A stretch of 64,000 bases of DNA, taken from positions 372,001 through 436,000 of the forward strand of contig FMBT01000294.1 of NCBI GenBank assembly GCA_900095095.1, read 5' to 3'. The notes below the pieces were generated by a model that ran no database searches, was not told where the DNA came from, and saw nothing but the letters and a program-made list of their open reading frames with translations. Shown here in pieces: positions 1 through 64,000 of this stretch (position 1 is its first letter; the number at the start of each line of letters is the position of its first letter). The DNA is from Fragilariopsis cylindrus CCMP1102. Lineage: Eukaryota; Bacillariophyta; Bacillariophyceae; Bacillariales; Bacillariaceae. A program made the translations under genes and the position numbers.

Positions 1-1239
1 CACAGTGCCAAAAAGCTCACATGTCAGACTTTAGCGGACTTTGGGTGCAATCCAATTTCAACAATTTTTCGAGTGGGCTGGGATTTGCGATCAGTACATA
101 CACTTTTTGACTATATTGTGGGATCCAAGGTACTTGATGAAAAAGCGGGTAGGACTCTCAGTGGTTGGTACAATGTATCGCACGGATCTGGTGATAGTGG
201 TGGTCTGCCACCCAACATTGATGATGCACTTGCTGGATTACCTTCACCAGATTACGAGAATCAGAAAACAGAAATTTTGCTGCTAGGCAAAACCCTATTT
301 GCTGGCACTACTACTCTCGATCAAAAGGTTCTATTGCTATTACTAGGAGCGTTATTCAAGCATTGGAATGCCATGATTGACTGTTATGAAGAGGATCCCG
401 AACAACACCCAATTGTGTTCGCGGTGACTAATGCTCTCCACGCTACCAACATTTCACCCTCTTCGTTTAAATTCTGGTGTGACAACACCGAGGACAATTT
501 TAAACTGAAGAATTTACAAGGTTTACCAGTACGGCAGATACACGAACTTCCAGGCGACGCACTTATCGATGTTAGAACCTTCCGTCATTTCATTGATTCT
601 TACAAATCTTCGATGTGTCACATGATACGCGAGACCGCTATCATGAAGACCTCCTTTGTGAAACTGCTAGATGAATTGAAGAAATCCCCGCGACCATGTC
701 AGCCAGAACATGATAATAATAAGGAAAATGCTCCCCGCGTGGAACAAATCAGTACGTCCACCACCACCGCCCGCAATGAACAGGTTGTTGTAGACACCGG
801 ATCTCCAGTTTCACAAATGAGCTTCACCCGCTGGTATGAAAAGTTCAGAGTCCACAAAAATTGCATTGAAGTATTCCTTCATTTTCATATTTACAACCTA
901 GAGGGGGGACACCTAGTGGATCTGGTGAAGCAGAAGGAAAAATTTTCAACTGTGGCACCCGGCGATGAGCAGGCCAAGGATCGTATTAAAAAAGCAAATA
1001 AGGATTGGAACAACAGATACCACAAACATATAACCGTCTTTGCTGAGTTGCAATTCCTTCTTGGTCCAATGGATCCATGTCCTACAGATGTTTTTGCAAG
1101 ACGAGAATGGGAGACTCGCATCACCACTAAACTGATGGAAATATTTAAAGATCGCATGGGTGGTTCAGACAAGATTGCATCGATGAACAATATTATGGCG
1201 TGGCATTCAAAAAGAAAGAAGCAATCATTGCTAAATTAG
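1..1239 (+). CDS. Unrecognised protein, 5'-truncated by window edge
   Basis: The frame is open from the first base of the window to the TAA at 1237-1239. No stop lies upstream of the GTG at 73, so the true start is outside the window and at least 412 codons are coding. The N-terminal part contains a motif near GWDLRSVHTLFDYI. It is followed by a mixed alpha-type region, a Ser/Thr/Asn-rich linker at about residues 235-290 and a basic C-terminus (SKRKKQ). I recognise no family. The gene has no visible introns. It is convergent with the zinc-finger gene that ends at 1369, with a 129-bp gap. It belongs to the block of intron-free unknown ORFs in the first 14 kb. A GTG start at 73 is unlikely for a eukaryotic nuclear gene. 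Confidence 0.6.
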   Translation, partial: HSAKKLTCQTLADFGCNPISTIFRVGWDLRSVHTLFDYIVGSKVLDEKAGRTLSGWYNVSHGSGDSGGLPPNIDDALAGLPSPDYENQKTEILLLGKTLFAGTTTLDQKVLLLLLGALFKHWNAMIDCYEEDPEQHPIVFAVTNALHATNISPSSFKFWCDNTEDNFKLKNLQGLPVRQIHELPGDALIDVRTFRHFIDSYKSSMCHMIRETAIMKTSFVKLLDELKKSPRPCQPEHDNNKENAPRVEQISTSTTTARNEQVVVDTGSPVSQMSFTRWYEKFRVHKNCIEVFLHFHIYNLEGGHLVDLVKQKEKFSTVAPGDEQAKDRIKKANKDWNNRYHKHITVFAELQFLLGPMDPCPTDVFARREWETRITTKLMEIFKDRMGGSDKIASMNNIMAWHSKRKKQSLLN

Positions 1240-1368
1240 TACTGACTATTAACTACTTATATTCACCTGCAACCAGAATGTCGATGCGTGCTCAAATTGG
1301 GTTGCCGAAGAAAAATTAAAAAAACGACGAAAGTGCTAGTAATTTAAAAACCGTTTTCTATATCTTTT

Positions 1369-2088
1369 TTACATGTATCCGATTATACTGTTTTTACTTG
1401 AGTCCATCTTTGCTCGGCTCCTGGTATGTATTTGATTTCTACCTTCACGTTTCCCGCCTCCGATTGTTTTTTCGTTGCACTCTTTTCTTTTTGGTGTTTC
1501 CGATTTATTGTGTATGTCGTGCCCCGTCCTTTCCGACATATTGTTGTTTATTTGGTTGTATTCTTCCGCACAGATATCTTGCAATTCATTAGTATCCTCC
1601 GTATGGTCGGATGCCAGAACGATGCCTGTTTCATTATTTTTATTAATATCTGTGTTTGGCCACCCGTCGAGTTCCATCGTTCCCACGTAATCCACACCAT
1701 CTCCCATCCAAAATGTTGCATCGCCCTGTGGACTTATTTTGGCTGGTAGAGGACCATCTTTCTTCAGAGTTGATTCGGTCACAATCGGTTTATGTGCTGT
1801 TTTCATGGATCCAACCAGCTTTTCTTGTGGGTGGATTCCCGTGCATTTTTTGCTATGTTTATAAACCCCGCTATACGAAGCACAAGTTTTCCCGCAGCAA
1901 GCGCATGTTAATGTTAAATTTGAAATCGAGAGTGGATGAAAGTATTTCACTTCTAACACTCCCAATCTTCCTGCCTCTATTTGTACCTGATGTGCATATC
2001 CCTGCCTCAATTTCTCACGTTCCTCTGACCCATACTCCAATGGGCATCCCATAATTTCATTATTATAGATTTGTTGGTATTTTGGCAT
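1369..2088 (-). CDS. Unknown protein with a C2HC zinc-finger-like motif
   Basis: This is a 239-codon intron-free frame with an ATG at 2088. Residues about 60-82 contain a Cys-x2-Cys-Gly-Lys, then His-x4-Cys pattern (CACCGKTCASYSGVYKHSKK, then C), which fits a single C2HC zinc finger with a basic helix. The C-terminal third is hydrophilic and rich in Lys, Arg, Glu and Asn, with possible nuclear localisation clusters. A role in nucleic-acid binding is inferred from the finger only. The gene is convergent with the truncated ORF on its left and divergent from the ORF starting at 2623. Family unknown; coding status is moderately supported by length and by the ordered zinc ligands. Confidence 0.5.
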   Translation of the reverse strand: MPKYQQIYNNEIMGCPLEYGSEEREKLRQGYAHQVQIEAGRLGVLEVKYFHPLSISNLTLTCACCGKTCASYSGVYKHSKKCTGIHPQEKLVGSMKTAHKPIVTESTLKKDGPLPAKISPQGDATFWMGDGVDYVGTMELDGWPNTDINKNNETGIVLASDHTEDTNELQDICAEEYNQINNNMSERTGHDIHNKSETPKRKECNEKTIGGGKREGRNQIHTRSRAKMDSSKNSIIGYM

Positions 2089-2622
2089 GTTGTATCTGTT
2101 CCCGTATCCTGTATGTTGAAGCCCCTGTTGAATTTGTGTTCAGTCCTCTTTCCTTGGATATCGTTTTTAATATTCCTGCTTCTGTTGTTTTTTTAAGTGT
2201 TGTCTATTTTCAAAAATACCGTTCGCCAAAAACCAGCAACGAATCATTTTCTGGATCCTCATATTTTTTGTGTATTTGAAATTTTCAAATCCGATTCCGT
2301 TCAACGGTTTTTTATTATTAACCCGCCTTCCAACGTTATTTTTGACCCAATGTTAACCGTTCTTACCCAATGCCAACCGTCATTTATAGTGATTCCCATG
2401 GGTTCCTACGGCAACCACTGAAATTCCTTCATTGCAGCACGTGTGCTTTTGGGTTGCACCCAGGTCCAACGGTATTTCCAACCACTGCCAACTCGGATTT
2501 TAATTGTATCGTAGCACACATAAGTTTGTACATGTTGCTGGTTGTACCCACATCCTCTTCTCACAATTACCATCCATACTCATTAACACCTCCCCCCGAT
2601 ACGAAAAATTGATTTCCTGACG
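2089..2622. promoter_or_regulatory. Shared upstream region of two divergent ORFs
   Basis: This is a 534-bp gene-free spacer between two head-to-head start codons. It contains a short imperfect direct repeat around 2350-2390 (acccaatgttaaccgtt followed by acccaatgccaaccgtc). No certain TATA box or other site can be named. Its length is close to the 520-bp spacer between the other divergent pair at 7994-8513. Confidence 0.35.
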
Positions 2623-3495
2623 ATGAGTTCTATTTCAAGCAAGGACAATAATACCCAACATCCTCTCGATGATGCCGATCCGCTGGTTTATTCAAATAGG
2701 AAGGAATTGCGCCGCCAAATGTCCCTTCACACTACAATCCAGTTGGAGAATGAACTAAAACGTTCTAATATCTCCGTTCCCCACCAAAAATATTTGGCGG
2801 CCGAGTTATCATATCGTAAGGAAGATCCACCACCTGGTAAGGGTTACGATGACTATGATAGCGACGATGGCGGACCACTGGAAGATGTTAGGTCAACATT
2901 GCACCATCTGGACAGAAAATTCAGCAGGTTTCGATACAATCGTCAAAAGGCTCTGCTTGCCAAAGCCGTCAAGGTTCCAGTTCCCCCTCGCTCCAAGATG
3001 AAACGTTCTCCAGTCGTTCCTTTAGGTGAGTCTCCACGCGATTCTCCTCTTGATCCTTCTGGCCCAAAACTCGATCAGTGCAGCAATGATTCTACTGCAC
3101 TCAAAGCATGCGGCACTTTCCATGCTGCAACTGCTGCTTTGATCCCACCAAAATCAACTACCTCGATTGCAAGCGGTAAGAAACGCAAAAAAAAACCATT
3201 AGGAAGAGTACAATTGAGATCAAAACGCGGTTGTCAGGTAATTCCAATGGCACCGGCGTACAAAAAGCATCTCAGAGGAACCCGATTCGACAAATTTATT
3301 GGGGAGCCGAAAAACAAAAAAAATCCCGAAGAGTACAATACCGACGACCTTGATGAAGAGCGGAAACGCGATGCGGATGATGAGATGTATGCCCGGCACG
3401 ATTATGAGGTTCACATTCGATTAAAGAAGCACTTCGATGATATCGACCGGAACGGTCATCAATTATACAACGAAGATGATGCGGATTTTTATTAA
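2623..3495 (+). CDS. Unrecognised charged protein, 290 aa
   Basis: This is an intron-free frame from the ATG at 2623 to the TAA at 3493-3495. The protein is strongly charged and probably largely disordered. It has an N-terminal helical stretch with KELRRQ and LENELKR, a Gly/Asp-rich hinge (GKGYDDYDSDDGG), a Pro/Ser-rich centre with SP motifs, a lysine cluster (KKRKKKP) that could be a nuclear signal, and an acidic C-terminus. I recognise no domain. It is divergent from the zinc-finger ORF, and a 21-bp tandem repeat starts 5 bp after its stop codon. Confidence 0.5.
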   Translation: MSSISSKDNNTQHPLDDADPLVYSNRKELRRQMSLHTTIQLENELKRSNISVPHQKYLAAELSYRKEDPPPGKGYDDYDSDDGGPLEDVRSTLHHLDRKFSRFRYNRQKALLAKAVKVPVPPRSKMKRSPVVPLGESPRDSPLDPSGPKLDQCSNDSTALKACGTFHAATAALIPPKSTTSIASGKKRKKKPLGRVQLRSKRGCQVIPMAPAYKKHLRGTRFDKFIGEPKNKKNPEEYNTDDLDEERKRDADDEMYARHDYEVHIRLKKHFDDIDRNGHQLYNEDDADFY

Positions 3496-3500
3496 TTGTT

Positions 3501-3563
3501 TGCTTGCCTACCGTAACTGTTTGCGTGCCTACCGTAACTGTTTTCGTGCCTACCGTAACTGTT
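3501..3563. repeat. 21-bp tandem repeat, three copies
   Basis: The units at 3501-3521, 3522-3542 and 3543-3563 share the core gcctaccgtaactgtt and differ at only a few bases near the unit start. They lie directly after the stop codon of the preceding ORF, so they would be in its 3' untranslated region. Confidence 0.9.
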
Positions 3564-3691
3564 CCATGCTCGCTTGTACCCGTACCCTATTTTAAGTTAG
3601 TAAAAATTACACGTTAACCATTGTTAGTAGCATTTTCAGAAGTTCCACCCTGTAGGTTGTTACCTGTCGCCTGAACGTATCGCAATCGCAC

Positions 3692-5955
3692 CCAGGTATC
3701 GGGTATAATTGAAAGTTGCACCACACACAATAACCCAACCCACATGGATGAAATACCATCCTTTATACATGTTTTATTAACTCTACTATATGTGATTTGA
3801 ATGTATTTTCCACCAATTCTACTGGGTAAATACATGAATTTACTAGTCGTGTGCCAGTGGATTGTATAGCACATTTGTACCAAGAAATGAAGGTAATGGT
3901 GGTAATGGTAACATTGATAGTGGTTCCACACACTAGAAGCCAACCCACATGGATGTAATACCATCCTGTATACATGTTTAATCTACTCTATGTGATCTGA
4001 ATCTATCCCAACCAACTTTACTAAGTAAATACATGTATTTACTGGTTGTACCCCTAGGTTTTGGCATAATTTTACCAAAAATGAAGGTAATGGTAAAATT
4101 GAAATGGTTCCACACACAACAACCCAACCCACATGGATGAAATACCATCCTTTTTGAATGTTTAAACAATTCTATGTGATTTGAGTGTATTCCAACCAAC
4201 TCTAATAAGCAAAACCAAGTATTTATGTTCTTTACCAGCAGATTTTAGCACATTGTACCAAATATGGATGTAATGGTAACATTAGATAGTGGTTCCACAT
4301 ACTAGAACCCCACTCACCTGGATGAAAGACCATCCTGTATACATGTTTAATCAATTCTATTTGTTTTGGATATGTTCCAACCAACTCTACTGAGCAAAAT
4401 CATGAAATTTCAGACAATACCTGTAGATTTTAGCACATTTTACCCAAAAATGGATCTCATAGTATAATTGAAAGTGGTTTCACAAACTAGAACCCCACCC
4501 ACCTGGATGAAATAGCATCCTGTGTACATGTTTCAACATTTTTTATGTGCTCACCAACTCTACTATGCAAATAAACATCCACACTAAGTCAATAAATGTA
4601 TTTATGGTCTTTACCAGCATGTTTGGGTATATTTTTACCAGAAATGGATCTAATAGTATAATTGAAACATGTTCCACACACTAGAACCCAACTCACATGG
4701 ATGGAATACCAGCATGTACACATGTTTCAACATTCCTATGTGATTTCTGTGTAGTCCAACCAACTCTACTAGGTTAATACATGTGTTTACTTATTCTAAC
4801 ATCAGATTTTAGCACATATATTACTCCAAAAATGGATCTAATAGTATAATTGAAAGTGGCACCACACACAATAACCCAACCCACATGGATAAAATACCAT
4901 TCTTTATGAATCTTTAAACAATTCTATGTGATTTGAATGTATTCCAACCAACTCTACTAAGCAAATAAACAGTTATACTAGTTAAATCCATGTATTTACT
5001 GCTTGTACCAGCATTAGCACATTTAACAAAAAAATGAATGTAATAGTATAATTGAAAGTGGTTCCATATACTGGAACCCAATCCACATAGATGAAACAGC
5101 ATCCTGTATACATGTTTTATCAAATCTATGTGGTTTGAATGTATTCCTAGCAATAAATTTCAGTACATACATGTATTTAGTAGTTGTACCTGCAGATTTT
5201 GGCGCATTTCACCAAAAATGGATCTAATAGTACAATTGAAAGTGGTTCCACATACTAGAACCTAACCCACATGGATGAAATAGCATCATGTATGCATGTT
5301 TAATCAATTCTAGGAGGGTTGGATGTGTTCCAACCACCTCTACTGAGTACATACTTGCATTTACTGGTTGTACCACTAGATTTTAGCACATTTTACCCAA
5401 AAATGAATGTAATAGTATAATTAAAATGGGTTTCCCATACTAGAATCCAACCCACATCAATGAAATAGCATCATGTATGCATGTTTAATCAATTCTAGGA
5501 GGGTTGGATGTGTTCCAACCACCTCTACTGAGTACATACTTGCATTTACTGATTGTACCACTAGATTTTAGCACATTTTACCCAAAAATGAATGTAATAG
5601 TATAATTAAAATGGGTTTCCCATACTAGAATCCAACCCACATCAATGAAATGTCTTCCTGTATACATGTTTAATCAAATCTATGTGGTTTGAATGTATTC
5701 CTACCAACTCTTTTGAGTACAAACATGTATTTAGTGGTTGTACCAGCAGATTTTAGCACATTTTACCCAAAAATGGATCTAATAGTACAATTGAAAGTGG
5801 TTCCGCATACTAGAACCCAACCCCGCATGAATGAAATAGCATCCTGTATACACGTTTAATCAATTCTATGTGGTTTGGATTTGTTCCAACCAACTCTACT
5901 GAGTAAATGAACATAATATCTATACTAAGTAACTAAATGTGTATTTATTGGTTCC
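3692..5955. repeat. Satellite array, ~190-bp unit, about 12 copies
   Basis: The landmark cacatggatgaaatacc, or a close variant, recurs near 3743, 3947, 4130, 4315, 4500, 4693, 4883, 5093, 5270, 5450, 5638 and 5825. The spacing is therefore 177-210 bp. Each unit also holds the phrases tagtataattgaaagtggtt, accaactctactgagtaaat and tagcacattttaccaaaaat in the same order. Units are diverged except that the segments at about 5281-5437 and 5467-5625 are nearly identical, indicating a recent duplication of one unit. Short open frames inside the array look like by-products of the repeat and I do not call them genes. Confidence 0.92.
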
Positions 5956-6166
5956 ACTAACGGTAGAACGACAGTGATGCCTATGTATATGTATGTATAT
6001 ATGGATGGTGATTCGTTGGTGATGATATGATTATAAATAGAACAGGGTAGGTATGTATGGATAACTCCTGTTCGGTGATGTCTCGTGTGTTTTAGAATAG
6101 TGTGTTGGTATTTGATAGAATATCGGATTGGATTGATGACTCTATGGAGATGGTTTACTTGCCGCT

Positions 6167-7993
6167 TCAGACGTAGCGGGTACTATCATTTTCTTCGGAT
6201 GTTGAATCACCTTCCGTGTCTTCTTCCGATCCAACTTCCAGGGCAGTTTCTTTGCTACTGCCGTTGTTCATCGCAGGAAGTTTGGCTTTGTCGCCGTCCA
6301 TGGATGAAGTCCGCTTGGCAGTCTTTTCTTTTCCATCAGGTGAGACAATTGGGGCTGCGGCTGATGTTGTGACAGCCTGTTCTGCCTTCCTTTTTTTATC
6401 GTTCTCTTTTTTTTCTCCTATTTTGTTGGCATGTAATTTTCCCGCCTTGATATATGCTTGCGCCGACTTTGCGTGCCCTGTTGGTCGAGCGTCGCGAATG
6501 TCGGGGATGCTTCTGTTTTCCAGAATGGCCCTTGCCACTGTTCCAAGGTAGTATTTTTGTGTCCTGGTGTGATCTTCTTTGAGGATGAGCATGTCTTCCT
6601 CTACCATTTTTTGCAGAGCTATCTTCACGTTGTTGTTACCTGCTTTGCACCCTAACAGTGCTTCGAGTTCGACTAGTGAGAAGAAAATCGGAAAATCGAC
6701 GAAGATGCATAGGATGCCTTCTACTTCGGGTCGCACTAGTCCGTTGTCGCAATACCAATCCTGAAATTTGAATCCTTCTTTCATTGTGAAGATCAATGCC
6801 TTTTTTAAATTTCTGCGTCCCTCGCTGATGGTTATCTCGTTGGAATTTGCTAGTCGTGCTGTTTCCATCGCTGCTTTGAGCTCGACGTCCTTCTTGGAAG
6901 TTCCTGCGACGGCTGCCTCATACGAACTTTGGGCTTCATCAAGTTCGGTCCGTAGTTTCTCCAATGATGGAGAGTGTTCCTTGATAGAGTTGATAATTTT
7001 CTCGATAGCAGACTGTGCCGTAGTAAGCTCCACCTGAAGTTTGTTGATGTTGGTTTTGGCACGTGTATGTAGTACCACTGATCCATCAACGACTACCTTG
7101 TATGAGTGTAATGATGCTCTTACATTTTCGAGATCTTTTTCGAGGTCGTTGAACCTGTTGGTAGTATCGCCTCTGGCTGCTTTGTACTTTGTTGAGGCTA
7201 CTGCTTGTTGGACCTGTAGATTCGTGAGAACTGAAGGAAGTTCGTTGATGTTACCGTAGATGGTCGTGATATTAGACGATGATTCAGCGATTTCTTTTTG
7301 TAGGGTGTCAATGTGGGTCTTAGCGGCTGTATGTAGTTCCTCTACTTTGGTGGTTGTCTCCGCGAATTTATCGTAAATATTTTGTGCCTTGACGTCTAGA
7401 TCCTCATCGATGATGTTCAGTGTTGCTAGTTCGGATGTTAATCGCTTGACTACGCTGTCCTTCTCGACAGCCTCGGGAATGGTGGGTTCCTTGGTATTCC
7501 ATAGTGCGTTGACTTTCGTCATTGCTGTTTTGTTGGAATCCGTAGTCTCATCGTCGGCTGAACACAGGGTTTTTCGAAAATCATCATTCAACCCGGTCAT
7601 CTTTTTTTCTCTACCACTTCCTCGTTCGAGGAACCCGTGCAGTATCAACAACTCTATGGATGTCTTTAATACAGGGGATGCACTCGCCGAGGCTACATTG
7701 CCCCCCCGGGCACGGGAACTATTTCCATAGAAGCCTGGACGCTTGAACGCATCCACAAGAAGCATGCATGCACATTTGGAACACGACCGAGGATACACAC
7801 CTGGTTTATCAGATAGTTTCCACCAGTTAAGATAGTCTTTGTCATGTAATGCCTTGATGATTTGGGCTGCATCGGCTATATAATTACCCGGACGAAGTTT
7901 TTGAAGTTGAGAAATGCCATCCGCGGTCCATGCCGTTTCGATGATGTCTTGGCAATCTTTTTTTCGCTCTTTATAAAAACGATCGTCGGACAT
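6167..7993 (-). CDS. Unrecognised coiled-coil protein, 608 aa
   Basis: This is an intron-free frame with an ATG at 7993 and a stop at 6167. It has three parts. Residues 1-165 are globular and contain CSKCACMLL and a helical stretch SIELLILHGFLERG. Residues about 170-400 are rich in Ala, Glu, Lys and Thr with heptad-like spacing, consistent with long coiled coils. Residues about 425-505 include VKIALQKMVEEDMLILKEDH followed by a basic/aromatic strand (RTQKYYLG), which looks like a winged helix. The tail is basic then acidic (KKENDKKRKAEQ; SEEDTEGDSTSEEND). A chromatin or DNA-associated role is only a guess. It is divergent from the 143-residue ORF. Confidence 0.55.
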   Translation of the reverse strand: MSDDRFYKERKKDCQDIIETAWTADGISQLQKLRPGNYIADAAQIIKALHDKDYLNWWKLSDKPGVYPRSCSKCACMLLVDAFKRPGFYGNSSRARGGNVASASASPVLKTSIELLILHGFLERGSGREKKMTGLNDDFRKTLCSADDETTDSNKTAMTKVNALWNTKEPTIPEAVEKDSVVKRLTSELATLNIIDEDLDVKAQNIYDKFAETTTKVEELHTAAKTHIDTLQKEIAESSSNITTIYGNINELPSVLTNLQVQQAVASTKYKAARGDTTNRFNDLEKDLENVRASLHSYKVVVDGSVVLHTRAKTNINKLQVELTTAQSAIEKIINSIKEHSPSLEKLRTELDEAQSSYEAAVAGTSKKDVELKAAMETARLANSNEITISEGRRNLKKALIFTMKEGFKFQDWYCDNGLVRPEVEGILCIFVDFPIFFSLVELEALLGCKAGNNNVKIALQKMVEEDMLILKEDHTRTQKYYLGTVARAILENRSIPDIRDARPTGHAKSAQAYIKAGKLHANKIGEKKENDKKRKAEQAVTTSAAAPIVSPDGKEKTAKRTSSMDGDKAKLPAMNNGSSKETALEVGSEEDTEGDSTSEENDSTRYV

Positions 7994-8513
7994 TGTTTGG
8001 TTTGATAGAGTGAACTTTTTAATTGTATTGCAAACAAATAATATTATGGATTGTGAGAACCGAAACGCAAGCTTGATCTAAACTTGTACCTGCAGCACAT
8101 CAATTCCCCACAGTACAACCGTGGTATTGTTTGACTAAATCGACGTTCGTAAACCCGTGTAAAGGTTGGTTAGAAAATGATAGCAATATCGTGGAAGCCA
8201 TTTAAGGTGTAAAGTAGATTGAAATATCAGTTGACAATGGAGTGCAAACGGCAGAACCTTTTTTGCTGCAGCGTGTTAATTCCGATTTTGTTATTTGGCC
8301 TCCAACTTAGTGTACCCACGGTGGCCACCATCGACGAACTATCATCAATCGTTCAAATTTTGTTCGTGGCCATCATCCACCGTGGTACTGCTTGATGCCC
8401 AACGTCGCCATCGCCATCGTTAGTTTGTTACAACTCGAAGGCACAATCACAATCATACAATTTAGGTTCTGGACTGTTGTTGACACAACATAAACACTGA
8501 CACTTATCTCATC
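7994..8513. promoter_or_regulatory. Shared upstream region of second divergent ORF pair
   Basis: This is a 520-bp spacer between the start codons of the 608-residue and 143-residue ORFs. It holds the first copy of a direct repeat of about 85 bp (8385-8471) and, around 8310-8385, a stretch with ggtggccacc-like and tggccatc-like inverted segments. No individual promoter element can be assigned with confidence. Confidence 0.35.
8385..8471. repeat. Direct repeat, copy 1 (~85 bp)
   Basis: The sequence from gtactgcttgatgcccaacg to atacaatttaggttctg reappears at 9047-9127 with a small indel and several substitutions. The two copies flank the 143-residue ORF and each lies just upstream of a start codon region. 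Confidence 0.85.
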
Positions 8514-8945
8514 ATGAATATTTCTTACTACTCCTTAGGCAACAAGAACGATTTAAAACATGATGGACTGACCATGGTGACGATGAACGATGGTGAAATG
8601 GGTCTTATGATGTTCAAATCCCCGATAGATTCTTTTCGGTACAACGATAAGTGCATTGCTTTGAAAAGAGAAATCGCCGCATTCAACAAAAGATTTGAAG
8701 ATGGAAATGTGGGGAAGGATGATTACTGCAAAAACGTTGCCAAATGGTGTAGCCACGTGCTCGATTTTGCTACCGAATGGGGTCCTCATCGTGTGCCATT
8801 CGATATTCGTGATGGTTACAATGACTGCATGAGCAACATTGGTGGTACACGCACAATCATTTGGCCAGACAAAATACCTATCCCAATGAGCGAGTTGCCT
8901 GCTGAAACACTAAACGCAGTATTCGCCTCATACACCGTAATTTAG
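8514..8945 (+). CDS. Unrecognised small protein, 143 aa
   Basis: This is an intron-free frame from the ATG at 8514 to a stop at 8945. The protein appears compact and soluble, with no signal peptide, membrane segment or low-complexity run. It has four Cys in total and several Trp, including WCSHVLDFATEWGPHRVPFD and RTIIWPDKIPIPMSELP. This regular composition supports a real gene although I recognise no family. It is bracketed by the two copies of a direct repeat of about 85 bp, which suggests that a cassette was duplicated with its upstream region. Confidence 0.5.
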   Translation: MNISYYSLGNKNDLKHDGLTMVTMNDGEMGLMMFKSPIDSFRYNDKCIALKREIAAFNKRFEDGNVGKDDYCKNVAKWCSHVLDFATEWGPHRVPFDIRDGYNDCMSNIGGTRTIIWPDKIPIPMSELPAETLNAVFASYTVI

Positions 8946-9046
8946 TCATACGTATATAAATAATAGGTAATAGTTTTAATAAATTTAAATCCTACCAATA
9001 CAAATAGCCATAGTATAGCGAAGAATCCTCCTGTTTTGGGAATGTA

Positions 9047-9127
9047 GTACTGCTTGATGCCCAACGTTGCCATCGTTATTTTGTTACAAGTTGAAGGCAC
9101 GATCACGATCATAGAATTTAGGTTCTG
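9047..9127. repeat. Direct repeat, copy 2 (~81 bp)
   Basis: This is the second copy of the sequence at 8385-8471, starting gtactgcttgatgcccaacg and ending atagaatttaggttctg. It lies upstream of the small ORFs at 9330-9808. Confidence 0.85.
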
Positions 9128-9160
9128 TGTTTTCCACCTACATGTGGTTGTCGTGACAAT

Positions 9161-9192
9161 GGGATCCCATGGGATCCCGTTTTTTATATAAA
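9161..9192 (+). promoter_or_regulatory. 18-bp perfect palindrome next to a TATA-like box
   Basis: GGGATCCCATGGGATCCC at 9161-9178 equals its own reverse complement. It is followed within 10 bp by tatataaa. The arrangement resembles an operator or core-promoter region for the small ORFs downstream. Function is inferred. Confidence 0.4.
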
Positions 9193-9329
9193 CGGACAAA
9201 CCTGCACCCGCCGTTACAATTCCGCCCTACATTCGCCACCATTCGCCATACATTCAAAATTACAAACTAGTACGAGAAGCGATAGGTTCGTGGCCCAATA
9301 TGTTCACATTAGAATAAATCTTTTGGAAA

Positions 9330-9808
9330 ATGGTGGATAAGGAAACGATTTATGTTGAGGGCGACGGCAGGTACCACATGTCCTTTTTTGCTTTATCCTC
9401 TAACTTTCGATGCAAAGTAAGGACGGCAGATACCAAGTATGTTGCTATCCAGTCAATGGTACCCATTATGGAGAATATCTTCATCAAGTAAAAGTAGTGG
9501 AGTGGAGCAACAACCCATTATTTTATAACATTCAATGCAAAGTGAGAACGGCACATACCAAGTATGGCACCATCGAATCCATTGCATTGCACCTGTTCTA
9601 CAATACCAACAAAGAATTATTGACAATGGACATTTCTAGGCACAGCAGTACTAGCAAGGAGAGATCAAGAAAGTTGCACAATGCAGTAAGTACTGACAAG
9701 GAGATAAAGAAAAGTGCACAATGGAATATGTACGCAGAAGAATACCTATCTAAATGTAAAGAACAGATTTGTGATAAAGAATATTTTTTTAAACAGTTAG
9801 GAGCATAA
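9330..9808 (+). CDS. Two overlapping small ORFs with an internal duplication
   Basis: One frame runs from the ATG at 9330 to a TAA at 9489-9491 (53 codons). A second runs from the ATG at 9410 to 9808 (132 codons). The DNA around 9403-9450 (tgcaaagtaaggacggcaga) is repeated around 9535-9575 (tgcaaagtgagaacggcaca). In matching frames the two copies read CKVRTADTKY and CKVRTAHTKYGTIES. This looks like a locally duplicated gene whose first copy has lost frame with the second, or a spliced gene whose intron I cannot place. Product unknown. Confidence 0.35.
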
Positions 9809-9861
9809 ATTTTATATAACATAAATACGTAACGGAAACATTGGTGCGTGAGTTCCTCCAT

Positions 9862-12800
9862 TTAAAACGAAAAGGCAAGGCTCGATTTTTTTTGAATCAA
9901 TGGAAAAGCAGCCATAATACGATCGGCTACATCATCAACCAACAATTCACCCAAGGAGGGAAAGTTCGAAGTGGTGGTCCAAAGTGAGTTGGCGAAAATC
10001 TGGTTGGCAATGTCGGAAGGTGCTACGTACATCCCTCCTACCAATTCCCATTCGTTGCACAAATAATTGGAATCCAGTGGAAGCAATTCTCCATCTGGAA
10101 ACGAAATTGACAGTGAGGACTGTCCCTGCACAAGTAGGACCTCATCCACTCTATGGACATCCACAAAATGGGAATCGGAACCATTTGGAGAAAGTATACG
10201 GAAGACCTTGCACATTACATTCTCCAATATAGAATACGTCCACCATTCACGAATACGATGCTCAAAGAAGGTTTGAATTGTAGTCATGGTGCATCGCCCC
10301 GGTTCCTTACTCCACTTGAGTTCAGGGTAGCGTCCTTGGAAGAATTCCAACACACGACCACTGATGGGAGCATAATCACGAATCCAATCAGGAACACAAC
10401 CAAAATAAGACAAAACAGCAAATTGATGTTTTGCTTGCAGCGGACCCAATCCATATGTTGTATCCTGGTAAAGTTTGGAGCAGGACTCGTATACACCACT
10501 AATCGAGGCCAAATTAGGTTTGGCAGGAGCAAGAATCCAGATCCCCATTATCACAGCAAGTTTGTTCCGAGTTCTTTCAATCCAGTCAGATTCATTGGGG
10601 ATATCGGATTCTTCTGTCTCTAATTTCCTGTAGGTGTTGTATCGAAATAGGGCTAGTTTCTTCCTCTTCCCACCCGGCGAAGTGTTATTGGCATAGAAGC
10701 GATTGCGTAAACGGAGCATATTCAATGCGATAAATCGACCAATCAACCAAGGATCACCTTCAAATTGAATTCTTCCACGAACAAGTTCATCCACCGCCAG
10801 GTCGTAGAAATATGCACAGTTTGGGATAACGTCCATACAGATCAGAGAACTGATGAGCATGGGCAGTGTAAATCGAAACTTGTCGACCATACGGGACGTA
10901 GAATGCACAAATAAAGAATGAAAACCTAACCAAGGTGCAAAAATTAGATCAACAATATCATATGAGGGAGGAGCAGCAATGAAGGAGGGGTGAGTACAAC
11001 AGATAGCTTTGTTTTCATTAGGAAAAAAGAATAGAGATGCAAACGTACCTAGGGGGTTCAGGTTGCAAGGAACCGAAACATGATGCCTGTCAATAACAAT
11101 GCCTTTCTTTGTGTATACCGCTAATGTTTCCGGATCCATATGCTTGCGATCGTCCGGAAACTGCGAGTAAACTTGGAGCAATTCATCGAGCATGGGAGCA
11201 TTTTTCGCCTTTCGAAGAATTGCATCAGAAATACTTTTGCGAAAATAACCAGTCGCACCCACACGTACATCTTCCACCCATTTCGACGCACCAACAACCA
11301 ACGACAATTGATCATCATCACTGCAATCAGGATTGTTTACATCTCTGTGGGAAGCACATGGGTTTTTGGGGGAGGAGCCGTGAATGGTTGCTCCCTCAAT
11401 CTCATTCTTCTCGGCAATTGCCTCAGCGTATTCCTTACGCGCTGGATCAGCTTCGTAACATGCCCAGGGGGGGAGGTCCGGCAACTGTAAAATAGACGAC
11501 AGACCCACAAATATATGCTGGGAAAAGGCAGAATTGGTTCCTTTTAATAGGTTCGGAACGGAGGAGCCGGATTCATCACGACGCATACATGTATTGGTGG
11601 CGTACCCGTACGACACTCGTGTATGATCCTTTTGCCTGGTACATCCGTGAACATCCTTTGGATTTACTGTAGATACATGTTTGTGCATGGTGTCAAAATC
11701 CAATGAATCAATCACAGAGGCCACAGATTGTTTTTCATTCAACACCATACAAAATGAATTTTTATGGTTGCGATGATTGCGGTAGAAATGTACTGGAACA
11801 TCGGGAGCTAACGTCGTACGAAGAAATGAACTCAACTTTTCTTGACGAACTTGTAGATGGTCGATGGTGGTAAGTTGTTTGAAAGCATACACTTGACCTG
11901 CTTGGCGATCTTCAATAACATGAGCCTCATCTTCTGTGTAAGCCACCAGGTAAAGGCCTTTGGGGCAGTTGGAAGAACTCCAGAAAGCAGCATCAGCACG
12001 GTGAACTTCTGAAACTCCATCGTCAAAATCATCATCACCTGAACCCGACTCGAGTACAATCACGGACTCGTCATCGTATAAATCTTCATCAAGGTGATCA
12101 TCTTCGGAGTCATCCATACTTGAATTGTTGTTGTAATCCGAGTCGGCCGTGGATTCATTAGAGCGTGCAACAGCACCACCACCAACACGAGCAGCACCTG
12201 CACCGGGAACAAGGGAAATGTAACGAGACTGAGCCTTCAGTGTGGGGCGGCGACGAGAGGAGGTCAAATCAATGATTTCACCGTCCTCGGTACTACATTC
12301 AGAATCACTAGTCGAATTACCAGATGAATCATCATCCGAATTATCAAAAGAATCATCTGGAAAATTGTTAGATGTAGGAACGGATAATGGTGGAGATTTA
12401 CGGCGACTTGAACTTGAACCAAGGACTGTACTTGCGGTAGATAGACGGCGAGCAGAAGTAGGAACAGATAGTGGTGGAGATTTACGGCGACTTGAACTTG
12501 AACCAAGGACTGTACTTGCGGTAGATCTGGTAGATGTACGGCGACTTGAACTTGAACCAAGGACTGTACTTGCGGTAGATAGACGGCGAGCGAAAGTAGG
12601 AACAGATAGTGGTGGAGATTTACGGCGACTTGAACTTGAACCAAGGACTGTACTTGCGGTAGATAGATGGCGAGCGAAAGTAGGAACAGATAGTGGTGGA
12701 GATTTACGTCGACTTGCACCATGGACTGTACTTGCGGTAGATGTACGGCGGCGAGCGGTAGTAGGAACAGATAGTGGTGGAGATTTTCGTCGACTTGCAC

Positions 12801-14127
12801 CATGGACTGTACTTGAGGTAGATGTACGGCGGCGAGCGGTAGTAGGAACAGATAGTGGTGGAGATTTACGTCGACTTGCACCATGGACTGTACTTGCGGT
12901 AGATGTACGGCGGCGAGCGGTAGTAGGAACAGATAGTGGTGGAGATTTACGTCGACTTGCACCATGGACTGTACTTGCGGTAGATGCGGTGGATGTACAG
13001 CGAGCAGAAGCAGGTGGCTGAATTGGGGATTTTTTGCGGGGAGGTGCACCAGACAAATCACATGAAAAATCACCAGCCGAATCACATGAAAAATCACCAG
13101 TCGAATCGTCGTCATCCTCACTGTCGCCACTATATGGCGATCTGTCTTGCAAGTTGGGCATCGATCCAGCATCGTCGTCGTCATCCTCACTGTCGCCACT
13201 ATATGGCAATCTGTCTTGCAAGTCGGGCATCGATCCAGCATCGTCGTCGTCATCATCTGTATCGTCATCATCATCACCATGGTCATCATGATCAAAATCA
13301 TTGAAAGTTTCGTCATTGTTGCGACTGATTGTAGGACAGTCCTCTCTACCGAGTTTACGCACCGTACGTCTAGAGGTAGGAGAAGAAAGTGGCGGAGATT
13401 TACGGTTAGCACGGCGGCGAGCAGCACCAGGTGGCTGAGCTGGTCGAGATTTACGGCGGGTAAAATCAAAGTCTAAACTTGTGGTAGATCTACGGTGAGC
13501 AGCAGCAGCAGCAGGTGGCTGCATTGGGGGAGGTTTGCGGCGAGCAACACCATGGGATTGAGTTGAAGTGGAAATAGGAGAACCAAGATAAGATTGACCA
13601 ATTTGGTGGAATGGTGGTAATGAATCAATAAGGTCTTGTCTGGGTAGGTGCCGGTTGCGGCGGGCTGGGTGAAGTTCCGGTGAGGAAGTAAAAATTGAAT
13701 TGGATGAGATTGAAGACCCAGCATACGTTGTATCGTAGAATGACATATCATTATTCTGTTCATCACGTTGTTCAATGGTGGGTTGGATGTTGTGACGCTG
13801 GTACAACAGTAAATCAGGATTGTTGACAGAGTTAGAATCAAACGGATTAACGGCTTGTTTGATGTCTCGGTGGCGACTGGAAATAGATGGGTAGTGTTGA
13901 TGGTGATAGGAAGTACGGCGGTAATGAGGAGAAGCAGAAGAAGGGGTAGTAGGAAGTGACATCATACTGTCATGGTCAAGGTGATACCGAGTATCGTAGG
14001 GCAATTCTGGGGCGGTCGAATCCGAAGTAGGCATCCCCTTCGAAGAAGGAGCGGTACTTCGACGTTGACGACCCAGAGATTGGCGCCGAGAGCTTGACTT
14101 AGTGTGCTTGTGTTGTTTCCTTAACAT
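9862..14127 (-). CDS. Unrecognised 1421-aa protein with RRKSPPLSVPT repeats
   Basis: This is an intron-free frame with an ATG at 14127 and a stop at 9862. The N-terminal half is disordered and basic, with many RRKSP motifs. Two acidic repeats of the form DDDDDAGSMPxLQDRxPYSGDSE follow, and then seven copies of RRKSPPLSVPT separated by Ser/Thr/Arg linkers. A second acidic zone precedes the last 700 residues or so. That last part is globular, begins near KGLYLVAYTEDEAHVIEDRQ and shows no low complexity. It contains no motif I recognise: no DDE or YREC catalytic set, no helicase P-loop and no polymerase motif. It converges on the small ORFs ending at 9808. It may be phosphorylated at SP sites, which is an inference from sequence. 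Length and a clean frame make it very likely coding. Confidence 0.75.
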   Translation of the reverse strand: MLRKQHKHTKSSSRRQSLGRQRRSTAPSSKGMPTSDSTAPELPYDTRYHLDHDSMMSLPTTPSSASPHYRRTSYHHQHYPSISSRHRDIKQAVNPFDSNSVNNPDLLLYQRHNIQPTIEQRDEQNNDMSFYDTTYAGSSISSNSIFTSSPELHPARRNRHLPRQDLIDSLPPFHQIGQSYLGSPISTSTQSHGVARRKPPPMQPPAAAAAHRRSTTSLDFDFTRRKSRPAQPPGAARRRANRKSPPLSSPTSRRTVRKLGREDCPTISRNNDETFNDFDHDDHGDDDDDTDDDDDDAGSMPDLQDRLPYSGDSEDDDDDAGSMPNLQDRSPYSGDSEDDDDSTGDFSCDSAGDFSCDLSGAPPRKKSPIQPPASARCTSTASTASTVHGASRRKSPPLSVPTTARRRTSTASTVHGASRRKSPPLSVPTTARRRTSTSSTVHGASRRKSPPLSVPTTARRRTSTASTVHGASRRKSPPLSVPTFARHLSTASTVLGSSSSRRKSPPLSVPTFARRLSTASTVLGSSSSRRTSTRSTASTVLGSSSSRRKSPPLSVPTSARRLSTASTVLGSSSSRRKSPPLSVPTSNNFPDDSFDNSDDDSSGNSTSDSECSTEDGEIIDLTSSRRRPTLKAQSRYISLVPGAGAARVGGGAVARSNESTADSDYNNNSSMDDSEDDHLDEDLYDDESVIVLESGSGDDDFDDGVSEVHRADAAFWSSSNCPKGLYLVAYTEDEAHVIEDRQAGQVYAFKQLTTIDHLQVRQEKLSSFLRTTLAPDVPVHFYRNHRNHKNSFCMVLNEKQSVASVIDSLDFDTMHKHVSTVNPKDVHGCTRQKDHTRVSYGYATNTCMRRDESGSSVPNLLKGTNSAFSQHIFVGLSSILQLPDLPPWACYEADPARKEYAEAIAEKNEIEGATIHGSSPKNPCASHRDVNNPDCSDDDQLSLVVGASKWVEDVRVGATGYFRKSISDAILRKAKNAPMLDELLQVYSQFPDDRKHMDPETLAVYTKKGIVIDRHHVSVPCNLNPLGTFASLFFFPNENKAICCTHPSFIAAPPSYDIVDLIFAPWLGFHSLFVHSTSRMVDKFRFTLPMLISSLICMDVIPNCAYFYDLAVDELVRGRIQFEGDPWLIGRFIALNMLRLRNRFYANNTSPGGKRKKLALFRYNTYRKLETEESDIPNESDWIERTRNKLAVIMGIWILAPAKPNLASISGVYESCSKLYQDTTYGLGPLQAKHQFAVLSYFGCVPDWIRDYAPISGRVLEFFQGRYPELKWSKEPGRCTMTTIQTFFEHRIREWWTYSILENVMCKVFRILSPNGSDSHFVDVHRVDEVLLVQGQSSLSISFPDGELLPLDSNYLCNEWELVGGMYVAPSDIANQIFANSLWTTTSNFPSLGELLVDDVADRIMAAFPLIQKKSSLAFSF
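12380..13010 (-). repeat. In-frame coding repeats in the 1421-aa gene
   Basis: Repeat units of about 75-110 bp encode RRKSPPLSVPT plus a variable Ser/Thr/Arg linker. There are seven copies of the 11-residue core, in two linker classes: HGAS with TTARRR, and LGSSSS with ARRLST. Long antisense and alternate-frame ORFs here are by-products of the repeat. Confidence 0.85.
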
Positions 14128-14537
14128 TGCGTTGATTGTACAGTAAATGTAAATTATGACAGTGTGAAGCGGTACCCAAAAGGAGAATCAATCGGTGTGT
14201 TTTGCGTGTAAATGTAGGAAGAAATAGTATAATGAGTGTTCACTACCCTACAAACGACGTAAAATGGGTGCACCAACTGATGAATCAAATGAATTTACAG
14301 GAAAACAGCGAAAAACAGCGAAAAACAGCGAGTTAGTTAGTTAGAGCGCACGCAGGGCGTGTGTAACGTATACATATTCACTCACTCAGTGAGGTGTCCA
14401 GTCGATCGCAGAACTCGCTTAAACAACGCGCTTGCTTAGGGTGCTAGCAAAAACACCATGGTATTTACAGGAAAACAGCGAGTAAGCGATGGAATTTACA
14501 GTACAACAGCGAGTAAGCGAGTTAGTTAGCACATCGA
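14128..14537. other. Upstream region of the 1421-aa gene
   Basis: There is no gene here. It contains three tandem copies of a 10-11-bp unit (aaaaacagcg) at about 14299-14330 and two related segments, atttacaggaaaacagcgag and atttacagtacaacagcgag, near 14462 and 14493. Confidence 0.6.
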
Positions 14538-16130
14538 TAATTATTGGTGACGGACGCGAACACATGACGTCGTCGGGAGGTTAGTTGCAAGGATATACAG
14601 GCATTTATACAGAGAATAACATACCCCCTTTGGAATTGATGCGATCGGTTCGATCATCGATAATTATTGGTGACGGACGCGAACACATGACGTCGTCGGG
14701 AGGTTAGTTGCAAGGATATACAGGCATTTATACAGCGAATAACATACCCCCTTTGGAATGGATGCAATCGGTTCGATCCTACTGATCGATCAAGAAATGA
14801 AGCTCGATTTCGAAGTAGTTATCAAAGATGTCGAGAAATAACTAGTAGTTTGCTAGTACAAACATAATTGAATGCTGTCAATCAAATGAGCAACACTTAC
14901 TCGCGTCTCGTACGGATCGATCAAGAAATGATGCTCGATTTCGAAGTAGTTATCAAAGATGTCGCAAAATAACTAGTAGTTTGCTAGTACAAACATATTT
15001 GAATGCTGTCAATCAAACGAGCAACACCAACGAATCAATAACAGATCAAGGAGACGCGTCTCGTACGGATCGATCAAGAAATGATGCTCGATTTCGAAGT
15101 AGTTATCAAAGATGTCGCAAAATAACTAGTAGTTTGCTAGTACAAACATATTTGAATGCTGTCAATCAAACGAGCAACACCAACGAATCAATAACAGATC
15201 AAGGAGACGCGTCTCGTACGGATCGATCAAGAAATGATGCTCGATTTCGAAGTAGTTATCAAAGATGTCGCAAAATAACTAGTAGTTTGCTAGTACAAAC
15301 ATAATTGAATGCTGTCAATCAAATGAGCAACACTTACTCGCGTTGTATTGGTGACGGACGCGAACACATGACGTCGTCGGGAGGTTAGTTGCAAGGAAAT
15401 ACAGGCATTTATACAGCGAATAAAATACCCCCTTTGGAATTGATGCAATCGGTTCGATCCTACTGATCGATCAAGAAATGATGCTCGATTTCGAAGTAGT
15501 TATCAAAAATGTCGATAAATAACTAGTAGTTTGCTAGTACAAACATAATTGAATGCTGTCAATCAAACGAGCAACACTTACTCGCGTTGTATTGGTGACG
15601 GACGCGAACACATGACGTCGTCGGGAGGTTAGTTGCAAGGAAATACAGGCATTTATACAGCGAATAAAATACCCCCTTTGGAATTGATGCAATCGGTTCG
15701 ATCCTACTGATCAATCAAAAAAATGACGCTCGATTTCGAAGTAGTTATCAAAAATGTCGATAAATAACTAGTAGTTTGCTAGTACAAACATAATTGAATG
15801 CTGTCAATCAAACAAGCAACACCAACGAATCAATAACAGATCAAGAAGACGCGTCTCGTACGGATCGATCAAGAAATGAAGCTCGATTTCGAAGTAGTTA
15901 TCAAAGATGTCGAGAAATAACTAGTAGTTTGCTAGTACAAACATATTTGAATGCTGTCAATCAAACGAGCAACACTTACTCGCGTTGTACTCGCGTCTCG
16001 TACTGATCTGATCGATTGAAAGAAATGAAGCTCGATTTCGAAGTAGTTATCAAAAATGTCGAGAAATAACTAGTAGTTTCCTAGTACAAACATATTTGAA
16101 TGCTGTCAATCAAACGAGCAGCACTTACAT
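14538..16130. repeat. Composite array of A (~117 bp) and B (~145 bp) units
   Basis: The A unit (ttggtgacggacgcgaacac to cggttcgatc) occurs four times, starting near 14538, 14667, 15348 and 15593. The B unit (gatcgatcaagaaatgatgc to gtcaatcaaacgagcaacac) occurs eight times, starting near 14783, 14914, 15068, 15221, 15465, 15708, 15861 and 16006. Some B units carry an insert (caacgaatcaataacagatc) that creates a 150-bp period. The order is A A B B B B A B A B B B, so blocks of A+B were duplicated as well as B alone. Frames inside the array stay open only because units of 150-156 bp keep the phase. Confidence 0.9.
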
Positions 16131-16194
16131 CAGAAACATTTAATTAGAGGCATTTTCATTTGCGTCTAATAGAAATGAACTTCTTAGTGCTAAA

Positions 16195-16470
16195 GTGATT
16201 TTTTTACTTAGGGGTTCGTGTTAATCTCAGTTCAATGTGTACAGCGAAAATTTATTATTTTGGTCCAAAATTCGTACTTTTCAAAAGTGATTTTTTTTTT
16301 ACTTAGGGGCTCGTCTTAATCTCAGTTCATTGTGTACAGCGAAAATTTATTATTTTGGTCCAAAATTCGTACTTTTCCAAAGTGATTTTTTTTTACTTAG
16401 GGGCTCGTGTTAATCTCAGTTCATTGTGTACAGCGAAAAATTCGAACTTTTCAAAAGTGATTTTTAAACT
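16195..16470. repeat. ~95-bp tandem repeat, three copies
   Basis: The units start near 16195, 16286 and 16381 with gtgatttttttacttagggg. They continue through ctcgtgttaatctcagttca and tgtacagcgaaaatttatta to a segment ending acttttcaaaag. The third copy is shortened. The array directly follows the A/B array. Confidence 0.88.
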
Positions 16471-17157
16471 AGTCTTCACAGTGCGCCTCCCTTTTCTTTT
16501 CGTGTAGAAGAAATGTAATTCTGAGTGCTTTTTCAGACCCGTGAAACAAAAATGAACAATCACGAAATGCGTTGGAAATCTTTTTGTGTCGTGTGGTGGT
16601 GTAACTGTGATTTCGCAGACACGATTGAAGGAGGAAAATAAGTCGTGAAGGGACTCTAAACTTGGCGGGGAAAAATGTATTTTTGGTGATGCATTCGGAC
16701 ATGCCCCCCAAAAACTAAGTTGGACTGCGCGCGCAGTGGACAACCCTTGAGCAACCTCGTCTCCTGAAAATAATTTGAAACCACCCTCACCCGTTTTACA
16801 GTAACGTTAGTAGTTAGTACGTAGCTAGCACACAAGAATATTGAAATCACGCCGGACTGTCAAAAAATTTGCTTCATTTTGTTTTTAGGCACGCGATCAA
16901 TTTGAAATTTGAAAAAGACGCATTATTACACACGAAATGAAATCCTCCCTGTTTTGCTGTCGTGTTGTTTGTGTTCGCTTTCTTACGGTAACAACTTAAA
17001 GCAAATAATAATTCTACAGGAGTGAGAATAGTCGACTGCCTACTCTTACTTGAACTACAGTACACTGTAGTAGAAATATATATATATAATAATATATATC
17101 ACATAGGAAATAGCTCAATAAATACAGTGCAAGTGGGCAAAATACGTCGACCCAACG
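16471..17157. other. Gene-free region upstream of separase
   Basis: About 690 bp hold no convincing gene. The antisense frames at 16393-16743 and nearby have biased, non-protein-like composition. The last 100 bp include an AT-rich run (atatatatataataatatat) that may be part of the separase promoter. Confidence 0.4.
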
Positions 17158-20100
17158 ATGATTTTAACAGAGGGTTCATCATCCGCTACTACTACGCCGA
17201 ACAAAACACCCCGGGCAGCTACTACTACTACTAATACTGGGACTAAACGCACCGGAGGTAGAAGCCGGAGAAGAAGACAGGTCACCAACAGCACCGATTC
17301 TAATGATGATGCTATCTCCTCCTTGGCCGATGAAAAGGAAAATTGTCATCATTCTGGTACTAAAGCTGGGTCTAGTAGATATAAACCGACCGCAATAAAA
17401 ACAATAAAAAGCAAGGACAAATGTAACTTTGGATTGGACGAGACGACATCCTTTGGATCTTTCGATGGGGAAAATAATACAATTGACTTGTCCTCTCTCT
17501 CACCTTGTACAACAACCAACAACCTTGATACCGCCGAAGACGTGACCAAGATATATAAAAATTGTGTTAAAGATTTCCGTCGGTCTCTAAAGAAGGTGTC
17601 AGTTTCTTCGAGTTTATGGAGAGAATTTCCGGATCTAGTAGATACATTGGTTCGTATCTCCCTTTCGAGGTCGAGCACTACCGATTCTTTGTGCCTTGAT
17701 GGACACACTTCGGCATTGTTAAGTTTCTGTAGGAAATTAATCAAGGATGTCACGGAAGCTAATACTACTAGGACACTTACTAATGATAGTACTCATCATG
17801 CAACAATAATGGCATCACAACAACAACAACAACAACAACAAGGGGAAGTTTCTGTAGAAGATAATTTCTTTGTGGCGGTTCATATTCTGCGTTCGATTGC
17901 TTTTGCATTTGCTAGTACGGCTACTGTGGAAAAGAAAGAATCGCTACTGAAACTATTTTATCATTTGATCATCACGGCTACCGAAAAGACTAACAACGAC
18001 AAGAAATGCTCGTCTTCGTCGTCATCATTTTCTATACGATCAAAATTAATCACCTTGGCAGGATATGAAGGACTATCAAAAGTCCTGTCTCATTATTCAA
18101 TGAAGCTAAAATATGGGGAAAATTACAGGATTGTGTCCTTTCAATTGGTACGGTATTCTTCCACCGATAATAGAGTTATCTTTGCGATTCCATCAAAAAG
18201 AATCGTTGATTTAAAGTCTAAGGAGTCATCATTGTTTATGTATGGAACCATGAGCGTCAGACAAGTTTCGGCTATAGCTTTGAAAACTACCCTGCACGCT
18301 GCCAAAGCAGTGTTGAGCTTTTATCCCAAATCAGATCATTCTTCCACCATAAAGAAAGATTCTCAAAAAATAATATCTCATCCATCATCCTATGGAAGTA
18401 TTGCCAGTATAATATCGGATGACGAAAATGGATTAGATCAGGTCGCGTCGGAAATCTTACAGCAGGTATACGGACCTTGGCTGATACTGTTAGCAAGTGT
18501 GAGCATAGCCGAAAGGGAGGCTGCCAAAGAAGTGATTTCGTATTCGAAAAGTGTCCATCGATTGCTTTGGGATGTGGCATCTACTTTACAATCATCTCAT
18601 TCGGGAAAAACCTGCTCCTCCGAGAGGAAGAAAATTAGGTCCGTCGAAAGAGACTGCTTAAACTTACGAAAACGTGCTATCATTCATCTATTACCACGTA
18701 CCAATATTCCTAAATTAGATCTGTTGATACGGAAAACATCATTGGAAAGTGCCAGTACTTATGCCTGGAAAGCCGCTGCTGTCTATGCCCAGCATTTATC
18801 GTCGATGTCAAACAAAACCGTGTCAGAGGATCCAGATTTTGTATGCGAATCACTTTCTAGCTTTTACTCCGACTTGGACTCGGTGTTTTTCAAACTGCTT
18901 GCGATGGACGATGTCGTACCTCTTGGATTCGTCGAATATACAGCGTATAGGTATCTCCATGGTGGACCGAAAATAAATTCGCTTCTTCCAGCTCCCGGAT
19001 TCTACGAAACGAACATGGAAAAAGATGAGATATTGAATGGTAATTATCGCATAATACTCAATATATTAGAACTTGGAATTTCTAGTAAAACTAGAATAGA
19101 AGAACATACACGCAGCTCGAGAAGAAACGCGAAAGAACAATGTCAAAATGAAGATTCAGAAGGGATTGAGATTGAAAGTACTAAAATTTCTGTTATTGAT
19201 TCAATGATTCAAGCATTTAATCATCATGTGACCACTAGACTCGACAAATTTACGGCCGATGTTCAAAGTCGAATCCTCAAAGTTTTATGCAACCTCTCGC
19301 TTCAGAAGACTTTGTTCACAGCGATGAAGTGTGATTTATCTATATCGATAACAGCAATTGGGACCGAATTGCAAGTTGGATCAAGTATTCTATCAGAATG
19401 TCTTGGACCTTTTGTATCGACCTTAATGAACAGATGTCCACAAAAGGCGCCCCAACTAGTGGATTTGATGACGGAATGTTTTCTTCGACCATTATCTCTC
19501 TACGAACAGCTTTCCGTCGTTCACGGGGCGAAAGGACACGATAGTATCTTTCGTAGAAACTTACATTTGTCAAATAATACATGCAAGAACATTTCCGGCA
19601 TACTCATCGATGGTTCTTATCCAAAAGATTTGATCCTTCCAGTAAGATGTCTGGAAAAAGTTGCAAAGGTGAGTAGTGAAAGTAACGAATTCCCATTGAA
19701 TGTATGGCAAATTTACCTGAAAGCTGAATACTAACCAATAATTTCTTTCTTATCATATGGTGCGAATATAAATATAAAGTCAATGTATCTAATAGCTAGA
19801 CAAAGAAACGAGAAATCCTTGAAAGAAGAGTCACTATTTCCGTTACTTTATTCACTGAAGATATATGGCAACCTTGACATAAAGAACAACGAGAATAAAG
19901 ATTACCAGCTATCTTCAAGACTTTTTCTTTTATCGAGTACATTCCAAATGCTAGAGAAAGTAAATGAATCCTTGTTTGTTGCTTGTTTAGTAATAAACTA
20001 TGAATCAACAAACTACCAATATAATAAATCGCCAACAATAAGATACCCTGATATACTTAACTATTTCGGTGGAAACAGTTGTGGGCTTCTTCTTCCTCCC

Positions 20101-23100
20101 ATTACAGGTGATGTGACCATATTGCCACAGATCAGTAGGTCACTATGCCGTCAAATAGCTACAAACCTGACGAAAGCAGAAAGGAGGAAGACACACGAGC
20201 CTAAAGAAGTCTATACTTGCGATCTTAGTATTGCATCTGGGGTCGAATCATTACTTGCAGATCTTTCGGATAATGCGACAACTTTTCAAGCTTTACACCC
20301 TCTTGATTTTATCAGATTGCTACTTGATTTCGATAATGTATCGAACAATGAAGAGAGATGCATGAATATGTTTTCGGTAACAGAGATTCTTAGGCAAGTA
20401 GGTCAGTCAATTCAGCAACTTTCTTGTGATTCGGACTCTGATTTTGAAGAAAACCAACTAAAGAATGCTTTGAATAGCTACTCGTACCTCCACATGTTGC
20501 TTCAAAAGTCACTTGACGGTCTTAATTTGGAATGCCCTTCTATTGCTAAAGGCCTACTCGGTCTAATCGCTGCTGCTGGTATAGTTCCGTGTATAAAAAG
20601 TGGGAGGAGTGCGTCTTCTTCTCAGTGGAAGAACGGAGTCAACATACATGTCATCGACACTGCAATAGCGATAACTAAAGAGAGTCTTCGGAACCTCAAA
20701 ACAGAAACGCAAGATGATAGTGACGAAGAAAAATCCTGGTCACTACTATCTGATAGTTTGCGAATCACATTGAGATTTCTGTTAGTTATGCTTCAACGGG
20801 ATATGCTAGAAACAAGCCACTACGACGATTTGTTGTCTGATTGTGTAAGTGTTGCAAAAAGGATTGTAAATTCAGAAACATTTACCAGAAACAACGATGT
20901 ACTCTTGCGAGCAAAGTATTGGGCAATTTGGACGGTCGCAAAGCTACAAAATGAATTGGAGAGTATTGGCGACTATGATAGAGCTGCTATTCTCTCATTA
21001 TGGGCCCTTGCACTGGCCGAGAAGATTGAACCTTATCAGCCATGGTTTTATGCATCAATGGTGACGGCATGTGCAGACGAAGATAATCTACTCCGTCTAA
21101 AAGATTCCATGGTTACAGCCTCATTCGATAAATATATTTCCCCAGGCTCAGCTATTTGGATCTTTGAAAAGGAGTTCCAACTTTGTCAACTTCGCATCGC
21201 AGCTTTACAATGCGTAATCAATGGTCAAGAATCATTCCATATTCAAATGCAGAAGGTAGAGGACATCCGAGTAGAGCTAGAAAGCTGGACGCTGGAAGAG
21301 AGTGACAAGTTATTTGCACTTTACACGTGGGTTCTATCAACCGTGTATCTTACAAAATCTGATATCGCATTTGCCTTCGGCTGTTATCCGATAGCATTGA
21401 AGGCAGCGCAGATTTGCCAGAAGTGCTGTCAAATAATATTAAAACGAGCTTCTTCAAACTCCATAAATCATGATAACTGGATTTCGGCAATAGCAACATC
21501 AACTGTTTTGGCAAGGACTTCACAACGATATATCCACATACTTTCCCGAAGGCCGAAGCTTCATTATCGAATGGGAGACCACCGTAAAGCTCTTGCATAC
21601 ATGCGATCAATACTTGAATATCTAAACATTGATCCAACTCCACTCACTCCGATTGGGGGCCAAGGTATCGTTCTGAAGGACCTTACCACTTCTTTAAAAA
21701 TAGCTCCTCAAGTTCGTCTCTTTCTCGAGATGAAAAGCTGGGCTTCCACTCCAGACATGACGATGCAAGAGTTTTCTACCATTTCACCACATGATCTAAC
21801 ATTCCAATATCTTCCTGATTCGAACCAGTCAATCTCATCTATCGTTCATTCAATCCAAGACTTAATTGCAGGTAAGTCCACAAATAATCGGTTGACTTGG
21901 ATTCTCGTTTGTTTACAGAGTCAGTAGCAATCGTCACTCAAGTGTTCTCTCTCTCTCTCTCTCTCTCTTCTGAAGTCGGTGACATACTGTACGGTGATTC
22001 AGTGCCAATAGGATTCCAACAAAATTCTGGTGAATTTTACCAAGAAGCTGTGATGCTAATGACAGAAAGTGCAAAAACTATTCAAAAGAATTCATTGACA
22101 GTGCCAATGAAGGAAGAAGAAAATTTGGGTATGCCAATATTTGAACAAGTGAAGCTCCGTGATGTCCGTAGGTTGCTCGTTGGTTCGCTTGAGTTGGACG
22201 AAGATTCGGTAGTGACTATCCGTGATCTTTGTGCTCAAATCAAAGATAGCGATTTTTCCTGTTCCGAGGACAAGAAGTGGTCCCTTTATTACCTCGGCGC
22301 TCTAGAACTTGATAATGCCAGACGCTCGGGTGCTCTACAGGCAATGTGGAATAAACATGAATGCGATGATAATCCGAGCTGCAGCCTTTGTAACGAGAAA
22401 AGTATTCGAGCTGCTCGGATTTATTTATCAAGATCTTCGTTGTATGCCTCAAAAGCTAGCGATATTTTCACAAGAAACATACTTCGAAGTCTAGCTCTAG
22501 CAGAAGGTCCGAATATTAACAACGGTGTTGGAAAGTCAGCTGGGATACTCATCTTGAAGTCAATCGGGCAATCGATTCGAAGGAGACTGGCGTGGTCTTT
22601 TGGACAGAGTCAACAGTCAGAGTCAACAGAAAGAGAAGAAATGAGGAATTTACAAGACATATTTGGTATATTCGATGGTCCTTGCACATCAGACTCTGAA
22701 AAAGATGATGATAAAATTGTGCTATTCTTGAGAGAGCTTGCCGCTCGAACTCCTGAAAACTGGAAGTTCCTAGCCCCAGTAATATGTCCTTCCGGTGAAA
22801 TTTTGACCACGATCTTGAAGAAGACAAGTTTGAATCCCAACGAGTTCGTAATTTCATCAACATGTATATTTCCATCTGCCGGAGAGAGTGCGTACGACGA
22901 CATCATGAAACCATTTGATAGCATACTGAACAGAGTTCAAGAGCAGCTCCATGAAGTAGACAAATCAGATGTTCCTAAAAGTGACGACAAAGAGGCAATC
23001 AAGAGGCAATGGTGGGACGAACGCAACCAACTTGATGCTGAGCTGTGTGATCTGCTAGAAGAGGTGGAATTACTCTATTTTTCAAAGGTCCTCAGTGATG

Positions 23101-24404
23101 TCTCGTTGGAAGGTATATCGCAATCTTCCACTTCAAGTGAAAACTTTGATGTGTTCCCATGCGGAAATCTGACCTCGCGATTTGAAGCCGCCATCAACGA
23201 TAGGGACGATGATATAGGTGACTCAGAAAGTGAGCATGAGAAGAAAAGAGATGTCCTAAAGAAATTGACCGTCCCGAAGTTGAAGGATAGACTCCTTGAA
23301 GCTGGTGCTAAAAGTTCACAGTTCAGAAGTTTACGGAAATCGGATCTGATTGAATTGCTTATCCAGATGGATCAAGATAAAGAGAATGAAGTAGACACAA
23401 GTGGACACATCGATAGCGAGCCAAGCAAACCAGATAGTTGCCTCTTTTTGATTCTGGATGAGAACCTGCACCGATTTCCATTCGAAGGTATGCCAATACT
23501 GAAGGGAAAGACTGTTTGTCGAGTACCATGTATATCCTTTGTGCTTGCAACACTTCGCGAGTTCGATGCTGACTCGAAATCGGAATCGTTTCCATCTGTC
23601 GATCCTTCAAGCGTTTCGTACGTTGTGGATCCCGAAAATAACCTTCAAGCCACACAGAAGCGTATTTTACCCACAATCGAAAGTCTATCATCGTCTCGTA
23701 ACTGGAATTGGGATGGAGTAGTAGGCGAAATCCCTCCCACATCATTATTTTCGCAGGGCTTAGGTAGGAAGAACGGTCTAACAATGTATTTTGGACACGG
23801 TGGAGCTCAGGTGTGCTTCTCTCGTCGACGGGTAGAGGAGCTCATTGATTTCAGGGTATCAGGCCTACTTGATCAATCCGAATTTGATACGAAAAGTCCT
23901 TGTAATGCCTCCGTACTGCTAATGGGATGTAGTAGTGGTAGACTCGTTTCAATAAATAGGAAAAATTCTGATACGATCGAGCAAACACCCTTATACTATG
24001 AACCAGAGGGTGTTGCCTTGTCCTATCTCTGTGCCGGTGCTCCCTGCGTCGTTGGAAATTTATGGGACGTAACAGATAACGATATTGATAGGTAAGAGAC
24101 GTTTTGTTTGATAACGATACCAATACTTTTTGCATCGCAACCCTCCAGAAGGATTGTGATATTCGATCATTTGAAACTGACCACTAACCCATTTTTTTCT
24201 GTCGCATATAGATTTTCCGTCTCCCTTCTACAGCAATTCTTCGATGAAAGATATAGCGATGGCAATAACACTCACCAAAAGCGTAATATAAGCCTTGCGG
24301 AGAGCGTTTCTATCTCCAGGTCCGCCTGCAAACTCAAACATTTGGTTGGGTGCGCACCCGTGTGCTACGGTGTTCCAGTGTTTCTTAAAAGCACGACTAG
24401 TTAA
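17158..24404 (+). CDS. ESP1: Separase (peptidase C50), 2322 aa, four exons
   Basis: Separase cleaves the cohesin kleisin subunit at anaphase onset. The coding exons are 17158-19668, 19780-21871, 21919-24091 and 24212-24404, with GT-AG introns of 111, 47 and 120 bp; the frames join exactly to 2322 residues. The catalytic His lies in YFGHGGAQ (about residue 2161) and the catalytic Cys in LLMGCSSGRL (about 2205). The downstream NLWDVTDNDIDR|FS, split by the last intron, is typical of the family. A SAP-like motif (VPKLKDRLLEAGAKSSQFRS, then LRKSDLIELL) lies at about residues 1980-2018, before the protease. The N-terminus is basic and has a KEN sequence at 60-62, plus a poly-Gln run. The long middle is helical, as in other separases. 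A (CT)n run in exon 3 encodes SLSLSL. Identification is firm; the middle exon boundaries rest on splice consensus. Confidence 0.93.
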
Positions 24405-24676
24405 AATACGACATTCGAGTACACAAATAAGTAGCATTTATGCAGCCTAAACTTCTTAATACCCTATGCTATCATATTACTACTATTATTCTATAAAACA
24501 TTGTCTACATAAACGTGTCCATTCTATTCATAACAACATACATCATTGATGAAAAATACAATCTTCGATGAAGCAACAGCATTGCGTTTTCGACACTCAT
24601 CGTATTCTTTATAAAAATATATGCACATCTGTTCTTTCACTTTCGCTCAATCCTATATTTTGATTAAGGATGTTCG

Positions 24677-27003
24677 TTACCGTACTTTATCTTCCTCCTC
24701 AAGTTGACGAAGACGAACATGGTATTGGTTTTCGACCATTACTTTATCGTGATCAAGAGATGGCAGATGAAGTTCATCTTTCCCCCTGACTTGATTGTAA
24801 TCTTGTTTTTCTGATGGTGAAATTGGAATCCATTGCCATTCAGCGAAGGTTGCGTTTTCGATAACAAAACGTCCGTACCCGTACATGGTTGCATCTCGTT
24901 TCATAAGCCATTGCTCCGGTTCTTTATTCGTAAATGGCGCAGCACATGCACGTCCACCGGCCCCGATGGTGATATGCATTGGTCCTGTCGGTATGGTGGC
25001 GTTAAATGCTACATAATCCGTCCGTTGGTAGGCGTGGATGTGTCCTGTAAAAATAATGTTGACATGGTGTTCTATCATGAGCGGTTCCAGATGTTCCCTG
25101 GCAGCAAAGATTTGAGGATCATGATGATGTAACGCGAAGGTGTTATAAATCGGGGGATGCATTGTTAGCAATACCCAGGGGGTACGTTCACGATCAATCG
25201 ACGCCAATTCTTCCTTTAACCATTCATATTGGGTCGATCCAGGTGACATATCCGAATAGGCATTCACAACCACATGCCGAGCAGGTCCGTATGTAAATGC
25301 ATAATACGAGTTACCAAACTCATATGGTAGAGGATATGGGGGTGCATCCATATTGAGTTTTTCGTCTTCACCCTCGTATAGGCCGAGTTCTGGGGGTTGT
25401 ACGCGAGGCATGCGGAATCGATGTTCGTAGCCCAAGAAAATTTCCTTCCGACTATATTGCTTATCAATATCTACAGAAAGAGAAAAGAAGATAAGAAAAA
25501 TCAAAGAAGATTGAGACATTTGGTGGTGATAGAAAGTTACGAGACGTTTAATACCATCATTGAACAATCTTGTCATAATATTGCACAGTGGTGTGAAGAA
25601 CGAAAAAAACTATTGAAAATAATAATAGGCAAATTAAGTTTCTTAGCTTTTTTTAACGTACCGTGATTCCCCGCTGCGACCATTAATGGTATTTCATCAA
25701 AGTTACTTTGATCGTCTAAGAAATCAAAAAATGTATCCCATTTCCGTCCATCAAATTCTGGATAAGCAATGTCACCCACCAACAGGACGGCACGCATCCC
25801 CTTTCGATGATCTTTCATATGATTCAATGTTTCTTGAGAATGTTCAAATTGTCCAATATCTCCAATCACACCAAATACCATCGGATACATTGAATTTTTC
25901 TTGTTATTGTTATTGTTATTGTCGTTGTTCGTATTATCATCATCTACTTCGGGTGCTGTTTGAAATTTTCTAATACGTGTTGCATCGATACAGGCTATTC
26001 CTGTTGGATCATACGGAGGAGGAGAAAGTCGACGATTATTGGTATCCCACATGGGTGTTCCTGGTACTACCTCCACTATTTCAGTATTGGTATCGTAATC
26101 ACGTTCCAAATATGCTGCATCGTAATCGTTATAGTTCGAATAATAGGACAAGGATTTGTACTCCATCGAATCATCATCAGATAGTTGTCGTCGCCTTTGC
26201 CTTTGCCTATTACCGTTATTATTTGTATTCGAAATTTGTTCATCGATCAGCAGTTGCTGTTGTTCGTTTGTAAGTTTTTCTTCCGTTCTAATATTTTCGG
26301 TATGAGGATGCTGCTGTTGCTGTTGCTGTGTTTCCGATTTTGTCTTTGTTTTTATAATAGATGATACACGGGCACTTTTTTCTAATGATTCAATTCCCTG
26401 TACACGATTGCCCAATACGGGTAGATAATAATACGATGTATCCGATTCTAATCCATCAATCGTTATATGATGTTGATAGGGTGCATGATATAAAGCTGAT
26501 TCATTCCCCTTATGATTTTCCATATATATTGTATACGTGATAGGGTCTTCTATTTCTGGAACAAATCGACTGGTATTCAAAAATAATTTGGTGGTGGTGG
26601 TATAATCATTATTATAATCGTGGTTGTGGTTGTTGTGGTCGGTGGTTGTGGGTACTTTTCCCACTAATACACCAGCAATGGGTGCCACACGATCAGGAAA
26701 TGCCCAAGTACTAGCGAATGATACCGTCATGGATCTGGATGGTTCTATTCCTACCGCTAAATGTAAATGTCGTACACCACCATGACAATGTCGGGGTGCG
26801 ATCACAATATTCTGGTTCGCGTTTACTACTAGTAGTAGTAGCGGGAAGCTATGTTCGCCATTCTTGTTCTTGTTCTCGTTCTCGTTCTTGTGATTGTTAT
26901 TGCTACTACTATTATTATTACTATTAGCAGACAGAAGAATGATTAAAATCGTGGCTAATAAAATAAGAGTCACGTTCGAGAATCTTGCTTTTACTACTGA
27001 CAT
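24677..27003 (-). CDS. Purple acid phosphatase-like metallophosphoesterase, 711 aa
   Basis: This is a secreted or membrane-anchored metallophosphatase of the purple acid phosphatase type. The exons on the minus strand are 27003-25662 and 25470-24677, with a 191-bp GT-AG intron. I chose the ATG at 27003; an upstream TTG frame is not needed. A hydrophobic signal (VTLILLATILIILLSA) opens the protein. The five metal-binding blocks are visible: GDIGQ, GDIAYPEFDG, GNHD, TMHPPIYN and GHIHAYQRT. The Asp of GNHD is created only by splicing, since its codon is split by the intron. Residues about 220-370 are an Asn/Gln/Arg-rich insert that lengthens the protein beyond the usual 450-600. It probably hydrolyses phosphate esters outside the cell or in the secretory path. 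It is convergent with the separase gene. Confidence 0.9.
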
Positions 27004-27390
27004 CGTATCGTGGAAATTCGACAATACAAATAGTCGTGTTCGGGACGTAAAAACTCTTGTGACAAGTTTAATAGTTGTAGTACTGTACAGTAGCTAGGTA
27101 GTATCTTCAACGAAACAACAAAGAAGTGATATTCTTGTAGAAGAGATGGAGAGAGAGAGTGAAGAAAATAAATATATATATTCGATCGTTGTCAATACTA
27201 GTAGTACAAGTAGGGTAGGACAAGACAATGTTGAAATGAGAACAGTTCTATGAACTACTTACTAGATGCTTCATTAACGTTAGCGAGGTATTACTTAGTC
27301 AATGTTGTAGAATTTCATATATTTCGTCGAATATATTATTCTGTGTCGTGCGACTGACTTCACGTTTAAAGGAAAGTCCCGTTTACTGTT
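27004..27390. other. Gene-free upstream region of phosphatase gene
   Basis: This region has no convincing ORF. It contains GA-rich and AT-rich short runs (gagatggagagagagagtga; aaataaatatatatattcga). Confidence 0.4.
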
Positions 27391-27882
27391 CACAGGAGCA
27401 CCCGGCCTAAAACTTTTAATCGTGGAAAAATGTTGAAACACGCGCGATCGTGGAATAATTTATTTCGCTGAAAAGGGGATAATATTACTGCCCCCAAAAC
27501 GCAACGGTCCATTAAAAATAAATATTTAGAAAAAATTAGAATTAATTAGAACGATGTTCTAATTTATTAGAACTTTGTTCTAATTAATTAGAACTTTGTT
27601 CTAATTAATTAGAACTTTGTTCATTTTAGTTAGAATTAATTAGAGAACAAAGTTCTAATAAATTAGAATTTAGTTCTAATTAATTAGAACTTTGTTCTAA
27701 TAAATTAGAACTTTGTTCAAATTAATTAGAATTAATTAGAAAAAATTAGAATTTCACGTACTAAAAAAATAATATTTTCGGGGCATATATTTTCCCCTTT
27801 TCAATCGAAATAAATTAATCTATGATCGCGCGTGTTTCAACATTTTTCCACGACTAAAATTTGTGGGCCGGTTGCTCCAGTG
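27391..27882. mobile_element. Non-coding inverted-repeat element (MITE-like), ~492 bp
   Basis: The left arm at 27391-27493 and the right arm at 27780-27882 are imperfect reverse complements over about 100 bp. Shared blocks include cgtggaaaaatgttgaaaca, cacgcgcgatc, taatttatttcg and tgaaaaggggat. The outermost bases read CACAGGAGCA on the left and CACTGGAGCA on the reverse strand of the right end. The interior is AT-rich tandem sequence with no reading frame. I find no clear target-site duplication (left flank tttactgtt, right flank taatacc), so the superfamily is not assigned. It lies between the phosphatase and sulfotransferase genes. Confidence 0.82.
27517..27765. repeat. ~21-bp palindromic tandem repeat inside the element
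   Basis: The sequence ttctaattaattagaacttt and its variants repeat about ten times in both orientations. The unit contains the palindrome ttctaattaattagaa, so the region can fold extensively. Confidence 0.85.
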
Positions 27883-28271
27883 TAATACCTGGTATTGCTT
27901 GTTTCTAACTATCACATAATATATGTTAGTTATCACTCTACGGTACTAGTATGCGTGTGTAGAGCACGTGATCAGTTTTTTACGTCTTTATCAGTCTTGA
28001 TTCCCACAACTGTCTGACATTCTCCCTGATTAAGTGGCGACGAACCGTTCATTAGGCCAATATTATCATGTCACTTTTTGAATACAGTCAAGTACTATAT
28101 CCCGAATTAACTATTGTATGAAGAGACAAATATTTATAGTTTACAATCAAAGTATAATTCACTACCATTTTGCGGCATTTCCCCCCCTCGTCGTTGTTTG
28201 TGCTTCATTCCAAGCAGCAGCATTGAAATTGCAGTAGAAGTAGAATAACATGGTTATATATGTGTAAATTG
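27883..28271. other. Gene-free region downstream of the sulfotransferase gene
   Basis: About 390 bp with no ORF or repeat of note. It probably includes the 3' untranslated sequence of the minus-strand sulfotransferase gene. Confidence 0.35.
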
Positions 28272-29984
28272 TTAAGTTGCAACGATACTATCTATATTAG
28301 TATTCTTCTGTACTTTTAATAGTGAGGGCAAAAGCTCTTTTCCACTCGCCCAGTCTCCTTCCTTCTTCTGTAACAAGTTCCAAACTTGAAAATCAGCTCT
28401 ATATAGTTTATCTTCCACTTTTCGAAGTAATTCGGGAGTATAATATTCTTCTTTCTTGTCACCGGCGCTTCTAGCGTGTCCGATGGCGTCCCAAAACAGA
28501 CTAGTATTATTTTCATCAGCATTCATTCGGTAGCTTCTTTGTTGGAAGCCAACATGGCGTAAAGATAATGGAGTTTTTTCAGATTCGTCGGATAGAGGAA
28601 ACAACCTCGCACAAGGACTCAACATAGTCGTTCGTTCTGACGTTCCGCGCCGATAATGTTGACCATGCGATTCCCACAACCCTACTTTTTCCAATAACGC
28701 CTGCGAATGTTTTTCTATATGGTCCAAGCTACCGATAAAATCAAATCGATCAATCTTCTCCGATAGGCCACAACCAAATACTTGAGGTCGCCAGTGTGGA
28801 TCGGTACACCAACTGAGTCCTGTCAGTACTGCAGGTAGATCTTTATCTTGACAATTCAAGTCTTCTGGAGGTTCTTTCTCTAAATATTCTAGAAATACTT
28901 CGAATGTGAAAGATTCGGTGAATTTTAATTGTTTTGCAATCGCACCACTCCCCCGCCCTACCTTCAATTTGTCCAGGTAGGCGCTGAGCAACCGATCTGC
29001 AGGATTTCGTAAAATTGTCGCAAACGTCCATTCGGGATCCTCCCAAATACGTCTTTGAATATCCGGATTTAATATATCAAAATTCCAGTATCGTAAATCT
29101 GGTTTTCCATGAGGAAATGAGGCATAATCGTGTGCGCCCATCACGAATCGTATAAACTGTAACCAATTGGTAATACCCACTTTGGGTATGCCACAAAATG
29201 CTAACTTTGCGGATGGGATAATAATCAAATTCTGATACGGTCCACTACCACCACTACCTGTAAAGTGACTACATCCGGGAGGGGGAAGATCGTCAGGAAA
29301 TGGAAATGTTGACGTTGTATTCCAATGAATGGGTGGACGAATGCGTTTCGGTTTCATACATTCGACGGAAGTTCTATTGGGATAATAGGATGCGAAATTT
29401 TTTCTGACACTTTCTTGGGTCCAATAATCTTTTCTTTCTTCTATAGATCGGAAAGGATATGCCATATCATCACATGCTTCTGGAGTAAAGCATATTCCCG
29501 TACACATACGAGTATTTCCCCCACTCTTTTTATCATTTTTTTTCCCCCTTGGTTTTCTTTGACCCCAATGGGAACAGCAGTGTTGTTTTTGTATATCTTT
29601 ACCACCATCTTTCCTGCTGATATCACCCATAGCATCAATCCAAGCTGTATCTACTTGAAGCGCCTTTGGTAACGTTAGTTCGTTCGTCGGAGTTCTGTTA
29701 TTTTCTTTCTTTCTTATTTTTACCGCTTCTACTATTTCTCGATCCGACGAAGTAGCTGTTTTTGCTGCTTTCTTTGATTTTTGCGACAACGAATGTGGTG
29801 ATTTTTCTTCATTTCTCGGTGCAATGATCAGCAACGAATCCTGTTCGGAATTTTTATAATATTCATTCTCGGCGAAGGCTGGTATTGTTACTTGCGAGTG
29901 CATCCGCCATAAAATGGTGGTATACAAACAAGACAACCCAATAAAGACGGACAAAATCCATGCCGTTCTCTTCAAAGGAATCAT
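28272..29984 (-). CDS. Golgi-type carbohydrate sulfotransferase, 570 aa
   Basis: This is a type II membrane sulfotransferase that would transfer sulfate from PAPS to a glycan. The ATG at 29984 places a membrane anchor (AWILSVFIGLSCLYTTILW) right after five or six polar residues; the longer frame begins with TTG. The 5'-phosphosulfate-binding motif is AFCGIPKVGITNWLQFIR (about 262-279) and the 3'-phosphate motif is ATILRNPADRLLSAYLDK (about 322-339), both characteristic of the Sulfotransfer_2/HNK-1ST-like group. A Cys pair (QKQHCCSHWG) and further Cys in the stem suggest disulfides. Sulfated polysaccharides are common in algae, which fits. No intron is visible. The acceptor glycan cannot be told from sequence. 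Confidence 0.85.
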   Translation of the reverse strand: MIPLKRTAWILSVFIGLSCLYTTILWRMHSQVTIPAFAENEYYKNSEQDSLLIIAPRNEEKSPHSLSQKSKKAAKTATSSDREIVEAVKIRKKENNRTPTNELTLPKALQVDTAWIDAMGDISRKDGGKDIQKQHCCSHWGQRKPRGKKNDKKSGGNTRMCTGICFTPEACDDMAYPFRSIEERKDYWTQESVRKNFASYYPNRTSVECMKPKRIRPPIHWNTTSTFPFPDDLPPPGCSHFTGSGGSGPYQNLIIIPSAKLAFCGIPKVGITNWLQFIRFVMGAHDYASFPHGKPDLRYWNFDILNPDIQRRIWEDPEWTFATILRNPADRLLSAYLDKLKVGRGSGAIAKQLKFTESFTFEVFLEYLEKEPPEDLNCQDKDLPAVLTGLSWCTDPHWRPQVFGCGLSEKIDRFDFIGSLDHIEKHSQALLEKVGLWESHGQHYRRGTSERTTMLSPCARLFPLSDESEKTPLSLRHVGFQQRSYRMNADENNTSLFWDAIGHARSAGDKKEEYYTPELLRKVEDKLYRADFQVWNLLQKKEGDWASGKELLPSLLKVQKNTNIDSIVAT

Positions 29985-30676
29985 TCTAAGCAAATTATTA
30001 TAATAAGGTATTATAATAGAAACGGTAACGATCCGTAATATAAGTATGTTCCATATTATTGTTGTGATATGAACACGATACAGTAGACTAATTTGAAATT
30101 CATTTGGAACTACGCTGTTACTCAGTACTCAGTACTCAGTACGCGAATAATAAAATAGACAAGAAATAATAATTTGTCTTTTATTTTGTACAGTAGGCTT
30201 AATTGTTGGCTAATACAAAATGGCGCGAAAAAAAATCAACTGTTGGAACGTACCGTACGTCGAGTGAGTCGTAGGTAGGATCCTAGGACCTTGTTTGAAC
30301 GTACACTACTGTAGCTTTTATTTTTTTATTTTTGATCGAAAAGATTTTCCATCGCGTTTTACGGAGGCAGAATTCAAGTATTCTTTTTTATTCTTTATTC
30401 TTTAAGCGAATAAAAGATAAACCAAAGTGAGAAAGTGAGAACTGATGAGATGATACAGTAATGCGTTGTGATGGAAAAAGTGGTGAATCGACATCTCAGG
30501 AGCGAATTGGATGTCTAAACAAAAGAGACACACAATGATACTGCATCAGTGAGATAGGGTGACCGCATATGAATTTGTGGTGGTGTACAACGTTACTTTC
30601 ACGACCTTAAAAAAAGACTCGAGTAATTATATTATCCATCAATAACAGAAAAATATTCAATATTCACTATCATTCA
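29985..30676. other. Divergent intergenic region
   Basis: About 690 bp lie between the starts of the sulfotransferase and dioxygenase genes, so both promoters should be here. A tandem run of actcagt units occurs at about 30119-30142. No gene is seen. Confidence 0.45.
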
Positions 30677-31903
30677 ATGATGAGCTCGATTTCATCGACG
30701 TCCTTGCTGTACCCATCCTGTAAGATTCCATCTGTTGATCTGAAACCATTCTTTGAAGAAAATGGTTGCGTGATTGGTGATGAACCAACTAAGGATCAAT
30801 TATTGGTGGCTGAAACTATTAATAAGATTTGTCATGAACATGGATTTATTCATATTAGAAATTTTGGTTTGACGAAAAAGATGGGTGATACTTTATTTAA
30901 TGCAGCAAAAGAATTATTTGATAATCCAAATAAAGAAAGTGATTATACGAAATGGTCCTCACACACAAATACTGGATACTCGTCGTATCGGAGTGAATCA
31001 TTAAATAAAAATCGTCCACCAGAATTGAAGGAGGCATTTAATATTAAATTTCCACCTACTGCTCATATTACGAATCCATCATTACCACATACACCGTTAT
31101 CATTTCAAAACATCGTTGATGAGTATACTCGGATTATGAAGGTAGCTGCGATCCGATATGGTATGGCTTGTGCATTAGCATTGGATTTACCAATTGATTT
31201 TTTTACAAAAACTTTAAATACATTCGATTCCGTTACCAGTCGATTTTTACATTATCCACCATGTGATTTTCATAATATCACACAAACAGCAACAACAACA
31301 AATAATAATGATAAGGAACTTCCTCCCATTCGTGTGAGTGAACATACGGATTTTGGCTGTTATACCTTCTTATTGTTACGCGGTAATCAAGGACCAATGG
31401 GACTTCAAGTCAAGCCGGGACAGAGAGGTGGAGAAATTGGTGGGATCGCTGGAGGTGAAGAAGTGGGTTGGATGGATGTTGCTTTAGAACCATCGAATTC
31501 GAAGTGCGATGACGATGACGACGACGATGACGACGACGACCAAAAAGAACATGACGATGAAGAAGAAGAAGAACCATTTGGTGCTATCATTAATACTGGT
31601 GCAATGATGGCTAGGATGACCAATGATTACTGGAAGGCAACACCCCATCGTGTTATTGTTCCTTCGGCTGAATTAGCTTCGAAGCATCGATATTCGATTG
31701 CTTTCTTTGTTGATCCAGATTCTCATGAATTGATTGAAGTAGATGAAAAGTATGCAGACTGGAATAATAATTATGCTGCTGCGGATAATGACGATAACGA
31801 TGAAAAGAAAACAACTTCTTCATTGTCGTATGAACCTATTACCAGTAAAGATTTCATCCTCAAGAAACTCAAAGAAATGGAAGAAGGTGGTAAAAAGGCA
31901 TAA
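30677..31903 (+). CDS. 2-oxoglutarate/Fe(II) dioxygenase (IPNS-like), 408 aa
   Basis: The N-terminal DIOX_N-like part (IPSVDLKPFF; CHEHGFIHIRNFGL) is followed by the Fe(II)/2OG core. Iron ligands are His223 and Asp225 in SEHTDFG and His324 in ATPHRVIVP. The 2-oxoglutarate contact is Arg338 in HRYSIAFFVDP. These match the plant ACC oxidase/flavonol synthase/isopenicillin N synthase fold. A run of about 12 Asp followed by several Glu (about residues 278-299) is inserted between the second and third iron ligands, coded by a GAC/GAT microsatellite. The start is the first of two consecutive ATGs. There is no intron and no signal peptide, so it is probably cytosolic. The substrate is unknown. Confidence 0.88.
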   Translation: MMSSISSTSLLYPSCKIPSVDLKPFFEENGCVIGDEPTKDQLLVAETINKICHEHGFIHIRNFGLTKKMGDTLFNAAKELFDNPNKESDYTKWSSHTNTGYSSYRSESLNKNRPPELKEAFNIKFPPTAHITNPSLPHTPLSFQNIVDEYTRIMKVAAIRYGMACALALDLPIDFFTKTLNTFDSVTSRFLHYPPCDFHNITQTATTTNNNDKELPPIRVSEHTDFGCYTFLLLRGNQGPMGLQVKPGQRGGEIGGIAGGEEVGWMDVALEPSNSKCDDDDDDDDDDDQKEHDDEEEEEPFGAIINTGAMMARMTNDYWKATPHRVIVPSAELASKHRYSIAFFVDPDSHELIEVDEKYADWNNNYAAADNDDNDEKKTTSSLSYEPITSKDFILKKLKEMEEGGKKA

Positions 31904-32103
31904 AGAAAACATATATTGTCTTTCCAGTATAGGACCATAAAGTAACACTTAATGCATAATATTCAATATATACATCTTTAATAGTTCGTAAAACAATAGT
32001 AGTGATAATAATAAGCATATAAATAAGATCCACCAAAGATCGCGAATGAATAAATGTATGACTGCACTATTTTGTCTATGTACGTACTGTACAAGTATTA
32101 TAT

Positions 32104-33279
32104 TTATTGCGTCTTAATTATGATTTCCATGGATTGATCAGTATTCGATTTTGTTGGTATACGGAGAAATGAAAAACGAAATGGATGATGTTCCATAGTA
32201 TCAGTAGTAGTAGTAGTAGTTGGTTCTACTATTGGATAACGATCATGTCTACAATGAAACCGAGCAACATTAGCATCTTTAGCAAAAATGTTGCTATCCC
32301 TTCTATGGGTAGTATCAGGGGATGCATACCCACCGGTTGCGATCAATAATCGACCTGATGCGACATGTACAAGAGTTAGTTGCATATTCTTCATTAATGA
32401 TTTCATCTTTTCTTGTGTATTCGATACATCAAAATGACATAAACGATAATCTTGACTTTCGTCACGAAAATCTTTAATTTCTGTCCATCCCATCTCTTCC
32501 ACCAAAGGATCTAACTCAAGTTTCAATGACATAGTAAAGTTAGTACCCAGGTAATTGTTGTTATTGTTATTGTCCTGCTGTCCCTCCAAACGAGCTTTGC
32601 GAAAACCACGCCAACAAGATTGACCACTATCAGAGTCGCTTTTGTTATTACTGCCCCTCGAAAAAGACAACTCTAAAAATACATCTACGTGTCTTATATT
32701 CTCATTGAGGGCATTGTCGCAGTCGCCAACACTACCACCTTGACCATCATCATTATTATTATATTCGGTCAAGACGTCATCGAAATGAACCCATTCTCGC
32801 CAGTAATCGAGAGGCATAATAATCGAACCAAAATTAGAATCACCGCCACCAACATCGTCGTCATCGTCATCGTTGCAATGCACCGGTATTTCATCTGCAG
32901 AAACACAATCACGAGCAAAATCAAAATAATGCCGTGCCTCATTAGCACGATTTCTTACAAATATTAAACTTTGTGCGTATTCTCTTCCTCGATCTCGAGT
33001 AGCCGTAGCTACAACATCGGTCTGCTCTTGTTGTTGTTGTTGTTGTTGTATGGAATAATCCTCAGGTTGTTGTTGTGACAACATCAGCGTTGTAGGGGCA
33101 TCTTTCCATCTTCTATTTGAACCTCTTGCTACATCCCGTTGATTCAAATAATTCCATTGTGGTCCCGATACGTTTGTAATGATAGCATCAGGATAATACG
33201 TCTCTTCCATTGCATACAATTCTACTTCGGTTACGAACTGTATAATACTTCGCAAAACATCATTCGACAACGCTATCAT
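32104..33279 (-). CDS. Unknown protein with F-box-like N-terminus, 391 aa
   Basis: The frame is opened by a GTG at 33294, but the first ATG is at 33279. The N-terminus (MIALSNDVLRSIIQFVTEVE) resembles the first helix of an F-box, but no full F-box is visible. Poly-Gln, Asp-rich and Asn-rich inserts interrupt a conserved-looking body: YWREWVHFDDVLTEY, CWRGFRKARLE, MSLKLELDPLVEEMGW, and the C-terminal FRFSFLRIPTKS. No catalytic motif is recognised. It is convergent with the dioxygenase gene. Confidence 0.6.
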   Translation of the reverse strand: MIALSNDVLRSIIQFVTEVELYAMEETYYPDAIITNVSGPQWNYLNQRDVARGSNRRWKDAPTTLMLSQQQPEDYSIQQQQQQQEQTDVVATATRDRGREYAQSLIFVRNRANEARHYFDFARDCVSADEIPVHCNDDDDDDVGGGDSNFGSIIMPLDYWREWVHFDDVLTEYNNNDDGQGGSVGDCDNALNENIRHVDVFLELSFSRGSNNKSDSDSGQSCWRGFRKARLEGQQDNNNNNNYLGTNFTMSLKLELDPLVEEMGWTEIKDFRDESQDYRLCHFDVSNTQEKMKSLMKNMQLTLVHVASGRLLIATGGYASPDTTHRRDSNIFAKDANVARFHCRHDRYPIVEPTTTTTTDTMEHHPFRFSFLRIPTKSNTDQSMEIIIKTQ

Positions 33280-33885
33280 CGTTTCTGATACCACACCAAC
33301 TATGACAGCGGCTTAGCATTGTCATCGTCGCCGTATCTTATAATGATCAATCGATACAATAAAATCAATGTAGCCATAACTTCTTGTTAGACATTATTTT
33401 TTAATTTGAGTTATGTGTTTTTGGCTTTTAAATTGGCGGGGAGGGGCAATTTTGAAATTCTCAATTTTATTTGAATTTCGTCGTACACACGACGTATAAG
33501 ATCAAACATTGTTCTCCATTGTTCTTCAAATACTTCCTCCGTACAACGCATTTTGCGTATGAGGCTATGGTGTGAAAATTCGAAAATTAAGAATCGCAAA
33601 AGCAACCTAAAATCTTAAAATCTACTCAATCGACAGGAAATTAGAAAAATAAAATGAGATTTTGAAAGTTTTCGAATCACTCTCTGTATTAATTAGGCGC
33701 AAAATTTTAAATTCATAGCCTGTTACGCAAAATGCGTTGCACGGATCTTGACAATATTTTAATAGTAGTAAATATGCAGTAAATCACAAATACATCATAA
33801 ATTGAAAATAGAGACGACGACGACGACGACAACAACAACAAGCAAGAGCAAAAAGAGGCACATATAAACATAACATATCAATATT
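33280..33885. other. Divergent intergenic region with an inverted repeat
   Basis: About 600 bp separate the start codons of the unknown protein and the kinase. It contains a fold-back repeat (listed separately) and a (GAC)n/(AAC)n run at about 33812-33841 just before the kinase start. Confidence 0.5.
33539..33744. repeat. Fold-back inverted repeat, ~31-bp arms
   Basis: The arm at 33539-33569 (ccgtacaacgcattttgcgt and on to ggctatg) is nearly the reverse complement of 33714-33744 (catagcctgttacgcaaaat and on to gcacgg). The spacer is 144 bp and contains further short inverted segments (gaaaattcgaaaatt; gttttcgaatcac). This may be a small non-autonomous element. Confidence 0.7.
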
Positions 33886-35316
33886 ATGCTAGACTATTTA
33901 CTGCAATTATTGCAATTTGTATGGTTATGGATCGTTTCCTATTTTTTTGGACCGGTTATAACTATGGACGATACTGGCATCCGTGTACGATGCCAGAATC
34001 AAATTGCCGAAGGTGGTTTTTCTGTAATTTTTCTTGCCACCGACGTCGATGATCGCACTGCAACAACTAGTAGTACTTCTCGGAATAAATATGTACTGAA
34101 ACGAATTCGTTGTCATGATAGTGAAAGTCGTAGTGCCTGCGTCAAGGAAAGTAAAGTTCATTATGCAATGCAGAAAAAGCAACGACAACAACATCAGAAA
34201 AACGGCGGAAACATCATTGCGGCGGGAGGAGGAGGTAGAGAAGGAGGAATACCTAGTACAACGACTGAATCCACGAACGATTCTTTATCATCTCATTTCA
34301 TGCCTCTGCTAGGTACCACCTTCAGTGAAAATAATACTGTGTGTTATATGCTATTTCCATATATTTCTCATTCTCTCAAAAAAGAAATAGATCGACGGAT
34401 TTTCCAACCATTCGAAGAGATGACTAATGGGAATAGAAGCACGATACTGTCATCACAATCTCAAAAAAACAAAATCATCAGAGACGCTCTGACAATGCCG
34501 CCATGGTCCGAGACCGTCGTTCTTCGTTGGTTCGAACAACTAATCGATGCAGTGATTTTAATGCACGATGCCGGATACACACATCGTGACATTAAAATCG
34601 ACAATGTTTTGTTGCATCCTGAGCCGCCGCTCGCCAATAATAATAATTATAGTGGTAGCAACAACTCACAATCTGGACCAGGCCCAATTTTGATGGATTT
34701 TGGTAGTGCCGGACCATTAACGCGACCTTTAACAAGACGACGAGATATTCTTGATATAGCTGACGATGCTGCCGTTAATACGACAATTTCTTATCGACCA
34801 CCCGAATTGTTTGCAGGTGAATTGCGTGTCGCAGATAGTAGTGCTATTTCTTCCAGTACAAGTACCGGTTCCAATGATGATGATGATGATGATAATGATG
34901 ATGTTGTAAATCATGAATTAGTTTTGGATTATCGAAAAGTTGATGTTTGGATGTTGGGCTGTACATTATTTGCGATTTTGTTCGGTGCATCTCCAGGAGA
35001 AGTTGAATTTTCTCGATCGACTGGGAAACTCATCATTGTGGATTCTTCTCATAATAAAGTGCTGGGTTCACTTCCATGGCCGAACGATGAAACACCCCCT
35101 GCTCATTGGTATTCAAAAGACGTGAAAGAATTGTTGGAATGGATTTTGACTCAAAGTCGATGTGATCGACCGACAGTGACACAAGTTCGTAGACGTGTTC
35201 GAGAATTGTTGTCGCAACAACCGACGTTTTTCCATGATGGGCGGGATGGTAGAATGGCAACGGATTTAGAAAACCAGCATGTGGATATTTCGTTTGCTTC
35301 CAAAAATAGTCTGTAG
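33886..35316 (+). CDS. Protein kinase, STK16/NAK-like, 476 aa
   Basis: A complete Ser/Thr kinase domain is present. The glycine loop is IAEGGFSVIFLA, the ATP Lys is Lys72 in YVLKRIRC, the paired Glu is likely Glu88, the catalytic Asp235 lies in THRDIKIDNVLL and the Mg-binding Asp271 in LMDFGSAG. The activation segment ends in SYRPPELF. The GGFS loop, MLFPYISHSLKKEI and the short C-lobe are typical of the NAK family, closest to STK16. The N-terminus has a hydrophobic stretch (LLQLLQFVWLWIVSYFFG) before the kinase domain, suggesting membrane attachment. STK16 proper is instead N-terminally acylated. Low-complexity inserts with Asn, Ser and Asp lie in the kinase domain. There is no intron. Confidence 0.85.
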   Translation: MLDYLLQLLQFVWLWIVSYFFGPVITMDDTGIRVRCQNQIAEGGFSVIFLATDVDDRTATTSSTSRNKYVLKRIRCHDSESRSACVKESKVHYAMQKKQRQQHQKNGGNIIAAGGGGREGGIPSTTTESTNDSLSSHFMPLLGTTFSENNTVCYMLFPYISHSLKKEIDRRIFQPFEEMTNGNRSTILSSQSQKNKIIRDALTMPPWSETVVLRWFEQLIDAVILMHDAGYTHRDIKIDNVLLHPEPPLANNNNYSGSNNSQSGPGPILMDFGSAGPLTRPLTRRRDILDIADDAAVNTTISYRPPELFAGELRVADSSAISSSTSTGSNDDDDDDNDDVVNHELVLDYRKVDVWMLGCTLFAILFGASPGEVEFSRSTGKLIIVDSSHNKVLGSLPWPNDETPPAHWYSKDVKELLEWILTQSRCDRPTVTQVRRRVRELLSQQPTFFHDGRDGRMATDLENQHVDISFASKNSL

Positions 35317-36365
35317 CATCGTTCATTTAAAAGCAAGCAAATAGATACCTTGTTTTTGATTCGGAATACTTACCCAAATATATGGTCTGCCGAGTAATTA
35401 TAGATAGATATACAATCGAACAAAGCAGCGGTAGAGCTGAAATTCACAATCTAAAGATTTACCAGAAAACAAATACGGGGAAATGTTTTAAACCTGATTA
35501 AACGAAGTTAGAAAGCTCTAGAAAATATTTGATGATGGACGATAAAGAAGAAGTAAAAGCATACAATTGTAGGCCCATTCTTCATCATTGGTCAATCCCT
35601 GTACAATAATTAACTATAGAAAAACTTTTGTTTTTTTTCAGTACCCAACTTGTTTCCCGATCTTCATTGAACAGTTTAGTCTGCCAATACTGTTACTTGT
35701 CACATAATACATAATACCAAAATTTACAATATCATTTGCGTTCTCTATTACATCTATTGACTGTACTAGTATCCTACATGTTACTAGTAAATTGCAAAGT
35801 ACAGTATACTTCTTGTACATAGTCAAATCAAGGATGTTCCATAATATTTGAATGTCTGTCCGCCGTACAGCAGATTTCAGTGATGAACTGTGTGAAATTG
35901 AAGGTATTGGTCAGTCGTGCGCGACATCACTTTTCAAAGAGGTATGAACGAATACCGGTAAACAATAAACATAAAAACAATACTAAACAATAAACAGTAG
36001 GCAAATAACATTCCGAAAAGCAGCACCACCCTATTGTATCGGTAAGTACACATGAGAATATAAAAATATACTCTCATGTACCCACGACAAGCACACAAAA
36101 GAACAAATACAAGATCCAAAGTACAAGACATGCTACGATAGCTAACACATACAGTACAGCAAATAAAGCAAGTTTTCTCATCAAACATTAGCGAATATTC
36201 CTTCTTATTGATCATCGTGCTATCAAAACTATAACAACAATAACAATAACAATAACAATAACAACAACAACAACAACAGCCAGCTATATTATTGTTATTG
36301 GGAACACTAGACTCGACTCGACTCGACTCGACTCGACTCGGATTGTGGGATCGTGATTGTTGATC
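35317..36365. other. Intergenic region with microsatellites
   Basis: About 1 kb without a convincing gene. It contains an (AAC)n/(AAT)n stretch at about 36236-36280 and a pentanucleotide array (actcg, six or seven copies) at about 36309-36340 just upstream of the transporter start. Confidence 0.5.
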
Positions 36366-39300
36366 ATGACCGGAATCAATAACACATGTCCATGTGCCGA
36401 GTCGTACTTCCTTTCGTCTTCAGACAATTATGATGAGTTAACGGCAGCAGTATCAGCAGCTTTGGTGGATCGTTTTTTGCAACAAACCGAGGATGACGAA
36501 ACCAACAACACCAACACCAACAGCAACACGACGACCACGACGAACGATGTCGAACAGCAAAGCGGCAGTTTGTTTCAAATTATCTACACATGCATCGTCT
36601 TGTTTTTAATGTTCGTTGCATTGATTTCAGACCGTGTCGGGGCTGACTCAACTATGATGGGTGCATTAACATTGTTTATGGCCGCTAATATCATTACGAT
36701 TGAGGAAGGATTAGAAGGATTTGCTAACGAAGGGTTGTTAACGGTATTGGTGTTGTTTGTGGTCGCTGATGGAATTAGTAAGACTGGTGCTCTTGACTGG
36801 TATATGTCGAAATTACTAGGCAGGCCTAACACCAACGCGTCCGCACAATTACGATTAATGTAAGATTTATTTATCTATTTATCTTCGCCCCCAAGATCTT
36901 TATAATGGTTTTTGAATGACTACGATGATGCTTCTATTGATTATTTGACATCGCGTTTCATGGCTTGAACTGAACTGAACATATGTGAACTATTTCTTCT
37001 TCTTCTTTATCTTCTTGAAATTGACGTATATTAGGGCCCCTATTGCGGTCGTTTCTGCTTTTATGAATAACACGCCAGTAGTTGCCGTTATGATACCAAT
37101 AGTACAAAAATGGTCTAAAAATATAAATAAATCAGCACAACAGCTATTGATTCCGTTGAGTTTCGCTAGTATTTTGGGTGGAACATGTACCCTTATCGGA
37201 ACGTCAACGAATCTCGTCGTTGCGGGTTTGTTGTCAAATCAGTACCCAGAAATAACGATAGGACTGTTTGATTTGAGTATATACGGTGTACCAATTGCGG
37301 CGGTTGGAATTGCGTATATCCTTGTGGCGTCACCGTGCCTTTTACCTGGTGGAACTGGTGCTTCTTGTTGTGGTGGCGGAGATAATCGTTCGGCTATCGA
37401 TATAAGTGGAAACGAGGGTGGACAGGATCTCTTATTAGGTGCTAAACTAATGCCGTGGTCACCAGCATCAGGCCGTTCTGTAAAGCGTTCAGGTTTGCGT
37501 GATACTGGGGGAATCTATTTAGTCAGCGTCCATCGAGCCGCCACTGGAAATGTACATAGGGCCGTTGGACAAGACTTCGTATTGAATGTTGGCGATGTCT
37601 TGTACTTTACTGGATTGGTAGAAGAGTTTGGTGAATTTTGTGAAGAACATGGAATGGAGGTATTAACCAATGAATCGCAGAAAGAGGAAGCAGTTGTTTC
37701 CAACGAGCGACTGACCGATACTTCTCAGCAGCAGCAGCAGCAGCAGCAAGAAATAATATCTCTAAAAGAGGATAGCACATTACCGACCAACGGCGATGAC
37801 GGGACCTCGCTCTATTTTCCGACTCGGCCGTCGGTGACTCAGTTAGTTACCGTCGTAGAGGCATCAGAGGAAGATCACGATAGCACAAGACCCGTGAGTG
37901 AGGTTGGACTCACGAAGGAATCTTTGCTTCAAGCCGATGAGGCTGAACGATCGAGAAGCATCACCCGGATGATTGGTAAGTCAGACAATTTTTATTACTT
38001 AGTTTGTTAGCTGTGCATGCGATTGCTGATCCTTGTCAGATGCGTTGCATTGCATTGAAGCATACGACATTGCAGTACTAACTCCCGTTTCTGGTACGAT
38101 CTTTCGCAGACTTGATAAGAGGTGTAGCACGAGAGGAACCGACCCAAGAGGAAGATCAGTACCTGCACAAGGACTGTCATCATCGATCACATGGTCGAGA
38201 ACGTTGCCAACAAGGTGGCCACAAAGTCGTTGTAACATCTGAGCACGGATTTGTTATCGTCGGTGTAGACGCACGGGATCGTCCCGGACTATTGTTGGAT
38301 ATTTCAAAGGGACTATTGCGTTTGAATTTAACATTGCGGCACTCGGAAGCATCTGTAGTCGGAGATAGGTCTATATCAATTTGGAGGTGCGAAGTGATCG
38401 AAGCGGAATTACCTGATTTAGAAGAAATCTGGTCAGTCATGAATGCTTTACTAGATTCTTTCGACCAGGGAAGTAGTCAAGCCGTTAAGAGAGGTGGGTT
38501 GCGAGTGATTCGTGCCGTCGTCACCGCGACATCTAGCTTGAACGGAAACAATATTAATGACAGTAATTTTCGTGAAAAGTACAAGGCCGCTATCGTGGCA
38601 ATCCAAAAAGGGGGGAGGAATGTTCCGTTGGACGAAGTTGTGTTTGGATCTGGTGACGTGTTGGTACTAAAAGCGAACGACGATTCACCGCTGTTAAAAC
38701 CACCCCCGCTAGATTTCTACAAGCGTGGCGGTAATGATGGTGCCACAGGCGGAAACCTTTCGAAAAGCGGGTCGGTAAACTCCTTTCTTAAAAAAATGAA
38801 ACAGGGATTAAGCATGGGCACTCTAAACAGCAAGAATAGCAACATTAATAACAACACGATAGACGTCGAGACCAAAGAATCTAGACAAAACGATGCTAAT
38901 GCTGTTCCAGATTTAGAGGTGGCAAGAATGAACGACGACGACGACGAAAGAATAGACTTCAACAACACTTCAGCGGACGATGGGGATATTTTTTACATCG
39001 GAGAATTAGATGATGAGAACGATGGATTTGTCCCGGATGAGAACGAGAATGAGGTGGTGATTGGTGGTAATATCCAAGCTAGTATGAACGCTATTGTTGA
39101 GGAAGAAGAAATATGGAAAGATCTCCAAGTTCTGTTCGTGGACAAAGACAAACAACGCTCGGACGATGGAGCCCGCGAGTTTTTGACTGCAATGGAAGTA
39201 AGTGGCAAAAATATGGTAGGTCGAACGGTCGCCGAAATTGGTCTTGATAAGCTACCGGGTGTGTTCCTAGTTAGTATCGACCGTCCAACGGGAGAAACTC

Positions 39301-39541
39301 GAAGCACTACCAGGCCTGTGACAACAACGATTATGAAAGGTTTTCGGGATATTATTGCATCGGACGCCCATTCGGTAGAGCAAAATGATCATGCCAGTGA
39401 AGTTTTGTCTCTGCCAACTGTCAATCCAATCTTCAGAACGATTCCCCCTGATTTGCCTCTACAATTAGGTGATGTTCTGTGGTATTCAGGCGGTGCTCAA
39501 TCCGTTGGGTAAGTTCCAATCAACTAACTATTTTGTATTAT

Positions 39542-39576
<35 letters not shown>

Positions 39577-41083
39577 ATGCTTATTTGTATTGTATATTCG
39601 AACGTCGATCGTCGAATAAGTCGAATCTATCCGATTCAAAAATCTTGGGAATATAATCCACCGACTTACTTATATTCTCTCTCATACACAGTGATCTGAG
39701 AAAAATTCCTGGTCTTACATCCCACCAGAAAGAAGAAGTCGAGAAGATTAACGAGAAGGTTCACGATCGACGACTAGTGGAAGCAGTCCTGGCTAGACGA
39801 GGACCTCTAGTCGGGAAAACTGTAAAACAAGTGCGTTTCCGCACTAGATATGGTGCCGCTGTGATTGCTGTCCACCGGGATGGATCACGAATCCATGAGC
39901 ATCCTGGTAGAATTAGGCTACAGGGTGGTGATGTTTTGCTATTAGAGGCAGGACCTACTTTCATAAAAGGCAGTTACGATAATGATCGATCATTTTCTTT
40001 GCTAGCAGAAGTTGAAGATTCGGCTCCACCAAGACTTAAACTCCTGATTCCTGCTCTACTCCTCACTGTCGCTATGTTAGTAGTGTGAGTATATTTACTG
40101 AGTAAATCCGACTACTTATTTTTTCCTTCTTCTTCTTAACTAACGAAATCGTCAATAAATCTAACTTGTGGTATTACTTATTTTCTTGCCTCCGAATTCG
40201 CTACAGATATACTGCACAAGTGGCATCTCTCCTTGTGTGTGCACTGGTTGCATCCATGTGTATGATAGCTGTAGGCATTTTATCAGAGCAAGAAGCCAGA
40301 AATGCAATTAACTGGGAAGTTTACGTCACGATTGCAGCAGCGTTCGGAATCGGCACTGCGCTCGTCAATTGTAAGTAGGATATTGTGAGAGTACCTTTTG
40401 CACAGCATCAATTATGAACGCATCTAACTATTTCCTCCTCTCTATCGTATATATATATATATATATATCTTGCAGCTGGTGTCGCTGGGGGTGTCGCTAA
40501 CTTCCTTGTATTCGTTGGGACTTCGGTCGGTGAAGGGTGTAAGTCTGAATGTGAAATATTGTATTTCAATGATCCCTTTTTTATTCTTCTCTTTTATATA
40601 TCTAATTCTTTGGATCTTTCTCTTTTTTCTTTAGCTTCGGGATTGTTTGCCGCCGTTTATCTTGCTACATTCCTGATCAGTAATATCGTTACGAATAATG
40701 CAGCAGCTGCATTAATTTTTCCCATTGCAATGGACGCGGCGGTACAAACAGGAACGGATGTAGTCCTAATGTCATACTGCGTGATGCTTGGGGCATCTGC
40801 CTCCTTCATGTCTCCTTTCGGGTACACGACAAACCTGATGATTTATGGTCCTGGTGGTTATAAATACAATGACTTTTTAGTAGTCGGAACACCGATGCAA
40901 CTCGTTCTTTGGATTGTTACCGTTTTTCTACTAGCCACGACAACTAACTCCAATTTTTATATAAGTTGGCTAGTTTCGTTTGGAATCCTCGCGTTTTTTG
41001 CGTGTGCTACCATTTGTGATTTTAAGGCTTTGTTGAGACCACGACAAAAGAACGCAATACTAGCATCTGATACCCAACTGTGA
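36366..41083 (+). CDS. SLC13-type sulfate/anion transporter with TrkA_C and ACT domains
   Basis: This is a divalent-anion symporter of the SLC13/DASS type, resembling algal SAC1/SLT sulfate transporters. The exons are 36366-36859, 37035-37975, 38110-39508, 39692-40084, 40207-40370, 40476-40538 and 40635-41083. All join in frame to 1300 residues. N-terminal membrane helices include FMNNTPVVAVMIPIVQKW and TLIGTSTNLVVAGLL; the C-terminal half repeats the fold with ISNIVTNNAAAALIFPIAMD and SFMSPFGYTTNLM. The central cytosolic region has four TrkA_C-like domains at about residues 316-363, 628-672, 840-938 and 971-1034. An ACT-like domain (VIVGVDARDRPGLLLDISKG) sits at about 518-575. TrkA_C and ACT domains bind small ligands, so metabolite gating of the carrier is inferred. 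Intron 3 holds a (GT)n run and intron 5 a (TA)n run. Confidence 0.9.
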
Positions 41084-41811
41084 TCGAAGATTGAGATGCT
41101 TTAGTACAATTAATTATTCCAATGACCAAGCTTATATCCGCCATCCAAATAAGTTGACACAAAAGTCTGTCACACGTTTCTGCTAACATTCTATACTGAC
41201 TGTTAATTTTTTAAAGTAACAAATCTCTACTCTTTGAACGATATAAGTTATAAGGTCTCTCTCTATCGTTAAGTCTAGTCTACTAAATACACATTCCCCA
41301 TATCAACTATTTGTTGATTGCAATCATTATTGAATACAAGTTCCAAGTATGGGAGTAATTTATAGTACCACCATTACCTTAGCCTGTTCTCTATTACTCT
41401 AGCAGAGATATTTAATTTGAAATGTCATATAAAACATTATTGTCAGGCCCTCTTGTTGAAGTACTATCTTAGTTCTATGTGATAAATCGCAAAATGTACA
41501 GAATCTGTGCTGTGCAAGAATAGCGAGACAAATTCTCATCTCACGTGATCCTATCTGGCGAGATCACACTTTGAAAGTGATTGATGTCAATGTGATCGAT
41601 TAATGACAAATAACAACTTGTGAACCGGTGAGAGAATTGGCAATTGGCGTATTCGATGGAGAAACGGACCTGATCTTGCTAAAAGAGACGATAGTATCGA
41701 CATTGGCACGGATGAAGATGAAGCGAAGAAAAATGAGAACAGAGGTATGTTCTGTGTCGAGTAGCTACAATATACAATATACACATTATACAAAAACAAA
41801 AACAAAACAAA
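41084..41811. other. Intergenic region
   Basis: About 730 bp with no convincing gene or repeat. Open frames near 41600-41850 overlap the following start and show no protein-like conservation pattern. The sequence before the ATG at 41812 is A/C-rich (caaaaacaaaaacaaaacaa), as often seen before eukaryotic start codons. Confidence 0.4.
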
Positions 41812-43044
41812 ATGAATACACCACGTACAGATTCACCGTCTTATTTTGATCATCGTTACGCTATGGGAGACTTCCAGGCTCCTGAACGAAAGGTGGTAAA
41901 CAATGATCGTGGCCATCATAGAAGCTCCTCAAGCTCAACTTCTATGTCTATTATTGATTTCATGGGCCCTGCTACTTTATCTCCCTATGCCACTACTCTG
42001 AAAAATACTATTACGTCTTTTAATTTCAACACCCCTACAATTAATTTATCCCCATGTTCTACTCCGGAAAAGACTAAAAGAAATCGAGAAGGTGGTGAAG
42101 AAACAATGCCGTCGCGACTACGACTGCCCACTCTTCTTCCATCAGCAACCGAAGATAAATTGTTATATTCTCCTGGTCTAGAAGAAGCATTTGCTGCCTT
42201 AGAGGAAGAATGTAAAGACACTATAGAGTGCACTCCTATGGCGATGGAGGAAGAAATTAGTGATCGAAGTATAATACGACGACGCAACATACAAGCGAAC
42301 AATTCACCTCTTCCAAGTCCTCATCCACTCACCCAGAATTTAGTATCACCTGAAAATCTAAGTCCAATCATACTGAATCGAAAAGGGTCGTCACCCCGTT
42401 GTCCAAGAACTCCTCCACTCAAGAAAAGACATTTAGATGTAACAAATTCCAATCAATATCACCATCACGAACAACAACAACAACAGCGGCAGCAAAAACA
42501 AAGGAAGAAGAATAAGAGAATATCCCTAACTGTACCTAATCTATTAATGGGACTCAAATATCCCACAAGCTCAAAACAACCGAAACCGGAACAACAGCAA
42601 CAGATTGAGGAACGAACAAGTGCAAGCAATAACAGTCACAATGATAATGTTAATGTTAAGACTAAACGAGGGGGGATTTTTCCACTCCATCAAGAATTCC
42701 TTACTACCAAAAGAAGGAAGAAGAATTCTGAGATGAATGATTTTCCTTTGCCATCGTTGAAGAAACAAGGAGGAGGAAAAGATAATGGCAGTACTAATAA
42801 GATAACGAAGAACGGGACAACGGCGATGATGCTGATGGCAGCATATAATAACAATAATATTATTACAAAGAAAGCTCCATCATTGAAAACCTTTCGTCGC
42901 AAATGGAATTCACTATCAAAAAGGAAAGGACATATCAGTGAACACAGAATGAGTGAAGCGGAACAAAAACAACTCCTTCGTGATAGTTTCAGTAAGAGCA
43001 TGATCCGTCTACCAACCAACCATCGTAGTAGAAACCACTACTAG
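41812..43044 (+). CDS. Unknown SP/TP-rich nuclear-type protein, 410 aa
   Basis: The protein is mostly disordered, without a recognised fold. It carries many proline-directed phosphorylation sites (LSPCSTPEKTKR, SPLPSPHP, VSPENLSP, PRTPPLKKRH) and several basic clusters (KQRKKNKR, KRRKKN). This suggests a nuclear protein regulated by CDK- or MAPK-type kinases. That is an inference from composition. Poly-Gln and poly-Asn runs occur in the centre. The C-terminus (MSEAEQKQLLRDSFSKSMIR) may form a helix. It is convergent with the UPF0301 gene. Confidence 0.6.
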   Translation: MNTPRTDSPSYFDHRYAMGDFQAPERKVVNNDRGHHRSSSSSTSMSIIDFMGPATLSPYATTLKNTITSFNFNTPTINLSPCSTPEKTKRNREGGEETMPSRLRLPTLLPSATEDKLLYSPGLEEAFAALEEECKDTIECTPMAMEEEISDRSIIRRRNIQANNSPLPSPHPLTQNLVSPENLSPIILNRKGSSPRCPRTPPLKKRHLDVTNSNQYHHHEQQQQQRQQKQRKKNKRISLTVPNLLMGLKYPTSSKQPKPEQQQQIEERTSASNNSHNDNVNVKTKRGGIFPLHQEFLTTKRRKKNSEMNDFPLPSLKKQGGGKDNGSTNKITKNGTTAMMLMAAYNNNNIITKKAPSLKTFRRKWNSLSKRKGHISEHRMSEAEQKQLLRDSFSKSMIRLPTNHRSRNHY

Positions 43045-43338
43045 AAGCTGGTTAGGTAACATCGTCGAAGCAGAACATTGCAACATACATAAATGGAATA
43101 GGAAACTAGTAGAATAAGAATATGGGGTGGGGGTGTATAGACAGGGCTATACTATACAGCATGCTGGATACTCTACGCACATATTTATTCATTAGTCCTG
43201 CGAAAGAAACTAAATGTGGCAGTATATTTCAGCACATAAATTTGTCTATCGCTTGTAATTAATGTTAGTTTCAACTACGTACTGCGATTTATGATTATTT
43301 CGATCCCGATTATAATTGATATTAAAGAACACTTACTT

Positions 43339-44721
43339 TTACTCGGTAGCATAAAAGCGTTTCGTGATATCACTGTATTCATCACCCATGAGATCTAGGA
43401 TCTCAGTCCATAAAGGTTTTGCTTTTTTTGTTCCCATTCGATCACGACTTTTAAATAGCACATTATTAGATACATTAGCTTGGAACCAAATGTTATCATC
43501 CACTTCACCTTGGAGTACTCCACTCGACCAAATTGTCGACTGGACGAAAAATTTAAAATCAAAGCCACTATAGATACGATCCAAGGATGGGTCCTCCATG
43601 GCATCTTGTGCCTGCGTTGGATCACCACCCCAATACATACCATCCTCGGTGATTTGTTGAGCATCATTCACGGTCGGACAAAGATGTAACATATCTAGAC
43701 CTACCGAAAGACTATCGATACCACCAAACCACAATGGTTGTATACAAAACTTTTCTAAGATAGGTGCCATATCGTTATTATCGTTGTTGTCATCCGATGA
43801 ACCATCCTCAGCGGGTTGTTCGAGGTCCCCCAAAAGGTACCCAGTTCGACGATTGAGTAATACACCTTGTATTTGACCGCCGTCCGTACTCACTACAATG
43901 ACTACTGGTAACAAATCAGCTTGTCTATCGGCACCAAGATGTCTTGGTGGTGGTTGTGTTAATCCAAACTTTGCCAGTAACGATGGATCAGGTTTGGAAG
44001 ACCAGCCAAATTTTAAAAAGTCTTTTACTCCAGTTGATTCATTATCGTCACTGCCACTATCACCGAAATCACCATCTTCACAGAATTTACGTGGATTGGC
44101 AATCAGAACGGTCCCAGGTCGAATTCCTTCCATTGGTTTTGCCCAATCTTCAACGATCGTTTCCTTATCGTCATCATCAGCAATCCCCGATCCTGTGGAT
44201 ACACCCTGCTGCTGCTGCTTTCGAGAAAATTCGATAAGTTCCTCAACGCTACCGATGATACCTTCACCACTATTATCATCATCATCACTGCTCTCGCCGT
44301 CGGCACTGTATAAATTTGACATTTTAGATTTGAAATCTGCGATCGATCGATCATCTATTTTCTCGTATTCATCATCATCATCGTCGTCATCGTCATCGTC
44401 ATCATCTTCGTCGTTACCGTCTTCGTTTAAATCAAAGTCTTCGAATTTGCCATAAAATGAGGACCACAAGGTCGTCGTCGTCACACGGGAAACATATAGA
44501 CCAGAAGCAGGAGCGACCGTATTATCGGAGGAATGCAGCTGTTGACTATGAGAAAAGGCAGTTGGTGTCGATGTCACCACCACCACCGGCGTGATTGTAA
44601 ATGCATTACAAATAAATTGGGTGGTTTGCCGATGGACACATAATATAAGGAGGAGAAGGGCCGCCTTGATAACGATGTCCTGTCGCGATGAGAATGATGT
44701 GGATTGGGATACATTCATCAT
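43339..44721 (-). CDS. UPF0301/AlgH (YqgE)-family protein, probably plastid, 460 aa
   Basis: The UPF0301 (DUF179) signature is visible in GIRPGTVLIANPRKF, LLPVVIVVSTDGGQIQGVLL with NRRTGYLLGDLE, and QPLWFGGIDSLSVGLDMLHL. Biochemical function of the family is unsettled. The N-terminus has a hydrophobic segment (KAALLLLILCVH) followed by FICNAFTITP. This resembles the signal peptide plus Ala-Phe junction used for secondary plastids, so plastid import is inferred. An acidic insert with about 12 Asp in a row and further Asp/Ser-rich linkers come before the domain, making it more than twice the bacterial length. There is no intron. The ATG is the first of two consecutive ones. Confidence 0.83.
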   Translation of the reverse strand: MMNVSQSTSFSSRQDIVIKAALLLLILCVHRQTTQFICNAFTITPVVVVTSTPTAFSHSQQLHSSDNTVAPASGLYVSRVTTTTLWSSFYGKFEDFDLNEDGNDEDDDDDDDDDDDDEYEKIDDRSIADFKSKMSNLYSADGESSDDDDNSGEGIIGSVEELIEFSRKQQQQGVSTGSGIADDDDKETIVEDWAKPMEGIRPGTVLIANPRKFCEDGDFGDSGSDDNESTGVKDFLKFGWSSKPDPSLLAKFGLTQPPPRHLGADRQADLLPVVIVVSTDGGQIQGVLLNRRTGYLLGDLEQPAEDGSSDDNNDNNDMAPILEKFCIQPLWFGGIDSLSVGLDMLHLCPTVNDAQQITEDGMYWGGDPTQAQDAMEDPSLDRIYSGFDFKFFVQSTIWSSGVLQGEVDDNIWFQANVSNNVLFKSRDRMGTKKAKPLWTEILDLMGDEYSDITKRFYATE

Positions 44722-45235
44722 TATAATATATCTTGCAGGCGATTATAGCGAGTCTTCGGTGGTCTGTAATATTTCTAACCCGTCGTATTAGTCTTCTTCT
44801 TCAATGAGATCAGCAAACCGGTGGTTATGCGGTTTTTGTTTATAAATTTAAATTTGTTGACTCAACTTGATTTTTTTCACCCGATCTTTATGAAGGATAA
44901 ATTAACATTATTAACTACGGATCCACAATTAAAATAAAAAAAGTAGTACGAAATGTACAGAATTTCTACGTAATATCAAGGGTGGTTAATTTTATGGAAT
45001 ATTACTTAACGTTATTCACAGTAAGAACGCCTCAATTTCAAATTAGGGAACCATACTTACGCTCACCGGTCTATCGTCTATCGTGCGTAAACAATAATCG
45101 TAATTTTGTCGGCTTTCGAAAGCGACTAACATTATCTGCTCGGACACACTGATTGGTTTGATGCATTCTACATACTATCTATACATTGAACATGTCTTAT
45201 GAGATCGCATACCTTTGTTTAGCACAAATTTAAAA
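44722..45235. other. Divergent intergenic region
   Basis: About 510 bp lie between the start codons of the UPF0301 and GPCR genes and should contain both promoters. It is AT-rich, and no specific site is assigned. Confidence 0.4.
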
Positions 45236-47744
45236 ATGAGGACGAGAACGAGAACGAGAACGACAGCAATTATTGTGATCCTAATCTGCATATGCAATGC
45301 AACGCAAATTAAAACAGAAACGGTAACGAAAAATAATGATACAGATACAGCAGCCAATAACGGTCACGATAGCAATAGCAACAGTAACGATCATGACTTG
45401 AAACTCGTTATGGTCGGTGGGGATGGACCTGTATTCAAATCTATTGAAGATGGGTGGGAATATCAATGTAACAAAACTTTAGGTTTAACTTGTCAATATG
45501 TAAAATCGTCCACCAATAATACACATTCCTGCATCGATCGAATAGATGAACTTATAGAATCAAATCAAGTGGATGGGATTGTAGCTGATTGTAGTGATGC
45601 TTTACTTCCCAACAACAACAACAACAACATCAACAACATCAACAACAATACTAATACTAATTCGACAACTGGCAATACTACTACGTCGTCCGTATATCAA
45701 CGTGCGTATGATGCTGGTATTCCAATTGTGACATTTGAAGCGACACCACCCGAAGGATTTCCACCGCATCTCATTCAGGCATACGTCGGGACGAATCAAA
45801 CAGAATTGGGTCATACGTTAGCCCGATTGTTGAAACAATTAGAACCGGATGGAGGGAAGTATGTACTGGTTTATCCACCAAGGAGGAATATAGTTCAATT
45901 GGACCGTGCAACTGGATTTCGTAATGAAATTTCCGATCGTATCGTGACACTCGACAACCACGGTCAGAAGCATTTAACAAATGAATCGTTTTGGAAAGAG
46001 AGAACAGAATTCAATATCAGTGACTACTACACAACAGATGAAGAAGTGCATCCGGATTACTTTCAGTATATGGACGACATAACAGAAACTAATCCACCAA
46101 CAGCCATCATATTTCTATTACAAACTCCAATGAGAGATAAGAAGTTTGTAAAATTTGTAGATAAACATAAGAAATTGGGACATGATATTACTTATATCGG
46201 TACGGATGGAGATGACTTTCAGTTAGATCTTTTGCGAAGTCAGTACATACATGGTCTGGTTGGTCAATTACCATATGATATTGGGTTGAAATCAGCCGAA
46301 ACTTTACACAAATCTGTTCTATTTAGACGACAACAGCAACAACAACAACAACAGAATTTAACTGAGAATAACAATACCAACACCTACACCGACAACGTCA
46401 ACGTATCATCGGCTACAACTATCATGTCTATCAATACCGATCTAGTGGCATATAGTATAATTCCTCATGCATTACCAGATAATGAAGTCGACAATAATTT
46501 GATAGGACCGCTGAAGTATATTGGGTATGTTTGTTTTGGTATAATCACAGTATTGTCATTAGCATGTTTGGGATGGATCATATGGAATCGAAAGGGATTT
46601 GCTGTCAAGGCATCTCAACCATTATTCCTGATAATGACAGTTGCTGGTGTTTTCATCATGGCATGTACATTAATACCAATATCCTTGGATGATAATGGGA
46701 AACCATTAGAAATGAAGTCATCCTATGCAGAATGTATTTGCATGCCTGTCCCGTGGTTATTCTTTACAGGATTTACTGTCACATTTTCTGCTTTATTCAG
46801 TAAAACTTGGCGAGTCAATAAATTCTTTCATTCCAAATCGGCATTTTCAAGAATAACAGTATCTGAATATGAAGTCATTGCACCATTTATAATTTTGTTG
46901 TCGTTGAACACTATTGTTCTAGTTACATGGACGATCGTCGATCCTTTGAAGTATGAAAGAACTTTCGACCTAGCAACTGATTACTGGAATAGAGAAATCA
47001 GATCAACTGGAATGTGTGAATCCCAGAATACGGTTTATTTTTTGATTCCACTAGTAATAAGTAAGTGAAGGGAAGAGAGAGAACTGATTGATTCTGAATG
47101 AATCCATATGATTGATAATTTTTGCCGGAGCGAGAATTTGTCATCCTATCTTACTTATCTTACTTATCTTCCTTTATTTTCAAACAATAGTAAACGTTAT
47201 TTCATTACTTATTGCTGCATGGCAATCTTGGCAAGCCCGAAACATAAAATCCGAGTTTTCTGAAGCAAAGTTTATTGGTCTTGCTGTATTTTCTATGTGT
47301 CAAGCCTTATTAACTGGATTGCCCATCGTTGCGATGTCGTCTAACCTTCCAATGACATTCTATATTATGATGACTACACTGGTATTTACTCTTTGTATGG
47401 TTATATTGCTTCTCATTTTTTTGCCAAAGGTTATCATGCAACATAAATACTCAAAAGCTACCGCGGAAGAGCAACGACGAATGCTAGCGGTAAGCATTAA
47501 AAGAAGTAGTCAAAAAACAAGAGCAACTTGCAAGAACAGCACTTCCGTACATGGATCTTATTCTGACGAATTTGCAAAAGACACCAAACTAGAAGCCCAT
47601 CTGTCGTCCAGTGATCAACGCAATGGTTCTTCTGAACCTACTGAATGGTCAGGGATCACTCGAAGAAATAAGAGCGTGAGATTTAGTGACATACGACATT
47701 CGACCATAAAGAGATGCGTTGATGATATTCAGGTTGGTGTGTAA
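45236..47744 (+). CDS. Class C (GABA-B-like) GPCR with PBP ectodomain, 792 aa
   Basis: The exons are 45236-47060 and 47191-47744, with a 130-bp GT-AG intron inside the 7TM region. The ATG at 45236 gives a signal peptide (MRTRTRTRTTAIIVILICIC). Residues about 60-400 form a type I periplasmic-binding-protein domain: LKLVMVGGDGPVFKSIEDGW, VDGIVADCSDALLP, AGIPIVTFEATPPEGFP and HDITYIGTDGDDFQLDLL. It looks closer to bacterial sugar-binding proteins than to metabotropic glutamate ectodomains. Seven membrane segments follow, from YIGYVCFGIITVLSLACLGW to MMTTLVFTLCMVILLLIFLP, with CMPVPWLFFTGFTVTFSALF and KTWRVNKFF as expected for GABA-B receptors. It probably senses an external small molecule. Asn-linked glycosylation sites and poly-Asn/Gln inserts are frequent. 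Confidence 0.88.
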
Positions 47745-48031
47745 GAGGAAACGAATAGAATATTCGAGAAAACATATCAGAAGCATAATGATTCCTGTTA
47801 GGATGATACTGTTGATACTCTTCTATTTACTTCTTACTGTTTCTTTTGTAACTACAATGTACTAGAAACGACTTTCGTTCTTAGACAAGAGATAGTTATG
47901 ATACAAAGGTCTTGATTAAAAATGATTCAGTGGATACATTACATTTTATAATTTATATCAAAATAATTACTATATTAGTATTTTGAAACTGTTGTATCTC
48001 CCGCGTCACTATTTTATTTTAAAGCTGCAGT

Positions 48032-48877
48032 CTAGATGATTGGAATCTGTCGGGTCGACTTTTTCTTTTTGGGAGCCGAAACGACCAGTACACCATTATT
48101 TAAGCGTGCCTCGATTTTGTCCATGTCCACTTCATTTTCCGCAAGAGTAAATCGTTTCTTGTATTTGCGTTTTGGTTGACGCATCGCTTCGATAACTAAG
48201 AAATCATCTTCCTGTGTGACACTCACGTCAGCACGCTCAACTCCTGGTAGATCTACAGCAACTTGAAAAGTCTCATCACTGCTTTCATTTTCCGAATTAG
48301 GAGTCTCAAATAATGATTCCTCCTTAGGTTTCTTGGTAGACGATTCATTCTTCGGATCATCGCGAGTATTCTCGGGATAGGAAGATTTGGGCTGCTTCAA
48401 AGGAGAACTCTCGTCATCATCTGCTGTATCTTCTTTTTCCTCATTTCCGTACATACGACTGACCCAAACACGAGACTTCTGAAGTAATTCTTCGTTAGTC
48501 TCACGCTCTTGTGTCGTATCTGTAAAGTCCTTGTTGAAATCGGACGCAAAATCAAATCCTTTTTCTAACCATTTCTTCACAGTTTCCTTGTCAACGTTCA
48601 TAGTTTCCTTGTCAACGTACTTAAAGAAGTCTTCTGGTGAGCCCATTTTACCTTGCCTGTTAAGTTCTTGCTGAAGCTCGCGAAATTCTTGATTAACACG
48701 GTCTTGACGTTGTCTGTATCGATTATAACGGGGAGACGATGCAAAGTTACTTGGGTTGTTGTCATTGCAATTGACTCTGTTACGATTTCCCGGTGGGCAG
48801 GTACTTCGAGGAAGTGGACCTGAGTAAGCATCTGCTCCTAAGATAGTAAGTCCAACAGTAATTAATTGTAGTTTCAT
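48032..48877 (-). CDS. Secreted/ER small heat-shock protein (Hsp20), 281 aa
   Basis: The C-terminal 80 residues form an alpha-crystallin domain: FQVAVDLPGVERADVSVTQE, then DFLVIEAMRQ and KIEARLNNGVLVVSAPKKKK. The end is QIPII, containing the IxI motif that mediates oligomer assembly. The N-terminus (MKLQLITVGLTILGADAYSG) is a signal peptide, so this chaperone should enter the secretory path or, in a diatom, possibly an outer plastid compartment. A long charged linker of about 180 residues precedes the domain. A short in-frame duplication (VDKETMNVDKETVKKW) is visible. There is no intron. Confidence 0.87.
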   Translation of the reverse strand: MKLQLITVGLTILGADAYSGPLPRSTCPPGNRNRVNCNDNNPSNFASSPRYNRYRQRQDRVNQEFRELQQELNRQGKMGSPEDFFKYVDKETMNVDKETVKKWLEKGFDFASDFNKDFTDTTQERETNEELLQKSRVWVSRMYGNEEKEDTADDDESSPLKQPKSSYPENTRDDPKNESSTKKPKEESLFETPNSENESSDETFQVAVDLPGVERADVSVTQEDDFLVIEAMRQPKRKYKKRFTLAENEVDMDKIEARLNNGVLVVSAPKKKKSTRQIPII

Positions 48878-50183
48878 CTTGCTGATTTTTTTTCCTTTGC
48901 ACTGTGTTCTTATTTTAAATTTGTGAGAGAAAGGAAAGACAAAATAATAGTAGCTATAGAAAATTATTATAATATTACCGTAGCGTATTCTGCTGATTCA
49001 ATCAGCAATACATTTTGTGAGGTGCACGATTAAAAATGAAGATCGCCACGCGGCTATTACGATCGAATCAATCAATCAATCATCTCAATCACACCACACA
49101 AAAGTGTTTTATGAGGTGCACGATTAAAAATGAAGATCGCCACGCGGCTATTACGATCGAATCAATCAATCAATCATCTCAATCACACAAAAAAGTGTCA
49201 ACACTTACTTCTGTCTGGTAGGGCCCTACAAGTAGAATGAAAATAGCCACGCGTCACAACAGCGGCAAACAGAAAATGAAAGCATGATGATTCATTCATT
49301 CATATACTATAATAGTATATAGTTATCTACTACTTTTCAGTCCAAATTCATCCAGCCAGGATGCACGACGTCTGTTCTAGTTGGTGATGTCAAATCCCCT
49401 CTTTGCCATATCCATCATGTGAAAAGCAGCAGAAGATGTATTGATAGTAGAAACGACAACCTGCTGTGATATTTTCACAGCAGAAGGAACAGTATAGACT
49501 TGAATTTAATTACTCCTGCACTATCATCAGAGTTATATAAGGGCTAGTTGGGCAGGGTAGGTGTATAGATATAAAATAGGAACAGTGTACTCATTATGTG
49601 CATTGTTGTTGCTTGATCTAATCTCTAGACAAAAAAGTAGGGTGTCGGTCTTAATCTTGTTCACTCACATAGTCATCAAACACAATTTTAACACAGGAAA
49701 AACCACATTTTTGAGATTATTTGTTGTTGGATTGAATTATGTTTGATACATCTAAATTGATGCCTACGAGTAAGCAGAAGATGTTTGCTGTTTGGAAAAA
49801 ACTGTGAAGATAGATAGGAACGTTCTCAAAAAACTGCCTGTCCGTCGTACAACGAGCGCGCGGAAATCTTAAGAAGATATTGACTTGTGAAAGAGGCCCA
49901 AAGGAATCGCCGGTCGACTCTAACCAAAAAAATCCAAAATCTTTAACTTCCATCACTACAATTTGCTGCTTACAGTAGATCGGTGCCACAGCTATAATAG
50001 TAGGCCCAAATGTATCGCCTCTAAAGGGAAGCTACCGTTTTCTCCCGCACATGTGGGTGGAAGGAAGATGAAACGAAAAACTCTCATTATTAGATCTCAT
50101 AATTTCATAACCTGCCTCTCGCTACCGGTAAACATAAAAATCAACGACGCTAATAAAACCACCGACCAACACCAACAATCAAG
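48878..50183. other. Intergenic region
   Basis: About 1.3 kb without a convincing gene. It holds a 92-bp tandem duplication (listed separately) and a hairpin at 49461-49483 (CTGCTGTGA and its complement around a 5-base loop). Confidence 0.5.
49018..49201. repeat. 92-bp tandem duplication
   Basis: The stretch beginning tgaggtgcacgattaaaaat at 49018 repeats almost exactly from 49110, through atgaagatcgccacgcggct and aatcaatcaatcatctcaat. The first unit has a slightly longer cacacca tail. The 61-codon frame seen here is a by-product. Confidence 0.9.
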
Positions 50184-51068
50184 ATGAAACTATTCAACGT
50201 ATTCGCAGCAGCACTAGCAGTCACTTCAGCCGTCGCTCAAATCGAAGCTCCCGATGGAGTTGACCAAGGTGAATTGAATGAGGCATTAGCCGAAGCAATG
50301 AACAGTATGCAACCTGGTACTCCACAAGAACAACAAGGTGCCATGGAAGATTTGAAAGTCGTCCACATCGATGGACCACTTGAATGTGAAGAAGAAGACA
50401 CAATCGAAGCCTCAAAATACGTTTCTGTGGAATATGTAGGTACGATCGCTGAAGGATCCGAAACTGGAGAAATTGGAAAGATATTTGACTCGAGTTTCAT
50501 CCGTGGTCAAACATTAGACTTTCAGCACAGTCTCGGTCAAGTCCCACGTGGTTTCGATTTTGCTACCAGGGGACTCTGCCAGGGTGTTAACGTTAGTATT
50601 ACCATCCCCCCACTTTTGGCGTTTGGTGATGAAGGAAATGGCGGTATCATTCCAGGAGGAGCAACGATTCATTTTAATGTCTTTGTAAAAAAAGTCTCCG
50701 TGGAAGATTTCCGTCCTGAATACAACTTTTTCGAACATATGGATTCAGATAAGGATGGATTAGTAAGTAGGAAAGAAATGACTGATTTTATGTTGCTTAA
50801 CTATCGTGCCGGAGTCCCTGATGAGCTATGGAATGCTGCTGACAAGAACGGCGACGGTTATTCTGATTGGAATGAGTTCATATTTGACAAGGGCGAAAAG
50901 AAGAAACGCGTGATCAACCAGGATGATGAAGATAAGAAAGCTAAAGCCGCTCTGTTGGCAGCTGAAGAATCAGAAGCTTCGAAGGATGATGCTGAAGCTG
51001 AAGAAGCAGAAGCTTCGAAGGATGAAGCTGAAGCTGATGTAGAAGAGATTACAACGGCCCAAGAGTAA
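50184..51068 (+). CDS. ER-type FKBP prolyl isomerase with two EF-hands, 294 aa
   Basis: A signal peptide (MKLFNVFAAALAVTSAVAQ) is followed by an FKBP domain at about residues 72-170: KYVSVEYVGTIAEGSE, KIFDSSF, LGQVPRGFDFATRGLCQGVN and IIPGGATIHFNVFVKKV. Two canonical EF-hand loops follow, at 187-198 (DSDKDGLVSRKE) and 220-231 (DKNGDGYSDWNE). The order FKBP then EF-hands is that of animal FKBP7/FKBP14 and similar secretory proteins. The Trp at the floor of the FK506 pocket (usually GWD or GLE type) is Phe here (GFDFA). The C-terminal tail has an Ala/Glu/Ser repeat (EASKDDAEAEEAEASKDEAE) and no KDEL-type signal. There is no intron. Confidence 0.88.
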   Translation: MKLFNVFAAALAVTSAVAQIEAPDGVDQGELNEALAEAMNSMQPGTPQEQQGAMEDLKVVHIDGPLECEEEDTIEASKYVSVEYVGTIAEGSETGEIGKIFDSSFIRGQTLDFQHSLGQVPRGFDFATRGLCQGVNVSITIPPLLAFGDEGNGGIIPGGATIHFNVFVKKVSVEDFRPEYNFFEHMDSDKDGLVSRKEMTDFMLLNYRAGVPDELWNAADKNGDGYSDWNEFIFDKGEKKKRVINQDDEDKKAKAALLAAEESEASKDDAEAEEAEASKDEAEADVEEITTAQE

Positions 51069-51837
51069 ACCTATTTCGTCCGAACCGACGAATAATACAT
51101 AGTTGAACATAAAATAAATGAGTACATTAAAATAATTGTTATTCTAAATATAGCAAGGTTATTTTCCATATAGAAAGGGTTGATTAATACCCCCCCCCCC
51201 CCCGCCGGTAAAATAGCATTATTTATAAACAAATTCCAAAATTGAATCATCGATTTCACGTCGTACACTCAAGTAAGGAGTGAATTGTTTTATTTTTTGT
51301 ACATGTAACTCAAATCTCGCTCTACCGTGAGTACTTAAAGATGCATATGGCTCTGCACTTAAAAATCTACACACAACTATAGCACTGGTGTAGAGTAAAA
51401 ATTGCATTCTCAGATTGATCCGTTATTGAGGGACACTGTCAAAGATTATTTGATAGCATTTATATGCACCTCACCACAACCTAGCCAGACTCCCAGTCAA
51501 TATTAAAGTACGACTACAAAGTATGTCAAATCATTCTTTGTCCACGCTATCCTGCACACACAGCATTGGCTCTTATCCCCAACGCAACTATCATCAACAG
51601 GCGGAATCAATGGAAACTACGCTACAAATTTCTATAAAAGAGGCTACTGAACGGTCAACGAGCTGGTAAAGTTGATTTTTCTAGCAGGTAAACTGTAGCA
51701 TCTTTTGCAAATAACCCCAAGTAAAGCAATCCACTTGTTTGCCAGTTTATTCCAAGAATGCAATACTAGACCAACAATCAACTTGTTGTTATGATTTTGC
51801 TCATCTCCAACAGGAACATTTTCATTGCACCTCCTGC
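51069..51837. other. Intergenic region with a C14 homopolymer
   Basis: About 770 bp without a convincing gene. It contains a run of 14 C at 51190-51203 that could be unstable or poorly sequenced. Minus-strand open frames here are short and unsupported. Confidence 0.45.
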
Positions 51838-52077
51838 TTAGATCAAATGAAGTCCAACATTGTCTTTTCTGAAGCCAAATGTTGTTTCACCTATCAGGTG
51901 CACCACTGCTTTCAGTTGGGCTTGGGCCACGTTGCCCGTTATCATTTTTTTTGATATTCCTGTTGCTACAAATGTACAAACTGGTGTGTCTTCTGTGAAG
52001 ATGCTCACCGTTGAACGTATCCTCTGGAACGTCTTTGCTTGCACCTTTAGCAAGGCTCGGCTGAGAGCTTCTTGCAT
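51838..52077 (-). CDS. Unrecognised small ORF, 79 aa, possibly a 3' exon
   Basis: This is a minus-strand frame with an ATG at 52077. It contains protein-like sequence such as VQAKTFQRIRSTVSIFTEDT, VCTFVATGISKKM and AQLKAVVHLIGETTFGFRKD. It lies 60 bp beyond the stop of the next minus-strand ORF and may be its downstream exon. I could not find a GT-AG pair that joins the two frames cleanly. Family unknown. Confidence 0.3.
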   Translation of the reverse strand: MQEALSRALLKVQAKTFQRIRSTVSIFTEDTPVCTFVATGISKKMITGNVAQAQLKAVVHLIGETTFGFRKDNVGLHLI

Positions 52078-52136
52078 CTGATCGGGCTCATCTGAGCGTG
52101 TTAACAACTGCCAATTCAACTATGTCCCGTCCTCTA

Positions 52137-52487
52137 TTACGTGTTCTTCTGCTTTGTGCCGTAGACGACCAAAATCTCGGGGCTCGTTCCATCATGAGTG
52201 AGACGCAATGTCACCTTATCTTCTCCACTGTCACTAATAATAATTTCATTAATACTCCCACCATAAACTTGGAAGAGGTCGCCGTGCAACAGTGCCACTT
52301 CTGAGGCATAATCGGGGTCTCGACGCGTCCCACAAAAGACATGATCGACTTGCGAGCATTCGCCCTGCACTTCCTCACTGCCACCGGATTCCAATTTATG
52401 GACGGCAAACTTGGCAAAGCCCGAATACGCGGCGCATTTGTTGTACAATACGGGGATCTTAGATGTGGACGTATCTGGTGTCGCCAT
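52137..52487 (-). CDS. Unrecognised ORF, 116 aa
   Basis: This is a minus-strand frame with an ATG at 52487. It has a compact, beta-rich-looking composition (VHKLESGGSEEVQGECSQVD; VALLHGDLFQVYGG; EIIISDSGEDKVTLRLTHDG) and third-position GC higher than the host genes nearby. No family is recognised. It is divergent from the ORF starting near 52610, with one copy of an 86-bp direct repeat between them. Confidence 0.4.
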   Translation of the reverse strand: MATPDTSTSKIPVLYNKCAAYSGFAKFAVHKLESGGSEEVQGECSQVDHVFCGTRRDPDYASEVALLHGDLFQVYGGSINEIIISDSGEDKVTLRLTHDGTSPEILVVYGTKQKNT

Positions 52488-52533
52488 AGTGCTGTTAGTT
52501 TTGTATGTGTGGTACAGGTTTGTTGTGTTAATT

Positions 52534-52618
52534 AATGTTAGAATTCACTAGGTATTTATGATTTAATTGGTATGGGCAGAAGTGCCCGTAAATTGCGTTC
52601 AAAGCTTCCATGGGGGGT
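52534..52618. repeat. 86-bp dispersed direct repeat, copy 1
   Basis: The stretch from aatgttagaattcactaggt to aaagcttccatggggggt recurs at 54408-54492 with a single-base gap and otherwise near identity. The two copies bracket one unknown ORF and the Rieske gene. Confidence 0.9.
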
Positions 52619-53206
52619 ATCCCCCAAACCCCCTCTGGCAATATCACGAGCGTAATTTTTTTATTCACGACTCAAGGTGTGCATGTTTATAATGATCCAA
52701 TCATTGTTAGACAATATTTACAGATACCTAAAACTACTAAAGGGTTGACAATACAGCTGGTCATTACCGTGTCTTACACAGGAGCCACTGCATCAATGCT
52801 CGCAATCCATCATGCGTTCCACCTTGGGGCAAATCACTCGGCGAAACCCATCATCAATCGCTGCGGCGTCAACGGCCTCGTGCCTCACAAGTACATGGTG
52901 ACCTTGAAATTGCAGCTTCACTTGGACACAAAGGAGGACAAGCTCAGCTTTCTCCAAGGCTGGATTCACCAGTACGAACCCGACAACTCGAACGGCATCA
53001 CCCACTGCAAGCTCGAGGCCAACTCCAACGCTACACACGCCGTGCACTTCTTCACTGAAACCCAGTTTGCCATTGCTGTCGAAGCAGGCGACAAGGCCAT
53101 CTTGCTTATAGCCAAGGACGACACGGTAGACTCAATTGAGTGCGACTGCCTCCAACGCGCGGCCGTGTCGTTGCCCTTCGATCCAAAAACATTCGTTCGT
53201 GATTAA
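52610..53206 (+). CDS. Unrecognised ORF with GC-rich codons, up to 198 aa
   Basis: The frame opens with an ATG inside the end of the 86-bp repeat and stops at 53206. The body from about residue 30 looks like a folded protein (IVRQYLQIPKTTKGLTIQLV; KYMVTLKLQLHLDTKEDKLS; FFTETQFAIAVEAGDKAILL). It uses C/G-ending codons much more than neighbouring genes, most clearly in 52850-53110. This may indicate a different origin or strong expression. No family is recognised. The first 10 or so residues may not be translated. Confidence 0.45.
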   Translation: MGGIPQTPSGNITSVIFLFTTQGVHVYNDPIIVRQYLQIPKTTKGLTIQLVITVSYTGATASMLAIHHAFHLGANHSAKPIINRCGVNGLVPHKYMVTLKLQLHLDTKEDKLSFLQGWIHQYEPDNSNGITHCKLEANSNATHAVHFFTETQFAIAVEAGDKAILLIAKDDTVDSIECDCLQRAAVSLPFDPKTFVRD

Positions 53207-53267
53207 ATTTCATCACCTGACTGACTTCTTTCCTGACTCACTCAACACACCGTACCGATGACAACAA

Positions 53268-53307
53268 AGTTTTAAAATTGTTTTTGGCCAAAAACAATTT
53301 TAAAACT
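53268..53307. terminator. 40-bp perfect palindrome
   Basis: The arm from 53268 (agttttaaaattgtttttgg) is exactly complementary to 53288-53307, with no spacer. It lies between the stop of the preceding ORF and the Rieske start. Transcribed RNA would form a long A/U-rich hairpin. It could instead be a short inverted-repeat element. The role as a terminator is a guess. Confidence 0.4.
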
Positions 53308-53391
53308 GCTGCGTTCAACAGAGAGAGACACCAATAAGAAGTGAGACGTTCTTATGCATAGTAACTGATCTTATAACTGATTTATGTGGCT

Positions 53392-54069
53392 ATGAAACAG
53401 TCCCACAGCAGAAGCACATCGGTGTTTCGAATTAGGCCTCTGTTTGTCATACCGCTATTACTTGTTTGGGCAGTAATGCAATCACAGAGCTATTCCTTTC
53501 AAAGCCAAGGTCTCCTCCGCCCACCATCATCTGATACAAAGAATAATGCCGATTCGTCAGAGATTGATCGCCGACAACTTCTGCAGCAGATTGTTCTCTT
53601 CTCAGTTACATCTTTCATAACGCTACCGGAAGCTGCAGCTGCTGCGCCTTTGATACCCAAAACGACCAAATCAACAGCAACCTTCGCGAAGGACAAATTC
53701 GGGTCGGTTTTGATTGCCGAACAATACGTTGCCTCGAAACCAGCAAGGGATCGATCGCTGGTATTTGGTTTGAAGGATGAACCGACGTATCTGATCATCA
53801 ACGAGGATAAGTCGTCTCTATTTACCTTTGCATTGAATGCGGAATGTTCACACCTGGGATGCATCGTGCCGTGGAATGAATTCGAAAAAAAATTCGAGTG
53901 TCCCTGCCACGGTTCAACGTACGATGCCATGGGAAATGTGTTGCGGGGTCCCGCTCCAAAGTCATTGACATTAGCGCATGTCGATACCGACGAAGAAAGT
54001 GGCAAGATTGTCATGTCGCCCTGGACCGAAACTGATTTTAGAACAAACGAATCACCTTGGTGGACGTAA
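53392..54069 (+). CDS. Rieske iron-sulfur protein, divergent PetC-like, 225 aa
   Basis: The two [2Fe-2S] boxes are CSHLGC (Cys152, His154) and CPCHGS (Cys170, Cys172, His173). The surrounding sequence (IVPWNEFEKKFECPCHGSTY, RGPAPKSLTLAHVD, PWTETDFRTNESPWW) is that of cytochrome b6f PetC, not mitochondrial or bacterial dioxygenase Rieske proteins. The ATG at 53392 gives a hydrophobic signal (LFVIPLLLVWAVMQSQS) ending near SYSF, then a transit-like region. A twin-Arg thylakoid signal follows (DRRQLLQQIVLFSVTSFITL, then PEAAAAAP). Canonical PetC has a membrane helix followed by a Gly-rich hinge; here the hinge is missing and box I has Ser in place of Thr. It is likely a paralogue with an altered anchor or a soluble lumenal form. 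Confidence 0.87.
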   Translation: MKQSHSRSTSVFRIRPLFVIPLLLVWAVMQSQSYSFQSQGLLRPPSSDTKNNADSSEIDRRQLLQQIVLFSVTSFITLPEAAAAAPLIPKTTKSTATFAKDKFGSVLIAEQYVASKPARDRSLVFGLKDEPTYLIINEDKSSLFTFALNAECSHLGCIVPWNEFEKKFECPCHGSTYDAMGNVLRGPAPKSLTLAHVDTDEESGKIVMSPWTETDFRTNESPWWT

Positions 54070-55255
54070 TACATAGTAAAATAAAAAGAGCTCCTATGAA
54101 AAAGAATTCAAGAGAGATAAAGCAATGGCCTTCGAATCAAAAACGGCTATGAGCGCACTGTGGTTTGACTCAGTGCTGTGTTGGCGTATGTGATCCTATC
54201 GTTGTCACAGCAGCCGAATTTCTGGATTAGATTATTTTTCGACTAACATTTAAAATCACATACATATCTTTTTTCTTAGATGATCTCCGGATGCAATACT
54301 TTTCTTGTGAAAACCCTCTGTAAGACACACCGGATAGATTCAGGAACATCTGAAGGTCCATCCGTACAGGGATAGCAAAACAAAACACTAATGCATGTCC
54401 AAAATATAATGTTAGAATTCACTAGGTATTTATGATTTAATTGGTATGGGCAGAAGTGCCCGTAAATTGCGTTCAAAGCTTCATGGGGGGTGTCAATAAT
54501 ACATTTTGCACATAAATGCGCTTGAATTTCACTAAGTCGGCAATTTCTGGAAGGGGCAATACCCATCCTACCCTTGCAATCTCTGTTGCTTGGGTTTTTT
54601 TTTAAATGATTGAATCAACCACTTACTTCGATATTGAAGTTATACAGCACATCATCCATCCTTCGCTTTACCCTTTTTAGCCAACCATCTCCATACTTGG
54701 TGCAGAAGTAAGACAAAAGTAACTACGGAATAACTGAACAAGGACTGACCCATATGATGAGTAGATATACCCACTATTGAGCATGCGCATGTGTTCAGAA
54801 TAATGATTTCAAAGGTTTACTAAACTGGCCTAATTCTCAGTTTTTATGATCATACCAGACTTTTAAAAATTAAAAGGAAGTCTACAGTCTAGTGAGCCTT
54901 AGGTAGCTAGTGTAGATATATTTACAGGTTATGAAAACATTATCTTTCATCACTGTAGAAGGATAGTATAATAAAATATCACACAGGGTTGTGTTATCAA
55001 GGATCCATTCCAATTGATTTTGCATCGAAGTCACCACCGTAGTACTATTGCCGGGAGCTCAACAGAGATTGAAAAACGGTGAGGGATTTTACCACTTACA
55101 TAACTTTAACTCAGAGTCTACATTACTGCACACAAAAACTGCACAAAAACTTTGTGCTTTGAATGAAATTGCGAATCACTAATTAAAGTAACAACATTTC
55201 TACATTAAAACAAAATAACCAAAAATAGAACAAAAACAACCTAGACAACACTGCT
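54070..55255. other. Intergenic region with second 86-bp repeat
   Basis: About 1.2 kb between the Rieske gene and the piggyBac element. Besides the repeat copy at 54408-54492 I see no gene. The 96-codon antisense frame at 54276-54566 runs through the repeat and is not credible. Confidence 0.5.
54408..54492. repeat. 86-bp dispersed direct repeat, copy 2
   Basis: This copy nearly equals 52534-52618: aatgttagaattcactaggt, then gcagaagtgcccgtaaattg, ending aaagcttcatggggggt. Sequences on both sides of the copy do not match those around copy 1. Confidence 0.9.
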
Positions 55256-55274
55256 TTAACAGCATTCAAGCTAT
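55256..55274 (+). repeat. piggyBac left TTAA and terminal inverted repeat
   Basis: TTAA at 55256-55259 is followed by CAGCATTCAAGCTAT at 55260-55274. Confidence 0.93.
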
Positions 55275-55577
55275 AAGGATTTTTTCGTCTTTTTATAAAA
55301 AAATTTGCTAGTTAATTCACGTGTTATTTTTCCAAAAAAAATAATTTAACTTAGAAAATATAGCGACTTTTCACTGGTTGATTGCTAGATAAAGACAAAA
55401 TCTTTCAGCCTATTAGTTTGCGCTAGATCGACTCGAACCAATGACCTCAGTTGTTAATAATATCGATCTAGCCAAATTCATTGGAATCTGTGGAAGTTTT
55501 TATTACCTTGAAGTGAAGCAACGGATTTGAGTATATATACCATGAAGCGCGCTAAATTAACACGCGCTAAATACAGT

Positions 55578-55656
55578 GATTTTCGATCGAAAATCAAGAT
55601 TGATAATGGAAATCCGAGTATACACACACATGCTAACAGTATGTGTGTGTATACTC
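55578..55656. repeat. Subterminal palindrome and inverted repeat of the transposon
   Basis: GATTTTCGATCGAAAATC at 55578-55595 is a perfect palindrome. Arms at 55616-55631 (gagtatacacacacat) and 55641-55656 are exact complements around a 9-base spacer. Such sites may bind transposase or end the minus-strand transcript; function is inferred. Confidence 0.7.
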
Positions 55657-55735
55657 AACTACAGTAAAAAAGAAGATAACGGACATGATCTCCATTAAAC
55701 AGAGGTTATATATTACCTGGTTAATTAAGTATCTA

Positions 55736-57177
55736 CTACTCTGTTAGCTCGGATATAATACTACTTTCAGCAGTACTCACTGGTGATGGTGCTGTATATA
55801 ATTTCTTTTGCACATGATATGCTGTGTGACAATCAACTACTACCAAATTTCCACCCACACTCTTGGTAGAATTGCAAAGCCAAAAATCGGATCCCTTCTC
55901 CAGACTACACTCTTCACATGCATACTTTGACCTATAGGGTTTTTTTCTCTTTGCTCCAGTATTCTTACCAGGACAGTTGTGGTACTTGCAATAAGATGTA
56001 GCCCTATTTCCCTTTACAACCACTGGAATCGATATATGACTCCTTCCAGGCTGGCTTTCCTTTCGACGTTTAAAAGCAACTTGTCGATACTGGAGAGTCC
56101 TGCGATCTAAACCAGACACTGGGGTTTGGGGTGTACCAGTTACTGTTGCAGTAGGGGAGGTGAATGGTTGTCTAACAGAATCAGATCTAACTTTTCTTCC
56201 ATCCACAGAAGATGAAGTAGTAATATCCTTGGTTGCTTTGGGTGGAGCTCCACCCCCTCGCTTCCTCATAGTATCACCTCTTTGAAGTAGTGAATGGGTC
56301 AAATTATGTATGCATTCTTTCAAGGGCATTACGACTTTGGTTGGATGATGCTTCTTAAACAGATAACAATGAATCTTGTAGGCATTATTAATATTCATAT
56401 TGAAATATCTGGCTGCTAACTTGGGGGACCAACCATGCAAATGCGATTCAGTAGAGAGATCATACTTGGCTTCAGCACCATTGCCTTTATCAATCAAATG
56501 ATATGTCTCACAGTAATCCTTTTGTTGAATAGGACAATCGACATCAGTAAACTCTCTATCTCTTCTCTTGGTGCTTCTATTTCTTTTCTTTCTTTTCATT
56601 CCTCCTCTCAATACAACTGGAGAATGGAAGTTAGAAAGCGTCTTGACAAAGTTGTTGTCACCCCAAACAGTATAAAGCAAGGCCTTTGTGTTGTGTTGGT
56701 ACATAAGACTTTCATGACTACCAATAACAACTTCCTTTGCTTTGACACCAGCCTTCCCAAGCTTTCCAGCCCCTGTACGATCCGATTGACAAGTACCAAC
56801 CATGTTGATACCCCAATGGTTTCGACCGATTTGTGCCATTGCATCACTCATGTAGGCAGAGTCCATTACAACACAATGTCCTTTATGTTTAAAGGATTCT
56901 AGCATAAAATCATACAGTGATACCATCTTAGCCTTCTTAACAGTATGCCTGTTATGTACGTTCATATCTTGATCATCTTTACCACCATAGACTCTCTAGC
57001 ATACAGCTTGTATGAGCTGAGAGGACCTTGAGTAATGCAGACAGTATGAAGAGTAGCCCCAGTTCGAATTGGTTTGGGGTCTGGTCCTATAGTCATACAA
57101 CTATGATACCATCCTGCAATTCGACTTTCATCAGTTGTGATCCATCTTGATGGGTTGACACAGTACTGCCATCGCTT

Positions 57178-57208
<31 letters not shown>

Positions 57209-58223
57209 CAAGGAGGGTTTGTTAGTAATCGATTCGAAACAACAACAACAACAACAACAACAACAAACATATTACATACCTGAATATAGCAATCTTCTAA
57301 TATCCCATGCTTCACTCTATGTCTTGCTGTGTGTGGTGGTGCAATAACTTTTGGATCATCATACACCTCATCCCAATCAAGATCACCCATAGGATCCCAA
57401 TCGTCACTGTAGTGCAGACAGCTAGTCATGTCTTCCAAAGCATTCTTTGGCATTGATTCTTGAATAGGTGGTACTGCATTGAAGATTTCTCTTGTACAAA
57501 ACATTTGATTAATCGATCGACTACCAGTTAGCATCTTAGCAAGCAATGAACCATAGAATCTTGCCACATGATTAGGTTGAATCGTATCATCTCCTTGATA
57601 GTATTTTGGTTTCCATCCATCTTCAACCTCTTTCTTTCTCATATAATTCCTCATTCTTGCAGCTTGCCAATCAAATAAAGTTTCATTGTTGTCTTCACCA
57701 AACCTTGGAAGAAGCCATTCAAAAACTTTTTCATACCTAATCTCTCCATCACTGTCTTTTAATGATTCGATCTCCTCATCAGTTATATTTACGGGCTCCT
57801 CCTTCTCTCCAGTCTCCATTCAATCGGATCTATTGTTCTTCCACCCTCATTAAGACCAGCTTCCAACTCAATTTTAGTCCATTCAGTAGGGGGTGTTCGA
57901 AAATACCTAACACCATTATTAGCATCAATAATATCATCACCATCATAGATTGCAGCGAATGGAAGCTGGTACTCGTCAATAGTGGAGGAGTCGCTATCTG
58001 CATAGGTAGAAACAGCAGTATAATTCATAAGATATCGATCATTGTCATCTCTACTGTTTAATAACAAATTCCATTTTTGTTCAACACTATCGTATCAATC
58101 AATTACACCATCATTTAGCCTATAGCCTTTGCAACCATCCCACCAGTAATCAGGGACCTTCATAGACAGTCCTACTAATGAATTGGCCCATTCTAAACTA
58201 ATTCGGGGGCTTCTAGGTGCCAT
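55736..58223 (-). pseudogene. piggyBac-like transposase, disrupted
   Basis: The minus-strand coding region starts at an ATG at 58223 (MAPRSPRISLEWANSLVG) and ends at 55736. A piggyBac transposase core is clear: WITTDESRIAGWYHS holds the first catalytic Asp, CVVMDSAYMSDAM the second, and YHLIDKGNGAEAKYDLSTES with LHGWSPKLAARYFNMNINNAY matches the region of the third. The C-terminus has a Cys-rich zinc motif (CKYHNCPG; YACEECS), as in piggyBac proteins. A probable 105-bp GT-AG intron at 57175-57279 consists largely of (GTT)n and (CTT)n and keeps the frame if spliced. The gene is interrupted by an in-frame TGA near 58095 and by frame changes near 57810 and 56985. The tail after about residue 600 is Ser/Thr/Arg-rich. 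Confidence 0.82.
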
Positions 58224-58770
58224 TTTATGCCATTTTACTCCAAATATTTTGATTATATTTCTAATGGAATTGTAAAGTGATGAAAATCAACCAAAATGCG
58301 TGGTAAAGTTACGAAAACAGCTAGTGACTAAAATATTTTTACTAGTAGTTAGTGTGTGTGAAAATTTGAAAAACAAGTTTTGAGAAAGAATTTGTTAGTA
58401 AATTTGCTAGTTATTTTCCAAGACTGACCATTTGATCCATATTTTCCATGGGTTGATCGCCTCTTTTTCGTGTGATTTGAATAATTTTTCAAATTTTGAA
58501 TCTTGGGTGTGAGTCACATAATAATATTGAACAAAAAGAGGGTTGCCCGGCACGTTTTTCGACTCTCTATATTTGAACACATGCTCTTCCGAATTTTATT
58601 TAGGACTGCAGCTGCCGGAGTAGTAAGACCCCATACTTACCCACCGGGAGTTATTTTAACTTAATAAGAAAGCACGTGCCTTTGAACGGAGATGTACTGT
58701 GTCTCAATAGGGGGGTGTAAGTCCATTTTTTGAGGGAAATATGCCCCTACAAAAAATTGACCCCAAAAAG

Positions 58771-58808
58771 TGGCGCCCCGCGGGGCGCCATAGCTTGAAT
58801 GCTGTTAA
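58771..58808 (-). repeat. piggyBac right end: GC palindrome, inverted repeat, TTAA
   Basis: The 20-bp palindrome TGGCGCCCCGCGGGGCGCCA at 58771-58790 overlaps by one base the terminal repeat at 58790-58804. TTAA follows at 58805-58808. The left end lacks this palindrome. Confidence 0.9.
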
Positions 58809-59858
58809 TACCACCACAACACTCTAATGTAGTAGTGACTACTAAGCTCATAACCTGTCTGTAGGTAGGAATATGTTGGCAGTGAACTATAGAATATAGT
58901 ATAACTAGGTAAGGATCTAATAGAGGAGAAAAGTGAGTACAGTAGTCTCATAAGGGACAGTGTTGTGCTTGATTATTATATGATATCTAAAAGGGTCCAA
59001 GTCAGTGCCTCAAAAGACATCCAAAACACTCTATTCATCACACACCAACAATCAAACAGGTGTCATCAATCTACCAGGTGCCACAAAGATAATGAAAATG
59101 GCTTCTAAAAAGGGGAAAACACAAACTGAAAATGTGTCTTGTTAGGAATAGGGCAGCTCATATACATCGAGATGTAGGAAGGAATCTAATTTACAAAGCA
59201 ACAGAAGAATATGAATAGTTATTATTAACCAAAACAATTACTTTTGAATCTCTCCTCATGTTATCTTGTACCACAGTCACAAACTCTACTACCAGGGACT
59301 AAGTAAATTGGTTGTGGACAATGGAACGCTTCTAATAGTAGCTACTATGCTAATTAATACATAATCATTCTAAGGAACAGTCAATAAAAGGTCCAATAGT
59401 AATAGTGTACTAATGTAGTACCGTAGAAGTTGCCTGGGCGGTACGGACAGTATGAGATGAGAATTATTAATTATTAATACAGCTAATCCGATTAAGGGAT
59501 ATGAGTTAGTGTTAGTCTCTCTTTAAAGAAATTGTACCACCCACTGAAAAATAACGGATGTTCATGGCGCACTTCACAAAACGTTAAATTAGTCTATTAA
59601 AAAACAACATAGTCTAACGGCTCTAAAAAAAACGTTGAAATCGCCATTAAGTAAAAAAATAGTTTTAGCGATTTGGGATTGTTATTTAGTATGAAGTGCA
59701 AATCAACAAAATAAGGAAAATACCATTCACTTTTTCTAAAATTCACAAAAAGATAAAATATTTTTCTTTCAAAACGGTATCCATTGTACACACTTTGTCT
59801 CTACTCTAAATATATACCCCTCACTCACTCACACTCACACACACACTCGTATTACATA
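58809..59858. other. Intergenic region
   Basis: About 1.05 kb of AT-rich sequence without a convincing gene. A run of TC/AC-rich sequence (tcactcactcacactcacac) lies just before the next ATG and may be its 5' untranslated or promoter part. Confidence 0.4.
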
Positions 59859-60284
59859 ATGAAGTTTGGACTCCTTTTCGTATCGTCATGCCTACTGGCT
59901 TCGGCTACCGCCCAGATTCGAGGTAACGCTTCCACAAGACGGCACCGTTTGGCAGAAAACGATAGCAAATTCGTTGACCTTACCGCAGACATAAGTGAAT
60001 CTGAGATGAAAAGGATCAAGCAACGTTACCTTATGAGAATCAGTTCAGAGAGGAACCCAGAGAAAGAGAAAAAGCAGAAAAGTGCCGGGCCCAAAGACGA
60101 TCCCAAAGATGCTCCTTTAGAGATTGCTTTACCGGGGATGACGATTGCTGAAGAAGTTGTTATGTCGATGAGCATGAGCATGAGCATGGAAGGTGGAAAA
60201 GGTGGTGGCCCAGACAAAGAGAAAAAGACTGCTGAAGATGCTATGTCGATGAGTATGAGCGTGAGTATGAGCATGAGCATGTAA
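59859..60284 (+). CDS. Small secreted protein with Met-Ser repeats, 141 aa
   Basis: The ATG at 59859 opens a signal peptide (MKFGLLFVSSCLLASATAQ) followed by IRGNAS; an upstream extension has no ATG-supported need. The middle has an amphipathic stretch ESEMKRIKQRYLMRISSERN and a charged Lys/Glu/Pro region. Two Met-Ser repeat blocks follow: VVMSMSMSMSME and AMSMSMSVSMSMSM at the very end. Such tails recur in diatom secreted proteins of unknown role; a structural or wall-linked function is conjecture. A diverged relative lies on the opposite strand at 61495-61864. Confidence 0.65.
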   Translation: MKFGLLFVSSCLLASATAQIRGNASTRRHRLAENDSKFVDLTADISESEMKRIKQRYLMRISSERNPEKEKKQKSAGPKDDPKDAPLEIALPGMTIAEEVVMSMSMSMSMEGGKGGGPDKEKKTAEDAMSMSMSVSMSMSM

Positions 60285-61494
60285 GGCATTTAGAAAGCTG
60301 AAATGTTATGTTCTCGACGATCGTTTTGGATTGATCGTGTAAATATCATTACAATAATTGGTACCATTGATTACCTTGATGTGAGAGAAACGGCTCTCTG
60401 TCTGAATCTTTCTTCAGAGTTGTCGATTGTTGATTGCGGGCAGATCGATGCGTAAAAGAATAACTTTCTGTATTTTAGTAGCAAGTTTTGACATTATTTC
60501 TCTATTTGCACGATCTATATCATTCAATTTTTCTCCCCCATTTCCACATAACGCAAACCAGTGGGAATACTTGCTTGTACACGCATCATTCACGCTTACC
60601 TAGTCAATACTATCTCCATTAGATCTTCTGTGTGCATTGCGTAGAAAACTGTACTCCAATACTCCATCTTTGCTTTGATCCTTACTACACGTATTGAAGC
60701 ATAGGATACTGATCGTGTGTGTACTCTAACTAACTTCCTTGATTTCAGTAGTATTCTATTCTTTGTTTACCATAATATAAGAATAACGAACGAAAATTTT
60801 TGTTACCGAGTTCTGGTGTACGATTTCCTACTTGACTTTTTGTTTGACTTATGTATTATTCTTTGTTCTGATATAGTTACAAACGAGAATGTTTATTACC
60901 GACTTCTGTACGGTTACATACTTTAACAGAATATGGGGTTCAAGATATCTGGAAGCGAACGATATTGAATAGTGGTTACGAAGAGAGCTTCTGGGGTTAC
61001 TATGGAAATACGTGGAATGAGGAGTGACATCTTATTCGCACCTTTAAAATGCAAGCTAATTACAAAATGACCTGAATCAAATGATGATGTATCGATTCAT
61101 TGGGCGATTGAATTGAAGTAAGTATCACTGCAGGAAAGATTCCCTACTTCTTTTTCCTCCAGCCATTTGCGAATAAATGGCTTGTTGCGATTATAGCAGT
61201 AGTATAGATTTCTGTAAATGGCATAATTTTATTGTGTACCATACGATTGGTGAAGAATAATACTCTTATATAGTTTCTTGAGCTATCATTTGCTAGTTAT
61301 ATTAGTGTAACAGTAACAACAAATCTGAAAACACGTTCACGACCACGACCACCACGATGGCATCCTCCTCGTCATCGTCAATAAGAGATATGCCGACGAC
61401 GTCTCTTGTCAGAAATCACACCAGTAGGTATTATCATGATTTGATGAGCAATGATCAGTGACACGACGACACGGTACGGCTCGTGTGTGAGCTC
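60285..61494. other. Intergenic region between the two Met-Ser genes
   Basis: About 1.2 kb with no convincing gene. Two segments share gttacaaacgagaatgttta-like and acgaacgaaaatttttgtta-like text near 60786 and 60878, a weak direct repeat. Nothing else is assigned. Confidence 0.4.
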
Positions 61495-61864
61495 TTACAT
61501 GCTCATGCTTATTGGCATGATCATTGACATGTCTGGCTCGTCATCTGTTTACATGATGACTTCGACTTCCACATCAACCCCACCGATTTTGACTTCCACA
61601 TCAATAATTACAACATCATCTTTACTTTGTAGGAGTTCCAGCGGTGTTTTCATCTCTGACACTGGACATTAAGAACCGTTGTTTGATCTTATTTAGACTA
61701 GACTCAATTATGGCATTTGCCAGTCCTTGGTATCGGGACGAAGCTGATGCACCATTCTCGCTATGAAGGAGACGTATGTTCGACGATGAATCTGTTCCTC
61801 GGACGGCAGCGTCTGTAGCAACAACAATAAGCGCAAAAAAGGAAAGAATGCTTTCAAATTTCAT
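61495..61864 (-). CDS. Second small secreted Met-Ser protein, frame unresolved
   Basis: The ATG at 61864 gives a signal peptide (MKFESILSFFALIVVATDAA) and then VRGTDSSS. The motif SSLNKIKQRFLMSSVRDEN aligns with SEMKRIKQRYLMRISSERN of the gene at 59859, showing that the two are paralogues. The starting frame ends at 61622. The next frame continues with SKDDVVIIDVEVKIGGVDVE. After a stop, the same phase reaches DMSMIMPISMSM and a stop at 61495-61497, which matches the Met-Ser tail of the paralogue. Either an intron is present that I cannot place or the gene is decaying. Confidence 0.5.
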
Positions 61865-62515
61865 TGAGGCTGTGATGTGGCTGTGATGTGATACGAATGG
61901 GAGATATGGAATTATTTGTTTGATGATTCATCCCATGAGGATGAATGGACGATGATTAGTTATTTGACCAATATTTTTTTGGTTTTTCTTCTTTTGGAAC
62001 AATTTTTCCATCAAAGTTCATCCGTGCTTTCCGTTTACCCGATTCCGACCAAGAATTCCGAAAGATGTAATACAGCTTGTCCCCATGTCTACTATTATTG
62101 CCCTTCAATACAACAAGCGATTCGATCTTGGTTAATTTGGGGAGGGAGGGGCGGTACTCGGTAATACAGGGAAGTACTACCAAAGAATGATGTTCGCGTC
62201 GTTATTAGGAGTAATAAAACGCTTTTGACTTGTACGAGTAGAATTGAATTGAGTGTTTGAGGCAAGACTTAGAGATCTTGATCGCAGTTTCATATGATAT
62301 AGTGATGGATGAGGTAGATTCAAAGGAAATTTTTAAAGCAGTGTTTAGAGCAGAAACCCATGACTAAAAGACCAATCCTAAAGGCCATCTTGTGATAGAG
62401 TGAACATTTTCTCTTCCAATAAAATTCTTATATAATCAACAACCCAAAATGCGCCAGTAGCATAGTAATGAATCTGCTGCATATTCCAATAAAGGTATTA
62501 AACTAACAGCTTAAC
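61865..62515. other. Intergenic region
   Basis: About 650 bp with no gene supported. Small frames at 61916-62183 on both strands lack any recognisable pattern. Confidence 0.4.
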
Positions 62516-64000
62516 TTAGTGTTGCTCCCATACAATATGTGATAGACAGCATGCTCCATCAGTGCGAGTAACAATATGCTTGACCGTTACGTCCACCACC
62601 ATACCGAGCGCATCATCTCCGTATGCGCCAAATTTCTTCTTGTCTTCCTGAGACATAGATTTCCCCCCAGTGGTACGAACATTTCCTAGTGCGGTGACCT
62701 TTGCTGCCTCGGGAACTCCAACATTAACGCATGTAGTTCGCTTGAGATATTCTGCCGCTCCCTTTACTGGAGATATCGCCGTCACCGGAATGCCACCCAC
62801 TACGATTTCCATGTCTTGATCTAGATGACAGGCTTTAGCGTCTCTTTTTTCATTCGCTTCACAAATAATGAAATCATCGAACCAATGTCTGGCGGTTATA
62901 TCTGACGACTCGTCGTCTTTGTCGTGACCGTGATGGTCGTGTGATGGCCCTTCAAAGGGTAACCAGAGCCGTAGCGTTCCGCTGTCAGGAACACCGTACA
63001 AAGCAATCTTCATATCGATGTACCCCAACCCACCGCATCGCTCAACTTTTCGTTTCGTATCGCGTTCAACCTTACTCACATCTAATACCCACCCCTTTCT
63101 ATAATCATCGTCGGTTCGGTCGATCATAATATCTAGATCTCCGTCACCAATTCCCGAAACTATAACAGATGTTAAAGTTTTTCCGTGATCGGTGGCTGGC
63201 AAGAAGGAAGTTCGGCATGAAAGTTCTTTCATCACATATTCGTCTTTTTCGTTGGGGTGTCCAAATAGAAGTTCCGTCACTTCAGCATCGTTTGCAGGCA
63301 ACGCATGTTGTATAGGTTTACCAAGTTTTGGCATTATACTCGATTTTAATTTCCGACTACTATCACCGCCGTCCCGCTCGATAAGTTTTGTATCTTCTTC
63401 TTTCAAAACTATAGCCCGTTCCATGGCCTCAACGAAATGCATGGCAATAATCCAACCCATCATTGAATGTTCTTGCTTTTTAGGATGCCAACTTCCTCGT
63501 CCTGGACAAGATTTGGGTGCACCGAATTCATTCCATTCTTGAAATCCCGCCGGGAGTTGTTGTTTAGTATTCGTCTCATCAAATATCTGTTTCTCGTTCA
63601 ATATGTCCTTCTTACCAATAGCGATTGCATCACGTAGCCATCCTCGCTTGGTGTATTCGTCCAGGGTTCGCATCCGATTGGCATTAGTATCGATCATTAT
63701 AACCATAGGACGTTTGGCTAACTGTCGCGTTGCCTGTCGTAAAAAGGCTTCAAGAATGCTCGAATCTCCCCCTCCCTCGTTCATGCTATAGTCCCAACTA
63801 ATAACGTCGGGATCTCTCCCCAAAAAATGTTCCATACAGAAACCGTATGGAAAAGATGGGATTCCCCCGATGGCTGCATTACGTACTACGAGTGGAATGT
63901 CGAAAATTTGACGCATCGGTTCCTCCAAAACATTTTGAGCAACGAAGGGAAACGATTGATTGAAAAAGTTCCCCCGACCAACCGTAATAGAGTATCCACT
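62516..64000 (-). CDS. SGNH-hydrolase-like unknown protein, 5' end beyond window
   Basis: The minus-strand frame is open from the window edge to the TAA at 62516-62518, so at least 494 residues are coding and the N-terminus is missing. The edge-proximal part reads SITVGRGNFFNQSFPFVAQN, then PLVVRNAAIGGIPSFPYGFC and PDVISWDYSMNEGG. This order (GRG, RNxAIGG, WDxxMNE) resembles SGNH/GDSL-like domains, but the usual first block is outside the window, so the enzyme class is tentative. A central His/Asp-rich stretch (HDHHGHDKDDE) and the C-terminal part (WFDDFIICEANEKRDAKACH) are not assigned. There is no intron in the visible part. Confidence 0.6.
   Translation of the reverse strand, partial: SGYSITVGRGNFFNQSFPFVAQNVLEEPMRQIFDIPLVVRNAAIGGIPSFPYGFCMEHFLGRDPDVISWDYSMNEGGGDSSILEAFLRQATRQLAKRPMVIMIDTNANRMRTLDEYTKRGWLRDAIAIGKKDILNEKQIFDETNTKQQLPAGFQEWNEFGAPKSCPGRGSWHPKKQEHSMMGWIIAMHFVEAMERAIVLKEEDTKLIERDGGDSSRKLKSSIMPKLGKPIQHALPANDAEVTELLFGHPNEKDEYVMKELSCRTSFLPATDHGKTLTSVIVSGIGDGDLDIMIDRTDDDYRKGWVLDVSKVERDTKRKVERCGGLGYIDMKIALYGVPDSGTLRLWLPFEGPSHDHHGHDKDDESSDITARHWFDDFIICEANEKRDAKACHLDQDMEIVVGGIPVTAISPVKGAAEYLKRTTCVNVGVPEAAKVTALGNVRTTGGKSMSQEDKKKFGAYGDDALGMVVDVTVKHIVTRTDGACCLSHIVWEQH

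Follow-up and report, generated by a model that had tools for sequence, protein, structure and literature searches.

The stretch of DNA analysed here (the window) comprises 64,000 bp of contig FMBT01000294.1 of the diatom Fragilariopsis cylindrus, positions 372,001 to 436,000, and the contig is abbreviated as C89 below. Its left part carries a block of open reading frames and tandem repeats (Table 1). A sequence-only reading had placed the limits of this block at window positions 1 and 14,127 and had counted six sizeable ORFs. Neither the limits nor the gene count is supported. The unit can be followed from C89:371050 (951 bp to the left of the window) to about window position 16,700 (C89 ~388704), a length of no less than about 17.7 kb. 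Five ORFs are longer than expected by chance, namely A, B, C, D and F, all of them open in the window; the window contains just the 3' part of A, whose full ORF (729 aa) lies at C89:371050-373239. In 200 first-order Markov simulations of 14,127 bp, the longest chance ORF averaged 125 aa with a maximum of 204 aa, a length surpassed by the ORFs of F (1421 aa), D (608 aa), C (290 aa) and B (239 aa), while the two ORFs of E, E1 (143 aa) and E2 (132 aa), fall inside the simulated range. The divergent spacers were measured as claimed (534 bp for B/C and 520 bp for D/E1), and convergent neighbours do face each other across short gaps (129 bp for A/B and 53 bp for E2/F). Mirrored pairs, however, do not hold as a defining feature, since the second pair has a doubtful partner in E. 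The block does not lie between satellite arrays: the 185-bp array sits inside it, and the stretch scanned to the left of the block, C89:365000-371100, contained just short simple repeats.

Table 1. Features of the block, in window coordinates
Feature	Position	Strand	Basis
A, tyrosine-recombinase-like gene, 3' part	1..1239 (ORF in window 73-1239)	+	ORF, motif spacing, place relative to B
B, 239-aa protein with zinc-finger-like motif	1369..2088	-	ORF, motif by eye
B/C divergent spacer, 534 bp	2089..2622		measured
C, 290-aa protein	2623..3495	+	ORF, C299 relative
185-bp satellite array, 10.7 copies	3895..5907		repeat scan
LINE-derived segment	5963..7539	-	DNA match to C360 LINE copy
D, 608-aa chimeric protein	6167..7993	-	ORF, C299 and LINE comparison
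D/E1 spacer, 520 bp	7994..8513		measured, C299 alignment
E1 cassette; ORF 8514-8945, 143 aa, +	8389..9120		direct repeats versus C299
E2, 132-aa ORF, coding status doubtful	9410..9808	+	DNA kept in three copies
F, 1421-aa protein	9862..14127	-	ORF, common to all copies found
Tandem arrays upstream of F, periods 10 to 244 bp	14302..16439		partly common to C299 and C83
Right-end stretch, 82% identical to C83	16617..16700	+	final homology before host ORF at 17158

The proposed check for co-occurrence of the ORFs in the same order gave a positive result, with the full order A-B-C-satellite-D-E-F repeated on contig C299 and a shorter one, recombinase-B-E-F, on C83, each among different neighbours. 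On the right, the block is followed by a ThiF-family ORF (E 7.7e-34) on C299, by a long Pro/Ser-rich ORF on C83, and by an 858-aa ORF and two more ORFs on C89, where we take the gene at window position 17158 to be a separase. Flanking DNA is barely common to the three loci. The sole match between the left flanks is one of 86 bp between C299 and C89, which was dropped as a candidate left end because it has no counterpart on C83. The right-end stretch is missing on C299, and a 64-bp unit of the right end is present on seven other contigs. An array of the same family as the 185-bp satellite lies at the corresponding place on C299 and, among the at least 23 stretches found, this family occurs on C89 and C299 only. 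Between these two contigs B, C and D diverge strongly (25-46% identity), and further matches to B are found on C193 and C184. The copies differ in parts from one to another. Conservation elsewhere, whose absence had been named as a refuting outcome, does exist for B, C, D and F and is lacking for A, which has no sequence-detectable relative in the genome.

The ORFs had also been described as lacking recognisable domains. This stands for profile searches, where Pfam, PHROGs and NCBIfam gave no name to any protein of the block, but not for motifs read by eye, for which the tyrosine-recombinase tetrad and its spacing served as a reference. The recombinase-like genes of C299 and C83 lie beside B just where A does, in the same orientation, and their proteins, with an overall identity of 34%, are identical in the R, H-x-x-R, H and Y residues (H-to-H distance 26, H-to-Y 9). 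In A, H and W stand at the same distance of 26, the second motif reads H-x-x-K (K for R), and a phenylalanine (F) takes the place of the catalytic tyrosine, with a Y two residues later. With the spacing kept and K and F at two catalytic places, A may be inactive. The C83 protein has a weak PHROGs match to a phage integrase (E 0.064), located exactly on the motif stretch, and comparison of the C299/C83 pair with a DIRS recombinase yielded E 0.67; no meaningful match of the recombinase-like proteins was found in Pfam, NCBIfam or PDB. Comparisons of A with the C299 protein by BLASTP and with the other recombinase-like proteins by hhalign gave no significant similarity. DUF3435 was absent from the A, C299 and C83 proteins at E up to 0.5; scans of segments of these proteins at E up to 10 did not show it either, the single match being an unrelated one to SIP (E 0.25). 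Ten genome matches to the Pfam integrase family belong to one family, read as DIRS-like retroelements, and were rejected as not coming from the element.

B contains a motif C-x2-C-x12-H-x3-C, zinc-finger-like by eye and also kept in C299, with a saturated dN/dS, and C aligns over 327 columns with the ORF at C299:159006-160079 at 25% identity. D is composed of two parts: the first 150 or so residues are similar to D' of C299, and residues 157-608 correspond to a LINE ORF read in frame. The LINE-derived segment, 86% identical in DNA to a LINE copy on C360, includes these C-terminal 452 aa and about 200 bp of LINE 3' sequence; homology to C299 stops at window position 7562, and that to the LINE covers 7539-5963. 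By this comparison D is a chimera, its own N-terminal part being joined in frame to the ORF of a 5'-truncated LINE. The N-terminal part has two weak PHROGs matches to families of unknown function (best E 0.0066), and single-sequence structure prediction of residues 1-156 reached a pLDDT of 42; coiled-coil matches of D in the profile search were judged unspecific. Further to the right, window positions 7994-8482 are 79% identical to C299, and the E1 ORF sits between direct repeats at about 8389-8469 and 9041-9120, for which C299 has a single repeat and no E1. The DNA of E2 is conserved in all three copies (C89, C299 and C83). In the alignment, codon 4 of the C299 copy is a stop and indels between the copies break the frame, and E2 is not clearly coding. 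A single spliced gene made of E1 and E2 was considered and dropped after alignment of the copies.

F has a low-complexity N-terminal half and a conserved C-terminal half with H-x-D-x-N-N-P and a distant H; within the aligned piece, all three sequences have H221, D223 and H310. Purifying selection acts on the C-terminal half, where dN/dS ranges from 0.18 to 0.34: 0.22 for C89/C83, 0.23 and 0.18 for two pieces of C89/C299 and 0.34 for C83/C299; in both C299 and C83 F has frame breaks. From the H-x-D...H residues we infer a possible likeness to the iron/2-oxoglutarate dioxygenases. Dioxygenases usually have an arginine after the second histidine, which by eye on the alignment is missing in F. No Pfam family, TET/JBP included, was hit at E up to 10, and a PDB search at E up to 10 returned two matches, both to peroxisomal biogenesis factor 19. 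Single-sequence structure prediction of residues 707-1042 gave a pLDDT of 34.

The C83 and C299 copies carry in addition a small gene, G, whose start resembles the histone H3 tail. Taking the H3 tail sequence as the reference, G of C83, beginning with MARTKETARKST..., is close to it, and G of C299 shows a weak likeness (5/11). Some of its motifs we take to be SUMO-binding-like. G seems to have an intron, with lengths of 101 and 140 nt, the splicing being predicted, so the description of the block as intron-free applies to the ORFs of the window and not, it appears, to this gene of the sister copies.

Of the three options offered by the sequence-only reading (a large unclassified mobile element, an endogenised DNA element, a lineage-specific gene family), the first fits best, although not with the limits, gene count and mirrored pairs attached to it. 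With moderate confidence we interpret the block as the greater part of a large DNA transposable element of the diatom that carries several genes and exists in few copies. The gene order is conserved at three loci with different neighbours, the right flanks are related, and F is under selection; mobility itself is suggested by the dispersed copies. No empty site, target-site duplication or left end was found for the element, which counts against a mobile nature. On this interpretation, its left gene would encode a tyrosine recombinase for cutting and rejoining the element ends, as in a Crypton or a Starship captain. Gene A of the window copy is without the canonical tyrosine, and this copy may rely on others for the activity. 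The zinc-finger-like B, D and the arrays would serve in recognition of the element or in control of its expression, and F would protect it from host silencing. A LINE fragment was joined to gene D, the LINE ORF now forming the C-terminal part of the protein.

A clearly less probable explanation, though the strongest of the alternatives, is a giant CACTA/EnSpm-Plavaka (DDE) transposon that lost its transposase, F and the right-end arrays being of that kind, with a DDE transposase acting in trans and the recombinase-like gene as cargo. On C649 and C311 a distant F, 44% identical, is convergent to a transposase-like ORF, open over 1248 aa on C649, where we read by eye the presumably tnp2-like signatures WTDDF, ADRP, CPRC and D-x3-H-x-LFLGT-x-K; on C311, tandem arrays adjoin the start of F as well. 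Excerpts of the literature describe TET/JBP dioxygenases in fungal DNA transposons including EnSpm and Plavaka (PMC12730594), and giant families without transposase in Ectocarpus (PMC12477816). Against this, an 887-aa part of the C649 frame has no Pfam or PDB match, profile libraries gave no name to the partner ORFs on C311 and C649, none of the ORFs of at least 100 aa near F on C89, C299 and C83 matches the C649 frame, and the recombinase-like gene is found at the same place in all three. Also, no transposase family of Pfam was detected in the scanned proteins of the three blocks.

More speculatively still, F could define a new superfamily of diatom elements with an exchangeable recombination module, tyrosine-recombinase-like in C89, C299 and C83 and DDE-like in C649 and C311, and a kept anti-silencing kit (F, and G in some copies). 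F would then be an oxidative DNA- or RNA-modifying enzyme and G a mimic of the histone H3 tail with SUMO-binding-like motifs, so that host chromatin silencing would be attacked at two points.

We regard it as unlikely that the block is a decaying cluster of lineage-specific host genes which segmental duplication has spread and which is not self-mobile. The low copy number, the strong divergence of B, C and D and the restriction of the 185-bp array to two contigs are consistent with it, and an ancient duplication of this type is conceivable with just two full copies and a single short one known; the dissimilar flanking DNA of the three loci and the matches to B and F on four further contigs argue against it. 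An endogenised virus or polinton-like element, suggested by the size range, the block of lineage-specific ORFs and the endogenous giant viruses of Ectocarpus, reported in a paper in which tyrosine recombinases are often named (PMC13236599), is very improbable, given that no capsid, polymerase or packaging profile was found in Pfam or PHROGs (seven proteins in PHROGs) and that scans of viral contigs revealed no relative of F, A, the C299 protein, the C299/C83 alignment or the C649 protein.

The favoured transposable element can be compared with known systems from excerpts of the respective sources. CryptonS, which occur in oomycetes and the diatom Phaeodactylum, have terminal direct repeats of 5-6 bp, often with TATGG ends; the present unit, as candidate tyrosine-recombinase-type mobile DNA of a stramenopile host, resembles them, with an extra gene possible and inverted terminal repeats not seen (PMC3212892). 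In contrast, the unit described here has several genes more, a satellite within its body and arrays at the right end, and its recombinase-like proteins have no profile match to the Crypton recombinase. The Starships of Pezizomycotina fungi are large transposons of many genes with a leading tyrosine recombinase, and the unit is similar to them in that its recombinase-like gene is near one end of a body of several genes; it differs in its diatom host, its length of about 18 kb, the lack of a DUF3435 match and having most genes in common among copies, whereas Starship cargo is variable. The diatom nature of the host is borne out by matches to the silicon transporter family (best E 1.1e-226). As in the fungal TET/JBP transposons (PMC12730594), F, a candidate protein of the H-x-D...H type, has different recombinase-like genes as neighbours, but in a diatom and without a TET/JBP profile match or the usual arginine. 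The giant KDZ, EnSpm and Sola-1 transposons of Ectocarpus are similarly large and multi-gene, some without transposase, and nested insertions travel with them (PMC12477816); these are DDE elements, while the left gene of the diatom unit is tyrosine-recombinase-like. In the open-access literature searched, as far as its excerpts extend, no large multi-gene transposon led by a tyrosine recombinase was found for diatoms, the nearest being the CryptonS of Phaeodactylum. If confirmed, the element would extend the Starship-like way of moving genes to algae of major ecological importance, and would provide both a worked example of a LINE fragment that became, in frame, part of a gene of another element and a testable case of a mobile element possibly mimicking the histone H3 tail.

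The sequence-only reading had described six sizeable unknown ORFs in mirrored head-to-head pairs, perhaps an unclassified mobile element. Five of the block ORFs exceed chance: A (729 aa, including the portion left of the window), B (239 aa), C (290 aa), D (608 aa) and F (1421 aa) are longer than any ORF in 200 simulated sequences (longest ORF: mean 125 aa, maximum 204), whereas the small E ORFs between D and F (143 and 132 aa) fall inside the simulated range. The spacer sizes given there agree with the computed values; the satellite, a 185-bp array, sits inside the block.

Within the assembly (67.9 Mb, 818 contigs), of which the window is C89:372001-436000, the block has dispersed copies with differing modules. 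A whole-genome search gave 19 matching stretches for D, 10 for F and nine for B; A matched itself only, and the recombinase-like protein of contig C299 had three matches, on C299 and C83. The C299 copy (primed genes) is listed in the table, and C83, in reverse reading, carries a recombinase-like ORF of 1606 aa, then B, the E region (DNA of the small ORFs) and F, whose reading frame shifts near residue 62. The right neighbour is a ThiF-family ORF on C299, a Pro/Ser-rich ORF on C83 and, on the window's contig (C89), an 858-aa ORF which we take to be separase. Between C89 and C299, the E region and F together (5.3 kb) are 87% identical in DNA, the satellite about 69-78% and the beginning of D 73%; A, B and C were unaligned at the sensitivity used for this comparison; thus, parts of the block have diverged to very different extents. 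C and C' share 25% identity over 327 columns, B and B' a C-x2-C-x12-H-x3-C motif, and some further B matches, on C193 and C184, contain stops. E1, the first small ORF, lies between two direct repeats, and C299 has one repeat and no E1, as if a cassette had been gained or lost through recombination.

Coordinates of block counterparts and related features
Contig	Feature	Position	Strand	Remark
C299	recombinase-like ORF	154200-157358	+	1052 aa
C299	B'	157505-158131	-	
C299	C'	159006-160079	+	
C299	satellite	about 160641-163209		
C299	D'	163339-164814	-	
C299	E region	between D' and F'		conserved DNA
C299	F'	166026-170232	-	one frame change
C299	G	171916-172505	+	
C83	G	196739 down to 196114		
C193	B match	28839-29423	-	84% over B residues 1-101
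C184	B match	34609-34942	+	
C184	B match	126058-126321	+	
C311	LINE	118620-126579		
C649	F relative and convergent ORF	42595-51847		
C89	two piggyBac-like ORFs	window 55736-57819	-	by eye

The recombinase-like ORFs of C83 and C299 are 34% identical across their aligned part, with an identical presumed tyrosine-recombinase tetrad (C299/C83: R464/R1050, H657-x-x-R/H1231-x-x-R, H683/H1257, Y692/Y1266). One of the three recombinase-like proteins weakly matched a PHROGs integrase (E 0.064) from H-x-x-R to Y; other profile and sequence searches with these proteins gave nothing significant. The C299 and C83 proteins are probably tyrosine recombinases. A shows R173, H318-x-x-K, W344 (26 from H, spaced as in the counterparts), F at +9 and Y at +11, and the recombinase-like gene is alike in position, convergent to B across 129 bp (A), 146 bp (C299) and 72 bp (C83). 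A may well be their relative; its activity is doubtful. Outside the recombinase-like region, the C83 protein matches C44 (95%, residues 1-106) and C66 (41%, residues 525-657). The Pfam integrase family has ten matches in the genome, all one family resembling DIRS retroelements on reading.

D matches D' (72% DNA) from the upstream spacer to window 7562, and window 7539-5963, comprising the D end, its stop codon and about 200 bp past it, matches a LINE end, with 86% DNA identity to C360 and 66-67% over the ORF to five further LINE copies. By these alignments D is a chimera of its own N-terminal part and a LINE ORF, whose start aligns with D residue 157, a methionine. On the simplest reading, the acidic tail kept in D' would have been replaced by a 5'-truncated LINE copy; no target duplication was identified. 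The dN/dS of the LINE part against the C360 ORF is 0.90, and so there is no sign of constraint since their split; for the N-terminal part, compared with C299, the ratio is 0.63. The C311 LINE encodes a reverse transcriptase (E 1.9e-13), a weak RNase H match (E 0.004), an endonuclease-like ORF failing the cut-off (E 0.096) and, third in order and downstream of RT-RNase H, a 453-aa coiled-coil ORF. ORFs of this length also lie 3' of LINE coding sequence on C66, C809 and C712 and adjoin a short LINE remnant on C360. Relatives of the C311 LINE occur on C66, C527, C809, C712 and C766.

F is under selection, and its C-half is conserved, with dN/dS of 0.22 (C89/C83), 0.23 and 0.18 (C89/C299, two pieces) and 0.34 (C83/C299); residues 1-600 give 0.65 (C89/C299). 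All three F sequences compared, one of them 45% identical, keep H-x-D-x-N-N-P (x = V or G) and a second H 87 residues past the D. The motif resembles iron/2-oxoglutarate dioxygenases, which is a lead only, since no profile search agreed. TET/JBP dioxygenases travel on many fungal DNA transposons, according to an excerpt of PMC12730594. C649 and C311 hold a 41-45% F relative, interrupted by stops and convergent to another ORF, broken on C311 and open over 1248 aa on C649; by eye the latter looks like a CACTA/Plavaka-like transposase, with no library confirmation. These two contigs (98% identical) may be a haplotype pair. The host is a diatom by its silicon-transporter family, with 27 matched stretches in the genome (best E 1.1e-226; only one of 14 control genomes responds, none past the cut-off). 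Some of these stretches form pairs of similar score across two contigs (C581/C268, C90/C331), so both haplotypes may be partly present in the assembly.

On C299 and C83, the interval from F to the right end holds a small extra gene, G; none was seen in the window. With introns of 101 and 140 nt taken as spliced, its N-terminus reads MARTKA then DSGRKTPKPRTEAEQ... on C299 and MARTKE then TARKSTPKKKTEAEQ... on C83, the splicing being deduced from two predicted exons, with alternative acceptors possible. Against the histone H3 tail, the first 11 residues past the methionine agree at 10 positions in C83 and at just five in C299; the predicted N-terminus is thus near the H3 tail in C83 (MARTKETARKSTPKKK) and less near in C299 (MARTKADSGRKTPK). 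VDLT lies close to the C-terminus.

On the right side, tandem units are common to all three copies. The final shared stretch spans window 16617-16700 (C89:388617-388700) and has 82% identity with C83, where it ends at base 195716; no counterpart turned up on C299, where homology stops at about 172788. No inverted copy was found within the left-side stretches examined. The 64-bp right-end unit also occurs on C31, C518, C412, C337, C52, C335 and C81 and is therefore not exclusive to the block element; among the five of these seven contigs that were read, C81 and C335 (99% twins) have several units, and C31, C518 and C412 one each, adjoining ACTAGTGATTTTC-like repeats. Such units (AATTAGGGGCATTTTC) with ACTAGTGATTTTC-like repeats at other loci are possible further ends or non-autonomous relatives. 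Elsewhere in the window, two neighbouring ORFs resemble a piggyBac-type transposase.

An excerpt of PMC3212892 places Cryptons in one diatom species. In the open-access papers searched, titles and abstract openings revealed no larger tyrosine-recombinase elements of diatoms or other stramenopiles, and transposons mimicking histone H3 were not found. We infer movement, enzyme activities and anti-silencing as follows: a recombinase-like protein, from the same or another copy, would cut and rejoin the element ends, B and D would bind DNA, and F, together with G in the sister copies, would counteract host silencing.
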